DNA from: Thuidium tamariscinum
Lineage: Eukaryota; Streptophyta; Bryopsida; Hypnales; Thuidiaceae
Assembly (NCBI GenBank): GCA_947034885.2
Contig: OX344752.2
Location: 19,344,001 to 19,408,000, forward strand
Length of the DNA: 64,000 bases
Direction of reading: 5' to 3'
Shown: in pieces, positions 1-64,000 of the stretch
Numbering within the stretch: position 1 is the stretch's first letter
Layout: each line of letters starts with the position of its first letter
Position numbers and translations under genes: made by a program
Notes under the pieces: generated by a model
Databases searched by the model: none
What the model was told of the DNA's origin: nothing
What the model saw: only the letters and a program-made list of their open reading frames with translations

Positions 1-1860
1 CTGGAGACCCCAATTTTGCTCTAATGTCATGTCAAGGCACGGACTTGAGGTCAAGGCGCAGACTTGAAGTTAGGGCGCGGACTCTAGGGCGCGGACTTGA
101 AGTCAGGGCGCGGACGCCAGGGCATACAACACAAGAGGGAGAACTTTGAAATGCGCTTGGGCATGAGAACCAGAGAAGCCAAGGAGTTCGAAGCTTGAAC
201 TTCACTACGCTGGCGCTACTCAGGGCGTGGACTCCAGCACAGGGCGCAGACTTCAAGGTGCGGACTCCAGGGCAGGGCGCGGACTCCAGGGCGCGGACCA
301 TTCTTGGTGCACAAACGTGCATGCACTGAAAAGGAGGTTGACTTCCCGCATGGAATCCCTCCTTACTCCTATTTATTGCTCTTGGAAGATGGTGTCCCTC
401 CTTTTCATGGAAACCGGGAACCATTAAATTAAGTCATGTCTTCTTTTAGATTCCTTGTAGTGATGGAGAGACAAGAGAGCTTTCTCTCACCAATGTTTTC
501 GTTACATTGGCTGTGTCGGGGCGCGGACGTAGGGCGCGGACTTGAGGGCGGACAATTCACAGAGTTTGGGGAACTTGTGAGTGTGCATCTGAATCACACA
601 TGGCGCGGACTTCATGTCAGGGCGCAGACTTGAAGTTAGGGCGCGGACTCCAAGGCGCGAACTTGAAGTCAGGGCACAGACTCTAGGGCGTGGACTTGAA
701 GTCAGGGCGCGGACGCCAGGGCATACAACACAAGAGGGAGAACTTTGAAATGCGCTTGGGCATGAGAACCAGAGAAGCCAAGGAGTTCGAAGCTTGAACT
801 TCACTACGCTGGCGCTACTCAGGGCGTGGACTCCAGCACAGGGCGCAGACTTCAAGGCGCGGACTCCAGGGCAGGGCGCGGACTCCAGGGCGCGGACCAT
901 TCTTGGTGCACAAACGTGCATGCACTGAAAAGGAGGTTGACTTCCCGCATGGAATCCCTCCTTACTCCTATTTATTGCTCTTGGAAGATGGTGTCCCTCC
1001 TTTTCATGGAAACCGGGAACCATTAAATTAAGTCATGTCTTCTTTTAGATTCCTTGTAGTGATGGAGAGACAAGAGAGCTTTCTCTCACCAATGTTTTCG
1101 TTACATTGGCTGTGTCGGGGCGCGGACGTAGGGCGCGGACTTGAGGGCGGACAATTCACAGAGTTTGGGGAACTTGTGAGTGTGCATCTGAATCACACAT
1201 GGCGCGGACTTCATGTCAGGGCGCGGACTTGAGGTCAGGGCGCAGACTTGAAGTTAGGGCGCGAATTTGAAGTCAAGGCGCGGACTCTAGGGTGCGGACT
1301 TGAAGTCAAGGCGCGGACACTAGGGCATACAATACAAGAGGGAGAACTTTGAAATGTGCTTGGGCATGAGAACTAGAGAAGCCAAGGAGTTCGAAGCTTG
1401 AACTTCACTACGCTGGCGCTACTCAGAGCGTGGACTCCAGCACAGGGCGCAGACTTTAGGGCACGGACTCCAGGGCAGGGCGCGGACTCCTGCACAAGGC
1501 GCAGACTCTAGGGCGCGGACCATTCTTGGTGCGCAAACGTGCATGCACTGAAAAGGAGGTTGACTTCCCGCATGGGATCCCTCCTTGCTCTTATTTATTG
1601 CTCTTGGAAGATGGTGTCCTTCCTTTTCATGGAAACCGGGAACCATTAAATTAAGTCATGTCTTCTTTTAGATTCCTTGTAGTGATGGAGAGACAAGAGA
1701 GCTTTCTCTCACCAATGTTTTCGTTACATTGGCTGTGTCGGGACGCCGACTTGAGGGCGGGCAATTCACATAGTTTGGGGAACTTGTGAGTGTGCATCTG
1801 AATCACACATGGCGCGGACTTGAAGTCAGGGCGCGGACGTGGTTGTACAACACAGGAGGG
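1..1860. repeat. Tandem repeat, ~599-bp unit, GC-rich (AGGGCGCGGAC motif)
   Basis: Three large repeat units and part of a fourth lie head to tail. The landmark starting ATGTCTTCTTTTAG occurs at 436, 1035 and about 1658, giving periods of 599 and about 623 bp. Units 1 and 2 are almost identical (for example 227-636 against 826-1235), so the amplification is recent; unit 3 is more diverged. Inside each unit a ~20-bp submotif (AGGGCGCGGACTTGAAGTC and variants) is itself repeated many times. Open frames in the repeat are by-products of the repetition and show no recognisable domain. The array probably continues left of the window. Confidence 0.9.
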
Positions 1861-2330
1861 AAGACTTTGAAATGCACTTGGGCATGAGATCCTTCAATCC
1901 TTCCTTTTCTTGGAGCGGAGGAACCTTTAATTTTAGGAAGAACAACTTGTTCTACATTCCAACAAGACCATGAAAGCAAGATGCCAAATAAAACAACTCA
2001 ATGGACTAAGATTTGGAAGAAACTTCGTGGAAGAGCATGTCCCCTTTGTTGTGGTGCAACATGTCGTTCCTTACGTCTTCTAATACTCCGAACTACTTTG
2101 AACCTTATTTGTGTCCCAAAAAAGAAACTAGTACTTTGAACTAAAAAGAATTTTATGATTTAAAAAAAGAAGTCTAATTTCTTCTATTTAGGAAATGTTC
2201 CGGATATTTTGAGGAAATATTTAGGGAATATAGAGGAAATGTAGTATACTAGATACAAGGATAAAACTTAATTTGTTTAAAATGAAAGAAATAGTAGAGA
2301 TTTAAAAAAAAAATTCTAGACCTCCAATAC
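1861..2330. other. Transition segment without a gene
   Basis: Composition changes from the GC-rich repeat to AT-rich DNA. The beginning still carries a fragment of the 599-bp unit. I see no gene, RNA or transposon terminus here. Confidence 0.5.
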
Positions 2331-3575
2331 GCCACTTCAATTTTTCATCTCATCATCCCCTTTCCAAATTTTTTTTGCATCAAAAGCAAAACTATCTTAT
2401 CCAAAGTCAATGCCATCTTTTTATTTCTTAATTCAGTTCCTTTTCCGTTTTTCTTGCTTCATTAATTAGCAGAATTCTTATATTTTTTGCCTCCAATGCA
2501 AAAATTCTTTTATGCCAAGTCATTGTCATTCCTTTTTTGTTGAATTATTTAGTCTCCTTGTTTTTTGGCTTCATTCCTTTTTTATTGAATCATTTTATCT
2601 CCTTTTTTTTGGACTTCATTCCTAAAACTCTTGTATTCAAATTGAATGCCAATTTTTTTTACGTCATTCCTTTTCCTATTTATTTCCCATTAATTAGCAA
2701 AGCTCTCATTCCCCAACTCTATGCCATCCTTTTTTTGTTGCATCATTCTATCTTTTTTTGCCACCATTTCCTTTTCAAATTTTCATTTTTATTGGTCTTC
2801 ATTAATTTCTGGAACTCTTTTATCCTAATTAGCAATACCTATATTTATTAGTTGAATCATTCCATTGCCTTTCCTAAATTTATTTGGCTTCATTGATTAC
2901 CAAAGCTCTTTCATCCAATGTCAATGGGATTCTTTTTTTTGTACCACCAACTGACCAACCCCTTTACTATTTTTTACTATGTTTTTTACTTTATTCTTTA
3001 GCAAAACTTGTCCATGTAACTCAATACCAATTTTTTTGGCCCTCATTCTCGTTCCTTTTTTTTAATCCTAAACCGAAATCTTTTCCGTCTTAACAAATTG
3101 TCATTTTTTTTTCCCGTCAATCCCTTTCCTATTTTTTTTATTCATTAGAAAAACTCTTCCATCCCAACTCAATAATAAATGTTTTGTATAGTAAGAAATT
3201 GAAGTCTTTCCATTGGCTTTCCATTTCTCGTTTATTAAAATAGGTAATCAAACACAATGTTTGTTTCATATCTCTTTCACATTTGTTTGCTTTTATTAAG
3301 AACATCTAAAATGCACTTTTACTCCAACTAAATGACGTTTTTTTTCCTTCCCTAATTTTTTTCATAGACTGGAAATGAATCCCACTCCAATTCAATGACT
3401 TTTCATTTCATTCCGTACATGTTTTTATGATTGAATCCTATTCCAACTCAATGACATTTTACTTCATCAATTTCAAGTCAATCAATTTTATTTTTTTGCC
3501 ACTAAATTTTTTTATATTTGGTAACCATTTTTTATTAAATATGTACCTATTTCCATGCCAACTGAATTATCAAAA
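2331..3575. repeat. Degenerate T-rich tandem array
   Basis: Variants of one phrase recur: CATTCCTTTTCCTATTTTTT, then TTCATTAATTAGCAAAACTC, then a segment ending in TCAATGCCATTC. Spacing is irregular (roughly 70-130 bp) and copies are heavily diverged. Short open frames here are low-complexity Phe/Leu/Ser runs and are not credible genes. Confidence 0.6.
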
Positions 3576-4130
3576 AATGAAAGGGAAGGGAATGATCAAC
3601 CAAAAATAAATGGCCTTCGGTTGGAATGGAACAATTTTGGTAATCACATGAAATAAAATAGGGAAAAGAAATCATTCTACCCTAGACAAATGGCATTGAA
3701 TTAAAATGGAAAAGTTTTGGTAATGATGCGAAAAAAATAGGAAAGGGAATGATTCCGCCAATAAAAATAATCGCAGTGACTTGGAATGGAAGTGTGCTCC
3801 AAAAGTCAATGTCCAAAAGGGGAGGTAAAGTGACCCAAGCTTTTGAAAAGCGTACCAATTTATTTTAGGGTGGCCAATTATTTTTAAGGAGTAATATGAT
3901 CTAACATTAAAAGAAATAAGGGATGGTGGAGTGCTTTGGAATATAGAAATGGCTTGGGTGTTAAAGTGATATGATCTAACACCCAAAAAATATATGGAAT
4001 GGTGGAGTGATTTGGATATGGAAATGGTTTGGGTATTAGACTAATTAGAGTGATATGATCTAACATTAAAAAAAATATAAAGTGTTGGAGTGACTAGGAA
4101 AGTGGAAATATGGAATATAAAATGGAAATA
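3576..4130. repeat. Degenerate A-rich array, inverted relative to 2331-3575
   Basis: Phrases such as AATGGCATTGAATTAAAATG and AAAATAGGAAAGGGAATGATT are reverse complements of those in the preceding T-rich array. A second component repeats directly: units starting GT(A/G)ATATGATCTAAC lie at 3891, 3966 and 4050 (periods 75 and 84 bp), each with a GGTGGAGTG-like core. Confidence 0.6.
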
Positions 4131-4182
4131 TGTAGAAGCATATTAATTAATTTTAAGGTGGTCCACACCCCTGCCTAAATCT

Positions 4183-4275
4183 CGTCTGCGCCCTGACGAT
4201 CGCGTCCGCGCCCTGACGATCGCGTCCGCGCCCTAACGATCGTGTCCCCGCCCTGACAATCGCGTCCGCGCCCTG
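4183..4275. repeat. 20-bp tandem array (CGTCCGCGCCCTGACGATCG)
   Basis: About 4.7 copies with an exact 20-bp spacing (4183, 4201, 4221, 4241, 4261). The core GTCCGCGCCCT is the reverse complement of the AGGGCGCGGAC motif that fills 1-1860. Confidence 0.9.
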
Positions 4276-5260
4276 CATGTTCTGGAATCCACATGGCAGC
4301 CACGTGGCCTATTTTTCCATTATCAAAAAGTCAACTATGTGTTGACTCTAGCGGACGGGCGAGAGCTCTACCAGACGGACGGACAGGCGAACCGAACGTC
4401 TGCCCGGTATGATAACCATGCCTTGCACAACCTCCTGAAAACAATAATTATTATTAAGGTTTAGGACATTTCCACTATACTATACACAACGACAGTGTAG
4501 TAATAGAAGATTCACTTTAAAATACAAATCTTAGAATTGATTAGAAATACAGAGTATTATTGCATATGAACCTCTGAGAATTCCTTTCTAGCCTTCAATG
4601 CTCAAATTGAACCAATATTTGAGAAAATAAATTATGAATCGTCTCCAAAACTCAAACCAGCAAGTCCCACTTCTAGCATGTCATCATCCCAACAAGAACT
4701 CCACTTTGGGTTGGTTCAGTAAATTTACCTTACATGCGCCTACAACATGAAATGCTTTCCACACTTTATAGTGACTTGCACTACTTGTAATCTCTTCTTT
4801 GTGACACAGCTTCGAAGCTCCACATGGGCAGATGAATTGTATGAGGACTAGCTAAGATGTCATTCTCCTAGGAAATCATTAACCAAAATCTCTTAGCAGC
4901 AAACACCCTCCTCTTTGAAAGATTCTTTCCAACGAAGCAAAGAAACTACGTGACTATCAATTAATACTGAAAATCTGAACACAAAATGGTATGTTCACTC
5001 AGAGCTCCAGAACTAGCACTCCAAGAATTTACAATGGAAGCAACACGGTTCAATAAGCATTGAAAGGGGTCTTCTGTTTCGTTGGAGGCCCCACAGCAAG
5101 CCCAAGTACAGTACCCTTGCTTGCAACCGCCAATAACCCTGACAATGACTTTGCCCCACTCCAACTGCATCGTGGCGCTCTGACATCTCAATTCTTGTGC
5201 CGAGAGCACTTCGTAGTGTCTGCTGCTCGTCTTCCCATGGGGCAAAAACGAAGCCAATGG
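4276..5260 (-). other. Left flank of the LINE insertion; possible interrupted host exon
   Basis: 4276-4950 shows no recognisable gene. From 5260 down to about 4961, two minus-strand frames are open up to the LINE poly(A). If the LINE is removed, this sequence joins 31621-31734 on the minus strand, so the LINE landed in what may have been a transcribed region. I do not recognise the predicted peptides in either frame, and neither may be coding. Confidence 0.25.
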
Positions 5261-5276
5261 CCGGCCAAAGTATTTT
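5261..5276. repeat. LINE target-site duplication, left copy
   Basis: CCGGCCAAAGTATTTT occurs here and again at 31605-31620, directly flanking the LINE. The last four T residues are ambiguous with the poly(A) tail read in reverse. Confidence 0.9.
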
Positions 5277-5532
5277 TTTTTTTTTTTTTTGAAACAAATG
5301 AAAGCCAATTCATTGCCAGAAAAAGAGTACAAACCAACCAGCCACAAGTGGCTTGGCGGGGACAGACAGGACGCAAGGACAGACAGACCCAAACTACGGA
5401 GCCAGGAGGCCCCACAAGTAGAGCTCGGTTCCTAAACGGCGAGCGTTGGGAGTCCAGCTCGAGCTGAGGCTATAGGCCTCACCTGGTCGGCTTGGTAGGG
5501 GCCGCAGACGTCCGCGCGCGGTTGCAGCTTGC

Positions 5533-8500
5533 TCAAGGAGGTTCGTAGATGAATCCCTCGTAGGGTCCGAGCGGTTCCCAGGATGGGAGGCCATTAATCA
5601 TCTTGGCGAAGAAATTGTGTTTGCACCTTCTCTCGATGAAGTCTTCCTTCAGTTTCCTCTGGGAGTCAACTGATCTACGTTTGTTGCTGGTGATGTTGGT
5701 CCACTCCGTAAATCCGTAGTCTATCAACCCATTCCAGATATGGTTCCTTACTTTTTCCACCAGCCAGGTGACTCCATTGAAGGTGAGATCATTTCTCTGT
5801 ATCCACAGCGTCCACAGTACCGTGGTTCGAAGTTTAAGCTAGATGCGCTTGATGGGGTTAAATCGTCTGGGTAAGTTAATCCCTAAATGCCTAAGCTGCG
5901 TTTTTTGGCATTATAGATTTTTTGGGCAGCTCACTATGAATGGAGTTTTTGTTTTTTTTCTTCGAATTTTCACACAACATGTGTCCAAGGAGTAGCTTCA
6001 AGGCCCAACAATTTTCGTAACTTTTGACTACACCGTACCTACCATATCTACCCACAAACTAAAATTCCTCATCACTTTTGACTTGTGAATCCAAATGGAA
6101 TGATCCAAAGCTTCCCATGTCTATAAAAACCTAAAGAATCAATTTGAAATTTTACTTTTGAAAAAAAAGTTTTTTTAAAGAAGTTTTTTCAGCTGCCTGG
6201 GTTGCCCTCACTTCAAACAAAATAACATATCATGCCATAACTTCTTAACGGTGTAGTCAAAAGTTACGAAAATTGTTGGGCCTTGAAGCTACTCCTTGGA
6301 CACATGTTGTGTGAAAATTTCGAAGAAAAAAACCAAAAAATCCATTCATAGTGAGCTGCCCAAAAAATCTATAATGCCAAAAAACGCAGCTTAGGCATTT
6401 AGGGGTTAATTGAAAAAATCCCCTGCCTCCACAAGAGCGCTCGCCATGGCCCCTTAGTTGACCGTCCTTCAATTCGCGTGTTGAGAATGTGGACCGCCCA
6501 TTGCCAAGCACGGTAGGCCGCTGAGCATTCCCAGAAACGGTGTAAAACCGTCTCAGTCGAACGTCTGGGACAAACAAGGCAGCGCGTATCAATTTCTTCG
6601 TTTATGCGGCCTCTCCACTGGTTGACTGCCACCGCACGGTGCCAAATAAGCCACAATAATCCCGCTTCTTTCTTGGCACGTTCTGGTGGCCAGACTGATC
6701 TCTAGCGTAGGCGAAAATCTTCGGGGAGACAACCCCCCCATTTCCGAACAATAGGATTGGGGACGATGTGGCCTTTTTTAAGCAGGTTCCGGCCGAGGCT
6801 GGTGGTGAAGCTCATGAAGGGGGTCTTGCGCCCTCCGGGTCCCACTGTAGGAGATCGATCCTATCGTAGAAAAGGTGGACTGGGATTTTCCTTGGTCCTC
6901 TTCGAATTGTAATGACTTGAACTCTACGGAAGAATCCAGGTTGCGTTAGGTGTGACCTTGGTCGGAGGTCTGGGGCGTTGGCTTATAGAATGCCAGCTTT
7001 CTGAAGAACCGCGAAGCTTGGGTCGTTCCACTCGCTGGACCATTCCCCTTTGGGCGGGCCGATTCTGACGGGGGGTGCCTCTGGGGCCGTTAGCACTATT
7101 TTGGGGAGGATTTCCCCCTCATCCTCGAACCAGCCTACCCATTCCCCTTTAGTTGCTGGGGGGGGCTCATCGGGATGAGTGTCCCCCAGTTGCGTTGCAG
7201 GGTCTACGAGGCCGCTGCCCAGGCTCCGAATTCTTTGCGCTTTAGTCCATACTTGGTGCCAATTTCTTTGCTAGTGAGGAGTTTGCCCTCCTCGATGGCG
7301 TCTCGAATGAGTCTGAGTCCGCGTCTATGCAATTGCGTGGCTCTTGCCTTGGAGAATCCGGGCCCAATGAGGGGGGTGAATTGGGACCACCAAAGGACTC
7401 AAAGCCAAGCTCTTCTGGGACTTTGGGTGGGATTGGAAGGACTTGGCTCTGAATTTTCTTCCACGCTGAACCTATCCTGTTCCACACGGTCGACGCCTTG
7501 TTCGCTTGGCATTTTGGGACGAGGAAGAATTCCAAACTGTGGGACCATCTACCACCCTGGTACGGTTGGAAGCAACTTAGCTTGAATCTGAGGAGTGAGT
7601 GCAGGTTTGAGTTGCCCGGCTCGCACGCCTTGATGACCCATTTTACCATGAGCGTGGTTAATGCATCCGTCGGGTTGACCAGATTAATGCTGCCATTCTC
7701 CCTGTCCTGACAACACTGAATCTATGCCACTTTTGCTCTTGCTCTGTGATCTGATCCAGACCACATGTAATGTTGAATCATGGACGTGGTTTTTCTCACT
7801 CCACCTTGCGTGCCTCCCTAAATTGCCACGAAGTACATGATTGAGGCAACCAGAACGTAATTCGTAATGACTCCCCGCCCTGTAACGTTAAGCTGCGCAG
7901 TGCACCAATAATGAAGTTTGCGGGTGATTTGTTCTTGTAAAAATGAGTCAACAGAGTGGGTGTCCAGCTGCAGGCCAAACGGAGTCTCTAGTAGTTTGCC
8001 GACTTCATCGCTGCCGATCCACACCACTTGAAGTTGATCAATCCAAGCCGGCCTGTTTGGGTTGCTGGTATCCCGCCAGTAGCCTCTCGACTTCGACCAG
8101 TTGAGAATCAGCCCAGTGGCAAGGCCGAATCGGTTCAAGGTGGCCACCACATTTTGAACCGACAACTCTTCTCCTAGCAGGGTTAGAGAGGAGTCGTCTG
8201 CGAATTGGGCCGCAATTTGTTGGTTGGAGCTACCAGGGAGGTCGATCCCTCTAATCTCTCCTTTCGCCGCCCCTTCTTTCAACATTGCATTCAACACTTC
8301 TACAACTATAAGAAAGAGGTACGGCGCCAGGGGGCATCCCTGCTGCACTCCTCTTGCAATTAAAAAGGCAAGGGAGGGCGAGCCATTAATTTTGACTGCG
8401 GCTTGAGCGTCGCAAAATAACATCTACGTCATGCCAATAAATTCTTTTGGGAGGCCTAGAGTTGCCATGGCCTTGAACAAAAATTCCCAATCAACCGTAT

Positions 8501-9883
8501 CAAAGGCTTTAGAGAAGTCCAGCTTGAGGAAGATCAAGGGCTGTTTTGATCGTTCCGCCCATGTGATGGTTTCATGCGTGAACATAATATTGTCCAAAAT
8601 GAATCGTAACGGAAGAAATGCCGATTGGTTAGGGTCTATTACCTCCATGAGTACTGGTTGCAGACTCATCTGCAAGACCTTTGCGAACAGCTTGTACGAT
8701 GTGTTCAGTAAGGTAATCGGGCGCCAGTTTGAGAGCTGGTTGCGAGCCTCCCCTTTGTGCAGCAGCGTAATGAGGCCGCGATTGACTCCTCTCGGTAACT
8801 GTTTGGCTGCCACTACTTTGTTGATCATGGATAGCTAGTCTTCTTTTATGAGATCCCAATGGCGCTTGTAAAATTCGGTCACCACCCCATCCGGGCCGGG
8901 GCTTTCCCTCAGTCCAGCTCCTTTAGGGCCAAGTCGAGGTCCGCCATGGTGATTGGTTTCTTCAGTGCCCTTTTCATCTCTTGGGACAGTCTATCTGTGA
9001 TGCTGCCCAGCGCTTGCGTCATTGCAGCCTCCTTTTCCCTCGTCGGGGGGGGATTCTTGTACAAGTTACCATAAAAGTGGCTACATATGGCTTCGAGGCT
9101 TCCTTGGTCTGAATGCGGGGCTCCCACTTCGTCTAGGAGTTCAGTGAGGTGGGAGGCGCCGGTGTGGGCCTTGGCTGCCCTGAAGAAGTCTTTGTTGCAT
9201 GCATCCCCCGCCTTTATCCATTTAGCCCGACTCCTGACTCTTTTCCCTTCGGCTGCGTGTTTTTCGAAGGAGGAGAGTTCGGCTAGCATGTCCGCCACTG
9301 TTTTCTGAGCCTCGGCGTCACTAGGGCTTTGCTGCAGGGCTTCCTGTGCTTCAGCTAGGCGCTCCCGTAGTAGGGCTTCCGCTACTCTCCGCTCTGTGGG
9401 TTTTTTTTTGCAAAAGTGTTTGTAATATTTGACGATCCTTCAAAGTCTGCCTGTGAATTCAAGGTTGGGATGTTGCTGCCATATTCTGGCAAAGGCTCCT
9501 TTCACCTCTAGATCGTCAAGAAAGACCGTGCTCATTTTGTAGGAGGACTTTTGGGGGAGAGAGGCCTGGAGTAGCAGGGAGAATTTGACCGGCAAGTGGT
9601 CGGAGTGTCCGCAGCCCCTTTGTATCGTGTACTCCGTGATGGGAGAAGCGTCGGCTCCTCTCTATTTGAAAGAATAGATCCTATCAAGTCGAGCCATTAC
9701 GCAGTCGGCATCACTCCTTCTATTGTCCCATGTGTACTTGGTACGTGCTTCTTCTATAAAGTGATCGTCTACATCTAACGCATCTTTGAGTAATGAGATG
9801 ATGCGGGATTCACCTATTGTCATGGTAGTGCCATTGGAATTGGACTTGTCACTTGCTCGTTCTACAAAATTCCAATCACCTGC
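5533..9883 (-). pseudogene. LINE ORF2, C-terminal part: end of endonuclease, reverse transcriptase, zinc-binding domain
   Basis: From high to low coordinate: the end of the endonuclease with GDWNFVE (near 9870) and the ARLDRIYS signature (near 9665); a linker (about 9298-8909); SPGPDGVVTEFYKRHW near 8880; then the reverse transcriptase with LDFSKAFDTVDW (near 8500), GVQQGCPLAPYLF (near 8320) and the FADD active-site box (near 8190). VKWVIKACEPG follows near 7630. The zinc-binding zf-RVT-type segment lies at 6656-6399 (CLVC and HRFWEC pairs), and a tail ends at 5533. In-frame TAG codons lie at 8835-8837 and 8424-8426, and frame changes occur near 8910 and after 7818. The 5881-6404 MITE interrupts the region downstream of the zinc-binding domain. 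Confidence 0.9.
5881..6404. mobile_element. MITE with ~165-bp terminal inverted repeats inside the LINE
   Basis: 5881 onward (CCCTAAATGCCTAAGCTGCG) is repeated inverted and nearly perfectly up to 6404 (CGCAGCTTAGGCATTTAGGG). The arms run about 165 bp each around a central ~195-bp segment. The flanks are GTTAAT at 5875-5880 and at 6405-6410. This can be read as a 6-bp duplication, or as a TTAA duplication with one terminal mismatch. There is no coding capacity of its own. Confidence 0.9.
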
Positions 9884-10545
9884 TGTCGGGTAGAGAGGAG
9901 CGCGCTTAGGGAACACGCGGGGTGCCTGGTTGCAAGTCGTTGAGTGAGTGACAAGTAATGTCGAAAACTCGAATCTCCACTCGATCTTCACTTCAATCTT
10001 CACTTGAATCTTCTATAGGCCTACCCTGTGGTGGCTTTATGGGGCTAAGGGTAAGTGTGTGTAATAAGAAACAAGGCCTCGGACAGGTAAAACGAGACGG
10101 CCAAACCACGAGCTGACCGTTTGAAAGAATGGTTCCTAAACTTCAAACCTACGGTGACCAGGAAGCGCCTTTCACCAGTAGGAACAACATAAAAGATCGA
10201 CCATGTGGGTGATCAATCCCACTTCATCACCACAAACAAGAAATGGGGCTAATAACTGTCAGAAGAATGACTCCATAGCCCGCAACCAAGTTTACAATGC
10301 AAAAATTGAAATAACAATTAGCCTCCAAAACCGGCTGGGAAAAACAAGAAAATCACAATGAGCCTCCAAAACTGGCTAGGAAAAACAAGCCACAAGCCAC
10401 ACACACGAATCTTCAACCTTCTCCCCCTTTGAGTCCCAAATCTTCAACCTTGAGTCTTGAAAACTTCTTTCACTTTCAAACTTGAAGAAAACTTAACGAG
10501 AACTAAGTAAAACTAAGTTCCATACAAGCTGCGACCTTCCATCTA

Positions 10546-11400
10546 GTGTCACAGGTGCTCTAGGAACTCAAATGCTAAGTGATTTGGCAATTTAGAAAGC
10601 TAAGAGCACGAACTAATCACTCACAAAATTTGAGCCTATTCTAAGATACTGTCCAAAAGTTATATGAGAGCAAAATAGAGGTCCTCCTCCTTCTTCTTAA
10701 ACAATCATTGCTTCTTTAAATCTCAATAACTTTTGATTGAAAGCTCCAACTACTAAGTGTAAGAGCAATTTAGAAAGCTCTCACTAATATCTATAACTTG
10801 TGAAAATATCACAATGATCTAAGATACAATCCAAAAGTTATGAAAGGTAGAATCTCGGCCTTCTCAAATAAGAAGGTATGAAATTCCCCAACCTTTGATA
10901 CTACATAACTTTTGCATTACAACTCCAATTCATACAAATAAACTCTATTTGAAAAGATAAAATGATGATTTATCACGTCTCAAAGTTTCAATTCCATAAA
11001 AGAAACTGACCAATAGTTGTGGGCGTTGAAGATACGGCCTCCCTCCTTCAAGTCCAAACTCTACTCCAAACTTTGGCACCTCATAACTTTTTGATAAAAA
11101 CTCTAAACGTCAAATATCATATCTTCTTAGAAAGATACACATAAGGACAATACACCCTCCAAATCTCAAGTCAAACAAACAAGTATTACAAAAGTTATAG
11201 CTTGTTGAAGCCTCTTACCTCTCAATGGAGATCCTTGGGTCTTCACAATTTCAAACTCTCATAACTTTTGACTCCCAACTCCAAATTCAACTTCTGAATA
11301 CTCTTTGGAAAGCTCTAAACACAAGGAATGTCATGCCAAAATTTCATTACTCAATTTTTCATGCTCAATGAGCTACATCAACCCGAAATTCGGCCAAAAC
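10546..11400. repeat. ~178-bp periodic array within the LTR-like element
   Basis: The phrase CATAACTTTTGA and variants recurs at 10724, 10904, 11082 and 11260, spacings of 180, 178 and 178 bp. Each is followed by a phrase of the type CAACTCCAA and then AGAAAGCTCT. An earlier diverged unit sits near 10546. Copies are quite diverged but the register is kept. Confidence 0.75.
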
Positions 11401-11652
11401 TCCCCAAAACACACACACACTTCCCTCTCTCCACACACCAACTAAGCATCTTTTCCCTAATTTCCTCCCCATCATAAGTGAGGGGGTGAGGCACATCAGC
11501 CTATACCCCTACCAAGACCCCACCTAAGATTCCAATCACTTCCCCATTCACACTCTCTCTTATCACCAAACCCCAAGCTAATTTTTCTATCATCAAATCT
11601 TCATCTTACATTTATAATCACACATTGCGATTAAAAATAAAATACTCAAAAT

Positions 11653-11696
11653 CACTACAAAAAAGGAAGGGTAGAAATGACTGCGATCTATGACTG
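11653..11696 (+). repeat. CACTA left terminal inverted repeat
   Basis: Starts CACTACAAAAAAGG and runs to ATCTATGACTG. Its reverse complement is recognisable at 27896-27939, with small differences at positions 13-18 and a few others. Subterminal GACT/AGTC motifs begin immediately inside it. Confidence 0.9.
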
Positions 11697-12805
11697 TAAA
11701 CCAGTCATTTTTGCCAAAAATGACTCCGTCGCGACTAACTGCTCTGCAGTCATTGTGAACAAGTCATTTGAAGAATGACTGCATTTGTATAATCACCATC
11801 CGGTTGACCCTTGGATGAATTCAGGATGGGACAGTCCATGGGGCAGCAAACTTTTTTGGCAAATTTTGGGAAAATGACGGGCTGCTGCCCAAATTTTCAG
11901 ACTTTCTAGTGACGTGGCGGTCCCCGTCAGCAAATAGCGGAGTCATTTTCTAGTTGCATTTGAGTCAAATCTGAGTGGTCTTAGAAGTCCACATCAGCAC
12001 TTCTGGAAGTCATTTTCGTGTCATATTACAGTCATTGAGTTACTGGGGATTGACACGTGGCGGTTCAAGGCGCAGTCATTGTGAAGTTGTTCCTAAGTTG
12101 TGAGTGAGTTGCGTTTTATGACTGCGTTGTCATTTCCAAGTGATTCAGGTGTGACGGTTGTGTTGTTCGTACTGATTGTGGGACGCATTTTTAACGTGTT
12201 TTGTGGTCATTCTAGAGTGAAAGGCCGTCACTTCTAGAGTCGATTTTCAGTTAGAATTTACGGCTTCTATGGATTACAAAGTCGGGAATTAGTCTCTACA
12301 TTCACGAGTGCAAGTCAAGTACCAGATTCTGGTCCTACACTGCCTTCTTCTGGAGTAGAAAGCTATTACTTCCTTATGATTTCCTCCTAACTCATAAATA
12401 GAGGGGACTACCTGCACATGACTCCAACGCAACTATTGTACCAAGTACATTACAGAGGAACACAAGTAGATTTCAGTACCAATACGTGACTGAAATCACA
12501 CCTGCTATTCGCCCCATGCATTCTTAGAATACATGAAGATAATCAGAAAATTCTGATTGCCTATGCAAGACAGCGCTTCACACTTCAGGATCAAAAATCA
12601 CGACATAAATTCCAAAAAGTGCAAAACAAAAACAAACACTCATAGACAAGAAGGGTTAACACGTTGCTATTAACCATCAATATTTACAGTATCATGGTAC
12701 TCATGGGATAGTCACAAAAATGCTACAAGTCCCCAACTAGACCTTATGAAGAAAAAAAAGGCCGCTGCTGCCTGCTGGACCTTAGATGGTCATCTTGAGG
12801 TACTT

Positions 12806-13090
12806 CTAGTCCCATAGGGTGCACGTCCCTTTGACATCGTCAATTATCCTTTGATCATCTGCATCATTTGGAAACATGAGTGCCACTCCTGCGTTCAAAA
12901 TCTCCTTCACGTCCACCTTGAACCATGTCTCCGGTATTTCCTCGAAGTAGAACTTGTGCTTCCCAGGGATTCTGCTAATCTTCCCCACTGCCACTCTTTG
13001 CCTTGTGGCCCGTGGATTTATTAGGAAAACTTCGTCTCCGCATCGATATGCTTGTTGGTTGTCCACCATAGAAATCAAATTCACAGATGG
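12806..13090 (-). CDS. 3' exon of the CACTA TNPA-like gene (DUF8039-like C-terminal domain)
   Basis: A minus-strand exon opens after an acceptor (TTTCAG) at 13091-13092 in phase 0 and ends with TAG at 12806. Features are AYRCGDEVFLINPR, VAVGKI, then IPETWFKVDVKEIL and LMFPNDADDQ, and a final LWD. This order resembles the C-terminal small domain of plant En/Spm transposon proteins (DUF8039-type: a G-E-L/V start, VAxG, a xVxVxxVL strand and a terminal W). Orientation and position fit it as the last exon of the gene whose other exons lie at 13921-18144. The splice linking it to the previous exon is not resolved. Confidence 0.5.
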   Translation of the reverse strand, partial: PSVNLISMVDNQQAYRCGDEVFLINPRATRQRVAVGKISRIPGKHKFYFEEIPETWFKVDVKEILNAGVALMFPNDADDQRIIDDVKGTCTLWD

Positions 13091-13454
13091 CTGAAATGTA
13101 TAATAGGAATCTGAAAATGATTTCTCACAATCTACCTACTTCCCCCTCACTTCAAAGTTACTGAATCATAACACATATTTAACTTTAAAATGACTTGGAA
13201 GCGCATTGTCACGGAGGTTCGACTTCTTCGTAACTCTGTGGACTATTGTATCTCAAGTACCTCGAATAGACTTTACAGTACATGGAACTCTATGCACAGA
13301 GAGAGGGAAGGATATTCAAAGCACACAAAGATCTACACAAGCGCCACGCTTGTGCAACCAAGATCGGCTCCTCTAATTCAGTTACAAACTAGCCATGCAC
13401 ACAATGATATAATAAGACAAAGTTAGTGCTTGGAGGGTGGTCAACCTCAACCAA

Positions 13455-13643
13455 CTAAGTTGGTTGATTAAGGTTAAAACCTAACTGCTTGAATGGTTTA
13501 GGCTCCCTGTAGTGAGGGACTTCACAATTCTGTCTTTGCTGCGCTGACGTCCACTGAAATGGACTTCCGACTACCCTATTCAAGGCAGACACGACTTGGC
13601 AACCCGATTCAAAACTCTCGAATGACTTGTAGGTCTCTACCAA
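13455..13643 (-). other. Short open segment between TNPA-like exons, not recognised
   Basis: A 62-codon open frame lies on the same strand as the TNPA-like gene, between its phosphatase-like and DUF8039-like parts. It has no recognisable motif and could be an exon or intron sequence. Confidence 0.15.
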
Positions 13644-13920
13644 ATGACTGAATCGGTGAGAACTTCCCCAACAACTCCCTCGTCACTGGAAGAATACTAC
13701 GATGGTACTTTACATGCACTTGCTCTTGACTTGACGTCTTCACCAACACTACTAAACAACTTCATCAAACCGTAATTGCAACTAAGCATCGGTTTAGGGT
13801 CACAAAATCTTCTTCGTGGATTGTGCGGAAGGGCGTGGGGCAGTTGTCGATGCAGGCTTTGTCCTTGCCTCCCGCTTCTGTGAGTTCTGTCCCTTCACCT
13901 ACACATGCCGACACACATTA

Positions 13921-15722
13921 TCAGATATGTCGATCAAGGGAAGGTGAGGGGACACCATCATTTGTGCAACCATGTGGTTTGCTAGTCCCCTCACCTTCCA
14001 CAAGGTCCAAAAACTCATATGCATGTCCAGTTCGGCGTCGCTGCAGCATTTGTGACATGGACTCGTTGACAACTTGTGGGAATTTGGATCGAAAACTCCC
14101 GACATCTGGGCATGAGTGCCAAGCCTCCAAGCACGGCCACAAGTACCGTTTCAAGTACTCTTTATCATCTGCCAATGTGCAAATCCACTTCATATAGAAA
14201 GGGGTACTAATGATGACATTAGCATCGGGATTGCATTCCACCCTACCTGGCTTACTATCTATGATAATTGTATTTGCGGCACAAAAATGAGGCCACAATG
14301 CATACACTGACTCTAATTGTTTCCCCCAGTCATTTGCCCACCCATGTGCACCGTCTTCCTCCTCGGACTGTTTCCCAGACCACGCAAATAATGGAGTTCC
14401 TTTCACCCCCTTCACCCCCCCAGCATGGTTGCTAGTACATCGTCCATATGCGACACACTGTCGCTGCCCCAAAAGGCGACCCAGAATTTCTCAAAACATC
14501 GGATAAGGAAGGGTTTGAGCCATGGACGAAAAACTACTCTCCGAAATTTGGTGTTTGTAGTACTACGGATTCGTGGATTCAGATTACCCTCGAAGAGCAT
14601 ACTACAGTCTAGTAATGTACCGTGTACATTAAGAACAAGCAATTTTGACTGGGAGCACTCATGTAATGGAAGCATGACAGTACTAGCCCCGACAGGTCTC
14701 ACCTGTCTAGACGTGTGTGTGCCAACGCCGGGCGGGGAAAGTACCTTGGCCGGCGACTTGGGGGGTTTCTTGGACTTCTTCGATGTTGGTGAAGGTGGGA
14801 CCGCTGTTGCTTCCACTGACTTAGAGCTCGGGCGACTTGCCCCTACAACTGCATCTGGAGATGCATCGCGAGTCTTCTCCTGTGGTTTAGCTACCTCACC
14901 TTCTTCCTTTTGCGGATGGCTGCCGGCGTCATCGCTGCTTGTCGGTGATGGGCCTCCACTATGAGGCGTGAGCTGGCGCCCTTCTTCTCCAGCAAATCCT
15001 TCACCAGCCTCCTCATCTTCGCTCGTCATAGTCTCTTCATCTCCGGCTGGTGAAGGTTCCGCTACATCTATTTCCACTACTATACAGTCTTCCCGTGGCT
15101 CGGGAATTGCTCTTCTGCCTTGTGGCTCGGGTAGGTCTGGCACTTCCACAATGGTTAGTGTGGTTGGCGCACTCAAAGGCTCTGTGACACTCTGCGTTTT
15201 GGACTCCTTCACCTCTTTAGTGCCGACCTTGGGGATGACCTGGTCAGACACTTGGCATTGTTCGCTGATGTGAAGAGAATCCACTTCCTTACTAGCCGGG
15301 AGGGTGATTTGAGAGTCAGAATCCGAGAGAGTAATATCTGATGCCTTAGCTGTGACCCGAACACCTTCTTTCTTCTTCGCTAGTCTAGCATAGCCTCTCT
15401 TGTCTTTCCCCAATTGACCATCATTTTCCGTTGTAGCTTTCAGGGAAGGCACTCTATGCTTCGACTGAGGCAGAACCTCTACAGCTTCAGTGTCAGATAG
15501 ACGAATGTCACCTTGGTTCTCCAAGGCCGATCGGGTGGTGGAGGGGGAGCCTTCGTCTGCAGGGGTTCCCTTGCCCACAAAATTGCGGACCATGGAGCGC
15601 AATTTGTCTATTGCTTGAGATTGCATTGTGTGGTTCTGGAGAAATTGATCAAACTTGACGTCCACACCCTTCTTCCACAATTCCATTGACTCCCAGCGAG
15701 CCAAGTCCCCTGCCACCCCCAT
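13921..15722 (-). CDS. CACTA TNPA-like gene, long exon: disordered linker plus FCP1/NIF-like (HAD) pseudo-phosphatase domain
   Basis: The exon opens at 15722 after an acceptor (GGGAATAG) in phase 0, matching the donor at 16681. Residues 1-35 (WKKGVDVKFDQFLQNHT) continue the TNPA-like domain. Residues about 50-340 are acidic and Ser/Pro-rich with a basic KKSKKPPKSPAKV patch. From about residue 360 a domain like plant FCP1/NIF phosphatases appears: KLLVLNVHGTLLD, VVFRPWLKPFLIRCFEKF, VAFWGS, then after a frame change TPLFAWSGKQS, ANTIIIDSKP and a C-terminal LKRYLWPCLEAW. The family's catalytic motif is DxDG or, in plant relatives, DLNG. Here it is NVHG, so both acidic positions are gone and activity is unlikely. 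A run of seven G on the coding strand (near 14415) marks a one-base frame shift between 15722-14412 and 14472-13921. The fusion to a TNPA-like protein could be capture of a host gene by the transposon. Confidence 0.65.
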
Positions 15723-16680
15723 CTATTCCCACACACGGTTTGGAAGTCGACCACAGTCATCACTCAGTTAGCCACTAGTCACCTCAAATGACTCGACACA
15801 AATGTGACTCATGCACCACTTAGTGGCCACTACCTACAAATAGAAGTCATACAAAATGACAAGGCTTGTGCACGAAAGACTATGAACTCCTATGAAATGA
15901 GAACTTCGTCAGCAGTCAAATCCTTGGTAAGCCCGGCCGTGCTTCAGATCCCTATTTCCTAACCATTCAGAGGATCATGAAATCGTTGAGATACTTACAG
16001 GGTTTTAGACACATCACTGCCTATTGACTTTGATCATAATCTGAGGACCACATCTGAGGTGGGATGGCCCGCGGCCTTTTCAAGACGGATAATACGACTG
16101 ACAGTTCACTTTGGACGCAGAAATGACTTCAAAGTGACTTATGCGCTACTCACCCACAACTGAAGTGCAACTACAAAATAACTACACTGCGATTGGGTCT
16201 GACCCTTACTCGGACCCTAAACCCAAACAGTCACATAGACATAGCCCTCCAAAACAGCAATGCAGTACAAATTTCATTCTTTGTATCCACACTTACTATG
16301 GAAATGTCATTGTCAGAAGACTCTTAACCACAATCTACTTCAATTAGCACTGACATTCCATACACAACATTGCAGCCTGCACCTGAAGACTCTCACGCCA
16401 TGACTAGACAAAACTACTTTCAAAGGGGAACACAAAGGGCAAAACTGTAACTCACATTACTTCCACCTCCGTGTATCGGACTTTGTAGCCTACCCGCATC
16501 TTCAGATATGATGGAGAGGCTTGTTCTACTTCCCATTCTCTAGCAAGGGAACCACAACAAGCAGTTAGTTTGGCACAAGAAATTAGGGGCCCTATACTTC
16601 AACTGGTTCACTTGTATTCAGAATTCGAAAAGTAAATATGAAATGGATATTGAAGACACCATCACAAAGAGGACTCTTAC

Positions 16681-18144
16681 CAATGATGCATCCCTGCCTG
16701 CCTTGCCTTTCCTCCCGACTAATGTCAAGTTCTTCACGCTTGAGCGAGCCAGAGCCATCTTTTGGGCCTTCACCTTCTGGGCATTTGTGTTCCAATAAAG
16801 CTTAAGGCGATCCCACTCTGGTTTGTCTATGTGAAGAGGAGGACTATCGATGCCTTTCAAATAACGGGATTTGAGGCGTGACCTTTCAGACTTCATATAT
16901 TTCTGAACAGCCATCTTGAATCCGACCATGCTCAGTGGAGTGCCTAGATATTCAAACTCGTTGTCTAAGGCAGCCCTTAGTTTCTTCACCGTATGTGCGT
17001 CGTGCTGAGACCACTCCACAATACTCATATCGAGGCACTTTGGGACTAAATCGCGCAAGGCTTCATCCCATGCATTCTTCCCCTCGCAAGTAGCATCCAC
17101 CTCCCCACCTTCTAGCACGAACACTCGATTGGGCTTCACTCCGGCTGTCACCCTTTAACGACTAGCGAGATCATACTCGCTTTTCCTCTTCTGTCGGCCT
17201 AAGCGGTCGTCGTTGAGTTCGGCTACATCATCTTCGGATTGGCCCACCGGGCACAGAGATTGGGCAGGCCACGCATTTGGAAGGATTGCGGGCGGACCTG
17301 CAGACCAAGGATTACCTGATGGGGCCTGGCTCGGGACATAATGGCCTGGGACCCAAGACCAATTGGGTTGCCCGTAGGAATTTCCATCTACGGGCGAAGG
17401 TGGTGGCAGTGCAGCCTTTGTTGGTGATGCCGAGATTGTGTTCTTCTTTCTCCTTATCCTCCGATCTACCAAAGCTGGCTCGTCTTGCAGCTGCAACTCC
17501 TCTTCCGACGAGTCATATGTTGTCGGCTCCGCCACTGCCAATACATTAGTGCACACGCGGAAGGATGCATCTTCTCGGGGTTACTTTAATTGACAAAAAG
17601 TATTCGGGGAATAGAATTAGATTCTCTACCAATTTCATCTTAGTACTTCATGTTTCCATAAAAGAAATTCAGTTCAAGCAAGGACATACAGAAACATTGG
17701 GCTACACCATGCACGAGCATGAACCCTAATCCCTGACCCAAGTGCGAGGGCGGGGTCGGTTGAGTTACCTGCGGCTTTAGCCTCGTGCTTGGATTGCCGC
17801 TCAATATGGGTACAAGCAATGGCGAGGTGCAGCATACCTGTGGCAATGGCCTCCTCGTCCGACTTTGTAGCCTCCGATGATGAGTCGCGCGCTGAGCTCA
17901 TGGCGCGGTCCCGTACTCCTCGCACACGAATTTCCTGTGAGTTTGCGCCCTCGCACCCTCGAAGGCTCAGCCACCTTTCACTTCTCCGTGGAGCGACGTC
18001 GTCCTCTGGACGCGAATTCACAATCACCTTTGCGGCCTTCCGCTTTGTTGGGGGTAAGCCCCTGCGCCGCCAACACGCAAATGCACTCAACGCTTCAATC
18101 CGAGCGCACACATATACGATGGAAGAGAGACAACAGTCTAACAC
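16681..18144 (-). pseudogene. CACTA TNPA-like gene, N-terminal exons (plant transposase_24 / Ptta-En-Spm family)
   Basis: Exon 1 ends at 17769 with donor GTAACT, and exon 2 begins at 17534 after GGCAG. The junction restores ...EAKAAVAEPTTYDSSEEE in frame. Exon 2 ends at 16681 with donor GTAAGA in phase 0. Exon 1 has an NLS-like stretch (PPTKRKAAKV). Its start is uncertain: there is an ATG at 17901, but the frame stays open upstream to 18144. Exon 2 holds the conserved domain: VEWSQHDAHTVKKLRAAL, SRLKSRYLK, then KPEWDRLKLYWNT and KMALARSSVKNLTLVG, the pattern of plant transposase_24 proteins, which in En/Spm bind subterminal repeats. A TAA at 17155-17157 interrupts exon 2 between ASR and RVTAG, so this copy is probably inactive. 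Confidence 0.7.
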
Positions 18145-20653
18145 AAATACGCTGACACAAGGGCGCTAACAAACCGGCGATGGCTTCACAAACAATCTAA
18201 CACTGGCTAGGGTTTGGTGGAGGAAGATGACTGACTACCCCGCATCCAACACACACCTGAGCGCTCCCACGTGGCCCCCATTGTAATCATAACTCCTTTC
18301 TCGTATTGCACTTCTATGTAACTAGTACATGACTTAGAAGTGACTTCAGAGTCACTCAAATAGAGTCGTGTAGGAGTCACGAGATGTGAAAAATGACTTC
18401 TACGTGTCTTGTGAATGACAAAGCTATAACTTATAGCAAAAGGGCAGCTCGGCACCAATACTACCGAGGCCAAGAAAACCCTACCGAGCGCACCACTTGC
18501 TTCCATTGGGAAGCGTGAACTATTCTCTGACGACAACAACGGTCAAGCACTACAAGTCTTGGAAGTCCTGAGCACCTACCAAGACCTCTTAATCGCACAG
18601 AAGAAAAGGTCGGCTTCCAAACCACTGGCCAACACTTTCAAAACTTCCATGCGCAATTATGCCATGCCTGCTACACAAACGGCATGACTCAACAGAAACT
18701 TCAGCATTCCTTGGCGAGAACATGGTGAGCACTTACAACTCCGCTATCGCCGCCAGTTGCGGAGCGACGGCCTTCTACAACTCCGCTACGTTACGGTCGC
18801 GCATGAGTTCGTATGCCGATTTCTCCGGCGGCGGACTCTCCTCCCTCGACTCCATCGTCCACAAATCGCTTCCTCTTGTGGTATGTCTCTAGTTCACAAC
18901 AGAAGCTCAACTTGTGTGCAATTGTGACAGAAATGCTAGCGCCAATCACGTGTCTCTCGCTATTGTGCAAGAGAAGGGAAGGCCAGGTAGCAATCGGGAA
19001 GTTGGGACTCAGTGATGCGCTTGAGGTAGTTCACTTTGGACGTGGGTGTGTACTTGAAGAATGTAGGCAGGAGAACTTGAACTAAGGGAGACGATGAAGT
19101 CATTTTCCGTGATGAGTTAGGTGGATAATTGGCGGCTCCCAATTAATTTCTAGATTTTGCAATTACTAATTGCCCTCTTGCCTATTAGACCACGTGTAGT
19201 AATGCTGATCTTCTAGCGATTTGTATTTGAGTGCAATTGTCTAAACTGAAATTATTGACCCTTCAATGATGTATTGGGGACTTGCTACATTAAACCTTCA
19301 CGGACATGAACTAGGGTCAATAGGAAACTACTTGTGACGGTCTTCCAGTGCAGGGTCCCACTGAAGGGCATTATTGAATTCTCAGAGGTAGTCTTCGCTT
19401 CCTAGTCACAGTGAAGTGCAAAGTTGGGTTATGTGACTGAAACCTCACTAGTGGAGTCATAGACTAGTAGCGTGAACTACAGCCCCCTTCACCAATTCCT
19501 TCTGAAAAAGCTCACAGTCATTGGGTAGTCCCAATGGAGTTACACCTTCCAAAACTGTGAGAGGTGTCTTTAGTTTCTGATTCATGAATTTTGGCAGGAC
19601 TATGGAGATTGGCTACACAATCAGTACTTAGAAGGGGACAAACCTAGTGAGGCCGCACTCACAATTCGCGGAGAGAATTTTCATGAAGAGGTCAGATTGC
19701 GTAGTTGCTCATGTTGTCAATAACTTCTAGGAAACATCCCCATGCAATAGAAGTGCCGCTGAAGTCGTTTTAAAGTAGTGAACCCGATTAAGTCATTCTA
19801 TATGACTATACTGTGACTTAGAAATGACATCTCCCTTCAATTTTATATTACCATAATAAAGCTCCTATTCAATTTTAGGGGGTAAGCTCCTATTCAATTT
19901 TACGTTACCATAATAAAGCATGGAAGTGGGATTCTCATTCTTATCCCCATTTTTTTTTAGGGGACTAAATAATCTGGCATTTCCTAATGCGTTAAGCATT
20001 CCATTCCAAGATTTTTTGGGCTACTCTTCTCATCTCAAGAAGAGTGTCACCTATAAACTATCCCTTCCAATTTCTTTTAATTTTGCATGGGTTGGTTTCA
20101 AAAAACTACACCTTCATTGGTCAATGCCAAACATAGTCTTCAGAGTATGACTGCAAATCTAGAAGCAAGCGGACCCTGCGAGTCTAACAGTGCCCACGTA
20201 GTCATTGTAAATTACTTGAAAGTAATTAGTTATATTGAATGACTATTTCTTTACTAGTTTATGACAAGCTTCATTAGTCATGAAGTCGACACTTGGATGA
20301 ATCATGAGGGTTGTCCAGATTTATATACGGACAAAATTTATTCAGTATTAGAATTGTGAGTTCATGGTCCTGAATCCTTGATCCATCCCTTTCTGATGTT
20401 AAGCATATACATCTTATAGAAGTTCTGTTAATGAATACAGGTCTTTCAACACGTGAAGGTGTTGGGCCCATTTCGAGAAAGCGTCGACTCCATCGAACTT
20501 GAAGTTCCACCTCATGTCAACCCTTGCTGCTTGGAGTCCTAACTAGTGAGTGCCATCAGGTATTACAGTCATATGCTCACCAAACCGCATCTTACTAAGT
20601 GTGATTAGCATTGCCGTGTAACACCTACCTAGCAGTTCATGTAGTAGTACAGA
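18145..20653. other. Central CACTA spacer between divergent genes
   Basis: It contains many GACT/AGTCAT motifs (about 18300-18420 and 19080-20300), so it resembles the subterminal regions. Near 18722-18880 a more GC-rich open stretch (MVSTYNSAIAASCG..., ending at a GTATGT donor-like site) may be an exon of captured host DNA; I do not recognise it. Nothing else is supported. Confidence 0.4.
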
Positions 20654-21083
20654 ATGCCCAAGCGAAGAGTTCTAAGAGCTGCACCTCTCTTTTCGAGGAA
20701 GAGACATAGAATGGTAACCCCTGATTCTAAGGAAGATGTACGCATACCTGACCGACCGTGTCCAGTAAGGACACGTACTTCAAGCTCCAGCACTCCAAGT
20801 TCAGGATCCAAGCTGAATTTAGCATTAGAAAATGGAGATGGTCCTCACGGAAGTGGCACCCACTGTGAAATGTTCAGAGGACGTGCACCCAAACCGCATC
20901 CCATCTCCTCTTATGAATAGCGAGCTCGAACACCGTTTTGAAAGTTGGGTAGCCTTGGCCCTGGGTTGTACCTCTGTGCTAGAATCAGCAAGTGACCCTC
21001 ATCCCAATGCATTGCTAAACAATCCCATTGTGAGTAGTATGTCCGATACTAGTCAGCTTGAGGGGGGGCCTTTTCAAGAGTAG
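20654..21083 (+). pseudogene. Possible broken ORF with basic N-terminus, inside CACTA
   Basis: The plus-strand frame from ATG 20654 starts with a basic stretch (MPKRRVLRAAP..FSRKRHR) and is Ser-rich. Near 20832 the reading continues in a different frame to a stop at 21083 (ending SQLEGGPFQE). I recognise no domain. It lies directly upstream of the TNP2-type gene and could be its 5' exon or an unrelated accessory ORF. Confidence 0.25.
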
Positions 21084-21614
21084 TCCAGCTTGACACCCGA
21101 AGATGTGAACAAAATCCCCATGAATGAAAGAGGGTGACTTTCTGTATACCAAGTTTGCTGCGTATTTCATGGCAATAGGTTCATGAAAGACTCTATAGTT
21201 CAATCAGTGCTTTGTTTCTCGTATGTGCATTTCTTTTTTCTTTTTTCTTCAAACATGATGGAATGTTTTCTTCAAATGTGTGTCTTACAATCTTTTCAAG
21301 TAGGGTCGTCACTTCCATCACCCATGTTCTGTACAAACTGTCTCACTGCTATAGACATATTTTAGTCATTCACGTGTTCCCATTTTTTACTTTGCAGCAA
21401 CTCGTCAATGTTGGAAGACATTTCTTAGTCATTCATGAGTATTGGAAGTCATGTGTAAGTTATTTACGAGCACGGCACTTGTGGAATTTCACTTTCCCTA
21501 TGAAGAAGATACTCTGTATTCGGTGAGGTCTGTGCTTATGCAAAATCCCTCGCATTAGTAACCCTCTTCCAGAACCTTGCATCACGGGGCTCCACATTAG
21601 TACCCAAGAAAACA

Positions 21615-24600
21615 ATGATACCCGCAAGACTTCCCTTATCTGATAGTCGAAGGCAGCAACTACGAGATGATCGCCTCTGGGTGAGGGAGCTGCAAAGGGC
21701 TAGGGAGTACAATGTGAAGAAATTGCATTGTCCATGTACAAGCTGCAGGGGTCGTAAGAGACTGTTAATACGTAACGTACGGGATCACCTACATCGCAAC
21801 GGCCGAGATCCTCAATCACGACTATGGAGAGGCCCCGGCGGAAGAGACTCCTCGGACGAAGAGTGGGAGGAACAATTTTGGGGACCGATACGAGAAGATC
21901 CGAAAGAGTTAGAGGCATTGGATGCCACGGTTGATACTCATGGCATGGTCATGCAAGCATTGGAACCAGTAGAAGTTCCAGAAAATTCGGCAAAGAAAAT
22001 TCAAGCGGAAGTGCGGGATGCTTTTGACATAGTAGACTCAGTCCATGCAGAATCTATGGAAGAGAGTAACGGTGGCATTGCAGAGGATCAAGAAGGTCGT
22101 CATGAGCAAGACCCTGAAGTCACAAGCCCAGAAGGTGCCGACGGTGATTGCAACTTCGATGCTAGGGTGTTAGAAGAGTGCTTGGAGCCTTTGTACGACA
22201 GGTCTGCTTCCAGTAAGCTTGCAGCAACGGTACTATTAATGAACTTGTGCACCGTGCATTCTGTAAGCAACCATTGTGCAAATAAACTTTTCAGTTTATT
22301 GCATTCACATCTACTGCCAAAGACTAATAATTTGCCAAGAACATACCATGCAGCAAAGTCCCTTACAAGCAAGTTGGGGTTGACATACAAAGCCATACAC
22401 GCTTGTGAGCGTGGATGTGTACTTTTCCGTGGACCCCATGAGAATGCCCTCTGTTGCCCTCACTGTGGTGGTCGCAGATATCGGGATGAAGATCGACGTT
22501 GCTTTCCAGTGAAGGTTCTACGACACTTCCCCATCATTCCGAGACTACAACGGATGTTCATGAGTCCAAGTATCTCGAAGCTCATGGTTTGGCATGCCGA
22601 GAATCGTAGCAACAAAGAAGGAGGGGATGGGTTGGTGAGGCATCCATGTGACTTGAAAGCCTAGCAGCACTTCGAAGAAAATGTGGACCCTTCTTTCGCA
22701 AGTGATCCTCGAAATGTCCACTTTGCCTTGGCAGCTGACGGAGTGAACCCGTACAAGCTGAATCGAACATCATGGTCAACTTGGCCGGTGGTGCTTCTGA
22801 ACTACAATTTACCACCATGGTTGAGCACCAAGAAGTTTTTCATGATGTTGGCCTTGTTGATTCCTGGGAGGGAGTCTGTTACAAGTGATGTCTTTGATGT
22901 GTATTTGGAGCCTCTTTTAGAGGAGTTGTTGGAGTTGTGGGATGGAGTACCTGTGCATGATGTTACCAAAGATGTAGGTATGAAGGCTTTCCAATTGAAG
23001 GGCATGTTGTTGTGGACTATCCACGACTTTCCTGGTTATGGCACTGTTGGAGGATTCTCTCATCAAGGTTATGCAACTTGTCCATGGTGTGGCATGGATT
23101 TAGGCGTTGAGCATTCCATGGAGCTTGGCAAGTGCACTTATGGTGGTACTCGTCGTTGGCTCCCTGAAGGGCATCCATACAGGTCTGAGGAAATGAAGGA
23201 GCACTTCAATGGCTGTATTGAAAACCGCCCTAAACCAAGAGAGGTAACAGTGGAGGAGCAAATTCAGCACGCACTAGAGTACGTGGCATGGAAAGCAGCT
23301 GGAAACAGAGATGGTGCTCCGGGGAACCCCTCCAAAATTTATGGTTTGAAGCGGCTCAGTAGTCTTTTCAGATTGCCATATTGGAAGGTGAGGACATCAG
23401 GCTGATCGCTTTTTTACGTTGTCAAGTGAAATGAGTTCTACATAACTGGCAGACAACTTCGTACTCAGAAAGAAGTCACTTTCATGTCATACAGGAGTTG
23501 CAGTAGGTATTTAGTGAAATTAAACGACTATTACATGACTAGTACGTGACCGAGCCCTAAGTGGATTCAGGATACCTGAACCACACGTCTGGTTAGGACG
23601 TTGTCGAGTGAAATGAGTTCTAGGTAACTCCTACATGACTCAATTGTAATGAGTCACTAACTTAGGAGTCATATATGCGTGGGGAAGTTGTCAATTAGTT
23701 CTGTAATATGACTAAGTTTTGACTCGTATATTTCCGGGACCTCTATTAATTGAAGTAGTGAAAATGCAATTCATGGGTCACCTTACAGAGGCGTTTTTTG
23801 TCCTTTGAAGTTTTTTCGGGTATTTAACCTCAATGGACATGCTATATATGAAATATCTCAAGTAAGGGGTTGAATCCCATGAATTGGAGGTACCCTAAGT
23901 TACAGAATTTAGTGTGGAACAAATCTGATTTGTGGGAGGGGTTTTCAATTCATTCCCCATTTTTTTGAACACGTATTTTAGATTCATTCCCCAAATTTTA
24001 TAAGAAGGATTTTCAATTCATTCCCCATTTTTTTTAATAGCAATTTAGGTACGCGTTCGTGGTCCCTTGAAGAGAATGTCGGTATACATGTAGCCTCATG
24101 GATACGCTATGAATCCAATATCTGTAGTAAAGCGTTGAATGCATTGAATTGCACGTACCCTAAGTTACAGAAGTTCAGATGCAAACAATATAATTTGAAG
24201 GAGGCATTTTTTTTTCCATCCCCATTTTTTTTAACAACACTTTAGAGAGGAGTTTGTGGTCCCTTCAAGCGAATTTTCATAATTGGTATGTAGCCTCATG
24301 GATATGCTGTGTATCAGAATTCAGTAGTAAGGCATTGAATACATTCAGTAGGCGCTTCCGAGGGGTAAAAAAATTAGTGTGGAAAAAATCTCTTCTATGG
24401 GAGGGATTTTCAATTCATTCCCCATTTTTTTTGTCCGCTGCTTTTGATAGGTGTTAATGGTCCCTAGAAGTCTTTTTTGGTGCTATTCCACAACATGGAT
24501 GTGGAACATGTCAAATTATTGTAGTAAGGACTTCAAGTTAGAGAATTATAGTGGAGTGGGTCGTGAATTCACTGTGACTGCGTTTAGTCATGCTGATGTT

Positions 24601-26729
24601 GTCAAGGAAAATGAGTTCTACGTAACTCTAAATTCACTATCGAGTCAAAAATTTGTCACGTGAAAGTCATATGGAAGTTGTAGTTGTCAATTATTGGAAA
24701 CTTACAACTCCTGAATGACTCAAATGTGACAGTGAGGTACTGAAATTGCTACTCATGTATTCACTTGCAGTTGCTTCTGATTCGGCACATCTTGGACGTC
24801 ATGCATTGCGAACTTAATTTGTCAAAGAACTTCCTCAAAACCATTAGCGGGAAGAAAAACTCTGTCAAAGTGAGACGAGATTTACAGAGGCGGAATGTGA
24901 GGCCGCACTTGTGGTTGACTCCACATCCCCGCAAGGTAGGGAAGATGGTGAAGCCACGTGCATCCTATGTGATGTCCGAATCTGAGTGGGAGAAGTTCGT
25001 GAAGTGCATTGAGTCGTTGAAGACACCCAATGGATACTCGTCAGACCTTGGGAAGTGTCTCCGGAAGAAGAACTTTGGGGGGTTGAAGTCCCACAATTAC
25101 CATGTTTTAATGCAACAACTCATGCCACTAGCTCTTCGTGGTCTCATGCAAAGAGGACCTCGTATGGCTATCATGAGAATGTGTAGGGTATATCGACGTT
25201 TATGCATGAAGGTTTACGATCCGGCTGACTTTCCTTCGCTCGAAGCAGATGTGGCGGAAAGCATGGCGTTGTTGGAGATTGAATTTCCACCCTCCTTTTT
25301 CGACATAATGACGCACCTCCCTTACCATCTTGCAAAGGAGTTGGACTTGTGTGGACCAATCAGTGCAAGGTGGATGTATCCGGTGGAACGGTACATGAAA
25401 GTCTTGAAGAGCCATGTTCGAAACATGGCACAACCTGAGGCTTGCATGGCTGAGGGATACTTGAAAGAAGAGTGCATAGTATTCATAACGGAGTACCTCC
25501 ATAGATTTGAGGGAACTGAAAGGCGTGTGTGGGATGAAGACGAAGAATACGGAGACGCTGAAGAGGTTTTGCAAGGGGCAGGGCGGGCATACATGATGAG
25601 TCCTGAGTTGAGAGATGTAGCACATCACTATGTGCTTTCTAATGCCTCCAGCATGCAAGAGTTGTTCATGTACGTTAGCAAACAACTTCTGTAGCTGAGT
25701 ACCAAGTGTAAAGTAGTGCGGAATTTGTATTGCCACAGTTACCCTGAATCTCATGTTCAGTGACTGCATAGAAGTAAGGCAGAAGATGTGCTTCAGTCAT
25801 TCTCAAGTCGTCTATCGCTTAGTCCCTTGAGAATGACTTCGTGGGCACTGAGTGAAGTCATTCTGGAGTCATATATGCCTGCTGCTGACTTGATCAAAAC
25901 CTCACGGCCACCCCGCGAGTGTTGAATTCTTGAGGGATATAGTATTGTGGTTACCTGGCCTTGCATGCTAATCCTTATGTTTCTCACTTGGTTGTGAAGG
26001 ACCTGGAAGATTGAATCCGAAGAGAATTCATCAACTCCGTCATTATCAGAGTGGATAGCGCGCACAATGGGTGAGTCTGACTTGGATTTCTGGAACACAA
26101 AAGACATGGACCGGTTCCTACTTAGCAAGAGGCCATCACAGAGAGCCACCCGATACTCCCGGGTCACTGCCTTCGGTAACCACTTTCGAGTTGAAGATGA
26201 GAGTACCACCCACTTGTTGAGTTACAATAGTGGGGTAGCCTCTGTTTTCCAACAGCCGTCGTAGGAGCTCGATGAATCACTTGTAAATTATGTAGGAGTA
26301 CTCAAGGATGTCCTTGACCTCGATTACGGTGCATTGAGTACAAAGGTGATTCTGATGCGTTGTGAGTGGGTGAAACCCACCGACAATCGAGGGAACCCCA
26401 CGTACACGAAGGATGAATTTGGGTTCCTTGTTGTGAACTTTCGCCACAAAATGCCTCGTTTGGCTGAGCCTTTCATTTTCCCAAGCCAGGCGACCCAGGT
26501 ATTTTTCTTTGATGTTGCAGATCGACCTGCTTGGAAAGTTGTGTTAGGAAATCCAGCTCGAGCAAGACGTGAAGTCGTGGACACATCAGACGCTTTCATC
26601 AGCACTAGAAATGAGAGCACCGGCCTTCTAGCTCCTCGTACGTTGCCAATTCCAACGGCAGCTGTCAATCTACTAGGTGCCATCGAGTTGACCGAGGAAG
26701 AGAACATGTTAGCCCAAGAAGGGTATTAG
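21615..26729 (+). pseudogene. TNP2-type CACTA transposase gene (Transposase_21, DUF4218, DUF4216 parts)
   Basis: The ATG at 21615 opens a Transpos_assoc-like segment (HCPCTSCRGRKRL, HLHRNGRDP). The core transposase follows: FASDPRNVHFALAADGVNP, STWPVVLLNYNLPPWL, MLALLIPG, LLWTIHDFPGYG and CPWCGMD. The exon ends at 23387 (...LPYWK); an intron with GT/AG borders runs 23388-24770, and exon 2 opens LLLIRHILDVMHCE in phase. DUF4218 follows with LPYHLAKELDLCGP and RWMYPVERYMKVLKSHVRN, ending near 25690. A further exon (about 26060-26729) has TAFGNHFRVEDE, YVGVLKDVLDLDYG and PSQATQVFFFDV, as in DUF4216. In-frame TAG codons at 22662-22664 (where relatives have W in AW.HF) and 26262-26264 disable this copy. 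TNP2 proteins catalyse CACTA excision and integration. Confidence 0.9.
23790..24560 (+). repeat. Degenerate ~200-bp tandem repeat within the TNP2 intron
   Basis: Units carry, in order, GTCCCTTGAAG, CCTCATGGATATGCT, a GTAGTAAGGCATTGAAT-like phrase, TACCCTAAGTTACAGAA, GTGGAACAAATCTG and TTTTCAATTCATTCCCCATT. The last phrase occurs near 23947, 24010 and 24408, with a shorter variant near 24215. The intron is 1383 bp, mostly this repeat plus GACT/AGTC motifs. Confidence 0.7.
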
Positions 26730-27895
26730 AGTCGGCGCAGCAGAATACAAATTCAACCTTCAATGTATCGCCATACTGTTCGATCCCACTCTGGCTTGCT
26801 GAAGTCATACAGTAGTTGTGTCAAGTCATTTATAAGTGCCTCTACAGATGAGTTGCAGTCGCGTGGTGTCACTATTTCACTGTCTTGAAGCAATGACGTG
26901 CACTGACTGAACTGTCTTTGATTTTTAGTATGTCTAGAGAGAAGAAGCGTTTCATGGTAACCCATCTTCTATTCACCGGGCTTGTACTTCATGTTTCCAA
27001 AATGTTTTGGCAATTTCTATGTGATTTTGTTGATTGCTCCTCATTCACTTGTGACGTGAGACATACCGTATTGCTTCTGGTTCGTTGGTTGCATTTCTTC
27101 TTTCTTCACCCAACATATTGGACGATGGAGTAAAGTATCTAAACAAGTATGACAGTGAATTCCCCTCACATAGGAAGCCAGTATGGTTCCTAATGGTGAA
27201 CTTGTTAATGCTATTCTAGCACTTGAGTTTTGTACGAATAGGCCATCAGTGGCAACTCTCACATCTGAGTCGCTCATTGTTGAGTTACCCTGAAACCTTA
27301 CTGTAGTTACGTACCCCACCTTGCTGTAGATAATTGTAGCATTGCCCTACAAGCTGATATGAAGTCACCTTGAAGTGATGGAGAAGTACATATTAGTCAC
27401 CTCTGAGTAGTCCTCAAGTGACTGCCTACCACGTCAGCCTAAAACATCGCACAAATTTGGAGTGTAAATAATGAAGCCAAATACAGTATAATGAGCCTGA
27501 AGTCGTATTCAAGTCGAGAAGACTAACATCGTAGTTGCATCGCACTACTGCCACAATGACTGGAAGTCCTGAAAATTTCAACCCTGCCCGTCTCCATACC
27601 AAAAAGGGTACCCTGCTCCCTACAGTCATTTTTTAGTCTTAAAGTAGTTCCCCCTAGTCGCAATTACCGCCACAGAAGTAGTCGTTAATGACTAGGCCCT
27701 CCACGGGGGACCTCCGACTGTCCAGTCCATTTCCTCGAGTGAATTTGAACAGAAAGCTGCAGATGAAAGTCGCCGTTACAACTACCTACATCCGCGAGTG
27801 ACGTTGGTGACTGCAGAATGACTTCGCTACCCTGGCTCCCACGGGCGTGGTGCAATTATAGAATTCTTAGTCATTTTTCAGTGAAATCGGACAGC
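26730..27895. other. CACTA right subterminal region
   Basis: No gene is supported. Many copies of GACT/AGTCATT motifs in both orientations become denser toward 27939, as expected for transposase-binding subterminal repeats. Confidence 0.6.
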
Positions 27896-27939
27896 CAGTC
27901 ATAGATTGTAGTCATTTTTACCCCTGATTTTTTGTAGTG
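27896..27939 (-). repeat. CACTA right terminal inverted repeat
   Basis: Ends ...CCCCTGATTTTTTGTAGTG. Its reverse complement matches the left end at 11653-11696. Confidence 0.9.
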
Positions 27940-28671
27940 ACTATAAAATTAAGATCTAATATTCAATAAATGTTTACTAGAGGTAAAAAACTAGAGTTTC
28001 AATCGAAGCTTCACTCCATCTGCAGAAACTTGAGGATGCGTTTGATTGTCGCAGCGACATAATCAGCACGATCCGCCTTTGTCAAAGGATTCACCGGTCC
28101 TTCTAACCATCGTTCGTGACCGCGATTCCCTTCGATAGGCCTCACCATACCAAAGTATTGTTCGTTGTTTAGACCTTCAAAACATCCTTCAAATGTCACT
28201 TCACGACTTCCAGGCTCAACACACCCAACTTATAATAAGATTACCAAAGCTCGAGCATCTCACTGAAGGTTTTCGTGCCACTATTGTTCCACACGAGGTT
28301 GTTTCGTCGGTCGAGAAGGCCCAGCTTCATCTCGTGGATGCTCATGCGGCAATACAATATCTCGCAGCAGAAGAGATTGATCCGGCAGTTGTGACAATGA
28401 AAGTTCAAATTCAGCCTCCAATTGAGGCTCTTCATCTTGAGACTCAGAAAAAACCCTCCAATTTGACATTCTAGTTCTAATGTGAAAACTAAACTCACTA
28501 ACAAAATCCAATGAAACTCTAAGGCAAAATCGTGTTCTTAAATGGATGTTGTATACCTCAATAGAACAACGTCACCTTGAAGTTATTCAGAGAATTAACG
28601 TCACCTTGAAGCTACCCAATAAAACATATTATAATATGTTTGTACACTATGTAGGAATTTACAACAGGACA
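27940..28671. other. Right part of the LTR-like element
   Basis: This continues the element left of the CACTA insertion. Short minus-strand frames (for example 28199-28011, with GLNNEQYFGMVRPIEG) are open but not recognised. A directly repeated phrase AACGTCACCTTGAAG lies at about 28568 and 28597. It ends with ACAACAGGACA at 28671. Confidence 0.4.
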
Positions 28672-29134
28672 CCGCTAGGATCCAACGGCAGTCCCTAGGG
28701 AGATTGGAGAGGAGAGCTTCCCATAGCTCGTACCTTTCGCCGCGAGTGTTGGCAACATACACGTTCAAGATGGCCACATCGCCTCCTGGGTGACCTCCGA
28801 GGCGAATCCATTGTGCTCTGCCACAATGTGAATGGCCCGTTCCACTTATCAGGTGGGCAATGCGCGGGGCAATCCAGGTGCAAATTCCACCGGAGCCAAC
28901 TCCTTCTTAGTTTGGGGTGTGTCCGTAGCCTGGTGAAGCTTCTTGTCCGAAGAACATAGCTTGTGGCCAAAATGAGCGGCTTAGGGAGTCAAGCTTGGAC
29001 CCACGGAGCTTGTGCTCTTGGAGGCATAGTATATCGATGTCTCTGAATGAGTCACTGAAGTAACTTCTAACCACATCGCTCTTCAGTTGGTCATTCAACC
29101 CTTGCACGTTTTGGATTAGGATCGTCACTTTCAT
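28672..29134 (-). pseudogene. LINE ORF2, N-terminal AP endonuclease part
   Basis: Starts with ATG at 29134 and shows the endonuclease opening ILIQNVQGLND and DILCLQEHKLRG. A TAA follows ...GYGHTPN (near 28912). The frame continues GGICTWIAPRIAHLI, then GHPGGDVAILNVYVANTRGE and LPRDCRWILA, where the LTR-like element interrupts. The rest of the domain (GDWNFVE...) is on the other side, at 9883 and below. The catalytic Glu in QEHK and the GDWN motif are both present. Confidence 0.9.
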
Positions 29135-31311
29135 GGTAAAAGTTGGGGGGGCGAAGTCTTTGGGAAAAGCTCGGTCCTTCTACGTCCCTCTAATTCTGCA
29201 TTTGAACGCGGGGCGTCACGTTTTTGAGAGAGGATTATTTGTCTTTTCTATCTTCCTAGCTCCGTTGCGTCGTCCCTTCTCACCATCTGGCCTACCGTCA
29301 GGGTGTGGGATTGCGGGGTCTCCTCTCGCCGAGAATGGCGCCAGCTCAGGAATTCGAGAAATTCTCTGTGGAGTTCAGCCGCCATGCCTTCTGTCGCTAG
29401 CTCCAGAGGGGTGCTTGGGCCGTCTTGCATTGGGTCGTGTGAGGTGGCAATGGGGGGGAGGGTCGAGGGAGGGTCGTAGTTGGGGTGGAGTCTCGCTTCT
29501 GCCCTTGTCGAGAGAGAAGCCACAGCGGAGTTGTTCAAGTCCAGGGGTCGTGGTTGTGGTGTCTCAGACGGGAGGTGTGGTTGGGGCGGGGGAATTGGAG
29601 CTTGCTCCTAGGCTACCCACCTTAGGGCCGGGGAGCATCTCGCCATTTGGGGCCTCATTGTCCCGTCTGGAATCTGAGTGGCAAGTAGGATAATCCCACT
29701 GCTGCATTGAGCGGGGGTCGTGTTGAAGATGCTCTCAGAGATTCTCGCAGGGGACTGAGTGGTCATGCTGTCGGGTCCGGTGTGCTCATTTTTCCCCTAG
29801 CGGGAGGGAACTCCAGGAGTTGCTTACTCCCAGGGCTCCGTTCGATGTTGTAGCAGTTGTGGGATTTCTGCCGAGGGGTGGCGGGGTCGTGGGCGCGAGT
29901 AGCTCCTGCTCTAGTCTCTCGTGAAGTGGCTCTTGTGTTGTCTGGACGGGGGTCGTCTTCGTGAGCCAGAGGAGGTGCTGGCACTGCTTCGCCTGGGACT
30001 ACGTCCTCTTTCTTGCATCGGTTGGGGTACTGTTTGGCATTCCACCATAGCAGCGGAGCCACGTTGCATTTCCTTGCCTTTGTCCTTGGTGGTAGTATCT
30101 CCCAGGCGTGTGGCTGTTGATGTGGATTTGGGCGAGCGAGAGTGTTTCTTGCTTCTGCTGACGAGAGTCCACTCCTGGTTTGTCTGGTTCTATTGATTGG
30201 CTTCTATTGTTTGCAGAGGGGGCTGGCTGTGTCGATCTGAGGCACCCGAGGAGTCCTCGCACTTGTCCCCCGAGTGGTTGCTTTCCACTAGTATGGTAGG
30301 ATTTCGGCCACCCAATGAGCTCGGGGGTGGAGGAAGCGGGCCTTGGTTGTCCCCTGCCTTCGGCGCTTATGCAGCGTTCGTTGCCCCCTTCCCTTGGGCT
30401 GCTGGTGCTAACTTGTCCCCCTCGTTTGCTTGTGGGGGGCTGTTTGTCTTCCTTGCCTTTGGGCAGTCTTTCGCTAGATGGTCGATGGATTGGCAGAGGC
30501 GGCATCTGATGGGTAGGTTGTTGTAGTCGACGGGTATGACAACGTTCTCGTTCGTGGATGCATTGACCACTCCGATCTGTGATCTCCAACCTTGATCCGA
30601 CCTTAACGCCACGCAGAATCTCTGGTCCGTTGAGGAGTTGTTGCGCTTATCTCTCCCGAGTATCTCACCGAGGCCACCAGCAATTTCGTGTGCTACTCCA
30701 TGGAATTCGCCTGGCACTCCTTTCAGCATGACCCAAGTGGGTACTTTCAACTTGGCTGGTCTATTCACATTGAAGGTTGTGGTCCATTGTTGCATAATGC
30801 ATATGCCCCATTTCGAGCAATGGGGGGTCAGCATGAGGAGCTTCTAAGTGGTGTTGCTGAGCTTGGATTGAATCTGGAAGAATCCCTTCCCTAGGTCCCT
30901 GCCCAGGCCCATCCAGTCTCCTACTTGCTTACGAAGGGCTTCTACCCATTGCTCTAACACGTGAGGGTCTTGTCTCCCTCCCACAAAGTATGCGACTAAG
31001 GCGAGCTTTTTGAGTCGCTTCGTATCTTTCCTGACAATGTCCTGATTGACCTTTACCTCCAAGATAGTATTGCAGATAAGAAACCCTGCAGCACTGCAAG
31101 TAAAGCCTTCAGGAAGGGACTCACCAGGGGAGGGGATTGTCAGGTGAATTGCAGCGAATTTCCCTTGGTTCGTAACTACCGCGATGAGCTCGGGTTCCAC
31201 CTCCTCCCGTCCTCCAGTAGATTCTATGTTTGCCGTCGCCTCGGTCGTTGAGGACACCAGGGCATGCTGTATGTGGCTCCTCAGCTTGTCTACATACGTG
31301 GGCCGCTCCAT
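29135..31311 (-). pseudogene. LINE ORF1 (gag-like, DUF4283-type region and CCHC zinc knuckle)
   Basis: The ATG at 31311 (MERPTYVDKL) opens a 5' part ending at an in-frame TAG (30844-30846). The frame continues directly with KLLMLTPHCSKWG, TWVMLKGVPGEFHGVA, INEN-type VVIPVDYNNLP and the zinc knuckle CRLCQSIDHLAKDC (C-x2-C-x4-H-x4-C). This order is that of plant LINE ORF1 RNA-binding proteins. The region toward 29140 is Pro/Ser/Thr/Arg-rich and open in shifting frames, so frameshifts are likely after about 30370. ORF1 proteins package LINE RNA and chaperone target priming. Confidence 0.85.
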
Positions 31312-31604
31312 CGTATCTTCGTGGTATTGCTCGATACAATACAAACAGGGAAGCAACTTTTGGGGCTAAACCCTAACCCTAATTAACAACCCCACCCGAG
31401 TTTGGTCCTTGCGGACAGAATGCCGCCGCAGACGCGAAGATTGCTTAGGAGCTAATCTACAAACTAAGATTGGATTAACGAGCTGTACTTAGGCGTTGCG
31501 GATCGATCGATCGCTCATGGCGTTGGGGCTCCGTGGGAGCGCCATCCTAAGCTGCGCCGCGCCCTTCGACCACCCAGCAATAATTCTAACTGTGACTTTT
31601 TGAC
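31312..31604 (-). promoter_or_regulatory. LINE 5' UTR / internal promoter region with telo-box
   Basis: This minus-strand leader lies between the LINE 5' end and ORF1. On the minus strand TTAGGGTTAGGGTTTAG lies around 31366-31382, a plant telo-box arrangement, about 60 bp upstream of the ORF1 ATG. LINEs have internal promoters; assigning this motif a promoter role is inference. Confidence 0.4.
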
Positions 31605-31620
31605 CCGGCCAAAGTATTTT
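31605..31620. repeat. LINE target-site duplication, right copy
   Basis: CCGGCCAAAGTATTTT, identical to 5261-5276. Confidence 0.9.
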
Positions 31621-33105
31621 GGCACAGCAAGCCCCCCCTGGTTGCGCCTCTTCCATGCGTAACCAGTGGGGATGCTCTGATGCCTGCACGAAGAACATAT
31701 TCTTATCCTTGTTGCCACGTTCAAAGATTCTCATCTACAACATCGGATTCTTGGATGCCCTGCACCGTCATTACCACTGTAACGTGTCCTCCTGCACATG
31801 CTTCGTCGCTACTGTTGTAACAAGTTCTACGAAGCTGCTGCTCTCTCCTCCGCGTCTGCTAGTGCTCATGCTTTCTGTCGGAGCTAATCGCTACTGGGAG
31901 GTCCTTCGTTTGCATTAGTTGTCTGTATAGTACTCGATGAAATTGAAAGCGTCGAATTTCGCTACTTGCTTTTGCTGTTGATCTTGCGCTGCTGTTTGGA
32001 GGTATTCCAACTGAATTTTGGAACAAAGCTGGAGTGGTCGAATGGCTGTTGGACTATTGGGGTGCGCATGAGCGAGATATCCAATTCCAAGTATGTATAG
32101 TTCAAAATCACTTCTGTCTGGGGTTGCTTTGATTGCGCTTGTTCCTTGCATCTCCCGCCTTGAATCTTTGGTGGATGGATCTGAAGTCTTACTCAGCTCT
32201 CAATCTCTATGTCCTGTCGGTTTTACCATAATTGAGCTTTTTAGGGTTCATTCGAATTATCAGATGAAACTTGGTTGAAAGACAATGAAAGATGGTTGAT
32301 AATTGATGGAATTTCTTGCTGCATTTTTTGAAAGCGTTGGATCGGAAGTCTTGCCGAGCTCGCAATTTATGTACAGTACACTGTCAATGTTTCCATAATT
32401 GAGCTATATGGATTTCGTTCAAATGATCTTTTGTGTCTTGTTTGAAAGCTAAATGGATGGATTTTATATCAGGGTTGAAAACGAAGTTCCTTGTGTGCAT
32501 TTCCTGAAACGGATGCATCTGATGTCCAACCTGCTTGTCGCGAACGGCCGTGACTCTGCCCAGGCTGGAGTCTGTTACTTGGGATTGTGAAGCTAGCAAT
32601 GGACTCTTTTGAACATCCTATGTTGGTTTGAGTTGTAGCGGATTTCATCTGTTTAGTTTGTTTTTTCTGAAAGCGTTTCTCGGGTTCTCAACGTACACTC
32701 CCCCACCATTACTGTAGTCGAAATCTTCAAAGTTTCCAAACTTCATTTACCCTTGCGCAGAGTTTGGTGTGTGGAATTTCGAAACCTGCTATTGCCTCTT
32801 TCATTGTATAATTGTTCGTGTTGTGTCAGATTTCACCTGTTCATCTACTTGCATCGATTTTCTCTCGATGTTGTAAAACCATTTCTTTGAGTTTGCAAAG
32901 TTTACTTCTCCTTTTCATTAATTGAAATTTCCTAACGTCAATTCCTCTGCATTTGCGCAGAAGCTGGGGTTGCAGGTCAAACCTTGCCGAAGCCACTATC
33001 TCGTAATGCCATATTGTGAGCTCTATTGGAAACTCCACCTGTGAGCCTAGGCATTTGATTGTGTTAATTATGAAGGCAAGAAGTTAGAAAGACGGTTTCG
33101 TTGGA
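31621..33105. other. Upstream region of kinase gene with degenerate direct repeats
   Basis: 31621-31734 is the right flank of the LINE and may hold part of an interrupted minus-strand exon. From about 32170 a ~165-bp unit repeats in diverged form: GGATCTGAAGTCTTACTCAG near 32177 and GGATCGGAAGTCTTGCCGAG near 32339, each followed by a CCATAATTGAGCT phrase. A second pair of related phrases (TTTGCGCAGA / CTTGCGCAGA) lies near 32754 and 32954. No gene is recognised; it may be leader or intron of the kinase gene. Confidence 0.45.
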
Positions 33106-34219
33106 ATGGATTCTGTACTGAGCATGGCGAGCTCCTCTTCATCAACTGTGCCTTCCTCCTCTTCAACAACTGTGCCTTCCTCTGAACAGACAAGCCATTT
33201 TAGTTCTCAGACTGAAACAGAGATGGAGTCCTCGAAAGCTGGTCACTGGAGCCAACTAGGTTATCCCACAACTGAGATGGAGATGTTGGCGGAGGCCAAC
33301 TTTCATGACTTTGATTTGCTAAAAAATGATCCCTGATGGAGTCTTTTCTCCACGAACTTTGAGGCACTTGAGGTGGGTGAGAAAATCAGTGAAGGGGCTC
33401 AAGCCGACATTTATGAAGCTCGCATGACACCTGGTGGTCCTTACAATTTGGTGGTGAAGGTGATGAAGGGAGATGCTCGTCTTGAAGCTTTCCAAGCACA
33501 ATGGCCAATTGGAACATTGTCTGCTTGTTCTAAGGCTAAATGCATAAAATCTATGTCTTTGCTTACAATCTTAGGAGGAACTGTGTTACGTGATTTGAGG
33601 TTATGTGGAAAATTTGCGTTTGTGATGATTCGGCGCTGGGGAGATTTGCGTCTCTTGATTGATTGGCAAATGAAACAAAAACGTAGTACTCGTGGCCCTT
33701 TCCCAATCGACAAAGCCATTTACTTGATGTTGACTATTGCTAAGCATATGATATCGCTAAGTGATAATGATATAATACATCGCGATTTGAAAGCGTTGAA
33801 TGTACTTGTGTGGGGAGAATTTGGAGAAGACATGAGCCTTATTGCTGCTTCTAATCGAGCGGAGTGCATGCAATCCCGTGTTGCTGATTTTGAGTGCTCC
33901 GTGGGAGTGTTGTGGACCGAATTTTGGAGGGCCCCAGAAATACTGGAGCAGTTGAAGGGTAGAGTTCCTTGTTTAGAAGTGCAATTTACCTGTGCGTTAG
34001 ATGTATATAGCTATGGCATGCTTTGCCATGAAATTGTCACAGGTTGCATGCCATTTGATGGCCTTAGAGGTGAAGATATGATCTCCCAAATTTTAAAAGG
34101 TCGACACCCGAAATTGCTGCATGACCTACCTGAGTTTGTAAGAAACATGATAATTGGCTGCTGGCATCTCGATCCATCAGAGAGGCCAACCTTTTCATCC
34201 ATGTGCGAGGCCCTAAAGG
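33106..34219 (+). pseudogene. Protein kinase domain exon with an in-frame TGA
   Basis: ATG 33106 opens a Ser/Thr-rich leader; after 76 codons a TGA (33334-33336) interrupts the frame, which continues unbroken as WSLFSTNFEALEVGEKISEG. The kinase domain shows a modified Gly-rich loop (GEKISEGAQADIYEA), the ATP lysine in LVVKVMK, HRDLKALNVLV, an ADFE box in place of DFG, WRAPEI, then ALDVYSYGMLCHEIVTG, and a final CWHLDPSERPTF. All core subdomains are present except the third residue of DFG. The exon probably ends at a GTATGT donor near 34220. The TGA could be a mutation from CGA or a missed short intron; otherwise this would be a normal Ser/Thr or dual-specificity kinase. Downstream exons at 35 and 40 kb may belong to it. 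Confidence 0.75.
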
Positions 34220-35017
34220 GTATGTAAGTGACAAACTTGTCAAATTTAGCTGTGGTTCATCTATATAGGAGATTGTTGATTGAATTTTACAAGTTTTATT
34301 ACTTGAATTGCTCATATGTGAATATCTTTTATCAAGGTTTTTTTTTAATGTTTTTGATATTAATTTGTAATTAGGTTTTTAGGATCCTTGGGTGAAATCA
34401 TTCTTCTCATTGTTTGCTTTTGGTGGAGTTGGACTGATTCCTATGGTTTGATTTTACTTTTTAACGGCTTCGTGAGCAATTAGTAATGTTAAGTTAGAAT
34501 TATTTTGGTTTGAGAACTTACCACATAATTCCCTCAATATTGATTCTGCTTATATTGGAGTTTTAGTTTGTGCAAGCTTGGTCTCTTTATTGTTTAACTC
34601 ATATATTTCATCTGATTACTATCTTTAGTGGACATGTTTCTTTTAATGTTTTTTTATTCATAGTGTAGAATCATGGATAGTTTCAAAGTGTATGATTGTC
34701 GATATATCAATATTGTGGTTGACAAAGTAGTGTTTTGGATGTTTGAAATTCATTTGTGGATTTCTCTTATGTATAACTTTGCTAACATATTGATCGCAAC
34801 TTTTGGTTGCTACTTTTGTCACTATCATATTTTGTAAGACATTCAATGACTCGTAAAATTTAATGTCCTCTCATTTGATATTGAAGTAAATGTATGAAAC
34901 TTAAATAGAGTAATGGAAATGAGGTGTTTCACAACGTCTTACAATATGAGTAAATATTTTTGTAATTGAGTTAATAGCTAAATGTGTTTTGTTGACCCAT
35001 ACCCAATATGGATGCAG

Positions 35018-36055
35018 TTTGAAAAATGGAATAATCCTCAAGGTATGACTTTGCTTGAAGTCATGCAAAAATTGATGAATGCGGGTCTATTTGTCTTAAA
35101 GGCTTTTGACTCATCTTTAGTAGAAATGATCATCCAGAGTGAGTTTTGTTCTTACACCGTCATGCCAATTGCTTATTCCATAAACTCCAAATTCTATCAT
35201 GGTTGTCATATCACTACATTAGGGAGGATTCTTTGAGGATTCTTTGAAATCCTTGTATCTTGATTTTTGTCATTGACATGTTGAGCAGTTGAGCTCCAGA
35301 TTTTGAGGGGACAGATTTTAGAAGAAGGAAGCTTGCGAATAACGAGTCCAGTATTGTAAATATTACAAAGGTAACCATCAAGATTACCCAATCTTCCATT
35401 TATTGGTGTAAGTGTTATGTTTTAGACTTTGTCGAATGTTTTCAAGTCTGGAATGATTAGATAAAAAATTACTAATGAGAATATTGTCTTTATTGCATAG
35501 GCTCTATACTTGCCAATAAAGACGGAATGCATCAATGAGAGTTTGAAGACAAGTTCCTACGAAAATACTATCGTGCAAATGCATGTCGTAGAGGTTGTTG
35601 CTAAGCGGGATGCAGACAATCTTCTTGGGTTTCTCTCTGGACCCTTGGTGGCAATGAATTTTCAAGTTCACTTAGTAGGATGGTGGGATCATAAGGGTCA
35701 AGTGAAGTATGTCATATATGTGGTAGGCGCAGGAATGTTTACCTTGTTGTGGAAACTTCGACATAAGTTTCGAAGATTTTCTAAAATTACTATTTACAGA
35801 ATTGCAACTGAAGAGTCACTTTCCCAATTGAATAAACGTCTGCAGAATTTGAAGTCTATGGATTTGACGCGTCCTCACCATTCATCAAACATTCGCTTAC
35901 ATCTGAGGAAGGAATCTATAGAAGGTTCTTGTTCTACCACAATCATTGTGTGTCTTAAGAATCGATGGCCACTGGTCTGTCTATCTCACGATTTGGTAGG
36001 TATGAACTACAAAATTGTTGGAGCACTTGAGTATCGAATACTCTGTCTCATCTAA
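35018..36055 (+). CDS. Downstream exons of the kinase-region gene, unrecognised domain
   Basis: One likely exon starts at 35018 after ATGCAG and reads FEKWNNPQGMTLLEVMQKL to a GTGAGT donor near 35145. A larger exon starts at 35501 after TTGCATAG (ALYLPIKTECINESLK) and stays open to a stop at 36055 (VHLVGWWDHKGQVKYVIYVV, KITIYRIATEESLSQL). I do not recognise a domain. The phase between the kinase exon and 35018 does not fit simply, so a missing exon or mutation is possible. A decayed homologous copy lies at 44496-45501, which supports this being a real gene region. Confidence 0.45.
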
Positions 36056-36289
36056 CTTCCAGGTAATAGTTCTATGACATTAGCCTTGTCTCCAAATACT
36101 TTTTTAATCCTCTAGAATGTTCATAATTTGTGAGGTTGTCCAACTGGTGTGAACCAAAGAAGACAGGTTGTATTTATGAGTTTGCTTCAATGGATTAAAT
36201 GACTACTAGTGGTGGTCTTGATTTGTCTTTATTAGATGTTACATAATGTTAAATTGATGTTGGTTGTGTCGTGCGCGCAGTCTAGCAGA

Positions 36290-39200
36290 AAGCACCTTTA
36301 TCACACCAAAACGTGATAATATGACACGGAATATCGTCCCAGGAGATTCCAGACGTTACTAATAGTTGCGTTTTCCGGTTTCTAGGCTTTTCACCCCCAA
36401 AACCCCCAAGTTATTACTTTCTTCCGGAACACAACCTTGTGTTCGGATTCCAATCCGGATTCGTCTCTCCACTCTTTCCGGATCCGTCACCTCTATCCGG
36501 ATCCGTCTCGGATCCGGATTACACCTTTTTCCAGATCCGTCTCAATCCGGATTCTGGTTCCGTCACTCAATAATCGGTTTTAGATACCCCTGTTTTACCC
36601 TCAGGGGGTCCTCTCTTGATCTTTAGAGGGGTAGGGACTTACCACTCGTAAACCTCACGCTCTCTCCTCTCAAACAAAACACACAAAGACACCCAAATAT
36701 ATCCGATGTTGCATTAGGGGCGGATCTGGATCCTCACAACTTTCCGGATAGCTCTGGGCCAATCCGGTTAGCAGGTCACTCAGGACTACTTCACTTGCCC
36801 TTACTACAACGACAGATCCAAAGACATCGAAGCCCAAAAGGACGTACTTCCCTAGATCGGCGGATCGACTTAGTGGTTGGCAGACCTTCCGGTGGACGGA
36901 AACTTTCCTCCTGGCGGTTGCTTAGCTCCGCACGGATCCACCCCCGTGGTTCCGGAACCTCCTCCACACTCACACCGGATCACCGTTCCGGCGAATTAAA
37001 GGCTCCACGCACAAACGCACAACTCTAAACCCAAGTTCTAAGAAACTGGTCACTCAGTTCAAACCTCAGTTGCCTAAGTATCCGGATTCCTCCTCACCCG
37101 TCCTTGCCTCTCAACGCTCCAACAAACACACCAAGACAGACTCAAACATAAGTCAGAACTAGAATGTCCATCCACCGGCTCAAATTAAAGAAGGGAATGA
37201 AAATACAATGGAATATGCACTAGGAGGGAATGACAGGCCAACTAACTTGCCTGCCCCTTAAAAGTCCAAAACAGAATGAAAGTCAAAGCCTAAAAACAGA
37301 AACGGAATACCAACAAGGCAAAAAGAAAATCCGAAACAACCAATTGGAGCCCAACCGGATTATCCGGAAAGGTCCAGCCAATTATCCCTAAAGTTCCGGA
37401 TCGGGGCCCACATCCAGGAAATCCGTCCAGGAAACTTCCATCCCAAAACCTCAAAATCCTACCTAACTACTCAACCCTATCCTACTTACGCGCCCGCTTC
37501 GATGTCGTGCCCACGGGTGGAACTGAACTCCTCCGCGTTGCCACCTTGGGAGGGGGAGCCTTCTTGGTGGCGGATCGGGTCTACCTCTTCTGAATCAGAA
37601 CCGGTGGCGTTCCGCTATCTTCCGTCGAAGTCTCCTCCGAATCCGCCTCGAAGCTTTCCGAATGCTCCACTCCCTGGAATCCGCCCTGCTCCCTAACTTC
37701 ATCACGGATGGTGAGGGGCGGATTGTCTTCCCTGTCCGAGTCATCCAAGATGACTGTCTTGTTGCGCAGATCCTTGCCCGGAACTCTGTTTGGCTCGTTC
37801 ATGTGGGCGAACTTCTCCGGATTCTCCTTGGCCGGATTCGCTAGGGCCTTCATCCGGATCTCCAGGTCAAGCCGTGGTGATGCCCTCTTCTCTTGTGGTC
37901 CCGTAGGTGTGTTGGACGATCCGGCCGCATTCGGATCCGATCCGAGCTTGCCGAGGTTCTTCACGATCGGCGTGTTTTCGAGTAGCTTCCGATCCATCGA
38001 CATCCGTCCTTACGCTCCAGGGCTGAAGTCCGTATAAACTTGTTGGTTGAGCAAGCTCGACAGTCCTTCCCCCAACTCCGGATTGAGAGCCCTAATTAAG
38101 TCCCTCATCTCCTTCAGTACCCCTTCCATCTTGGCCTAGTAATCCACCAAGATGGTGATGACTTTCGATCCGGTGACGTGCCCTTCCGTCATCAGCCGGG
38201 CGGAAAACAGTTTCGCCCTCATCACTGTGTCCGCCAGTTGGGCCACCAACTCTTGCAGGTTCTGAACCAAGGAGGTGGCCTCGACGATCTTTCCGTTGGC
38301 GACACTAAGATCACCCTCCAAGTAATTCACTGTGCTCTGGAGCCCATTCCGCTCCTCTTTTGCCTTCCGCCGTCCCTCCTCAGCTACCCGGGCCAGATCT
38401 TCCGCCTGTTGGGTCCGATCCGTCTGGTTCCGGGCTTCGTCCTCCCACTTCCGGATCTCCTCGTCCTTCTTCCGTAACACCTCTTGAGTCAGAAGACGGT
38501 CGAGGATTTCCGGAATATCTTCAATCTTCACCGTGCCCAGCTTCGTGACGATCTGCTCGAGTATCGCCTCATACTGGTTGTTGTCCGCGTGTGCCATCAT
38601 GGCGTGACGGATGATGGTGTCGAAGTGGTTCCGCTTCTTCTTCCCCAAGGTCGATCCGGGTGGATCCGGGTCTGGATGTCCCCTCTTATCCGGCGTCGTG
38701 GACTTCTTCCGTTCCGGCTTCCGTTCCAGCTGGCTGGCTGACTTCTGCTCTTCCGGGTCCTCGTCCATCCGCTCGTCCTCTGGGTCCTCCGGCTCCTTTT
38801 CCAACTCATCCGTCAAGCTGTACTTGAGGATCTAAATTCCCGTCTCATAGCGGAGGAGTTCCGGGCCACTCAGTACATCATTGTGGTGGTACAGGTGGAA
38901 GAGATAGGCGCTGATGGTACTGGTCTTCTCTCGTCCCACATGCTCGGCTAGCTGATTAACTACCCACTGGAGGACTAGGCTCCAGTTGACTATCCACTTC
39001 TCAAAACACCCGAAGATGGTGTTTGCTACCGTCACCGTGACACAAGTAGGCTTTTCCGGATAGAGGATGGGAATCAGGAATTCCAACATCCGTCTATGCC
39101 GGTCGTTCGTGCAATCCGGAACTGAGTATCCGTCCTTAGGGTGGGGCGGATTCCGGAACTTGTTGATACCAAACTTGTCCGTCCGGGGAGCCAGACCTAA

Positions 39201-40075
39201 TCCGGTTTTATCAAAACCGTATACATCCGCCTAGATATCCGGCGACCAAGCACTCGGTCTACCCCTCACTATGAGTTGGTACTGATTCGGAACTCCCGAG
39301 AGGATTTCCTGCACCATCTCATCACTCTTTACACTCCACGGGCGCTTGATCAACCCGTGACATCCTAGGAAGACTAAGTCATCCTCTAACTCCTCCCGAT
39401 GCTGCGGATCGGAAGGGATGACTGGCGAAATCGCCTTGGCAGTCACTACCGTCCGTTTCGGATTGGAGGAACTCGCCATCTCTCCGCCCGAGTCGGAACT
39501 TGTCGGTGCGGTCGGCACTGACCCAGAACTAAACCCGGAACCGATCTCTACTGCTCACCACTCTTTCTCTCTCTATACGCGCTCCAAAACCTGCACACAA
39601 GCCGTACCTCGATTTGCCAAATTGAAAAGGAAAAATGAAGTGGAGAGGAGGGGTTTATATACCAGTCGGTACCCTGCATTCCCAGTTCCCCTCGGAACGG
39701 CGCGACGTTCCCTGGCCGTTATGCTAGTTTCCGTAGGTCGGCGGCGTAGACTCGCAAGTGCCGACCATCCGGAACTAGCTCGGATCCGTCTTTAGGTATA
39801 CCGGATCCGTCTTTGACAATATCGGATCCGTCTTTGCAAGTTCCGTCTTCCGGAAAGTTCCGTTCCAGATACTGAGGAATCCGGATCCGGAAACTTATGC
39901 CCATAGTCCGGAAATTCTCCTTGGTCAATCTGGTTCAGACGGATCCCAAGGGAAGAAGACCCTAATTGCCTTCTTTTCCCCATATCTAACCCTAAAATTT
40001 TGAAAAATTGAGCTACTCTATATACTATCTTCCTATTTTACTTACATGATATTTCCGGACTGTGACAGGTTGCAA
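36290..40075 (-). mobile_element. Unclassified inserted element rich in TCCGGA / GGATCCG motifs
   Basis: This block differs sharply from its AT-rich surroundings: TCCGGA and GGATCCGTC recur from about 36440 to 40065 and are nearly absent outside. Likely ends are ATCACACC near 36300 and GGACTGTGACA near 40069, which recall TGTCACA/TGTGACA LTR termini, but I found no long direct repeat and no clear target duplication. It carries one multi-part ORF on the minus strand (37503-39479). It lies between exons of the kinase-region gene, so it is probably an intronic insertion. Confidence 0.55.
37503..39479 (-). pseudogene. ORF of the 36-40 kb element: helical/coiled-coil retroelement-type protein, broken
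   Basis: The ATG at 39479 (MASSSNPKRTVV) opens a frame that can be followed to about 37503 through in-frame stops: TAG at 39231, 38832, 38136 and 37581, and TAA near 38015. The N-terminal part has HGLIKRPWSVKSDEMVQEIL and FGCFEKWIVNWSLVLQWVV, a predicted helical domain like those of plant retroelement ORFs. A charged linker (ELEKEPEDPEDERMDEDPEE) follows, then a coiled coil (about 38480-38200) and a disordered C-terminus. No protease, reverse transcriptase or transposase motif is seen, so the element was probably non-autonomous. Confidence 0.5.
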
Positions 40076-40126
40076 GTTGATTTTAATTAGACGTTATCAG
40101 TAAGAGTGTGTTTAATATACGTACAG

Positions 40127-40635
40127 ATGGGAAAAGCCACCAAGAGCCAAGATATCGATGTTAGAACTCTTGGTGAAGATGAATCGGAGAACATGATCCA
40201 TCGAATTTTGGATATTGCTAGTAAACATGGTTGCCTTGAAGTAAGATTTGATTCTCATCCTTTTGATAATTCCTTGTGATTTTTGTTGAAGGACTCATGG
40301 CTTTAGCCCCTGCACTTCATGTAGCATGTTGGCTTTGTTGACCATTTGCACTTGAGTTACTCACAATTTTGAATTTTTTTGTTGATTCTTGTGTAACAAT
40401 GTTTTGAAAATAGGGTAACGAGGAGCTAATCATATCTGGACACAGTGAAGAGTTGTATGATAATTTGATGGAAAGCCTTTACATGAATGATCTCATTGTT
40501 ACTGGTGGACAAGTTTGTCATGATGGTAAGGATTATGGCGCCGAACTTTTTTTTCCTCCTGAAGATTTTCAGTTCTTTGTTGACCACAAAAAATCCTTTA
40601 GCGAGAGTTATTACAACTCCATGTTGCCTTATTAG
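40127..40635 (+). CDS. Two-exon short gene or 3' exons of the kinase-region gene
   Basis: Exon 1 runs 40127-40240 after acceptor GTACAG (MGKATKSQDIDVRTLGEDE...KHGCLE). Exon 2 runs 40414-40635 after AAAATAG (GNEELIISGHSEELYDNLME...NSMLPY, stop). The junction is in phase and gives 111 residues. I do not recognise the family. The strand and spacing allow it to be the last exons of the gene starting at 33106, with the 36-40 kb element lying in the intron; it could also be independent. Confidence 0.5.
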
Positions 40636-42502
40636 GTCTTAGGTTTGCACACCTCAAGTCATCATTAATTAGAATGGAGCCCAATTATTATTATGAGGCA
40701 TAAATTATTTTTATTGGATCTTAATGGCAAATGAAAGAAGATTCCACTGAACTAAAGCATGCATTGTATGCATTATTTGGACCCTTGATGAATGAGTTCA
40801 AAGTACCATCTCTAGGTGTACCAAATGTCAACACCACTTAGTTCTCATGAACCTTCTTGTTGTGTCTATGTACATCTTGTGTAATCAATATGTGAATTTT
40901 AGTGAGACTTTTTGGTCCAAATGTAAGTGTTATATTTTGAGTAGTATTAATAATGGGTGTACATGCCTTATTTGTATGAAGACAATTTTTTTCTCTAATT
41001 TATCATCCCTTGCCCAAAGTGTTGAGTATTATGAATTTCTTAGCTTCAATCTCTAGAAATAAGAAGAGTACTTTGAGCTTTGGTTGAAGCCCAATAGGGC
41101 ATTAACATTGGTTATTTCATAGAGTAAGGACTAACATGTATATATTTGATAACATGGAGTTCTTTTTTTTCTATGTGAAACAAGGCTAATACTTATGAGA
41201 ATGATACTTGAACATGTTGATTGCATTTTCTTATCCAATGGCATATTTGTTAATCTTAATCTTTAATTAAGATGTCATGTACAAGAATGGTCTTTGTTAG
41301 AATGATGGTTTTGAGATGAATCTACATATCTCACTTGGTTGTAGATGTAGCTTGTTTTTTTGCAATGCCTCATCTCTTCTAGTCTAAAACCAATCAATCA
41401 TTGACAACAATTTTTGGATGTCATCTTAGAATCCTCTTTAATTACTATTCCATAAGTTTAGAATACATTTGGCACCTCTTTGTCAGATAGTTCTTTCTTT
41501 CTAGAAAATGATGTTCAATAGTTGCTAAGTATAGAGTTTTATGGCCAATATATTTTCTCTAGTATTAGTATATATATAAACATATTTATTTATTTTGCAA
41601 TTATAATTATCTAAAAATTTCATCATCTATTTTTTAAATTATTTTTCACCAAACTTGTCCTTAAACTATGATATAGTAGGAGTATTGTTTTCAATTTGAA
41701 CCTTTCCAAAGTTAGTTTTCTATAAGTTTGTTAACTTGTAAAGTGCATTTCTACTAAAAGCTTTGATACAGTAGAGTCTTTTGAACTTTTCCTTCTAAAC
41801 ATATTTTAGTCCTTTAGATATTAAAGTACAAAGATATAATAAAAAAATTGCAAATTTGAATTGGAGGGAAACATATCAATAGACTATATTTTATGTTCCC
41901 ATAGTTTTGCTTCATAGAATGCCCCTCTATAGAAAGCTTTTAAATAGGAGTTTCAAAATTCCATTCTATGTAAATGTAAAAAAAGCACCACAAGAACCTA
42001 AGAAAATAAAAAAGAATGATATTGCACATTTTGAAGGTCATTGCGTGGTGTTTGCAAGTGCAAGGAAGGTAAGTAGGAAACATCCTAACCCATCTTTGTA
42101 CCTATTCATGAACAATAGATTTCCAGTGAAGTGTCTCTAGACATCCATTAAAGTATCCCTAAAAAATGTCATTAATTTGTCTCCATCTTTGACTACAATA
42201 GTTTTATTGCTAATTTTTTGAGATTTTGGTTTCAAATCTACTTATAAGATGGCTTCAATAGTTTGGAGAGCTTTGAAAATTGATAGAAATAACATGTATG
42301 CCAGATTTGAAAAATCTAACTTTCAAATGCTAATACTATTTTTAAAATATTTTTAGAAAGAGGTACTTCCAACTATATTGGATTACTCATTTGATTGGTT
42401 TTACATGTTTCTCCCTTACATTGACTTAATTCATTAGACCTCAATTTTGGTACTCCAAGGAGTTTAATTCTGTCTTTTTTTTCAACACTCCGGCTCCACT
42501 TG
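40636..42502. other. AT-rich intergenic segment
   Basis: No gene, RNA or clear transposon terminus is supported. An open frame at 41907-42140 has no recognisable motif. Confidence 0.5.
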
Positions 42503-42705
42503 CACTACAAGAGAAAGGGGTATTTTAAGTAGTGTCCTAGACATCATGTCTTTTAAGTAATGTCTTTTAAGTAAGGTTTTAAGTAAAATTTTACTAAAAA
42601 GACAGTCTTTTCAGTAAAATTTTACTTAAAACATTACTTAAAAGACATTACTTAAAAGACGTGATGTCTAGGACACTACTTAAAACACCCCTTTCTCTTG
42701 TAGTG
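42503..42705. mobile_element. CACTA-type MITE, 203-bp near-perfect palindrome
   Basis: Ends CACTACAAGAGAAAGGGG and its inverted match CCCCTTTCTCTTGTAGTG. The TTG triplet flanks both sides (42500-42502, 42706-42708), a 3-bp duplication as CACTA elements make. The arms consist of TTTTAAGTA-type repeats and pair along nearly the whole length. Confidence 0.93.
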
Positions 42706-42708
42706 TTG

Positions 42709-43422
42709 TCCCACATTGCTACCACTTTATGATTAACTCTGATAAATCACATGCTTTATTGCATTTTTTTTGGTCATATCCTCACACGCCAATGAAACCA
42801 ACACTCAAGGCTAAAACCATACCATCCAAACTTCCAAATGACTTCACTTTTACACAATATTTTTGAAGGTTGAACTATGAAACTGCATATTTTGACATCT
42901 TCATAGTCACAAAACAAGCACATGCAAATAATCTTACACAACCGGTAAATATTGATTACAACAATGTACCGGTCACCTAAACATATGATGTAATTTCGAT
43001 TTTAGGTCACTTGTTAGCAAGACTCTGAACCGTGATAATTTTGCATACAGTATCCAAGTGGATGTATTTGTGAATGCATTAGAAGCCTCACTTTGATTCA
43101 AAGCTAACAGGAATATATAAGGATTTGAACATTGTGAAAAGAAATACTACACTCAACATTGTTAAAATAAAGATGTAGTTATAGCCTTATAGCCTGAGTA
43201 CATAGTTTAAGGATGCTCTAAAATGGTCCTTGTTTAAAAGGTGTAATCCCTAGATGATCTAACACAAGAATTGATATTGAAATTTTTACGGTATAGCAAT
43301 TGCAAATTTAGGGTAGGAATTAATTGAGAACGCTATTGACTTTCAAGTTTGATATATCATAACTATTTGAACAAGCATCAGTTTACTTGTGCACAATGTT
43401 CTGTATTCTATCTTCCACTCAA
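42709..43422. other. AT-rich spacer
   Basis: I see no gene or recognisable element in this stretch. Confidence 0.45.
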
Positions 43423-43700
43423 ATAAGGTGGATACACCTAAAAGTGCCACTTTTTGGTATTGTGCCTAGTAACTATTACTAGTCTGATCAAATTTTCATA
43501 TAGTCTTCTTGGCAAGTGAAAGCACATTCCAATGCACCAAAAAATGCAGTATTTGGATACAATATGCAAAAGTTATTAAGGTTCAAAGTTTGTCTCTAAA
43601 AGCGCTCCAGCCAAATAGGTACATAGTGGAATTCAGAAATGTACAGCAACTATAGATGGCACTTTTAGGTGAGGTGCAATTTTAGGTGTACCCACCTTAT
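43423..43700. mobile_element. MITE family with ATAAGGTGGGTACACC-type ends, copy 1
   Basis: The ends ATAAGGTGGATACACC and GGTGTACCCACCTTAT are inverted repeats. The interior includes TTCCAATGCACCAAAAAATG and TTTGGATAC. Related copies lie at 44040-44308 and, more diverged, at 62961-63328. Confidence 0.85.
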
Positions 43701-43829
43701 GTTGGGCTCAAAAATTAGGAAAATTAATTTTCGAGCATCCTCGTTGGCTTTGATTCACGCAAATGTTTGGTATTGTAAATGGAACACCTAAATCCCAAGC
43801 CCTAAGAGGCTAAGAGATTAGGAACTTAC

Positions 43830-44037
43830 CAACAACTGAAAGATAGCAGGTGGTGAGTGAGAGGAGTTTAACACGCCGCAGAGTGTCTGCCATAACCCCC
43901 TCATAGATCACAAGTGCAGCTTTCTCGATGGGCTTCTCCTCTTCAGCCTGAGCTGGTCGATTCAAGCCCTTGGAATTGGGTGAGATTTGCATAGCCCATC
44001 GTCGTTGGCCCCAAGCGTTGGACAAATGACTGGAGAG
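43830..44037 (-). pseudogene. Isolated exon, TMEM70-family-like
   Basis: On the minus strand an open exon reads SSHLSNAWGQRRWAMQISP, then EEKPIEKAALVIYEGVMADTLRRVKLLS followed by LTTCYLSVV, ending at a strong donor (GTAAGT) at 43829. The IYEG...RVK.LSL pattern resembles the TMEM70/TMEM186/TMEM223 family of mitochondrial inner-membrane assembly proteins, and the basic N-terminal part could be a presequence. I found no further exons, and the exon sits between two copies of one MITE, so it is probably a gene fragment. Confidence 0.4.
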
Positions 44038-44039
44038 AT

Positions 44040-44308
44040 ATAAGGTGGGTACACCCAAAAGCGCACTTATTCTTACTGTGCCTGTTATCATGCTGTTCAT
44101 GTTTTTATACAGCCTTGTAGGCGAGTGAAAGCATGTTCCAATGCACCAAAAAATAAAAGATTTGGATACTGTCTGCAAAAGTTATTAACGGTCAAAGTCT
44201 ATTTATGAAAGCGCCATCTACAGTCTGGGTACATGACTGATTTTGGAAATGTATGCACATTGTAGATGGCGCTTTAAAGTCAGGTGCCATTTTTGGTGTA
44301 CCTACCAT
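44040..44308. mobile_element. MITE family with ATAAGGTGGGTACACC-type ends, copy 2
   Basis: Starts ATAAGGTGGGTACACCC and ends GGTGTACCTACCAT. It shares the interior TTCCAATGCACCAAAAAAT and TTTGGATAC with copy 1, in the same orientation. Confidence 0.85.
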
Positions 44309-44495
44309 ACCGTAGCTATGCTGTATGCTTGCCTCCAATCTCATATACACAAATTAAACATTTTGAATCAAATCAAATAAGTCAGCTTGCTACAGAAGAT
44401 ATGAATAATCAGTGCCGCTTATGGATGTATGGCTTCTCAATCATAACTCTAATAGACCGGATTTTTTTATTTTTGTCTTCATATTGATGTAGGTT

Positions 44496-45501
44496 GAAAA
44501 ATGGAACAATCCTTAAGCTTTGACTTTGCTTGAAGTCATGCAAAGATTGATGGATATGGGTCTATCAGTATTGAAGGCTTCTTCGGACTCATCTTCAACA
44601 AAAATGATTACCGGTATGCAATGTGAGTTTTGTTTTTACACCATCATACCCAATTGCTAATTTCACAAACTCCAATTCTATTGTAGTTGCCTTATCATTG
44701 CATTAGGGAGGATTCTTTGAGGACTCTTTGAAATCTTTGTATCTTGACTTTTGTCATTGATATGTTGAGCTACAGATCATTAGGAAAAATTTGAACCCTA
44801 AAACGGGTTGTTTTGTAGCGCAGCGTGGTGCTAATATAAAAAATATTTTTCAAAAAATAAAATAAAAAACAACACTAATTTTTTTTTTAAATTGCTATAT
44901 CCGATGTGGTTGCACTAATGCCCCATCATTTTCAAAAAATTTAATTTAAAAAAGAAATTAATTTTTTTTCCAAAAAATAATTTTTTTCCCTAATTGCACC
45001 ACTGCGGCAGCACATTCACAGGCTTCTTTCGAAGTCCAAATTTTTCCTAATGTTTGAGGTGATAGATTTAGGGGGAAGGAAGCTTGTAAATGACAAGTTT
45101 AATATTACAAATACCATAGAGGTCAGTATCAAAATTGTACAACCTTCCGTTTATAGTTGGCATTGTTGGATATTAGACTTTGTAGAATGTTCATGAATTT
45201 GGAGCAATCAAATAAAAGATTACTAATGAGAATGTTGTCTTTATTGTAGAGGCTCTATGCTTTCTTACAAAGACAAAATGCATCCATGAGAATCTAAAGA
45301 CATCTATTGACTTAATAAAATACTACTTTGCAAATGCATGTCATAGCAGTTGTTGCAGAGTAGAGCACAGACCTTCTCCTTAGGGTTCTTTCTAGACTCT
45401 TGGTGGCAACAAATTTTTGAGTTCACTTATAAGGGTTGATTGGAGTGTGTCATATACGTGGAAGGCACAAGAATGAACACTTTGTTGTGGAAACTTTGAC
45501 A
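44496..45501 (+). pseudogene. Decayed paralogue of the 35-kb exon region
   Basis: The segment follows 35018-35765 step by step: GTTGAAAAATGGAACAATCC against TTTGAAAAATGGAATAATCC, then TTAGGGAGGATTCTTTGAGG, GGAAGGAAGCTTG, and GGCTCTATGCTTTC against GGCTCTATACTTGC. Many stops and indels show it is not functional. A 275-bp MITE (44778-45052) and a second MITE (from 45502) interrupt it. Copy A at 35 kb lacks both, so it serves as an empty site. Confidence 0.85.
44778..45052. mobile_element. 275-bp MITE with CATTAGGAAAAATTTG inverted ends, no visible duplication
   Basis: The ends CATTAGGAAAAATTTGAAC and GTCCAAATTTTTCCTAATG are inverted repeats of about 19 bp. The empty site at 35 kb (CCAGATTTTGAGG) shows no target duplication at the junctions (ACAGAT | TTTGAGG). 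Confidence 0.8.
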
Positions 45502-45769
45502 ATGGTCAATTTCGTTAAAATGGCGATAGTCCATTAAAATGACATGACATTCCATTAAAATGGCATGATATTCTGTTAAAATGGCACAACATTTCGTTAA
45601 AATGGCACATTTTTTTCTTCTACCACTATGCCTCTATGTCAGAATGGTACACAAAAATGTCAAAATGACATTTGAAATTTGTCAAAGTGGCACATGGAAT
45701 ATTGCAAAATGGCACTAGAATATGGCAAAATGGCACTCGGAATACCGCCATTTTAACGAAATTGACCAT
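45502..45769. mobile_element. 268-bp MITE with 24-bp inverted ends, copy 1
   Basis: The ends ATGGTCAATTTCGTTAAAAT and ATTTTAACGAAATTGACCAT are inverted and perfect. The interior consists of ~20-bp units of the type TTAAAATGGCATGATATTC. The 4-bp duplication GACA (45498-45501, 45770-45773) is confirmed by the empty paralogous site near 35762 (TTCGACATAAG). Confidence 0.93.
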
Positions 45770-46271
45770 GACATGATAATAGGAAATATCTTCCAATATC
45801 TACTGGATTCTTGAGGTGCATAAGGCACTATTTAATTGCATAGGCAACAATAATGATCACTTGAGTTGTGGCTTTTAATGAAGCAGAAGAGTGTAGAAAT
45901 TGATTTAGAAGATGTTGTGAATGTTCAACAAAGTCCGCTTATGCATCAATGGAGTGTCAAAATCCAAGCAAGTTTGTTTTGCAGTGAAATTCTATTTCAT
46001 TTGGTTTAAATTTTTTTTTTTTTTAAAACAAGGAACATACATGTATGTTGCTCATTTGGTCAAAATTTGACAAGTTAGTACATTCTAATGCTACGTTTAT
46101 TGTCATCTAAATCTTCTCAAATAAAATTCCATTCAAGAATGTAATACTAAGTCACATACAACACATAATTGTTGTCCCCGTTGACTATTTGACTAAGTTG
46201 AAACCACTCACTTCTGGACAATGACATTTTTTAGGTTCAAAAAACCTTATCCATTTGACAATGACATTTTC

Positions 46272-46560
46272 ATGGTCAATTTCGTTAAAATGGCGATAGT
46301 CCATTAAAATGACATGACATTCCATTAAAATGGCATGATATTCTGTTAAAATGGCACAACATTTCGTTAAAATGGCACATTTTTTTCTTCTACCACTATG
46401 CCTCTATGTCAGAATGGTACACAAAAATGTCAAAATGACATTTGAAATTTGTCAAAGTGGCACATGGAATATTGCAAAATGGCACTAGAATATGGCAAAA
46501 TGGCACTGGAATTTGGAAAAATGGCACTCGGAATACCGCCATTTTAACGAAATTGACCAT
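46272..46560. mobile_element. 289-bp MITE, copy 2 of the 45502 family
   Basis: Almost identical to 45502-45769, but with one extra ~21-bp unit (ATTTGGAAAAATGGCACT). It is flanked by TTTC at 46268-46271 and 46561-46564, again a 4-bp duplication. Confidence 0.93.
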
Positions 46561-48020
46561 TTTCTAAGTTCAAAAAACCTTATCCATTTAGCAAAGCATG
46601 TGCACTATTGATTTGATGTGCAGTTGATTTGATGTGATCTGATGTGGCGGAGAGACTGCCACATCAAATAATAATATTTTATTATATATATATATATATA
46701 AATTTTTCAATTTTTTTTCAATTTTATTATTATTATTTTCATATTTTCATGTTTATTATTTTTTTTTTAGTTTTTAAATATTATTTAAACTATTTTTTAA
46801 TCTGACCAACACTGAATGGTTCACAGATTGGAGAACAAGGCTGAAACAGTCTCTTATCACCCTGAAAAAACCTCTTATGTGACCTTCTGTAAGGATGGTT
46901 CAAAATGACCGCTCAATTAAGAGCTAGCTCCTACAGACTGGGGTGAACTGCCCCCTCACTTAGCCACATGAGAAAACACTAAAATTTTTAATTTTCCATG
47001 CATGAAACGTTTTGCAAATTCTGAATTTATATTTGCAATGATAGGCCCCAAATTAGCTAGGACAGATGTACTAGAAAAATTACTCGGGCACAAAATAGGG
47101 GGGCTTTATTTTTACTTGCACCCCTGGCCTAGGCAATGACTCGGTGTGGCCAAGCGAGGGGGCCCGTTCACCCCGACCCTCCTATAACTGAGGGGTCCTC
47201 GAAATCGGAAGGAAGGCCATAACTCGTATCCACCATCACTGAGTTCCAAATGTATGATTTGGTAGAATTAGCTCAAGTTGCTAAAAAAATCTGCTGATCA
47301 ATGCACCAAAACTCAGATTTAGCACAGCGCAATACCACCTGTGGCCAAAGATTTGCTGAATTTAGCACAGTGCAGAATCACATTCGGTCGAGCCTTTGCT
47401 AAACTTAGCCCTTCGCGAGCACATTCCTTGAAGATTTACTCAATTTAGCCCTCCGCAATTCACATTGGGTAGAAGAAATCCTAAAATTATCCAGCCCTGG
47501 AACCTCGGCCATCCACCGTGGAGAACAGTCGCTGCGAGATCGACAGCAATCCTCGGAACACTTCATTGTCGATCTCATCACAGCTACTTCGCTCCCATTC
47601 ATCCACTGCAACTTTTACTCCAACCAGAAATCACAGCTAACTGAACGCATATCTCGGACCCTTGTTACCCTTTTAAGCAACCCCTTGCGGCTGTTACTGC
47701 AACCACGGGACCCACGACCGACGCAGTTCTCGGCGCCATCGCCGAGCGTAAGCAAGTCTCCCAATTGTTTTCAAATTAATCACAAACCGTAACTTTCTAC
47801 TGTTTCATTAAAATATCGACGTGCCGCCTTCTCCTTCAGACTAGTCTGCAAGTGCCGAGTTCTGAATTCAAATTTGTGAGTTACTTAATTGAATTTGGCT
47901 CCTGCTGGTGGAAGAAGACGCTGCGTCAAACCAGGAGGCCGCCACGGACAGCCGTTGTTGCACCGAGAATGGTGCGAGATCAATCAGACCCAGTGGGTTG
48001 TAGGCAGGCTCATGAGTGAT
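46561..48020. other. Region upstream of the expansin gene; short repeats
   Basis: A TA microsatellite lies at 46684-46700. Between about 47320 and 47480 a ~45-bp unit starting TTTAGC(A/C)C recurs about four times (phrases TTTAGCACAGCGC, TTTAGCACAGTGC, CTTAGCCCTTCGC, TTTAGCCCTCCGC). No gene is supported; 47405-47611 on the minus strand is open but unrecognised. Confidence 0.5.
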
Positions 48021-48029
48021 TATATATCC
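48021..48029 (+). promoter_or_regulatory. Possible TATA box of the expansin gene
   Basis: TATATATCC lies about 90 bp upstream of the expansin ATG at 48112. Spacing fits a short 5' leader, but the transcription start is not known. Confidence 0.3.
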
Positions 48030-48111
48030 ACAGGTAATTTCATTTCCTATCAGTCTCGATCTGATCCCTTCCAGATTCTGCAGCTTGTGAAGCGCCGTGG
48101 TGAGGACTGCG

Positions 48112-49265
48112 ATGGCGAACCGAAGTGCGGCTTCTGGTGCTTCGCTGCTTCTAGTAGTGGCGTTGGCAGTTGTGGCATCAGGGGAGGCTGCGTATGTTGC
48201 CAGTGCTTGGGTGAGCAACACGGCGCACGCGACCTTCTACGGCGGCAACGACGCGTCGGGCACTCAAGGTGAGGATCCACTCAAGGAAATCTCCTGAGTC
48301 TTGTTAGTTACGAGCTCACTTGTGTATTTGTGAACTTGAATTCGAATTAGACTGTGTATTGTGCTCTAAAAGAGGTTGCAGTATGCACTCGCGATACTAA
48401 TAACGCACGAAGACAGGGATGTTGCATATATTTTGCACTTGCAGTACTAGAATCTTGGACTGAGAGTTTGCCGCATTACATATTTGCATTATACCCCAGT
48501 AAGATAGGAGGGGGGGTTATGGTTTACGTTTGCATTAGTCGTTCACATCATATGAGAATGGGATTTTGCTGCACATGTGGCCGGATTCATTTGCAGCGTG
48601 TATAACCACGATTTCTCATGAATTGTTTTTCTTGAATGCCTGCAGGTGGGGCTTGTGGCTATGGCAATTTGTACTCAACTGGCTACGACACTTCCACCAC
48701 GGCGCTAAGCGCAGCCCTCTTCAACAGCGGCCTCACCTGCGGCGCGTGCTTCGAGCTCACCTGCGACCCCTCGGGTTCCAAGTACTGTCTCCCTGGCAGC
48801 CCTTCCGCCGTCGTCACCGCCACCAACTTCTGTCCGCAAGGCAGCGACGGCGGCTGGTGCGACACGCCCAAGCAGCACTTCGACCTGGCGTACCCCATGT
48901 TCACCAAGATCGCCAAGGAAGCTGGCGGTGTCGTCCCCGTCACGTACCGAAGGGTGCCCTGCGCCAAGCAAGGGGGGATCCGCTTCCAGATCAACGGGAA
49001 CCCGTGGTTCCTGCTTGTGTTGGTTACGAACGTGGGAGGAGCAGGGGACGTGCAGCAGCTGCAGATCAAGGGGGAGAACACGGGGTGGTACGAAATGGTG
49101 AGAAACTGGGGGCAGATGTGGCAGTTCACGGGAGACAACAATTTGCCTGGACAAGCGCTGTCGTTCAGGGCGACGTTGAGTGACGGGACGGCAGTGGAGA
49201 GCATGAATTGCGTACCTTCCAACTGGGGATTCCAGCAGACTTTCGAAGGCGTAGCCTCGTCCTAA
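48112..49265 (+). CDS. Alpha-expansin (cell-wall loosening protein), two exons
   Basis: Exons 48112-48268 and 48646-49265 join in phase (GT/AG) to give 258 residues, the usual expansin length. An N-terminal signal peptide (residues about 5-31: [16 protein letters not shown]) directs secretion. The double-psi beta-barrel domain shows [34 protein letters not shown]-type [16 protein letters not shown] and the HFDL motif. The C-terminal CBM63-like domain has [30 protein letters not shown] and a terminal WGFQQTFEG. The last motif is usually W.FGQTF in alpha-expansins; here a Q replaces G. Expansins loosen non-covalent cellulose-hemicellulose contacts during growth without hydrolysis. The EXPA subgroup is clear; a specific orthologue is not. 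Confidence 0.93.
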
Positions 49266-49440
49266 TGGGAAATTTGGGCATCCCAAACTAGAGATCCTAC
49301 AGTATCAAGCCTTTGGAGTTTGGAGGCTTCGTTTCGTACGAATGGAAGCGCGCATATCATCCCCTTGAAGTGTGCGTCCCAAACTGGAGATTCCAACAAG
49401 CCTTTTGAAGTATTCTCCTCGTACGACGGCTACTCTGGAT
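49266..49440 (+). repeat. Degenerate copies of the expansin 3' coding end in its 3' UTR
   Basis: The final coding segment (CCAACTGGGGATTCCAGCAG...) is echoed downstream as CCCAAACTAGAGATCCTACAG near 49282 and CCCAAACTGGAGATTCCAACA near 49378. The last is followed by AGCCTTTTGAAGTATTC, then CTCGTACG. Spacing is about 85-95 bp. Confidence 0.6.
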
Positions 49441-50289
49441 CGAATTCAATCAGTGATAATAGATGCTGAGGCTTGTGTAGACGCTCGCCCGCTGCTAGGA
49501 ATTGTTTGAGGATGCCGTGGTGGCGTGTCACCCGCTTCTTTTTGTAGCTAGAATCCGAGTCTGGGAGACGCAGAAGATTGTGCTCTTGGAGGCGTTCATA
49601 CTCCGCTGCTTAGGGTAGACGATTATTCATATTTTTGTGAAGAGTGATCCGAGGTGGTGGTTTGTTGCGACTGTTACCCGTTCACTGTAGTATTCGAAGT
49701 GATAATAAAAGGAAGCAGGGCTTAGTTTCTTGCAAGCCCTGTCTACGTACATTATGAACATGGGATTGCATTGCATTCTTATAAAGCTCTTGTTGGCCTT
49801 GAATATGAGTCAACTTCGCTTGGCATGGTTGTTTGTCTCACTATATGGTTCGTTATCACATGACCATTTCGTAGACCTCTAATATTCTATCGCATCGCCC
49901 GTTCGTCTACGACATGTGATTCCATTGTCGAGCTTTATATGAATGACATTCATTTGTTGGTTTTCAACAATAATTATGTCAATGCATTGTGTTTGTCGCT
50001 ATGCAACACATGTTCCTGCGATCGTTGATCCTCTCCACAACCTGGTGCCTTTCATTTCATTTGTTAAAACTGACATTTGTCAGAATCAATCCATGATAAT
50101 TACATGTTAAAGCGTACGCGACAGACCGAAATAGTCGTGAAACCCAGTTCTATCCTGCCCCTTTCCATTGATTGCTAAATCACCGCAAAGCTCCGAAATT
50201 GTCGCCTCTTCAATTATATTTTTAAATGGATGAAGCAAGAGTGCAGTCAATTATCAATTTAAGTAGTCACTCTGATCCTTGCTTTGGTC
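49441..50289. other. Intergenic region downstream of expansin
   Basis: It probably contains the expansin 3' end (AATAAAA at about 49705). No other gene or element is seen. Confidence 0.4.
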
Positions 50290-50292
50290 TTA

Positions 50293-50431
50293 GCGCCGCT
50301 TCACACTTGGCTGTCCAAGTCAAGAGGCCGTGGATTTCTACCAATCAGATTCTAGAAACCATAATTCCCACCAATCAGATTTGAAAAAACCATGGCCTCT
50401 CGACTTGAATGGTTGTAGTGTGAAGTGGCCC
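50293..50431. mobile_element. Tourist/PIF-Harbinger-like MITE, 139 bp
   Basis: Left end GCGCCGCTTCACAC and right end GTGTGAAGTGGCCC are inverted; the arms extend about 45 bp (TCAAGAGGCC / GGCCTCTCGA). The TTA triplet flanks both sides (50290-50292, 50432-50434), the target triplet of PIF/Harbinger elements. Confidence 0.85.
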
Positions 50432-50616
50432 TTAGTGTCAACTAAATTTGATGGATGTTGGATGGTTCTTCGATTTCATACTAGTAGTTCACTGAAGGGA
50501 AATGGTTTTTGAATGTTGATTTTGAAGATGATTTTTTCTCCATCCTCTCTTCATTCAATTGATTACATTATTCATTTTTGTCATGGTTGGGAAAGGAGGT
50601 TAATTTTTATAGATAA

Positions 50617-51366
50617 GGGTCATTGCAAGAAACACTTCACGTTTTTGTCTCAAAAACGCAATTTTTTGGTGTAGAACTGGCAGTCCTGCGCAATCCTACC
50701 AGTACTGTGTGTCTGCACTGCGCCTGTCAATGTTAGCCGTTGATTTCGGGCACCTGCAAATCTGGGCCGTCGATTTAGTACTATGTAGTACTATAGAGTG
50801 CTACAAAGTACTACTCAAGCCACTGTGAGCAGAAAATAGCAAAAAAGGGGTCTGTGGACCTTTTCATTTTTAGTAATTCAAAAAAAATTCAAAAAATTCT
50901 TTAAAAAAAATCCATTTTTCTAAACAAAATTGTGCTTACATTGCAACAAAAAATTCTTCTAGGAAATTTTTTCCTTCTTCATGGCCTTTGTGCAAAGGAA
51001 GGTCACTTTGACCCCTTGTGCACAATTGACATATTACTATTTTCATAAAAACTCATCGTCACCCCTTGTAATGTTAGTAGACCTCCAACTTGTCCAATTT
51101 GTGGCTTCAAATTTGGATTTTTGAGTAAAAAATAGAACTAAAACCCTCCAAAATGGCCAAGGTAGACACCCAATCGGGGCCAGTTTAAAAATAGTAAACT
51201 AATTTTAAAAATTCTGAAAAAATTACTCAACATCTAAAACTTTTGTGTGCACCTTCAGTCTAAATTTCAAGCCAAACAAAGAAAAGATGCAAAAGTTATG
51301 AGCAAAAAAGTACGTGTTGGAGGTCAAGGGGACAAAAAAAAGGACAAGTGTTTCTTGCAATCACCC
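50617..51366. mobile_element. 750-bp inverted-repeat element (GGGTCATTGCAAGAAACACTT ends)
   Basis: The left end GGGTCATTGCAAGAAACACT and right end AGTGTTTCTTGCAATCACCC are imperfect inverted repeats of about 40 bp. ATAA lies on both sides, a possible 4-bp duplication. The interior has no long ORF. Confidence 0.7.
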
Positions 51367-51379
51367 ATAAAAATAAACA

Positions 51380-51500
51380 AGAGTATAAATGACTTGCTTA
51401 CAATGACTCTAGAAGTCAAATTGTCTACAATGATTGTAAAACACTCAGTTTGGAGTCATTGTTAAGTTGCAGTCATTGTGGATACTTGTTTTTTTGTAGT
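51380..51500 (-). mobile_element. Remnant of a CACTA terminus
   Basis: The segment ends ...GTGGATACTTGTTTTTTTGTAGT and contains several AATGACT/AGTCATT motifs. Reversed, it starts ACTACAAAAAAAC and resembles the terminus and subterminal repeats of the 16.3-kb CACTA element. I found no partner end. Confidence 0.6.
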
Positions 51501-51789
51501 ATAATGATTTCTATTTTCTGTTCATTGTTGATTTATTATTTAATATTATTTTTAAACAATTAAACTCTAAAATTCTTTCAAGTTTAGAGATCCAAAACTA
51601 CTTCAAATATTTGTCTTTAAAGCAAGGTCAAAGTCTTCACCAATATTTATCTTTTAACAAATTCAACTGTAGGATCCTTTGAACAACTTGTGCAATTACA
51701 TTATTCCAAAATTTTACGGTGAATATTCCTACAATTGTAAGTTCAATGTGCCTAAACTTCAAAATATAAGCTATTCTAGCCCTTCTAAA

Positions 51790-52615
51790 TAGTGAAGTTT
51801 TGTCTTTCAACATTTTTAGAAAGAAAACATAAATGAAAATTTTCACTAAATTGGCAAAATTCTATTACTTTGACACTTTTATAAATCAAACCACTTTTGT
51901 GGTCTAAATTCTAAATTTGTCATAGATGTTTGAAATCTATATTTGGTATAGATGTCTAAAATCTTTACTTGTTATAGAAGACAATTTTCAATTTAAATCA
52001 CACAATTTGAAAAATGGTATATGGAATATTGCTATTTTAATAAAATTCGCCGTGTAAGTCCCTTAACATTTGTATTTTAGTCAATGTGTTGGAAAATGGG
52101 TTGAAAACATATACAAAATCGAAATAAATTATAAAATAGAAGTTGTTATTGAATTAAAGATAAGTTTAGTATGCTAATAACTTATATGGAAGAATCTAAG
52201 AATTGTTAATGCCAATTGTAAGAATGTTCTTGTAAATAATTAATATCCTTTATTTTTATTTTTATTTAAAACTTTTCAAAATTGAGAGATGGCAAATTTC
52301 TTTAAAATGGTGGTATTCCATATGCAATTTTTCAAATTGCACAATTTGAACTGAAAGTTGACATCTATAATAGCTATAGATTTTTTAGACATCTCCAATA
52401 TATATAGATTTAAAAAATCTACAACTTATTTAGATTACAATCTGAAACATCTTGGATGGATACAGATTTCAAACATTTATGAAATGTATAGATTTCAAAA
52501 ATCTATGATTGATTTGGATTTCAAATTGTATGGTCTAAACTACAAAAAATGTCAAAGTAATGGAATTTCACCATTTTTGATAAAATTCACTATAGAAGAA
52601 AAGACAACTTTACAT
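51790..52615. repeat. Large degenerate inverted repeat (foldback), centre near 52165
   Basis: Left-arm phrases (GGCAAAATTCTATTACTTTG, CATAGATGTTTGAAATCTAT, AATTTGAAAAATGGTATATGG) recur reversed in the right arm (CAAAGTAATGGAATTTCACC; AGATTTCAAACATTTATG; CCATATGCAATTTTTCAAATT). Right-arm copies of ATAGATTT are additionally repeated in tandem. The inner arms also resemble the TTAAAATGG units of the MITEs at 45.5 and 46.3 kb. Confidence 0.6.
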
Positions 52616-55349
52616 GTTTTTCCTACTTTCATTGCCTACAAAATAAAACTCTTTATAAATTTTACCTCACTTATTGGAATTAAGAGGTTCAAATGTTTTA
52701 GAGTATGTATAAATCTATAAAATCCTCAAAAGATAATTAATATTCTCTTAGAATGTATGTTTTGTTGCCCAATTTGATATTGAAATTGAAAACATTCTAC
52801 TAATTTTTGCAAATAATTATTAGAATGACATATAATAAAGCTTCACACATAGATTATGATGAATAGTAATCCATCCTAAACTGAAAATGTATGAAAAAAT
52901 TTCGAATTATAAAGTCAATGAAGCTTGCGTTAGTTTCCAAAAAGCCCAAAATGGGCTCTTTGGATTTTGGGAGGTCTATTGGCTTTAAACTTTGGTTCAA
53001 CCTAAATGAATGTAGACCACTAAAATTAGTTTAAAGTAATCAAATAAAAAAAAGGTCACTTCAAATTTTTTTTCAAAATTCTTTTCAACAATGACAATCT
53101 CGCATTATCTCCTAGTAAAAAAACATTCTTAACTTTTAGTTTAGCCTCAAATATGGGTTTTAACAATTGTTTGAAATTATTTTTACATTATCTTTTGAAA
53201 AAGTTATTTACAATTATGAACTCAAAATGTTTGGTGTGATTTGTACTAGCTACACATATAATGACTATAATATACTATTGTAACCTTTATATTATTTTGA
53301 TTGTGTTTTTAATAATTCTATATCCAAAGGTTGGTTCATGGTTTGGAAACAATTTACAAGGGATATAATGCAAATTTTTTTGGTTGAGCATTTGAATCTT
53401 TGCTTTTGGAGGGAACTTCTCCTACTAAATGAATATCCCATTGCACACCATTTTTGTTGGATAATTTTCACCAACCTTGGTGAAAAAAATATTAATTCAA
53501 ATTTAAATAATTCTTAATTTTTTTTGTTACATGCCTTCTATCAACAACAAACTTTTCTTCCCTCATCCATACAATAGTATTTATTATTTTAGTTTCTTTT
53601 GATAAAAAATCACTTTGGTAATCATTCAAGAATTTTTAAAATACAAATTGTAGTATGATTATTAATAGACTAGATCATTGTATAAATTCTTAGACACTTT
53701 AAAGTTTTAGATAATAAAGAAGTAAGATTGACACAATGTAGTTCATGATAGCTCGTTATACAAAATTTATGGAGAAGCCTCCTTAAGATCAACTATTTAA
53801 TTATATATACTTGCAATATGTTAATTTTGTGTGATTATTCTAATTATTTATGTCACAATGACAATGATGTGAATGGGGAGGTACCCTTATGAACTATTAT
53901 TGATTTTCATAATAATATGAAACTTCTCTAATGTGCATCTCCTTATCATTGAAGTTTGTCAAAAATTGTTCAAAAAACTAATTTGAATTTACATCTATGT
54001 TTGAATTATTTAGATTTCAAAAAATATATATAGAAGTATATCTATATACCTTATCCAATAAATTGGGGAAGAAATTGTTTTGGAAACCCAAGCGAAGTTG
54101 AAGTTTTGAAGTTCTAGGTGATAGTTTTTAGCCTAGGGAGAGAAGAAAGGGATGTCTTCATGGTTTTGATTGCAAAATTGTATCTAATTTCTAGTAATAA
54201 AAATTTACAATTCTTCATATTTTGAGCATTTTTTCAAATATATATTTTAAAACTAGGTTTAATCTTTGAATTATTTTTAGCCAAACGTACTACCTAATTA
54301 GTAACTATCTAAGCTTATACAAATAGACTAACTTCATTCATGTCGGACTTTGGCTTCGAAATCATTGAAAGTGATTCTCACTATGAAATCTTAAATGAAA
54401 AGTAAGATTCAAATTCCTAAAGTCTTATTTGTACTTAAGTTGAGAAGTTCTATAGAAAGTATGAAGAAGATATGCTTTTTGAGAAAACTTTAGTGAATTC
54501 TTTAGAATTATGGCACTTTACCACTTTTTTGCTCGCTTTTTTGGATTGGTGCTTCAATGATACACTCTAAATTCTCTAATATTGAAAAGTTTCAAACAAC
54601 CTTTCATAATTTCAAACACTAGTAAGAAGAGAGTGATTTTCTAGAAAACACAACATGTAAGCAAGTAATCAAGCAAATAAATTTGATTCTAAGCACATGA
54701 AATTTGGTAATATAAATAGATTTGCTTGAAGTTACTTGTTGTCTACCCTCAAAGGATTTGAAGTGCATTCCTATGACCAAATTGTAAATAGAAAGAATGA
54801 AAAACTCCAAATTAAATTTTACTGAAGTAGTGAAGTTTTCTACTAGAAATATTTAAAGCTTTCGTTTTGAAAAAGTCTTCAATGGAGTTCCTATAATTGT
54901 TGTGGCAATTTACTTCTTTCTTTAATTGCTTTGGTAACTTTTTTAGTATTGGCAAGTTCCCAAGTAACTTCTCATTGTTTGTGCATCTACTTTATATAAT
55001 TTTGAAGTTTAAAATATGCTTACACACTTTTTGACAACAATTTACTGAGATGATGTGCATGGAAGAAGGTTCTACCTCAAGAATTCTACTCAATGGTACT
55101 TAATTTCAACTCGACCATGATGCATTGAAGGAGTGCATCTTCATGGTAGGATCATAAATCAGATAAGTCATCATCCCTTGATGTTTCTGGAAAGCAAAGT
55201 AACAAACTTAATCCTGAATGTCAGATTATACAATTTTCTGTTACAGTGCACAACACGATTTCATCAAGCTTTGTCCATATAAGATTACAAGCACGCAGGT
55301 CATTGTCATGCTGAAATATCAAAATTAATGTAAAATATCCAGTCTAAAA
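52616..55349. other. AT-rich intergenic region
   Basis: No gene or well-bounded element is supported. Open frames here are short and without motifs. Confidence 0.5.
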
Positions 55350-55820
55350 GAGCAGGAAATCTGAAGAAATCTGAAGAAATCTACACCATGCGATCCTCCT
55401 CAAAATGAAGTGCGCTGCTACTCCAATAATATTGTCCTCGCCGTTCACCAAACGTGATTAAAAACTCCGTTCACCATAAGGAATATTGCAAAAATTGCAT
55501 GCCTGTGCCGTTCCAGTAAAAAAGGAAGCGACTAACTTATACCGAAAGAAAGAAAACTCTTGAAGGCACTGGGACGAGGTCACGCAGAGAGTTCCAACTG
55601 AGAGCAGTCTATGAGAAGGCCATGTCAGAAATAATATATTAAACTCCTGCCTATCAACAAAAGCAGGAACTGTAGAGAATTTGATCATCCTTTCTGTACT
55701 AAAATGAGCTGCCTGCTATTCCCATAATAGGATCCTCTCTAATCACCATACCTGATTGCAGCTCAAAGGGACGACCATCCAGAAAACAAGCTTGTGCTGT
55801 TTTCAGCGAACCTGCAGCAA
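55350..55820 (-). repeat. Diverged ~300-bp tandem duplication in the 3' flank/UTR of the RRA-type gene
   Basis: The run around 55398-55450 (CAAAATGAAGTGCGCTGCTA, CCAATAATATTGTCCTC, CACCAAACGTGATTAAAAAC) is echoed about 298 bp later around 55698-55770 (TAAAATGAGCTGCCTGCTAT, CCATAATAGGATCCTC, CACCATACCTGATTGCAGC). Confidence 0.6.
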
Positions 55821-55837
55821 TAAAAGTTTCCGTGGAC

Positions 55838-58800
55838 TCACCATTCAGAACCATCCGGAAAGCGCTTCAAGGCGTTGGTCTTTCCGTTCACGTAATGGTC
55901 CACAATCGCCACCATCCGTTCGTACTTATCCGGGTGGTAGTTCACATGAATGGTGACAGGTTTGTATTCAGCAAAGTTGGCCTCTTTCCGCAGGATTTTG
56001 AACAGTACTTTGCTGTTCATAAACTGATAGAAATCGAGCACACGGCGAGAGGCATGAAGGCCATCGTAACCAGGGTGGGAGGGGTTAAAAAGCTCCTCGT
56101 TGAACACCGCCTGGTCCCAAGCCTTCTCCTTCGCCAGCTTTGCAGTCACGCGGTCTAGCAACTCAATGGAAGGCACGGTGGGTCGGATGTAAAACAGACC
56201 TGAATTGAACACCCAGATGCGCATGGTGTGTGCATAGCGTGCCCATCCCATAGACGGGTCGTCCATAACGTCGTCATAGCCGTACGCGGTTACGTTGTCG
56301 AAGCCGTCTGTCATGCTCTCCACGTCACAGTCTCTGTGGAGATACTTGAAGGGGTTTTGCAGGTACACTATGTCCACGTCCGAGAGGAGGACTCCGTAGC
56401 CCAGCACTAGAAACTCCCGCAGCAGATGGAACTTCAACCCTGACATCAAAATTTAACGTCAGCAATACACTCTTAAAAAGGAGCTGCAAACAGCTCAGCT
56501 GCTGATTCAAGGAAGAATCAGGGTATCCAAGGAGCTCCAATTCTGTGACATTCTCTCCAATCTAGAGGTCAAGAACAAAGGCTTAGGATTTTGTAGTGGG
56601 TTGTAAGTACAAGAAATAATGGCTAGCATTATGGGTTCTGATCTTCCTCTTGTCTACCATCAAGACTCTACCACATCAACCTCAAAACCTTTCATTGGTA
56701 ACATGGAGACCTCAGAACATTCAATAGCACTGTTGATTTCCCGATCTTATCATTTTAGTTGTATCTTGTCATTGAAGTTGCATTGTGGTTGACAATAACT
56801 ACACTTATCGATAAAAGTGGTCAAAGTAACAAACATGAGTTTTAACAATTAGGCGACAAACATGAGTTTTGGAAGGATCAGTGTGTGGTTGTCAGGTAAG
56901 ATGCCACTTGCATTGACATAATGTTTGGTAACGGCAAACGAAGGCACGGATGTAGAAAATTATGTGCTAGTACCCGATCAACTTCTTTTGATGATTATGT
57001 CCTTAATTGCCATCTCGTAGCCCATAATCATACATTCACGTCAATTGCGCAAACCTATTGAGAGAAATACAGGAATTAGGGTTAACCTGAGATAGCATGA
57101 TTGTCGCCAGTGTCAGCCTGTGACTTCGAAATGGTGGCGTCCCGTCTGTACACAGGCACATCGTGCTCTTTGCAGAATTTTTCAATATCATCGTCCAGTG
57201 CAACCACCAAGTAGTTCGTTACGTTCACCCTTTTGATGCTCTCAAACCATATCTGTGCGAAGAAAAAAGAGACGATCATACATTACGATCACCTAACATT
57301 GTGGATTTCTGGTAAAGATGACTCCTACATACCCCTACAGTCACAAAACCCAGACTCAGTGTTACATAGTGATAACTTCAATTGGCCCAAGAACTGGAAC
57401 CCTATAAATTTTTTGTTGTTCACTATTGTAGTTTTCATATCAAAACAATGAATAAAATCAAGCATGTCACTTTCAAAAAGTAAAAAAATGCACAAATGAG
57501 GTCTTGCTTAAATATGATCGGTTTTCTTTCTAAGCCTGTCAAATGCATGTATGTTCCGATTCAAATTATTCTAATCTTATATTCATCTTGTCATTCCAAA
57601 TCGAGGAAAACATAAAAATACGTTTGAACTTCAACTTTTGATGTCCCAATGGAAGAATTCAAAAATCAAGTCTATTTACAAAAACATCAAATTTATTACT
57701 TTACTTGAGTGCAATCTATAAGTTTCAAAAGAGATTATTGCAGAAACATGGAAAAAAAGAGGACAAAATGGAGTTCGCCATAAACTCATTCAGAGTGGAG
57801 GTGCACGACCTTGTTTCAGTGAAAAAGAAGGAATGAATCTAATGAAGAATGCCATGAGTAGATGTTGACAAGCCATCTTTTTGGTGTTTCATATACAAAT
57901 CCAAAATCAACATAGACAAGGTTGAGAATCCTTTACCTTGACCATGTCGCGGACATTGTTGTTAGAGATCCCGACGATGAGCTCGCCATTGACAGCAATC
58001 TTCTTCAGAAGCGCAGAAAGCTTGGGATTCACCGAATCGTCCGCTTGCACCTTCTGATTTGTTCGGAGGCTTTTCACAGTGCCAGCAGGTCCCACCTTCT
58101 TCGAGGGGGACAACGCCTCCAACTGCTTCACTGCGGCGCTTCTCTCTTGCTCCAACACGTCGTTCCTGATTTTGAACTGGCTCAGTTCCTTGTTCTCCGT
58201 CTCCAGCCGCTTCACCTCCCTCTCAAGCATCGCCACTTTCGCTTCCATCGACAAAATGGCTCCGTCCAGCTAAAAAAACGAAGCAAAAACAACAAACATC
58301 AAGCAACCAACCAAAACCCCTAATTGACCCTCGATTGAAAATTATCGATGCTTGCATTCAAAACTTCACACTGAGATTTTGTGCCCAATTCTTAACACAC
58401 ACACACACACACACACAATGTTTCTAGTGCTATCGTGTTGAATAGTCATTAAAAATGCGTTTCTAGTAAGCTATAATACACCTCGTTACTCAAAGTAAGG
58501 AGATCGAAGCGAACATCCAAACCCTAATTGACCCTCGATAGAAAATAATCGATGCTAGTACTTCAAACTTCACACTGAGATTTTGTGTTCAATTCTTAAC
58601 CGAATATCTTGAGTACTATCGTGTTGAAGAGCCATTCAAATGTGCTTCTAATGAGCTATAATGAACCTTCTTACTTACTCAAAGCAATGAGATCAAAGAA
58701 AGCAACCAAATGCACTCAGCGAATGTGATAGAAACCACAGAGAGCCTCCAGGATAGCTTGCATCCTGGGAATTTCTGGGTCATTTTTGGGTCAAATCATG

Positions 58801-59211
58801 CGAGTGAAAGCTAGTTGGAAAGCTATCGCAAATGCACTTCTGATAAGCTACCACAAATGCTCTGTTCCTCAGATCGCCGTGACAATAGAAGTTTGTTGGC
58901 TAGGGTTTCAAAGGCTTCTATACCCGCCATTCCGGTATAATGTTCACCAACGATCTACCAATGCAGATGCACTTCAAATCTCATGAGACTGAAATAATCA
59001 GAGAAAAACAAATTTAGGGCTTCGAATTTCTGACCTTTGTGGTGCGACGATCGGAGACGAACGACGACGTGGTGGAGGCTCGAAGGAAGCCATGCGGACG
59101 AAGGTAAGCCCAGAACGCGCCCAACGTGACCCCCACCACAACCGCATATAAAATTCGGTAATCTCGTGCAGTCCCAGCACGTCCCAGCACGTCCTTCCTC
59201 CCCTTCGTCAT
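55838..59211 (-). CDS. GT77 arabinosyltransferase, RRA type (extensin/HRGP arabinosylation)
   Basis: Four exons on the minus strand (59211-59035, 58269-57937, 57252-57087, 56439-55838) join in phase with GT/AG borders to 425 residues, close to the ~428 of Arabidopsis RRA proteins. The ATG at 59211 is the first in frame; upstream only a non-ATG frame is open. A type II membrane anchor ([18 protein letters not shown], residues about 20-37) is followed by a coiled-coil stem ([19 protein letters not shown]). The catalytic region has [43 protein letters not shown], the DxD motif in [25 protein letters not shown] and [14 protein letters not shown] enzymes act in the Golgi and add beta-arabinose to hydroxyproline arabinosides of extensins. 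All key motifs are intact. The neighbouring expansin is also a wall protein, but no operon-like link is implied. Confidence 0.9.
58321..58705. repeat. 204-bp tandem duplication and CA microsatellite in RRA-type intron 1
   Basis: CTAATTGACCCTCGAT occurs at about 58320 and 58524. The following ~180 bp match with scattered differences (CTTCACACTGAGATTTTGTG; GAGCTATAATGAACCT against AAGCTATAATACACCT). A CA repeat lies at 58395-58417 only in the first copy. Confidence 0.85.
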
Positions 59212-59571
59212 GGTGCTCTCACGAAACCCTAAATCACTCGCCAATGCACACGCTTCGTCGACGAAACTGTAGTCTGCTACTTCGTAATCACCGGTGTTGG
59301 TAACCGCTTCAAAAAATCAGGGAACACTGATACTAAACCCATATCAAGCATACTATTTCAACACTAAACCCACATTCCAAAATCTCACTGAACTGCTTCA
59401 GAACAGTTCCAAAATCGCGTGGCGACAAACACGATGGAGGCAAACAAAAGGGCCGAGACGCAAAATGAATGGAAGTAACGCTTTTGCCAAACTGTCGCAA
59501 ACCTACTACTTTCTAACCTCGTACTTCCGAGAGACTGATGGCGAGAAATGTTCATCCACAGTACATGTCCC

Positions 59572-60180
59572 TCACTCATGCCGTCCTAAATATGGTACAA
59601 CGGTTTGGAACGGAAGATGGGCGGGGATCGCGGTCTTCCTGGCTCTGTGGAGAACCCCGAAATTCTTTGCCATTCTTGTGATTGATGCGAGTTTTTGGAT
59701 GCTTGAGAATGCTCTGCGAATGGTCCCGAGGAAGGCGACAACGAAGATCCAACGAAGGTACGACGCTCGTCCAAGTGTCTGCACAATCTCGTCGTGGAGA
59801 ACCTCGTCAGTCCAGATTCCAGAAGCTTCAAATAGTTTTCCAAACCTTGTCGACGTTGCAGTCGGTGGAATGTGGAGTATTTTTTTGAATTGCTCATGCA
59901 ACTTAGACATTAGCTCACTGGTTGAAGAAGAGGCTCCCGTGGTGACTGTCACTTGCAGAAATTTGGAGAAATATTCTTGAGAAATTCCTGAAGCGTCGAA
60001 GCTATGCAATTGTAATTTTGAGATGGGCTGTTGAAATTCCAATCCTCGATTGCGTCTTCTATACCGACACTCAATCCTGGACTCGGTTTTGTTCCAGGGC
60101 TCCCTTGTGCTAACTGTCAAAGCTCTAAGACTAATTAGGGTTGCGGGTCTGGAAGTAATTGGAGATATGGAATCAAGCAT
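59572..60180 (-). CDS. Intronless ORF of 202 residues, not recognised
   Basis: ATG 60180 opens a frame to a stop at 59572. The N-terminus is Arg/Ser/Thr-rich with few acidic residues (MLDSISPITSRPATLISLRA), as in organelle-targeted proteins. The middle is helical, and a hydrophobic segment (LRWIFVVAFLGTI, near residue 145) could be a membrane span. I recognise no domain. It is head to head with the ZNF511-like gene (153 bp between start codons). Overlapping open frames on the opposite strand weaken the case, so it may be non-coding. Confidence 0.4.
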   Translation of the reverse strand: MLDSISPITSRPATLISLRALTVSTREPWNKTESRIECRYRRRNRGLEFQQPISKLQLHSFDASGISQEYFSKFLQVTVTTGASSSTSELMSKLHEQFKKILHIPPTATSTRFGKLFEASGIWTDEVLHDEIVQTLGRASYLRWIFVVAFLGTIRRAFSSIQKLASITRMAKNFGVLHRARKTAIPAHLPFQTVVPYLGRHE

Positions 60181-60300
60181 GAGCGATTCTGTTGATGATA
60201 TACAGTATCACCACTTGGGTTGCTGCTGCAATTGGAGAGCTCATTTGTAAATCCTGCTAGCACTCGGAATAGTTAGAATTTGTGCAATATTGGGCGGAGG

Positions 60301-60319
60301 GTTTAGGGTTTAGGGTTTA
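60301..60319 (+). promoter_or_regulatory. Telo-box cluster just upstream of ZNF511-like ATG
   Basis: GTTTAGGGTTTAGGGTTTA lies 15 bp before the ATG at 60334. Telo-boxes (AAACCCTAA) are common near transcription starts of plant housekeeping and growth genes and are bound by telomere-repeat-binding factors. Confidence 0.7.
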
Positions 60320-60333
60320 CGGGATTTGTTGCG

Positions 60334-62964
60334 ATGGAAGTGGAAAAAAGGGAAGAAGGGGAAGCAGCAGCAGCATCGTCTGGTTTTGGACCGTGGGTGG
60401 CTGTGCGGCGTCCGTTTCGAGTGGACTCGCCGTTCTTTGCTGCTGGTAACGTGGAACGGGAGCTTCTTGCCAAGCAGGTGACCTTCTTTCTCTCTCTCTT
60501 TCTCCTTCTTTCTTTCCTGTTTTTGAGGCTCGTTCTGCTACTCTATCCCATGTACAGCTGAGCTTCTGTGTGTGAGAAGACTTGGAGATTCTAAGGTAGA
60601 GGATACTCTTTCCATAACTAGTAAGCCTTTTAACCAATTAATGTAGAAGAAGGCTACCCGTTGGGAGATTGCTCATGAAGTGGCAGCGAACAACCTCATT
60701 TCCATGCAAAGATCATGGACGTTTAGCCAAGTTTGTTAATTGAAGGCCAACCACGTAGATGAGTTACTTTTGGTAACAGGGGTGAGTGTAGGAGACAGAA
60801 TCAGGTCGCTAATGATTATAGCGTTTCTTTCCTTTTTGTTAAAAGCTGTAATGGTTTGGATGGTAACACTTTAACAAGCTGACTGCGCTATGGTTTTGTA
60901 GATTTCGTTGGAGATCACGGAGGAGGAGAAGAAGCATATTGTGCAATCGGAAGAGGAGCAGCTCTGGTGATAATTCCATGCCTTCTCATTTTATAAATAG
61001 AGTTTTCAGGGGGTTTATTGTATAGGATTTTGTTGCAATGTCCATCAGAATGTACACTGGGAGGGAGAAGTTTACTACAACATCCGAAATGGATGCAGAA
61101 GTAAGGGCCGCCCTCCTGAACATGTTCCATGGCAGGCAACTTTTCTGCCCCATTGCAGGCTGCGGGATCAAGCTAAAGGGAGTGGGAGAATTGGAATCTC
61201 ATTACTTGTCTCGCCATTCAGCCACATGTTCTGTATGCACACGGGTGTTCCCTACCATACGTCTCCTCAACCTTCATGTGTCTGAAACACACGATTCGTT
61301 TTTCCAGGCAAAAGTGGCTCGTAACTATCCTATGGTAAGTCCCCCACCTCATCTACAACTTGGTCCTTGTTCTGACACTGGAGATGCATTCTCTGGGTTG
61401 CATATAGAATTGGAAATTTTTCATTTTATATTTATCATATAGATCTGGCAATATATCTATCAATATTATATACTATCAGTTGGGCTCAGCTTGTACTACA
61501 GAGAATTCTAAGGACAAAAACCATACTATACTTTACTGAAGGTTTCTTTCTCCAAACCAAATGCTTTGAAAACCGTTGTAGACGAAGACTTTGGATCCTG
61601 CTTTCAGGGTGCTCTTGGAAGACCCTCATAGATCGCAAGTTTTACGGAGCTGAGCAAAGTAGGGTGTGTGACAGAGCCAGAACTGTCACTAGGCTGTGTA
61701 GGCTGTCCAGTTAGGTTCTAATGAGAATGTTTCAAGAAAGGGGTTCCCTAGGGGCTGATTACATTGGCCTTTTGATGTTTGTAAATACACCAAGGTCATC
61801 TACACTTTAGATAGGACTTCGCTGCCTTCAATATGTCCTTTATATTACTCCTGTGCTTCCTTTTTTTTTGGGGTTCCAAAATGCTAGCTTCATCATCTAC
61901 ATCTATCTCCAAAAATGCACAGGAATACACTAACCATCTTCTTCGTTTTCGTTTGATCACAGTATGAGTGTCTTGTAGAAGGCTGCCCAGCGCGGTTCGT
62001 GAGTGACTCAAGCAGACACCAGCACTTGGTGGACAAGCACCACTTCCCTCGCTCCTTTCGCTTCCTTGTGAAAAAGCACGCCTCCCAAAAGCAACGACAA
62101 CGACAGAAAGCTCATCAACCCAGCGGCAACTCAGCAACACCAAAGCAATCAAAGGCAAAGAAGAGCCTCAAGGCAAAGAATGTGTCACAGCAGCAGATTT
62201 CTGAAGCAACCACCACGTCTCTGGAGATCCAAATGCCTCAAAGTCTAGCCATACAGAACTCAACGGGCGTTCAACTGGTGAAGCCTTGAAATACCTTTGC
62301 CTTTGTTCTGTCGAAGAATAGTTATGTTTGATTTATATTTCAGACCTGATGTTCCATTCCAAATTGGCATACCTTGAACTGGCGTTTCTGAACTGATGTT
62401 GCGATTACTAGTAGTGTTCCTTTAAACTTGAAGGGATCCCAAGTATCTAGGAAAGAATATTCTCTCAAAGAATGAAGGTGGCCCAACTTTCCCGGTTCAC
62501 TTAAAGGATGATACCTTTCTCTGAGCCTTTTCTTTGGTCAACAGTGTTTTGAGGGATCATATTACTCTGTTATATAATGATTTTCTTAATGTTTATGGCA
62601 ATCAGCATATATAGCCTTTTTGTACAGTTTCTTTTACCCGTACTTGCGACAATGCTTTTTGCCCTCTGCTAGTCTTGCTCACTTCTCTGCGTGGCACTGG
62701 CATCAGATACCTCAGTCTAACGACAGAGCGCAAATGGACGTTGATGAAATAGTGACGGCAGTTTCGAGGTTGAGTACTGTCTCCCAAGGGGCTGAGGATA
62801 CTCCTGCGGCGCTCAGTTTTGGCCATAGACGAGGCCGGGGTGTGCCATTTGGACCAAAGCCTCGGGGCTCTGGGCGTGGGAGAGGGCGTGGGAGAAGTAC
62901 TGATGGCAGAGGAAATAATGAGCCTCCAGCTGCAGCAGCAGCAGCTCAATCGTCTCCATCGTAA
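60334..62964 (+). CDS. C2H2 zinc-finger protein, ZNF511 family
   Basis: Exon 1 (60334-60477) reads FGPWVAVRRPF...FFAAGNVERELLAKQ. Exon 2 starts at 60902 (ISLEITEEEKKHI). Exon 3 ends at 61334 and holds LFCPIAGCGIKL, ESHYLSRHSATCSVCTRVFPT and HVSETHDSFFQAKVARNYPM. Exon 4 (61963-62277) continues in phase with YECLVEGCPARFVSDSSRHQH and HHFPRSFRFLVKK; exon 5 (62707-62964) gives MDVDEIVTAVSRLST, ALSFGHRRGRGVPFG and an Arg/Gly-rich tail. This order is that of plant ZNF511-like proteins, three zinc fingers followed by a short conserved C-terminal motif; the family is nuclear and poorly characterised. The exon 2 to 3 junction is unresolved: the obvious donor GTGATA near 60969 gives a phase clash, so the exact protein around residues 70-90 is uncertain. 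The stop codon lies at the edge of a repeat copy (62961-63328). Confidence 0.88.
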
Positions 62965-63328
62965 GGTAGGGGCACTCAAATTTCCACTTCTGCTGTTGAA
63001 ACATGGCTGTTGAACCCATCGCAAAATTTGCATCTCTTCCTGTTGACAAATGAAAGAAGGTTCCGATGCACCAAGGAATGTGTTTTTTGGATACCGTTTG
63101 CTCAAATTATTTTGGGTGAAAGTTTTATGGAGACATGTTGTAATATCATTATGCAACAGTAGGCACACTTTGAATGAGGGAATTTTCTCATATTATTCCG
63201 GGTGAAAGTTTTATGGAGACATGCTGTAAAATCATTGTGCAAAAGTAGGTACATTGAATTTTCTGCTACTGAAAATTTGATCAAGTGGTGCTTTGGGGTC
63301 GTGGCGATTTGGGGTGTACATAACCCTA
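62961..63328. mobile_element. Diverged third copy of the ATAAGGTGGGTACACC MITE family
   Basis: Starts GTAAGGTAGGGGCACTC and ends GGGGTGTACATAACC. The interior has GTTCCGATGCACCAAGGAATG and TTTGGATACC, matching copies 1 and 2 near 43.5 and 44.15 kb. It also contains an internal ~80-bp direct duplication (GGGTGAAAGTTTTATGGAGA at about 63114 and 63201). Confidence 0.7.
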
Positions 63329-64000
63329 TCGCTCATCCTGCAGTGCTAATGACTTTGGTTGTTTAGTTACCTCATTGTTAAACAAGATTGCTGCATCATC
63401 TCTGCAACATATAGTGGATTCTGGTCTTTCTCTGTACAAATACTTTTTCCTCTTTGGTTTGTAATTATATAGTTGATTTTTTGTCACAAGAGTTGGGAAT
63501 TCATGTGATTCTGTGGCCGAAGATTTTGTTTCAAGTAGGCATTAGATATTGAATCGTGCTATGTCTTCGATTGTTGTCTTGCTATTTTTCTAAGATTGTG
63601 TTTTGACGTTGTAGCAGCAGATCACTCGTCTTCTCCTGAGGTTGTTTGAGGTGTGGTGTATGGATTTTACTTTCAACTGAGCAGGATTTCTACCGTTCTG
63701 TCATGAGTTATTTTAAGAGAAGATGGAAAATTACGAATATAGTAACCATTGAAGGTAATCCATGTTGTTTCTTGATAGAAACCCTTTGTGATAAATTCAG
63801 AATTCAGTTTGTGAACTGAAATATAGAGGTCGAGACCAAAAAAGAAGGGCATCTGAGGTGCCAAATTGCACCGTTTGAAACAATTTACTTTTTTGGGTGC
63901 TCAAAAAGTAATATTTTGTCACTTTTTTTTTTTCATTTATACATTAAGTGTGACGAAATGGTCAATTATGGATGAAATCGCATGGACGTATTTGGAAAGT
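63329..64000. other. Right end of the window, no gene recognised
   Basis: AT-rich, probably 3' flank of the ZNF511-like gene. Nothing else is supported. Confidence 0.45.

Follow-up and report, generated by a model that had tools for sequence, protein, structure and literature searches.

The window, i.e. the whole 64-kb stretch of DNA analysed here (C4:19344001-19408000), contains a CACTA element that spans positions 11653-27939 and carries a transposase gene on the plus strand and, divergent from it, a second gene on the minus strand (~12.8-17.6 kb). The features discussed below are the following.

11653..11696 (approximately 11652-11696), no strand: left terminal inverted repeat, starting with CACTACAAAAAA...; 45-nt arms, 87% complementary
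12806..13048, minus: last exon of the second gene, which we presume to be "TNP1-like"; 130 own-genome matches; acceptor lost in the window
13809..13898, minus: tail exon, basic (VKGQ..KREARTK...), phase 0, from the alignment; donor AT, not GT, in the window
13899..13994, minus: intron 3' of the NIF exon, with donor GAAG|GTGAG in phase 1, CTRAY-like branch point and YAG acceptor, from the 31-row alignment
13939..13952, minus: 3' arm of a hairpin, from fold and alignment
13986..13999, minus: 5' arm of this hairpin, covering the NIF-exon donor, from fold and alignment
13995..15722, minus: NIF exon (short coiled region, disordered linker, NIF domain), placed by acceptor alignment; frame broken at 14415-14421
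14101..14645, minus: NIF/FCP1-like pseudophosphatase domain with motif I NVHG (PF03031 match, residues 11-191 of the read-through)
16456..16539, minus: 28-residue exon, phase 0 at both ends, its length shared by the window, C2 and C3
16681..17580, minus: TNPA-like exon, weakly Transposase_24-like (PF03004 E 0.13 in the C3 relative), from family matches in the own genome; stop at 17155-17157
21504..26729, plus: transposase gene with Transposase-associated domain, tnp2, DUF4218 and DUF4216
27896..27939 (approximately 27896-27940), no strand: right terminal inverted repeat, from an inverted-repeat search

The 45-nt inverted repeats begin with TCACTAC, as CACTA-type terminal repeats do, and in the C6 copy, which is 97.7-97.8% identical to the window copy over two stretches of ~12.7 kb in total, the left repeat marks the precise limit of homology. 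Of the five elements read, the window, C6, and C2 copies showed both ends, and C3 and C1 showed one end each, the other not being found. The C6 and C2 copies are flanked by perfect 3-bp target-site duplications (GTG/GTG and TTG/TTG, respectively), and the AAT/ACT pair of the window copy agrees at two of three bases. The transposase gene matches the tnp2 family characteristic of CACTA elements (PF02992, E 1.1e-56), together with DUF4218 (E 4.6e-34) and DUF4216 (E 2.2e-13) in the Pfam scan, and the Transposase-associated domain at E 2e-4, under its cut-off. Repeat-like units of the form ATGACTTC occur 10 times in the window, for 0.41 expected. The original prediction, made from the DNA letters, had placed an FCP1/NIF domain inside a CACTA element, and the inverted repeats and the tnp2 match bear out this placement of the NIF exon.

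The C6 copy has an additional 4.1-kb stretch within the second gene (C6:19595971-19600104, L032/L033), opposite window position ~16405 and missing from the window copy. Elsewhere in the window, a ~200-bp fold-back at 42503-42705 with CACTAC-like ends on both strands resembles a small non-autonomous element, and a broken reverse transcriptase on the minus strand at 7818-9439 (RVT_1 3e-18 and 1.7e-9 on two pieces) is probably a LINE remnant. Units of 13-33 bp resembling GGCGCGGAC are repeated in tandem at 31-1514 and 4179-4275, and two similar arrays of 21-43-bp AT-rich units, ~770 bp apart and likely a duplication, at 45515-45744 and 46285-46535. Likely host genes encode a protein kinase (33337-34227, plus), an expansin (48636-49265, plus), and a nucleotide-diphospho-sugar transferase (55838-56452, minus). 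The expansin and the kinase, together with the transposase domains, point to a plant.

Exon layout of the second gene and the hairpin over the NIF-exon donor

Exon junctions were taken from alignments of genomic copies, mainly a 31-row alignment comprising the window and the 30 best-scoring loci fetched out of the at least 116 described below. A GTAAG donor, or one close to it, directly follows the TNPA-like exon in phase 0. Its name, given in the original prediction, is supported by its position and by one sub-threshold Pfam match in C3, but not by the window itself: Transposase_24 (PF03004) was matched neither in the window nor in C2, its matches in C3, at E 0.13 and 0.28, were under the cut-off, and it stayed under the cut-off when the spliced TNPA-like exons were scanned with Pfam. 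At the other end of the gene, the last exon is present in 5/5 elements, with conservation beginning at residue ~30 in the three that are more distant. No Pfam family was matched by the last exon of the window copy, and a match of PF10108 to that of C3 (E 0.003, under the cut-off) was taken as chance.

The NIF exon starts at a YAG|AT acceptor in all 15 loci in which the anchor could be located (16 rows out of the 31, one locus being present twice), and it ends at the donor GAAG|GTGAG, whose GT is present in 30/31 rows and is lacking in L005. Past this donor the protein reading is poorly conserved, with early stops in L009 and L028 and 10-base gaps in L021 and L025, and we therefore place an intron there. 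The tail exon that follows is open at phase 0 in 29/31 rows, and its diversity at codon positions 1-3 rises from 0.108 to 0.212 and 0.302 over the first 30 columns (0.263, 0.305, and 0.373 overall), which gives a modest signal of coding at phase 0, the only phase scored. Because the phase-1 NIF donor does not fit the phase-0 tail exon, a single protein made of NIF domain, tail, and last exon appears unlikely; a reading of the NIF exon straight on into the last exon was likewise set aside on phase. Judged from these phases, the NIF exon looks like an alternative terminal exon.

The donor of the NIF exon lies in a 14-bp hairpin, in which GGAAGGTGAGGGGA pairs with TCCCCTCACCTTCC, 33 bases further on. 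Over the 31 rows, 421 of 433 cells are paired, whereas shifting the arms by 1-3 columns leaves 50-62% paired. All but one of the 12 unpaired cells belong to outer pairs, and the nine core pairs are formed in 278/279 cells. Diversity is 0.007 and 0.021 in the two arms, 0.28-0.33 in the loop and spacers, and 0.13 at the branch point. Three copies gave folding z-scores of -4.5, -3.5, and -2.3, the third being equalled by 4 of 200 shuffles. With both arms nearly invariant, true covariation is scarce; the substitutions found in the core keep the pairing through G-U (C1, L027), and L005 loses one pair together with the donor. The hairpin may control splicing at the NIF donor.

All other mapped junctions of the second gene are in phase 0 and would skip the NIF exon cleanly, which also fits a different arrangement: the NIF exon could be an independent gene that starts at an ATG and ends at a stop of its own, lies within an intron of the TNPA-like gene, and never contributes to the TNPA-like protein. 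An ATG does stand at the 5' edge of the exon in 14/15 loci, and the intact reading frames of L002, L005, L014, and L018 reach a stop soon after a PSPS motif. Nevertheless, L018 has ATT instead of ATG at this edge, the edge is preceded by YAG in 15/15 loci, and on visual comparison part of the NIF-less element L051 looks similar to the coiled N-terminal region of the exon, which suggests that the coiled region is older than the NIF domain. We consider a nested gene unlikely, at perhaps one chance in four; its product would still be a selected transposon protein. We prefer to read the NIF exon as the alternative end of the TNPA-like gene.

The original prediction had also put the NIF domain in phase after the TNPA-like domain. 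By the phase-0 junctions of the alignments this holds for the relatives, but not for the window copy, which is broken. In addition to the altered tail-exon donor and last-exon acceptor listed above, its TNPA-like exon contains an in-frame stop (17155-17157), and in its NIF domain LLVLNVHG...VAFWGS and LFAWSG...IIIDSKP are in different frames, the break being at a run of G (14415-14421). Four other loci (C9:90961, C11:10711186, C1:656228, C3:41056272) are split near this site; the one that was read, the relative L029, is broken at the equivalent run by a different lesion. Such lesions fit an unstable G run and sequencing trouble there equally well. Programmed frameshifting at this run was set aside, since L002, L003, and L005 each read through in a single open frame; open-frame relatives also include those at C6:19.59-19.60 Mb and C3:41.95-41.96 Mb.

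The NIF domain, its nearest branch, and its catalytic residues

The FCP1/NIF motifs named in the original prediction are present at 13921-15722 on the minus strand. Taken separately, the two frames of the window copy match the NIF profile under the curated cut-off (frame A, 14412-15722, profile positions 1-72, E 0.014; frame B, 13921-14490, positions 107-159, E 0.027). Read through the break, the translated exon matches PF03031 over positions 1-159 with E 4e-8 and 33.6 bits, above the cut-off of 21.8. Intact relatives match without any read-through (L014, 2.3e-10, 40.8 bits; L005, 1.9e-8, 34.6 bits), as do all ten scanned members of the family alignment A1, with a best E of 3.5e-13. These profile matches indicate that the NIF domain within the CACTA second gene is real.

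The nearest branch of the NIF/FCP1 family appears to be the UBLCP1-type HAD phosphatases. Their model TIGR02245 is the best NCBIfam model and matches 10/10 members of A1, albeit weakly (best E 1.8e-5), and UBLCP1 is the nearest solved structure by sequence (PDB 3shq, E 1.8e-4). The domain differs from UBLCP1 itself in the loss of the catalytic Asp residues described below and in a TIGR02245 score of 19.6 bits, far under the equivalog cut-off of 192.25; moreover, the Pfam scan of the window exons gave no ubiquitin-like domain. This relationship raises the possibility that, if the domain serves for binding, its partner is proteasome- or ubiquitin-linked, as in a UBLCP1-like system, rather than the polymerase CTD, and that the module protects or degrades transposon proteins. 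The UBLCP1 type of the nearest profiles speaks for such a partner, whereas the modest similarity (only 1e-4 to 1e-5) and the negative scan of the window exons for a ubiquitin-like domain speak against it, and we regard it as a doubtful but serious option.

In active NIF/FCP1 phosphatases, motif I holds the nucleophile Asp and the acid/base Asp, and motif IV holds an Asp pair (the HAD motif labels I-IV are those which we take to apply to the NIF residues). We read these motifs in the same 31 rows, of which 28 contain the full NIF domain, the split ones being the window, its own locus L013, and L029. The nucleophile Asp of motif I is replaced by Asn in 28/28 loci, as N-V-H in 27 and N-V-Y in one, and motif I of the C1 element is NIHG. 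The first Asp of motif IV is retained in 27 loci and is Tyr in L003, and the second one is replaced in all 28, by Ser in 27 and by Asn in L006. In most rows, the Thr/Ser of motif II is Gly, by our reading of the alignment. Both Asp residues of motif I and an intact Asp pair in motif IV, which characterize an active enzyme, are consequently not found in this NIF domain. Motif I is almost constant across these 28 loci, whose NIF domains are 66-96% identical to that of the window. As the original prediction had proposed from NVHG in a single copy, the domain is, judged by its residues, catalytically dead.

That it remains an enzyme with altered chemistry is very unlikely: the motif III-like Lys (K116) and the first Asp of motif IV (D137) are invariant in the ten A1 rows, but neither the nucleophile nor the acid/base Asp is left, motif II by our reading has Gly in place of Thr/Ser in most rows, and no HAD phosphatase is known to us to function once the nucleophile Asp is gone.

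Distribution in the genome, origin, and selection

The own genome (363 Mb, 19 contigs, with C1-C11 containing nearly all of the sequence) was searched with each part of the element. The NIF protein gave 132 matches among the best 150 of 156 candidates, corresponding to at least 116 loci after merging; the TNPA-like exon gave 122 matches among the best 150 of 233, the last exon 130 with all 135 candidates scored, and tnp2 150 among the best 150 of 617, so that counts of co-occurrence with tnp2 are lower bounds. The order TNPA-NIF, which the original prediction had asked to be sought in other family members, recurs at 101/116 NIF loci, each of which has a same-strand TNPA-like exon no more than 12 kb upstream (median distance 2.0 kb). 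The last exon follows within 6 kb (median 0.9 kb) at 106 of the 116 loci found; both flanking exons are present at 97 and neither at 6. By hand count, 40 NIF loci have at least 220 matched residues and no stop.

At least 83 of the 116 loci have, in addition to the TNPA-like exon upstream, a divergent tnp2 gene within 35 kb, compared to a mean of 0.61 and a maximum of 3 in a control with shifted places. Among the best 150 of 617 tnp2 candidates, a NIF domain lies within 35 kb of 79 of the 96 genes with at least 75% tnp2 identity, 4 of the 10 with 60-75%, and 0 of the 44 with 40-52% (42 of these 44 were checked for NIF by protein search only); 23 of the 106 close hits in this set are without NIF in that range. 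The same layout is common to 5/5 elements read, although the NIF-exon protein itself has diverged, its identity to that of C6 being 94-97% in the window, 61% in C2, 65% in C3 (NIF part), and 41% in C1.

Related elements without the NIF domain also exist in this genome. In L050, the profiles of the TNPA-like exon and of the last exon match at E 3.7e-55 and 1.5e-28, respectively, and in L051 at 3.8e-36 and 2.6e-14; L052 and L053, 10-kb stretches beside distant tnp2 genes, have the TNPA-like exon with E 6e-5 and 6e-4. Profile searches of L050-L053 with filters off gave no NIF match, the best E of all NIF profiles being 0.051, which is not significant. Sixteen TNPA-like loci are without NIF within 12 kb. 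Five of them, at 41-54% identity, retain the last exon downstream and are NIF-less relatives; two (C4:29596550, 76%; C11:7669318, 66%) are full-length TNPA-like exons of the NIF family, whose NIF domain is lost or further away; and the remaining nine match weakly or in part (28-40%, or 71% along a portion of the exon). Since NIF-less related elements keep the exons that flank it, the NIF domain was most simply gained inside the gene, and its description as captured in the original prediction is supported. Within this one genome, from which the NIF-CACTA family is known here, the NIF-less relatives thus most simply polarize a single gain within the second gene.

A scan of IMG/VR with the family alignment gave 59 pattern matches, none of which was confirmed, and the only NIF relative from there (L001), which matched over 19 residues on the strand opposite a longer reading frame, was taken as chance. 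The own genome contains other multi-copy NIF-coding sequences (L044 6409-6981, L045 6281-6859, L046 3286-3852, L047 6446-7006, L048 6724-7206; among the best 150 of 466 candidates), with motif I DLNG or DMNG and the Asp pair retained. They match no CACTA parts and look like a second, unrelated NIF-bearing repeat. L044-L047 have further reading frames in common, none with a Pfam family above the cut-off, and L048 shares only NIF; some of these frames presumably carry ParB-like NGQH and methyltransferase-like motifs, noted by eye. A hAT-type transposase remnant lies near the NIF gene of L044 (8719-9999, minus; DUF659 2.4e-24, Dimer_Tnp_hAT 2e-8).

Selection was estimated as Nei-Gojobori dN/dS on 11 sequences without stops (55 pairs), pairs with dS outside 0.02-1.5 being dropped. 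The median is 0.17 for the NIF domain (43 usable pairs, 42 of them below 0.5) and 0.55 for the linker (37 usable pairs, 14 below 0.5), with the pairwise values non-independent and dS near saturation in many pairs. Among the deep pairs formed by the window, C2, C3, and C1, dN/dS is 0.14-0.18 for NIF (5 of 6 pairs gave a value), 0.06-0.10 for tnp2 (5 pairs), 0.05-0.12 for DUF4218 (5), 0.06 and 0.10 for the TNPA-like exon (2, the others being saturated), 0.15-0.31 for the last exon (6), and 0.24-0.40 for the linker (6, aligned parts only). The recent pair of window and C6 has higher ratios (NIF 0.92, linker 1.13, tnp2 0.46), as would fit copies that decay once inserted; such recent pairs cannot serve as proof by themselves, because NIF values scatter from 0.14 to 0.87 in the five closest pairs of the 11-sequence set. 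Taken together, the ratios indicate that the NIF domain is under purifying selection between diverged copies.

With a median dN/dS of 0.17 and at least 116 loci, the suggestion in the original prediction that the domain might simply be a passenger is not supported. That a functionless fragment of a host gene was caught by chance is highly improbable and was rejected: CACTA elements do carry gene fragments (PMC8978399, in the part available) and many NIF copies, including that of the window, are broken, but the low ratios of the deep pairs, the number of loci and of long stop-free copies, the near constancy of motif I, and the co-occurrence with the flanking exons and tnp2 all stand against it.

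Proposed function and comparison with known systems

We consider it likely, with a probability of roughly 0.7, that a CACTA lineage captured a NIF/FCP1 domain, lost its catalysis, and kept it as a binding module, with two products made from the second gene. The domain would have been inserted into the TNPA-like gene after the linker region and ahead of the C-terminal exons, and would then have lost the nucleophile and the acid/base Asp, giving NVHG or NIHG. Lost catalysis and conserved fold residues fit a binding module, which the original prediction had offered as one option and which is favoured by elimination: the dead domain would still fold as NIF and may dock a DNA-binding protein encoded by the element on a host nuclear phosphoprotein. 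Our first guess for this ligand is the CTD of RNA polymerase II, and our second a proteasome-linked partner of the UBLCP1 kind. From the exon phases, splicing past the NIF exon would give a TNPA-like product with the tail and last exons at its C terminus, and including the exon would give a NIF product that terminates within it; the choice between the two may be set by the donor hairpin.

In the HAD/NIF fold, substrates are trapped by Asp-to-Asn mutants, of which the NVHG module would be a natural counterpart. More speculatively, and with a low probability, the transposon might have turned a host phosphatase fold into a substrate-trapping reader of host nuclear phosphoproteins (CTD or proteasome partners), with the donor hairpin acting as the product switch by concealing the splice donor of the NIF exon.

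Plant proteins with a transposon-related domain and a link to a phosphatase have some resemblance to this case. MAIL1 and MAIN have been linked in the literature to a phosphatase of the PP7-type fold; this fold differs from NIF, and their transposon-derived domain differs from that of the NIF-CACTA. Both are plant proteins with a transposon-related domain and act in gene silencing (PMC5418596, in the part available).

The closest parallels are other CACTA elements. In the part available of PMC8978399, second genes are described that gained domains, Transposase_24 and Peptidase_C48 being named and others mentioned in passing; those elements share with the present one tnp2, DUF4218, DUF4216, and a second gene able to gain domains. 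Here, in contrast, the gained domain is NIF/FCP1-like, the genes are divergent, and both gain and purifying selection could be traced within one genome. TNPA of En/Spm binds subterminal repeats, and alternative products have been described (PMC2613891, in the part available). As in our element, where splicing is taken from alignments, it is a second spliced protein beside the transposase; the present gene differs in having no significant Transposase_24 match and in carrying a NIF domain. The soybean CACTA element Tgm-Express carries captured gene fragments (PMC1947982, in the part available), whereas here one domain has apparently become a regular, selected part of a lineage. No description of a NIF-bearing CACTA element was found in the open-access literature searched. 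The superfamily is known and its parts are ordinary; a selected, catalytically dead NIF domain among them, which we did not find described, makes their sum unusual.

In this family, a transposon appears to have gained a phosphatase domain and to have kept it under selection after the death of the enzyme, with at least 116 loci available for study. The question of whether transposons use captured domains or merely carry them thereby becomes testable. Were the polymerase CTD to prove the ligand, the element would hold a direct handle on host transcription.
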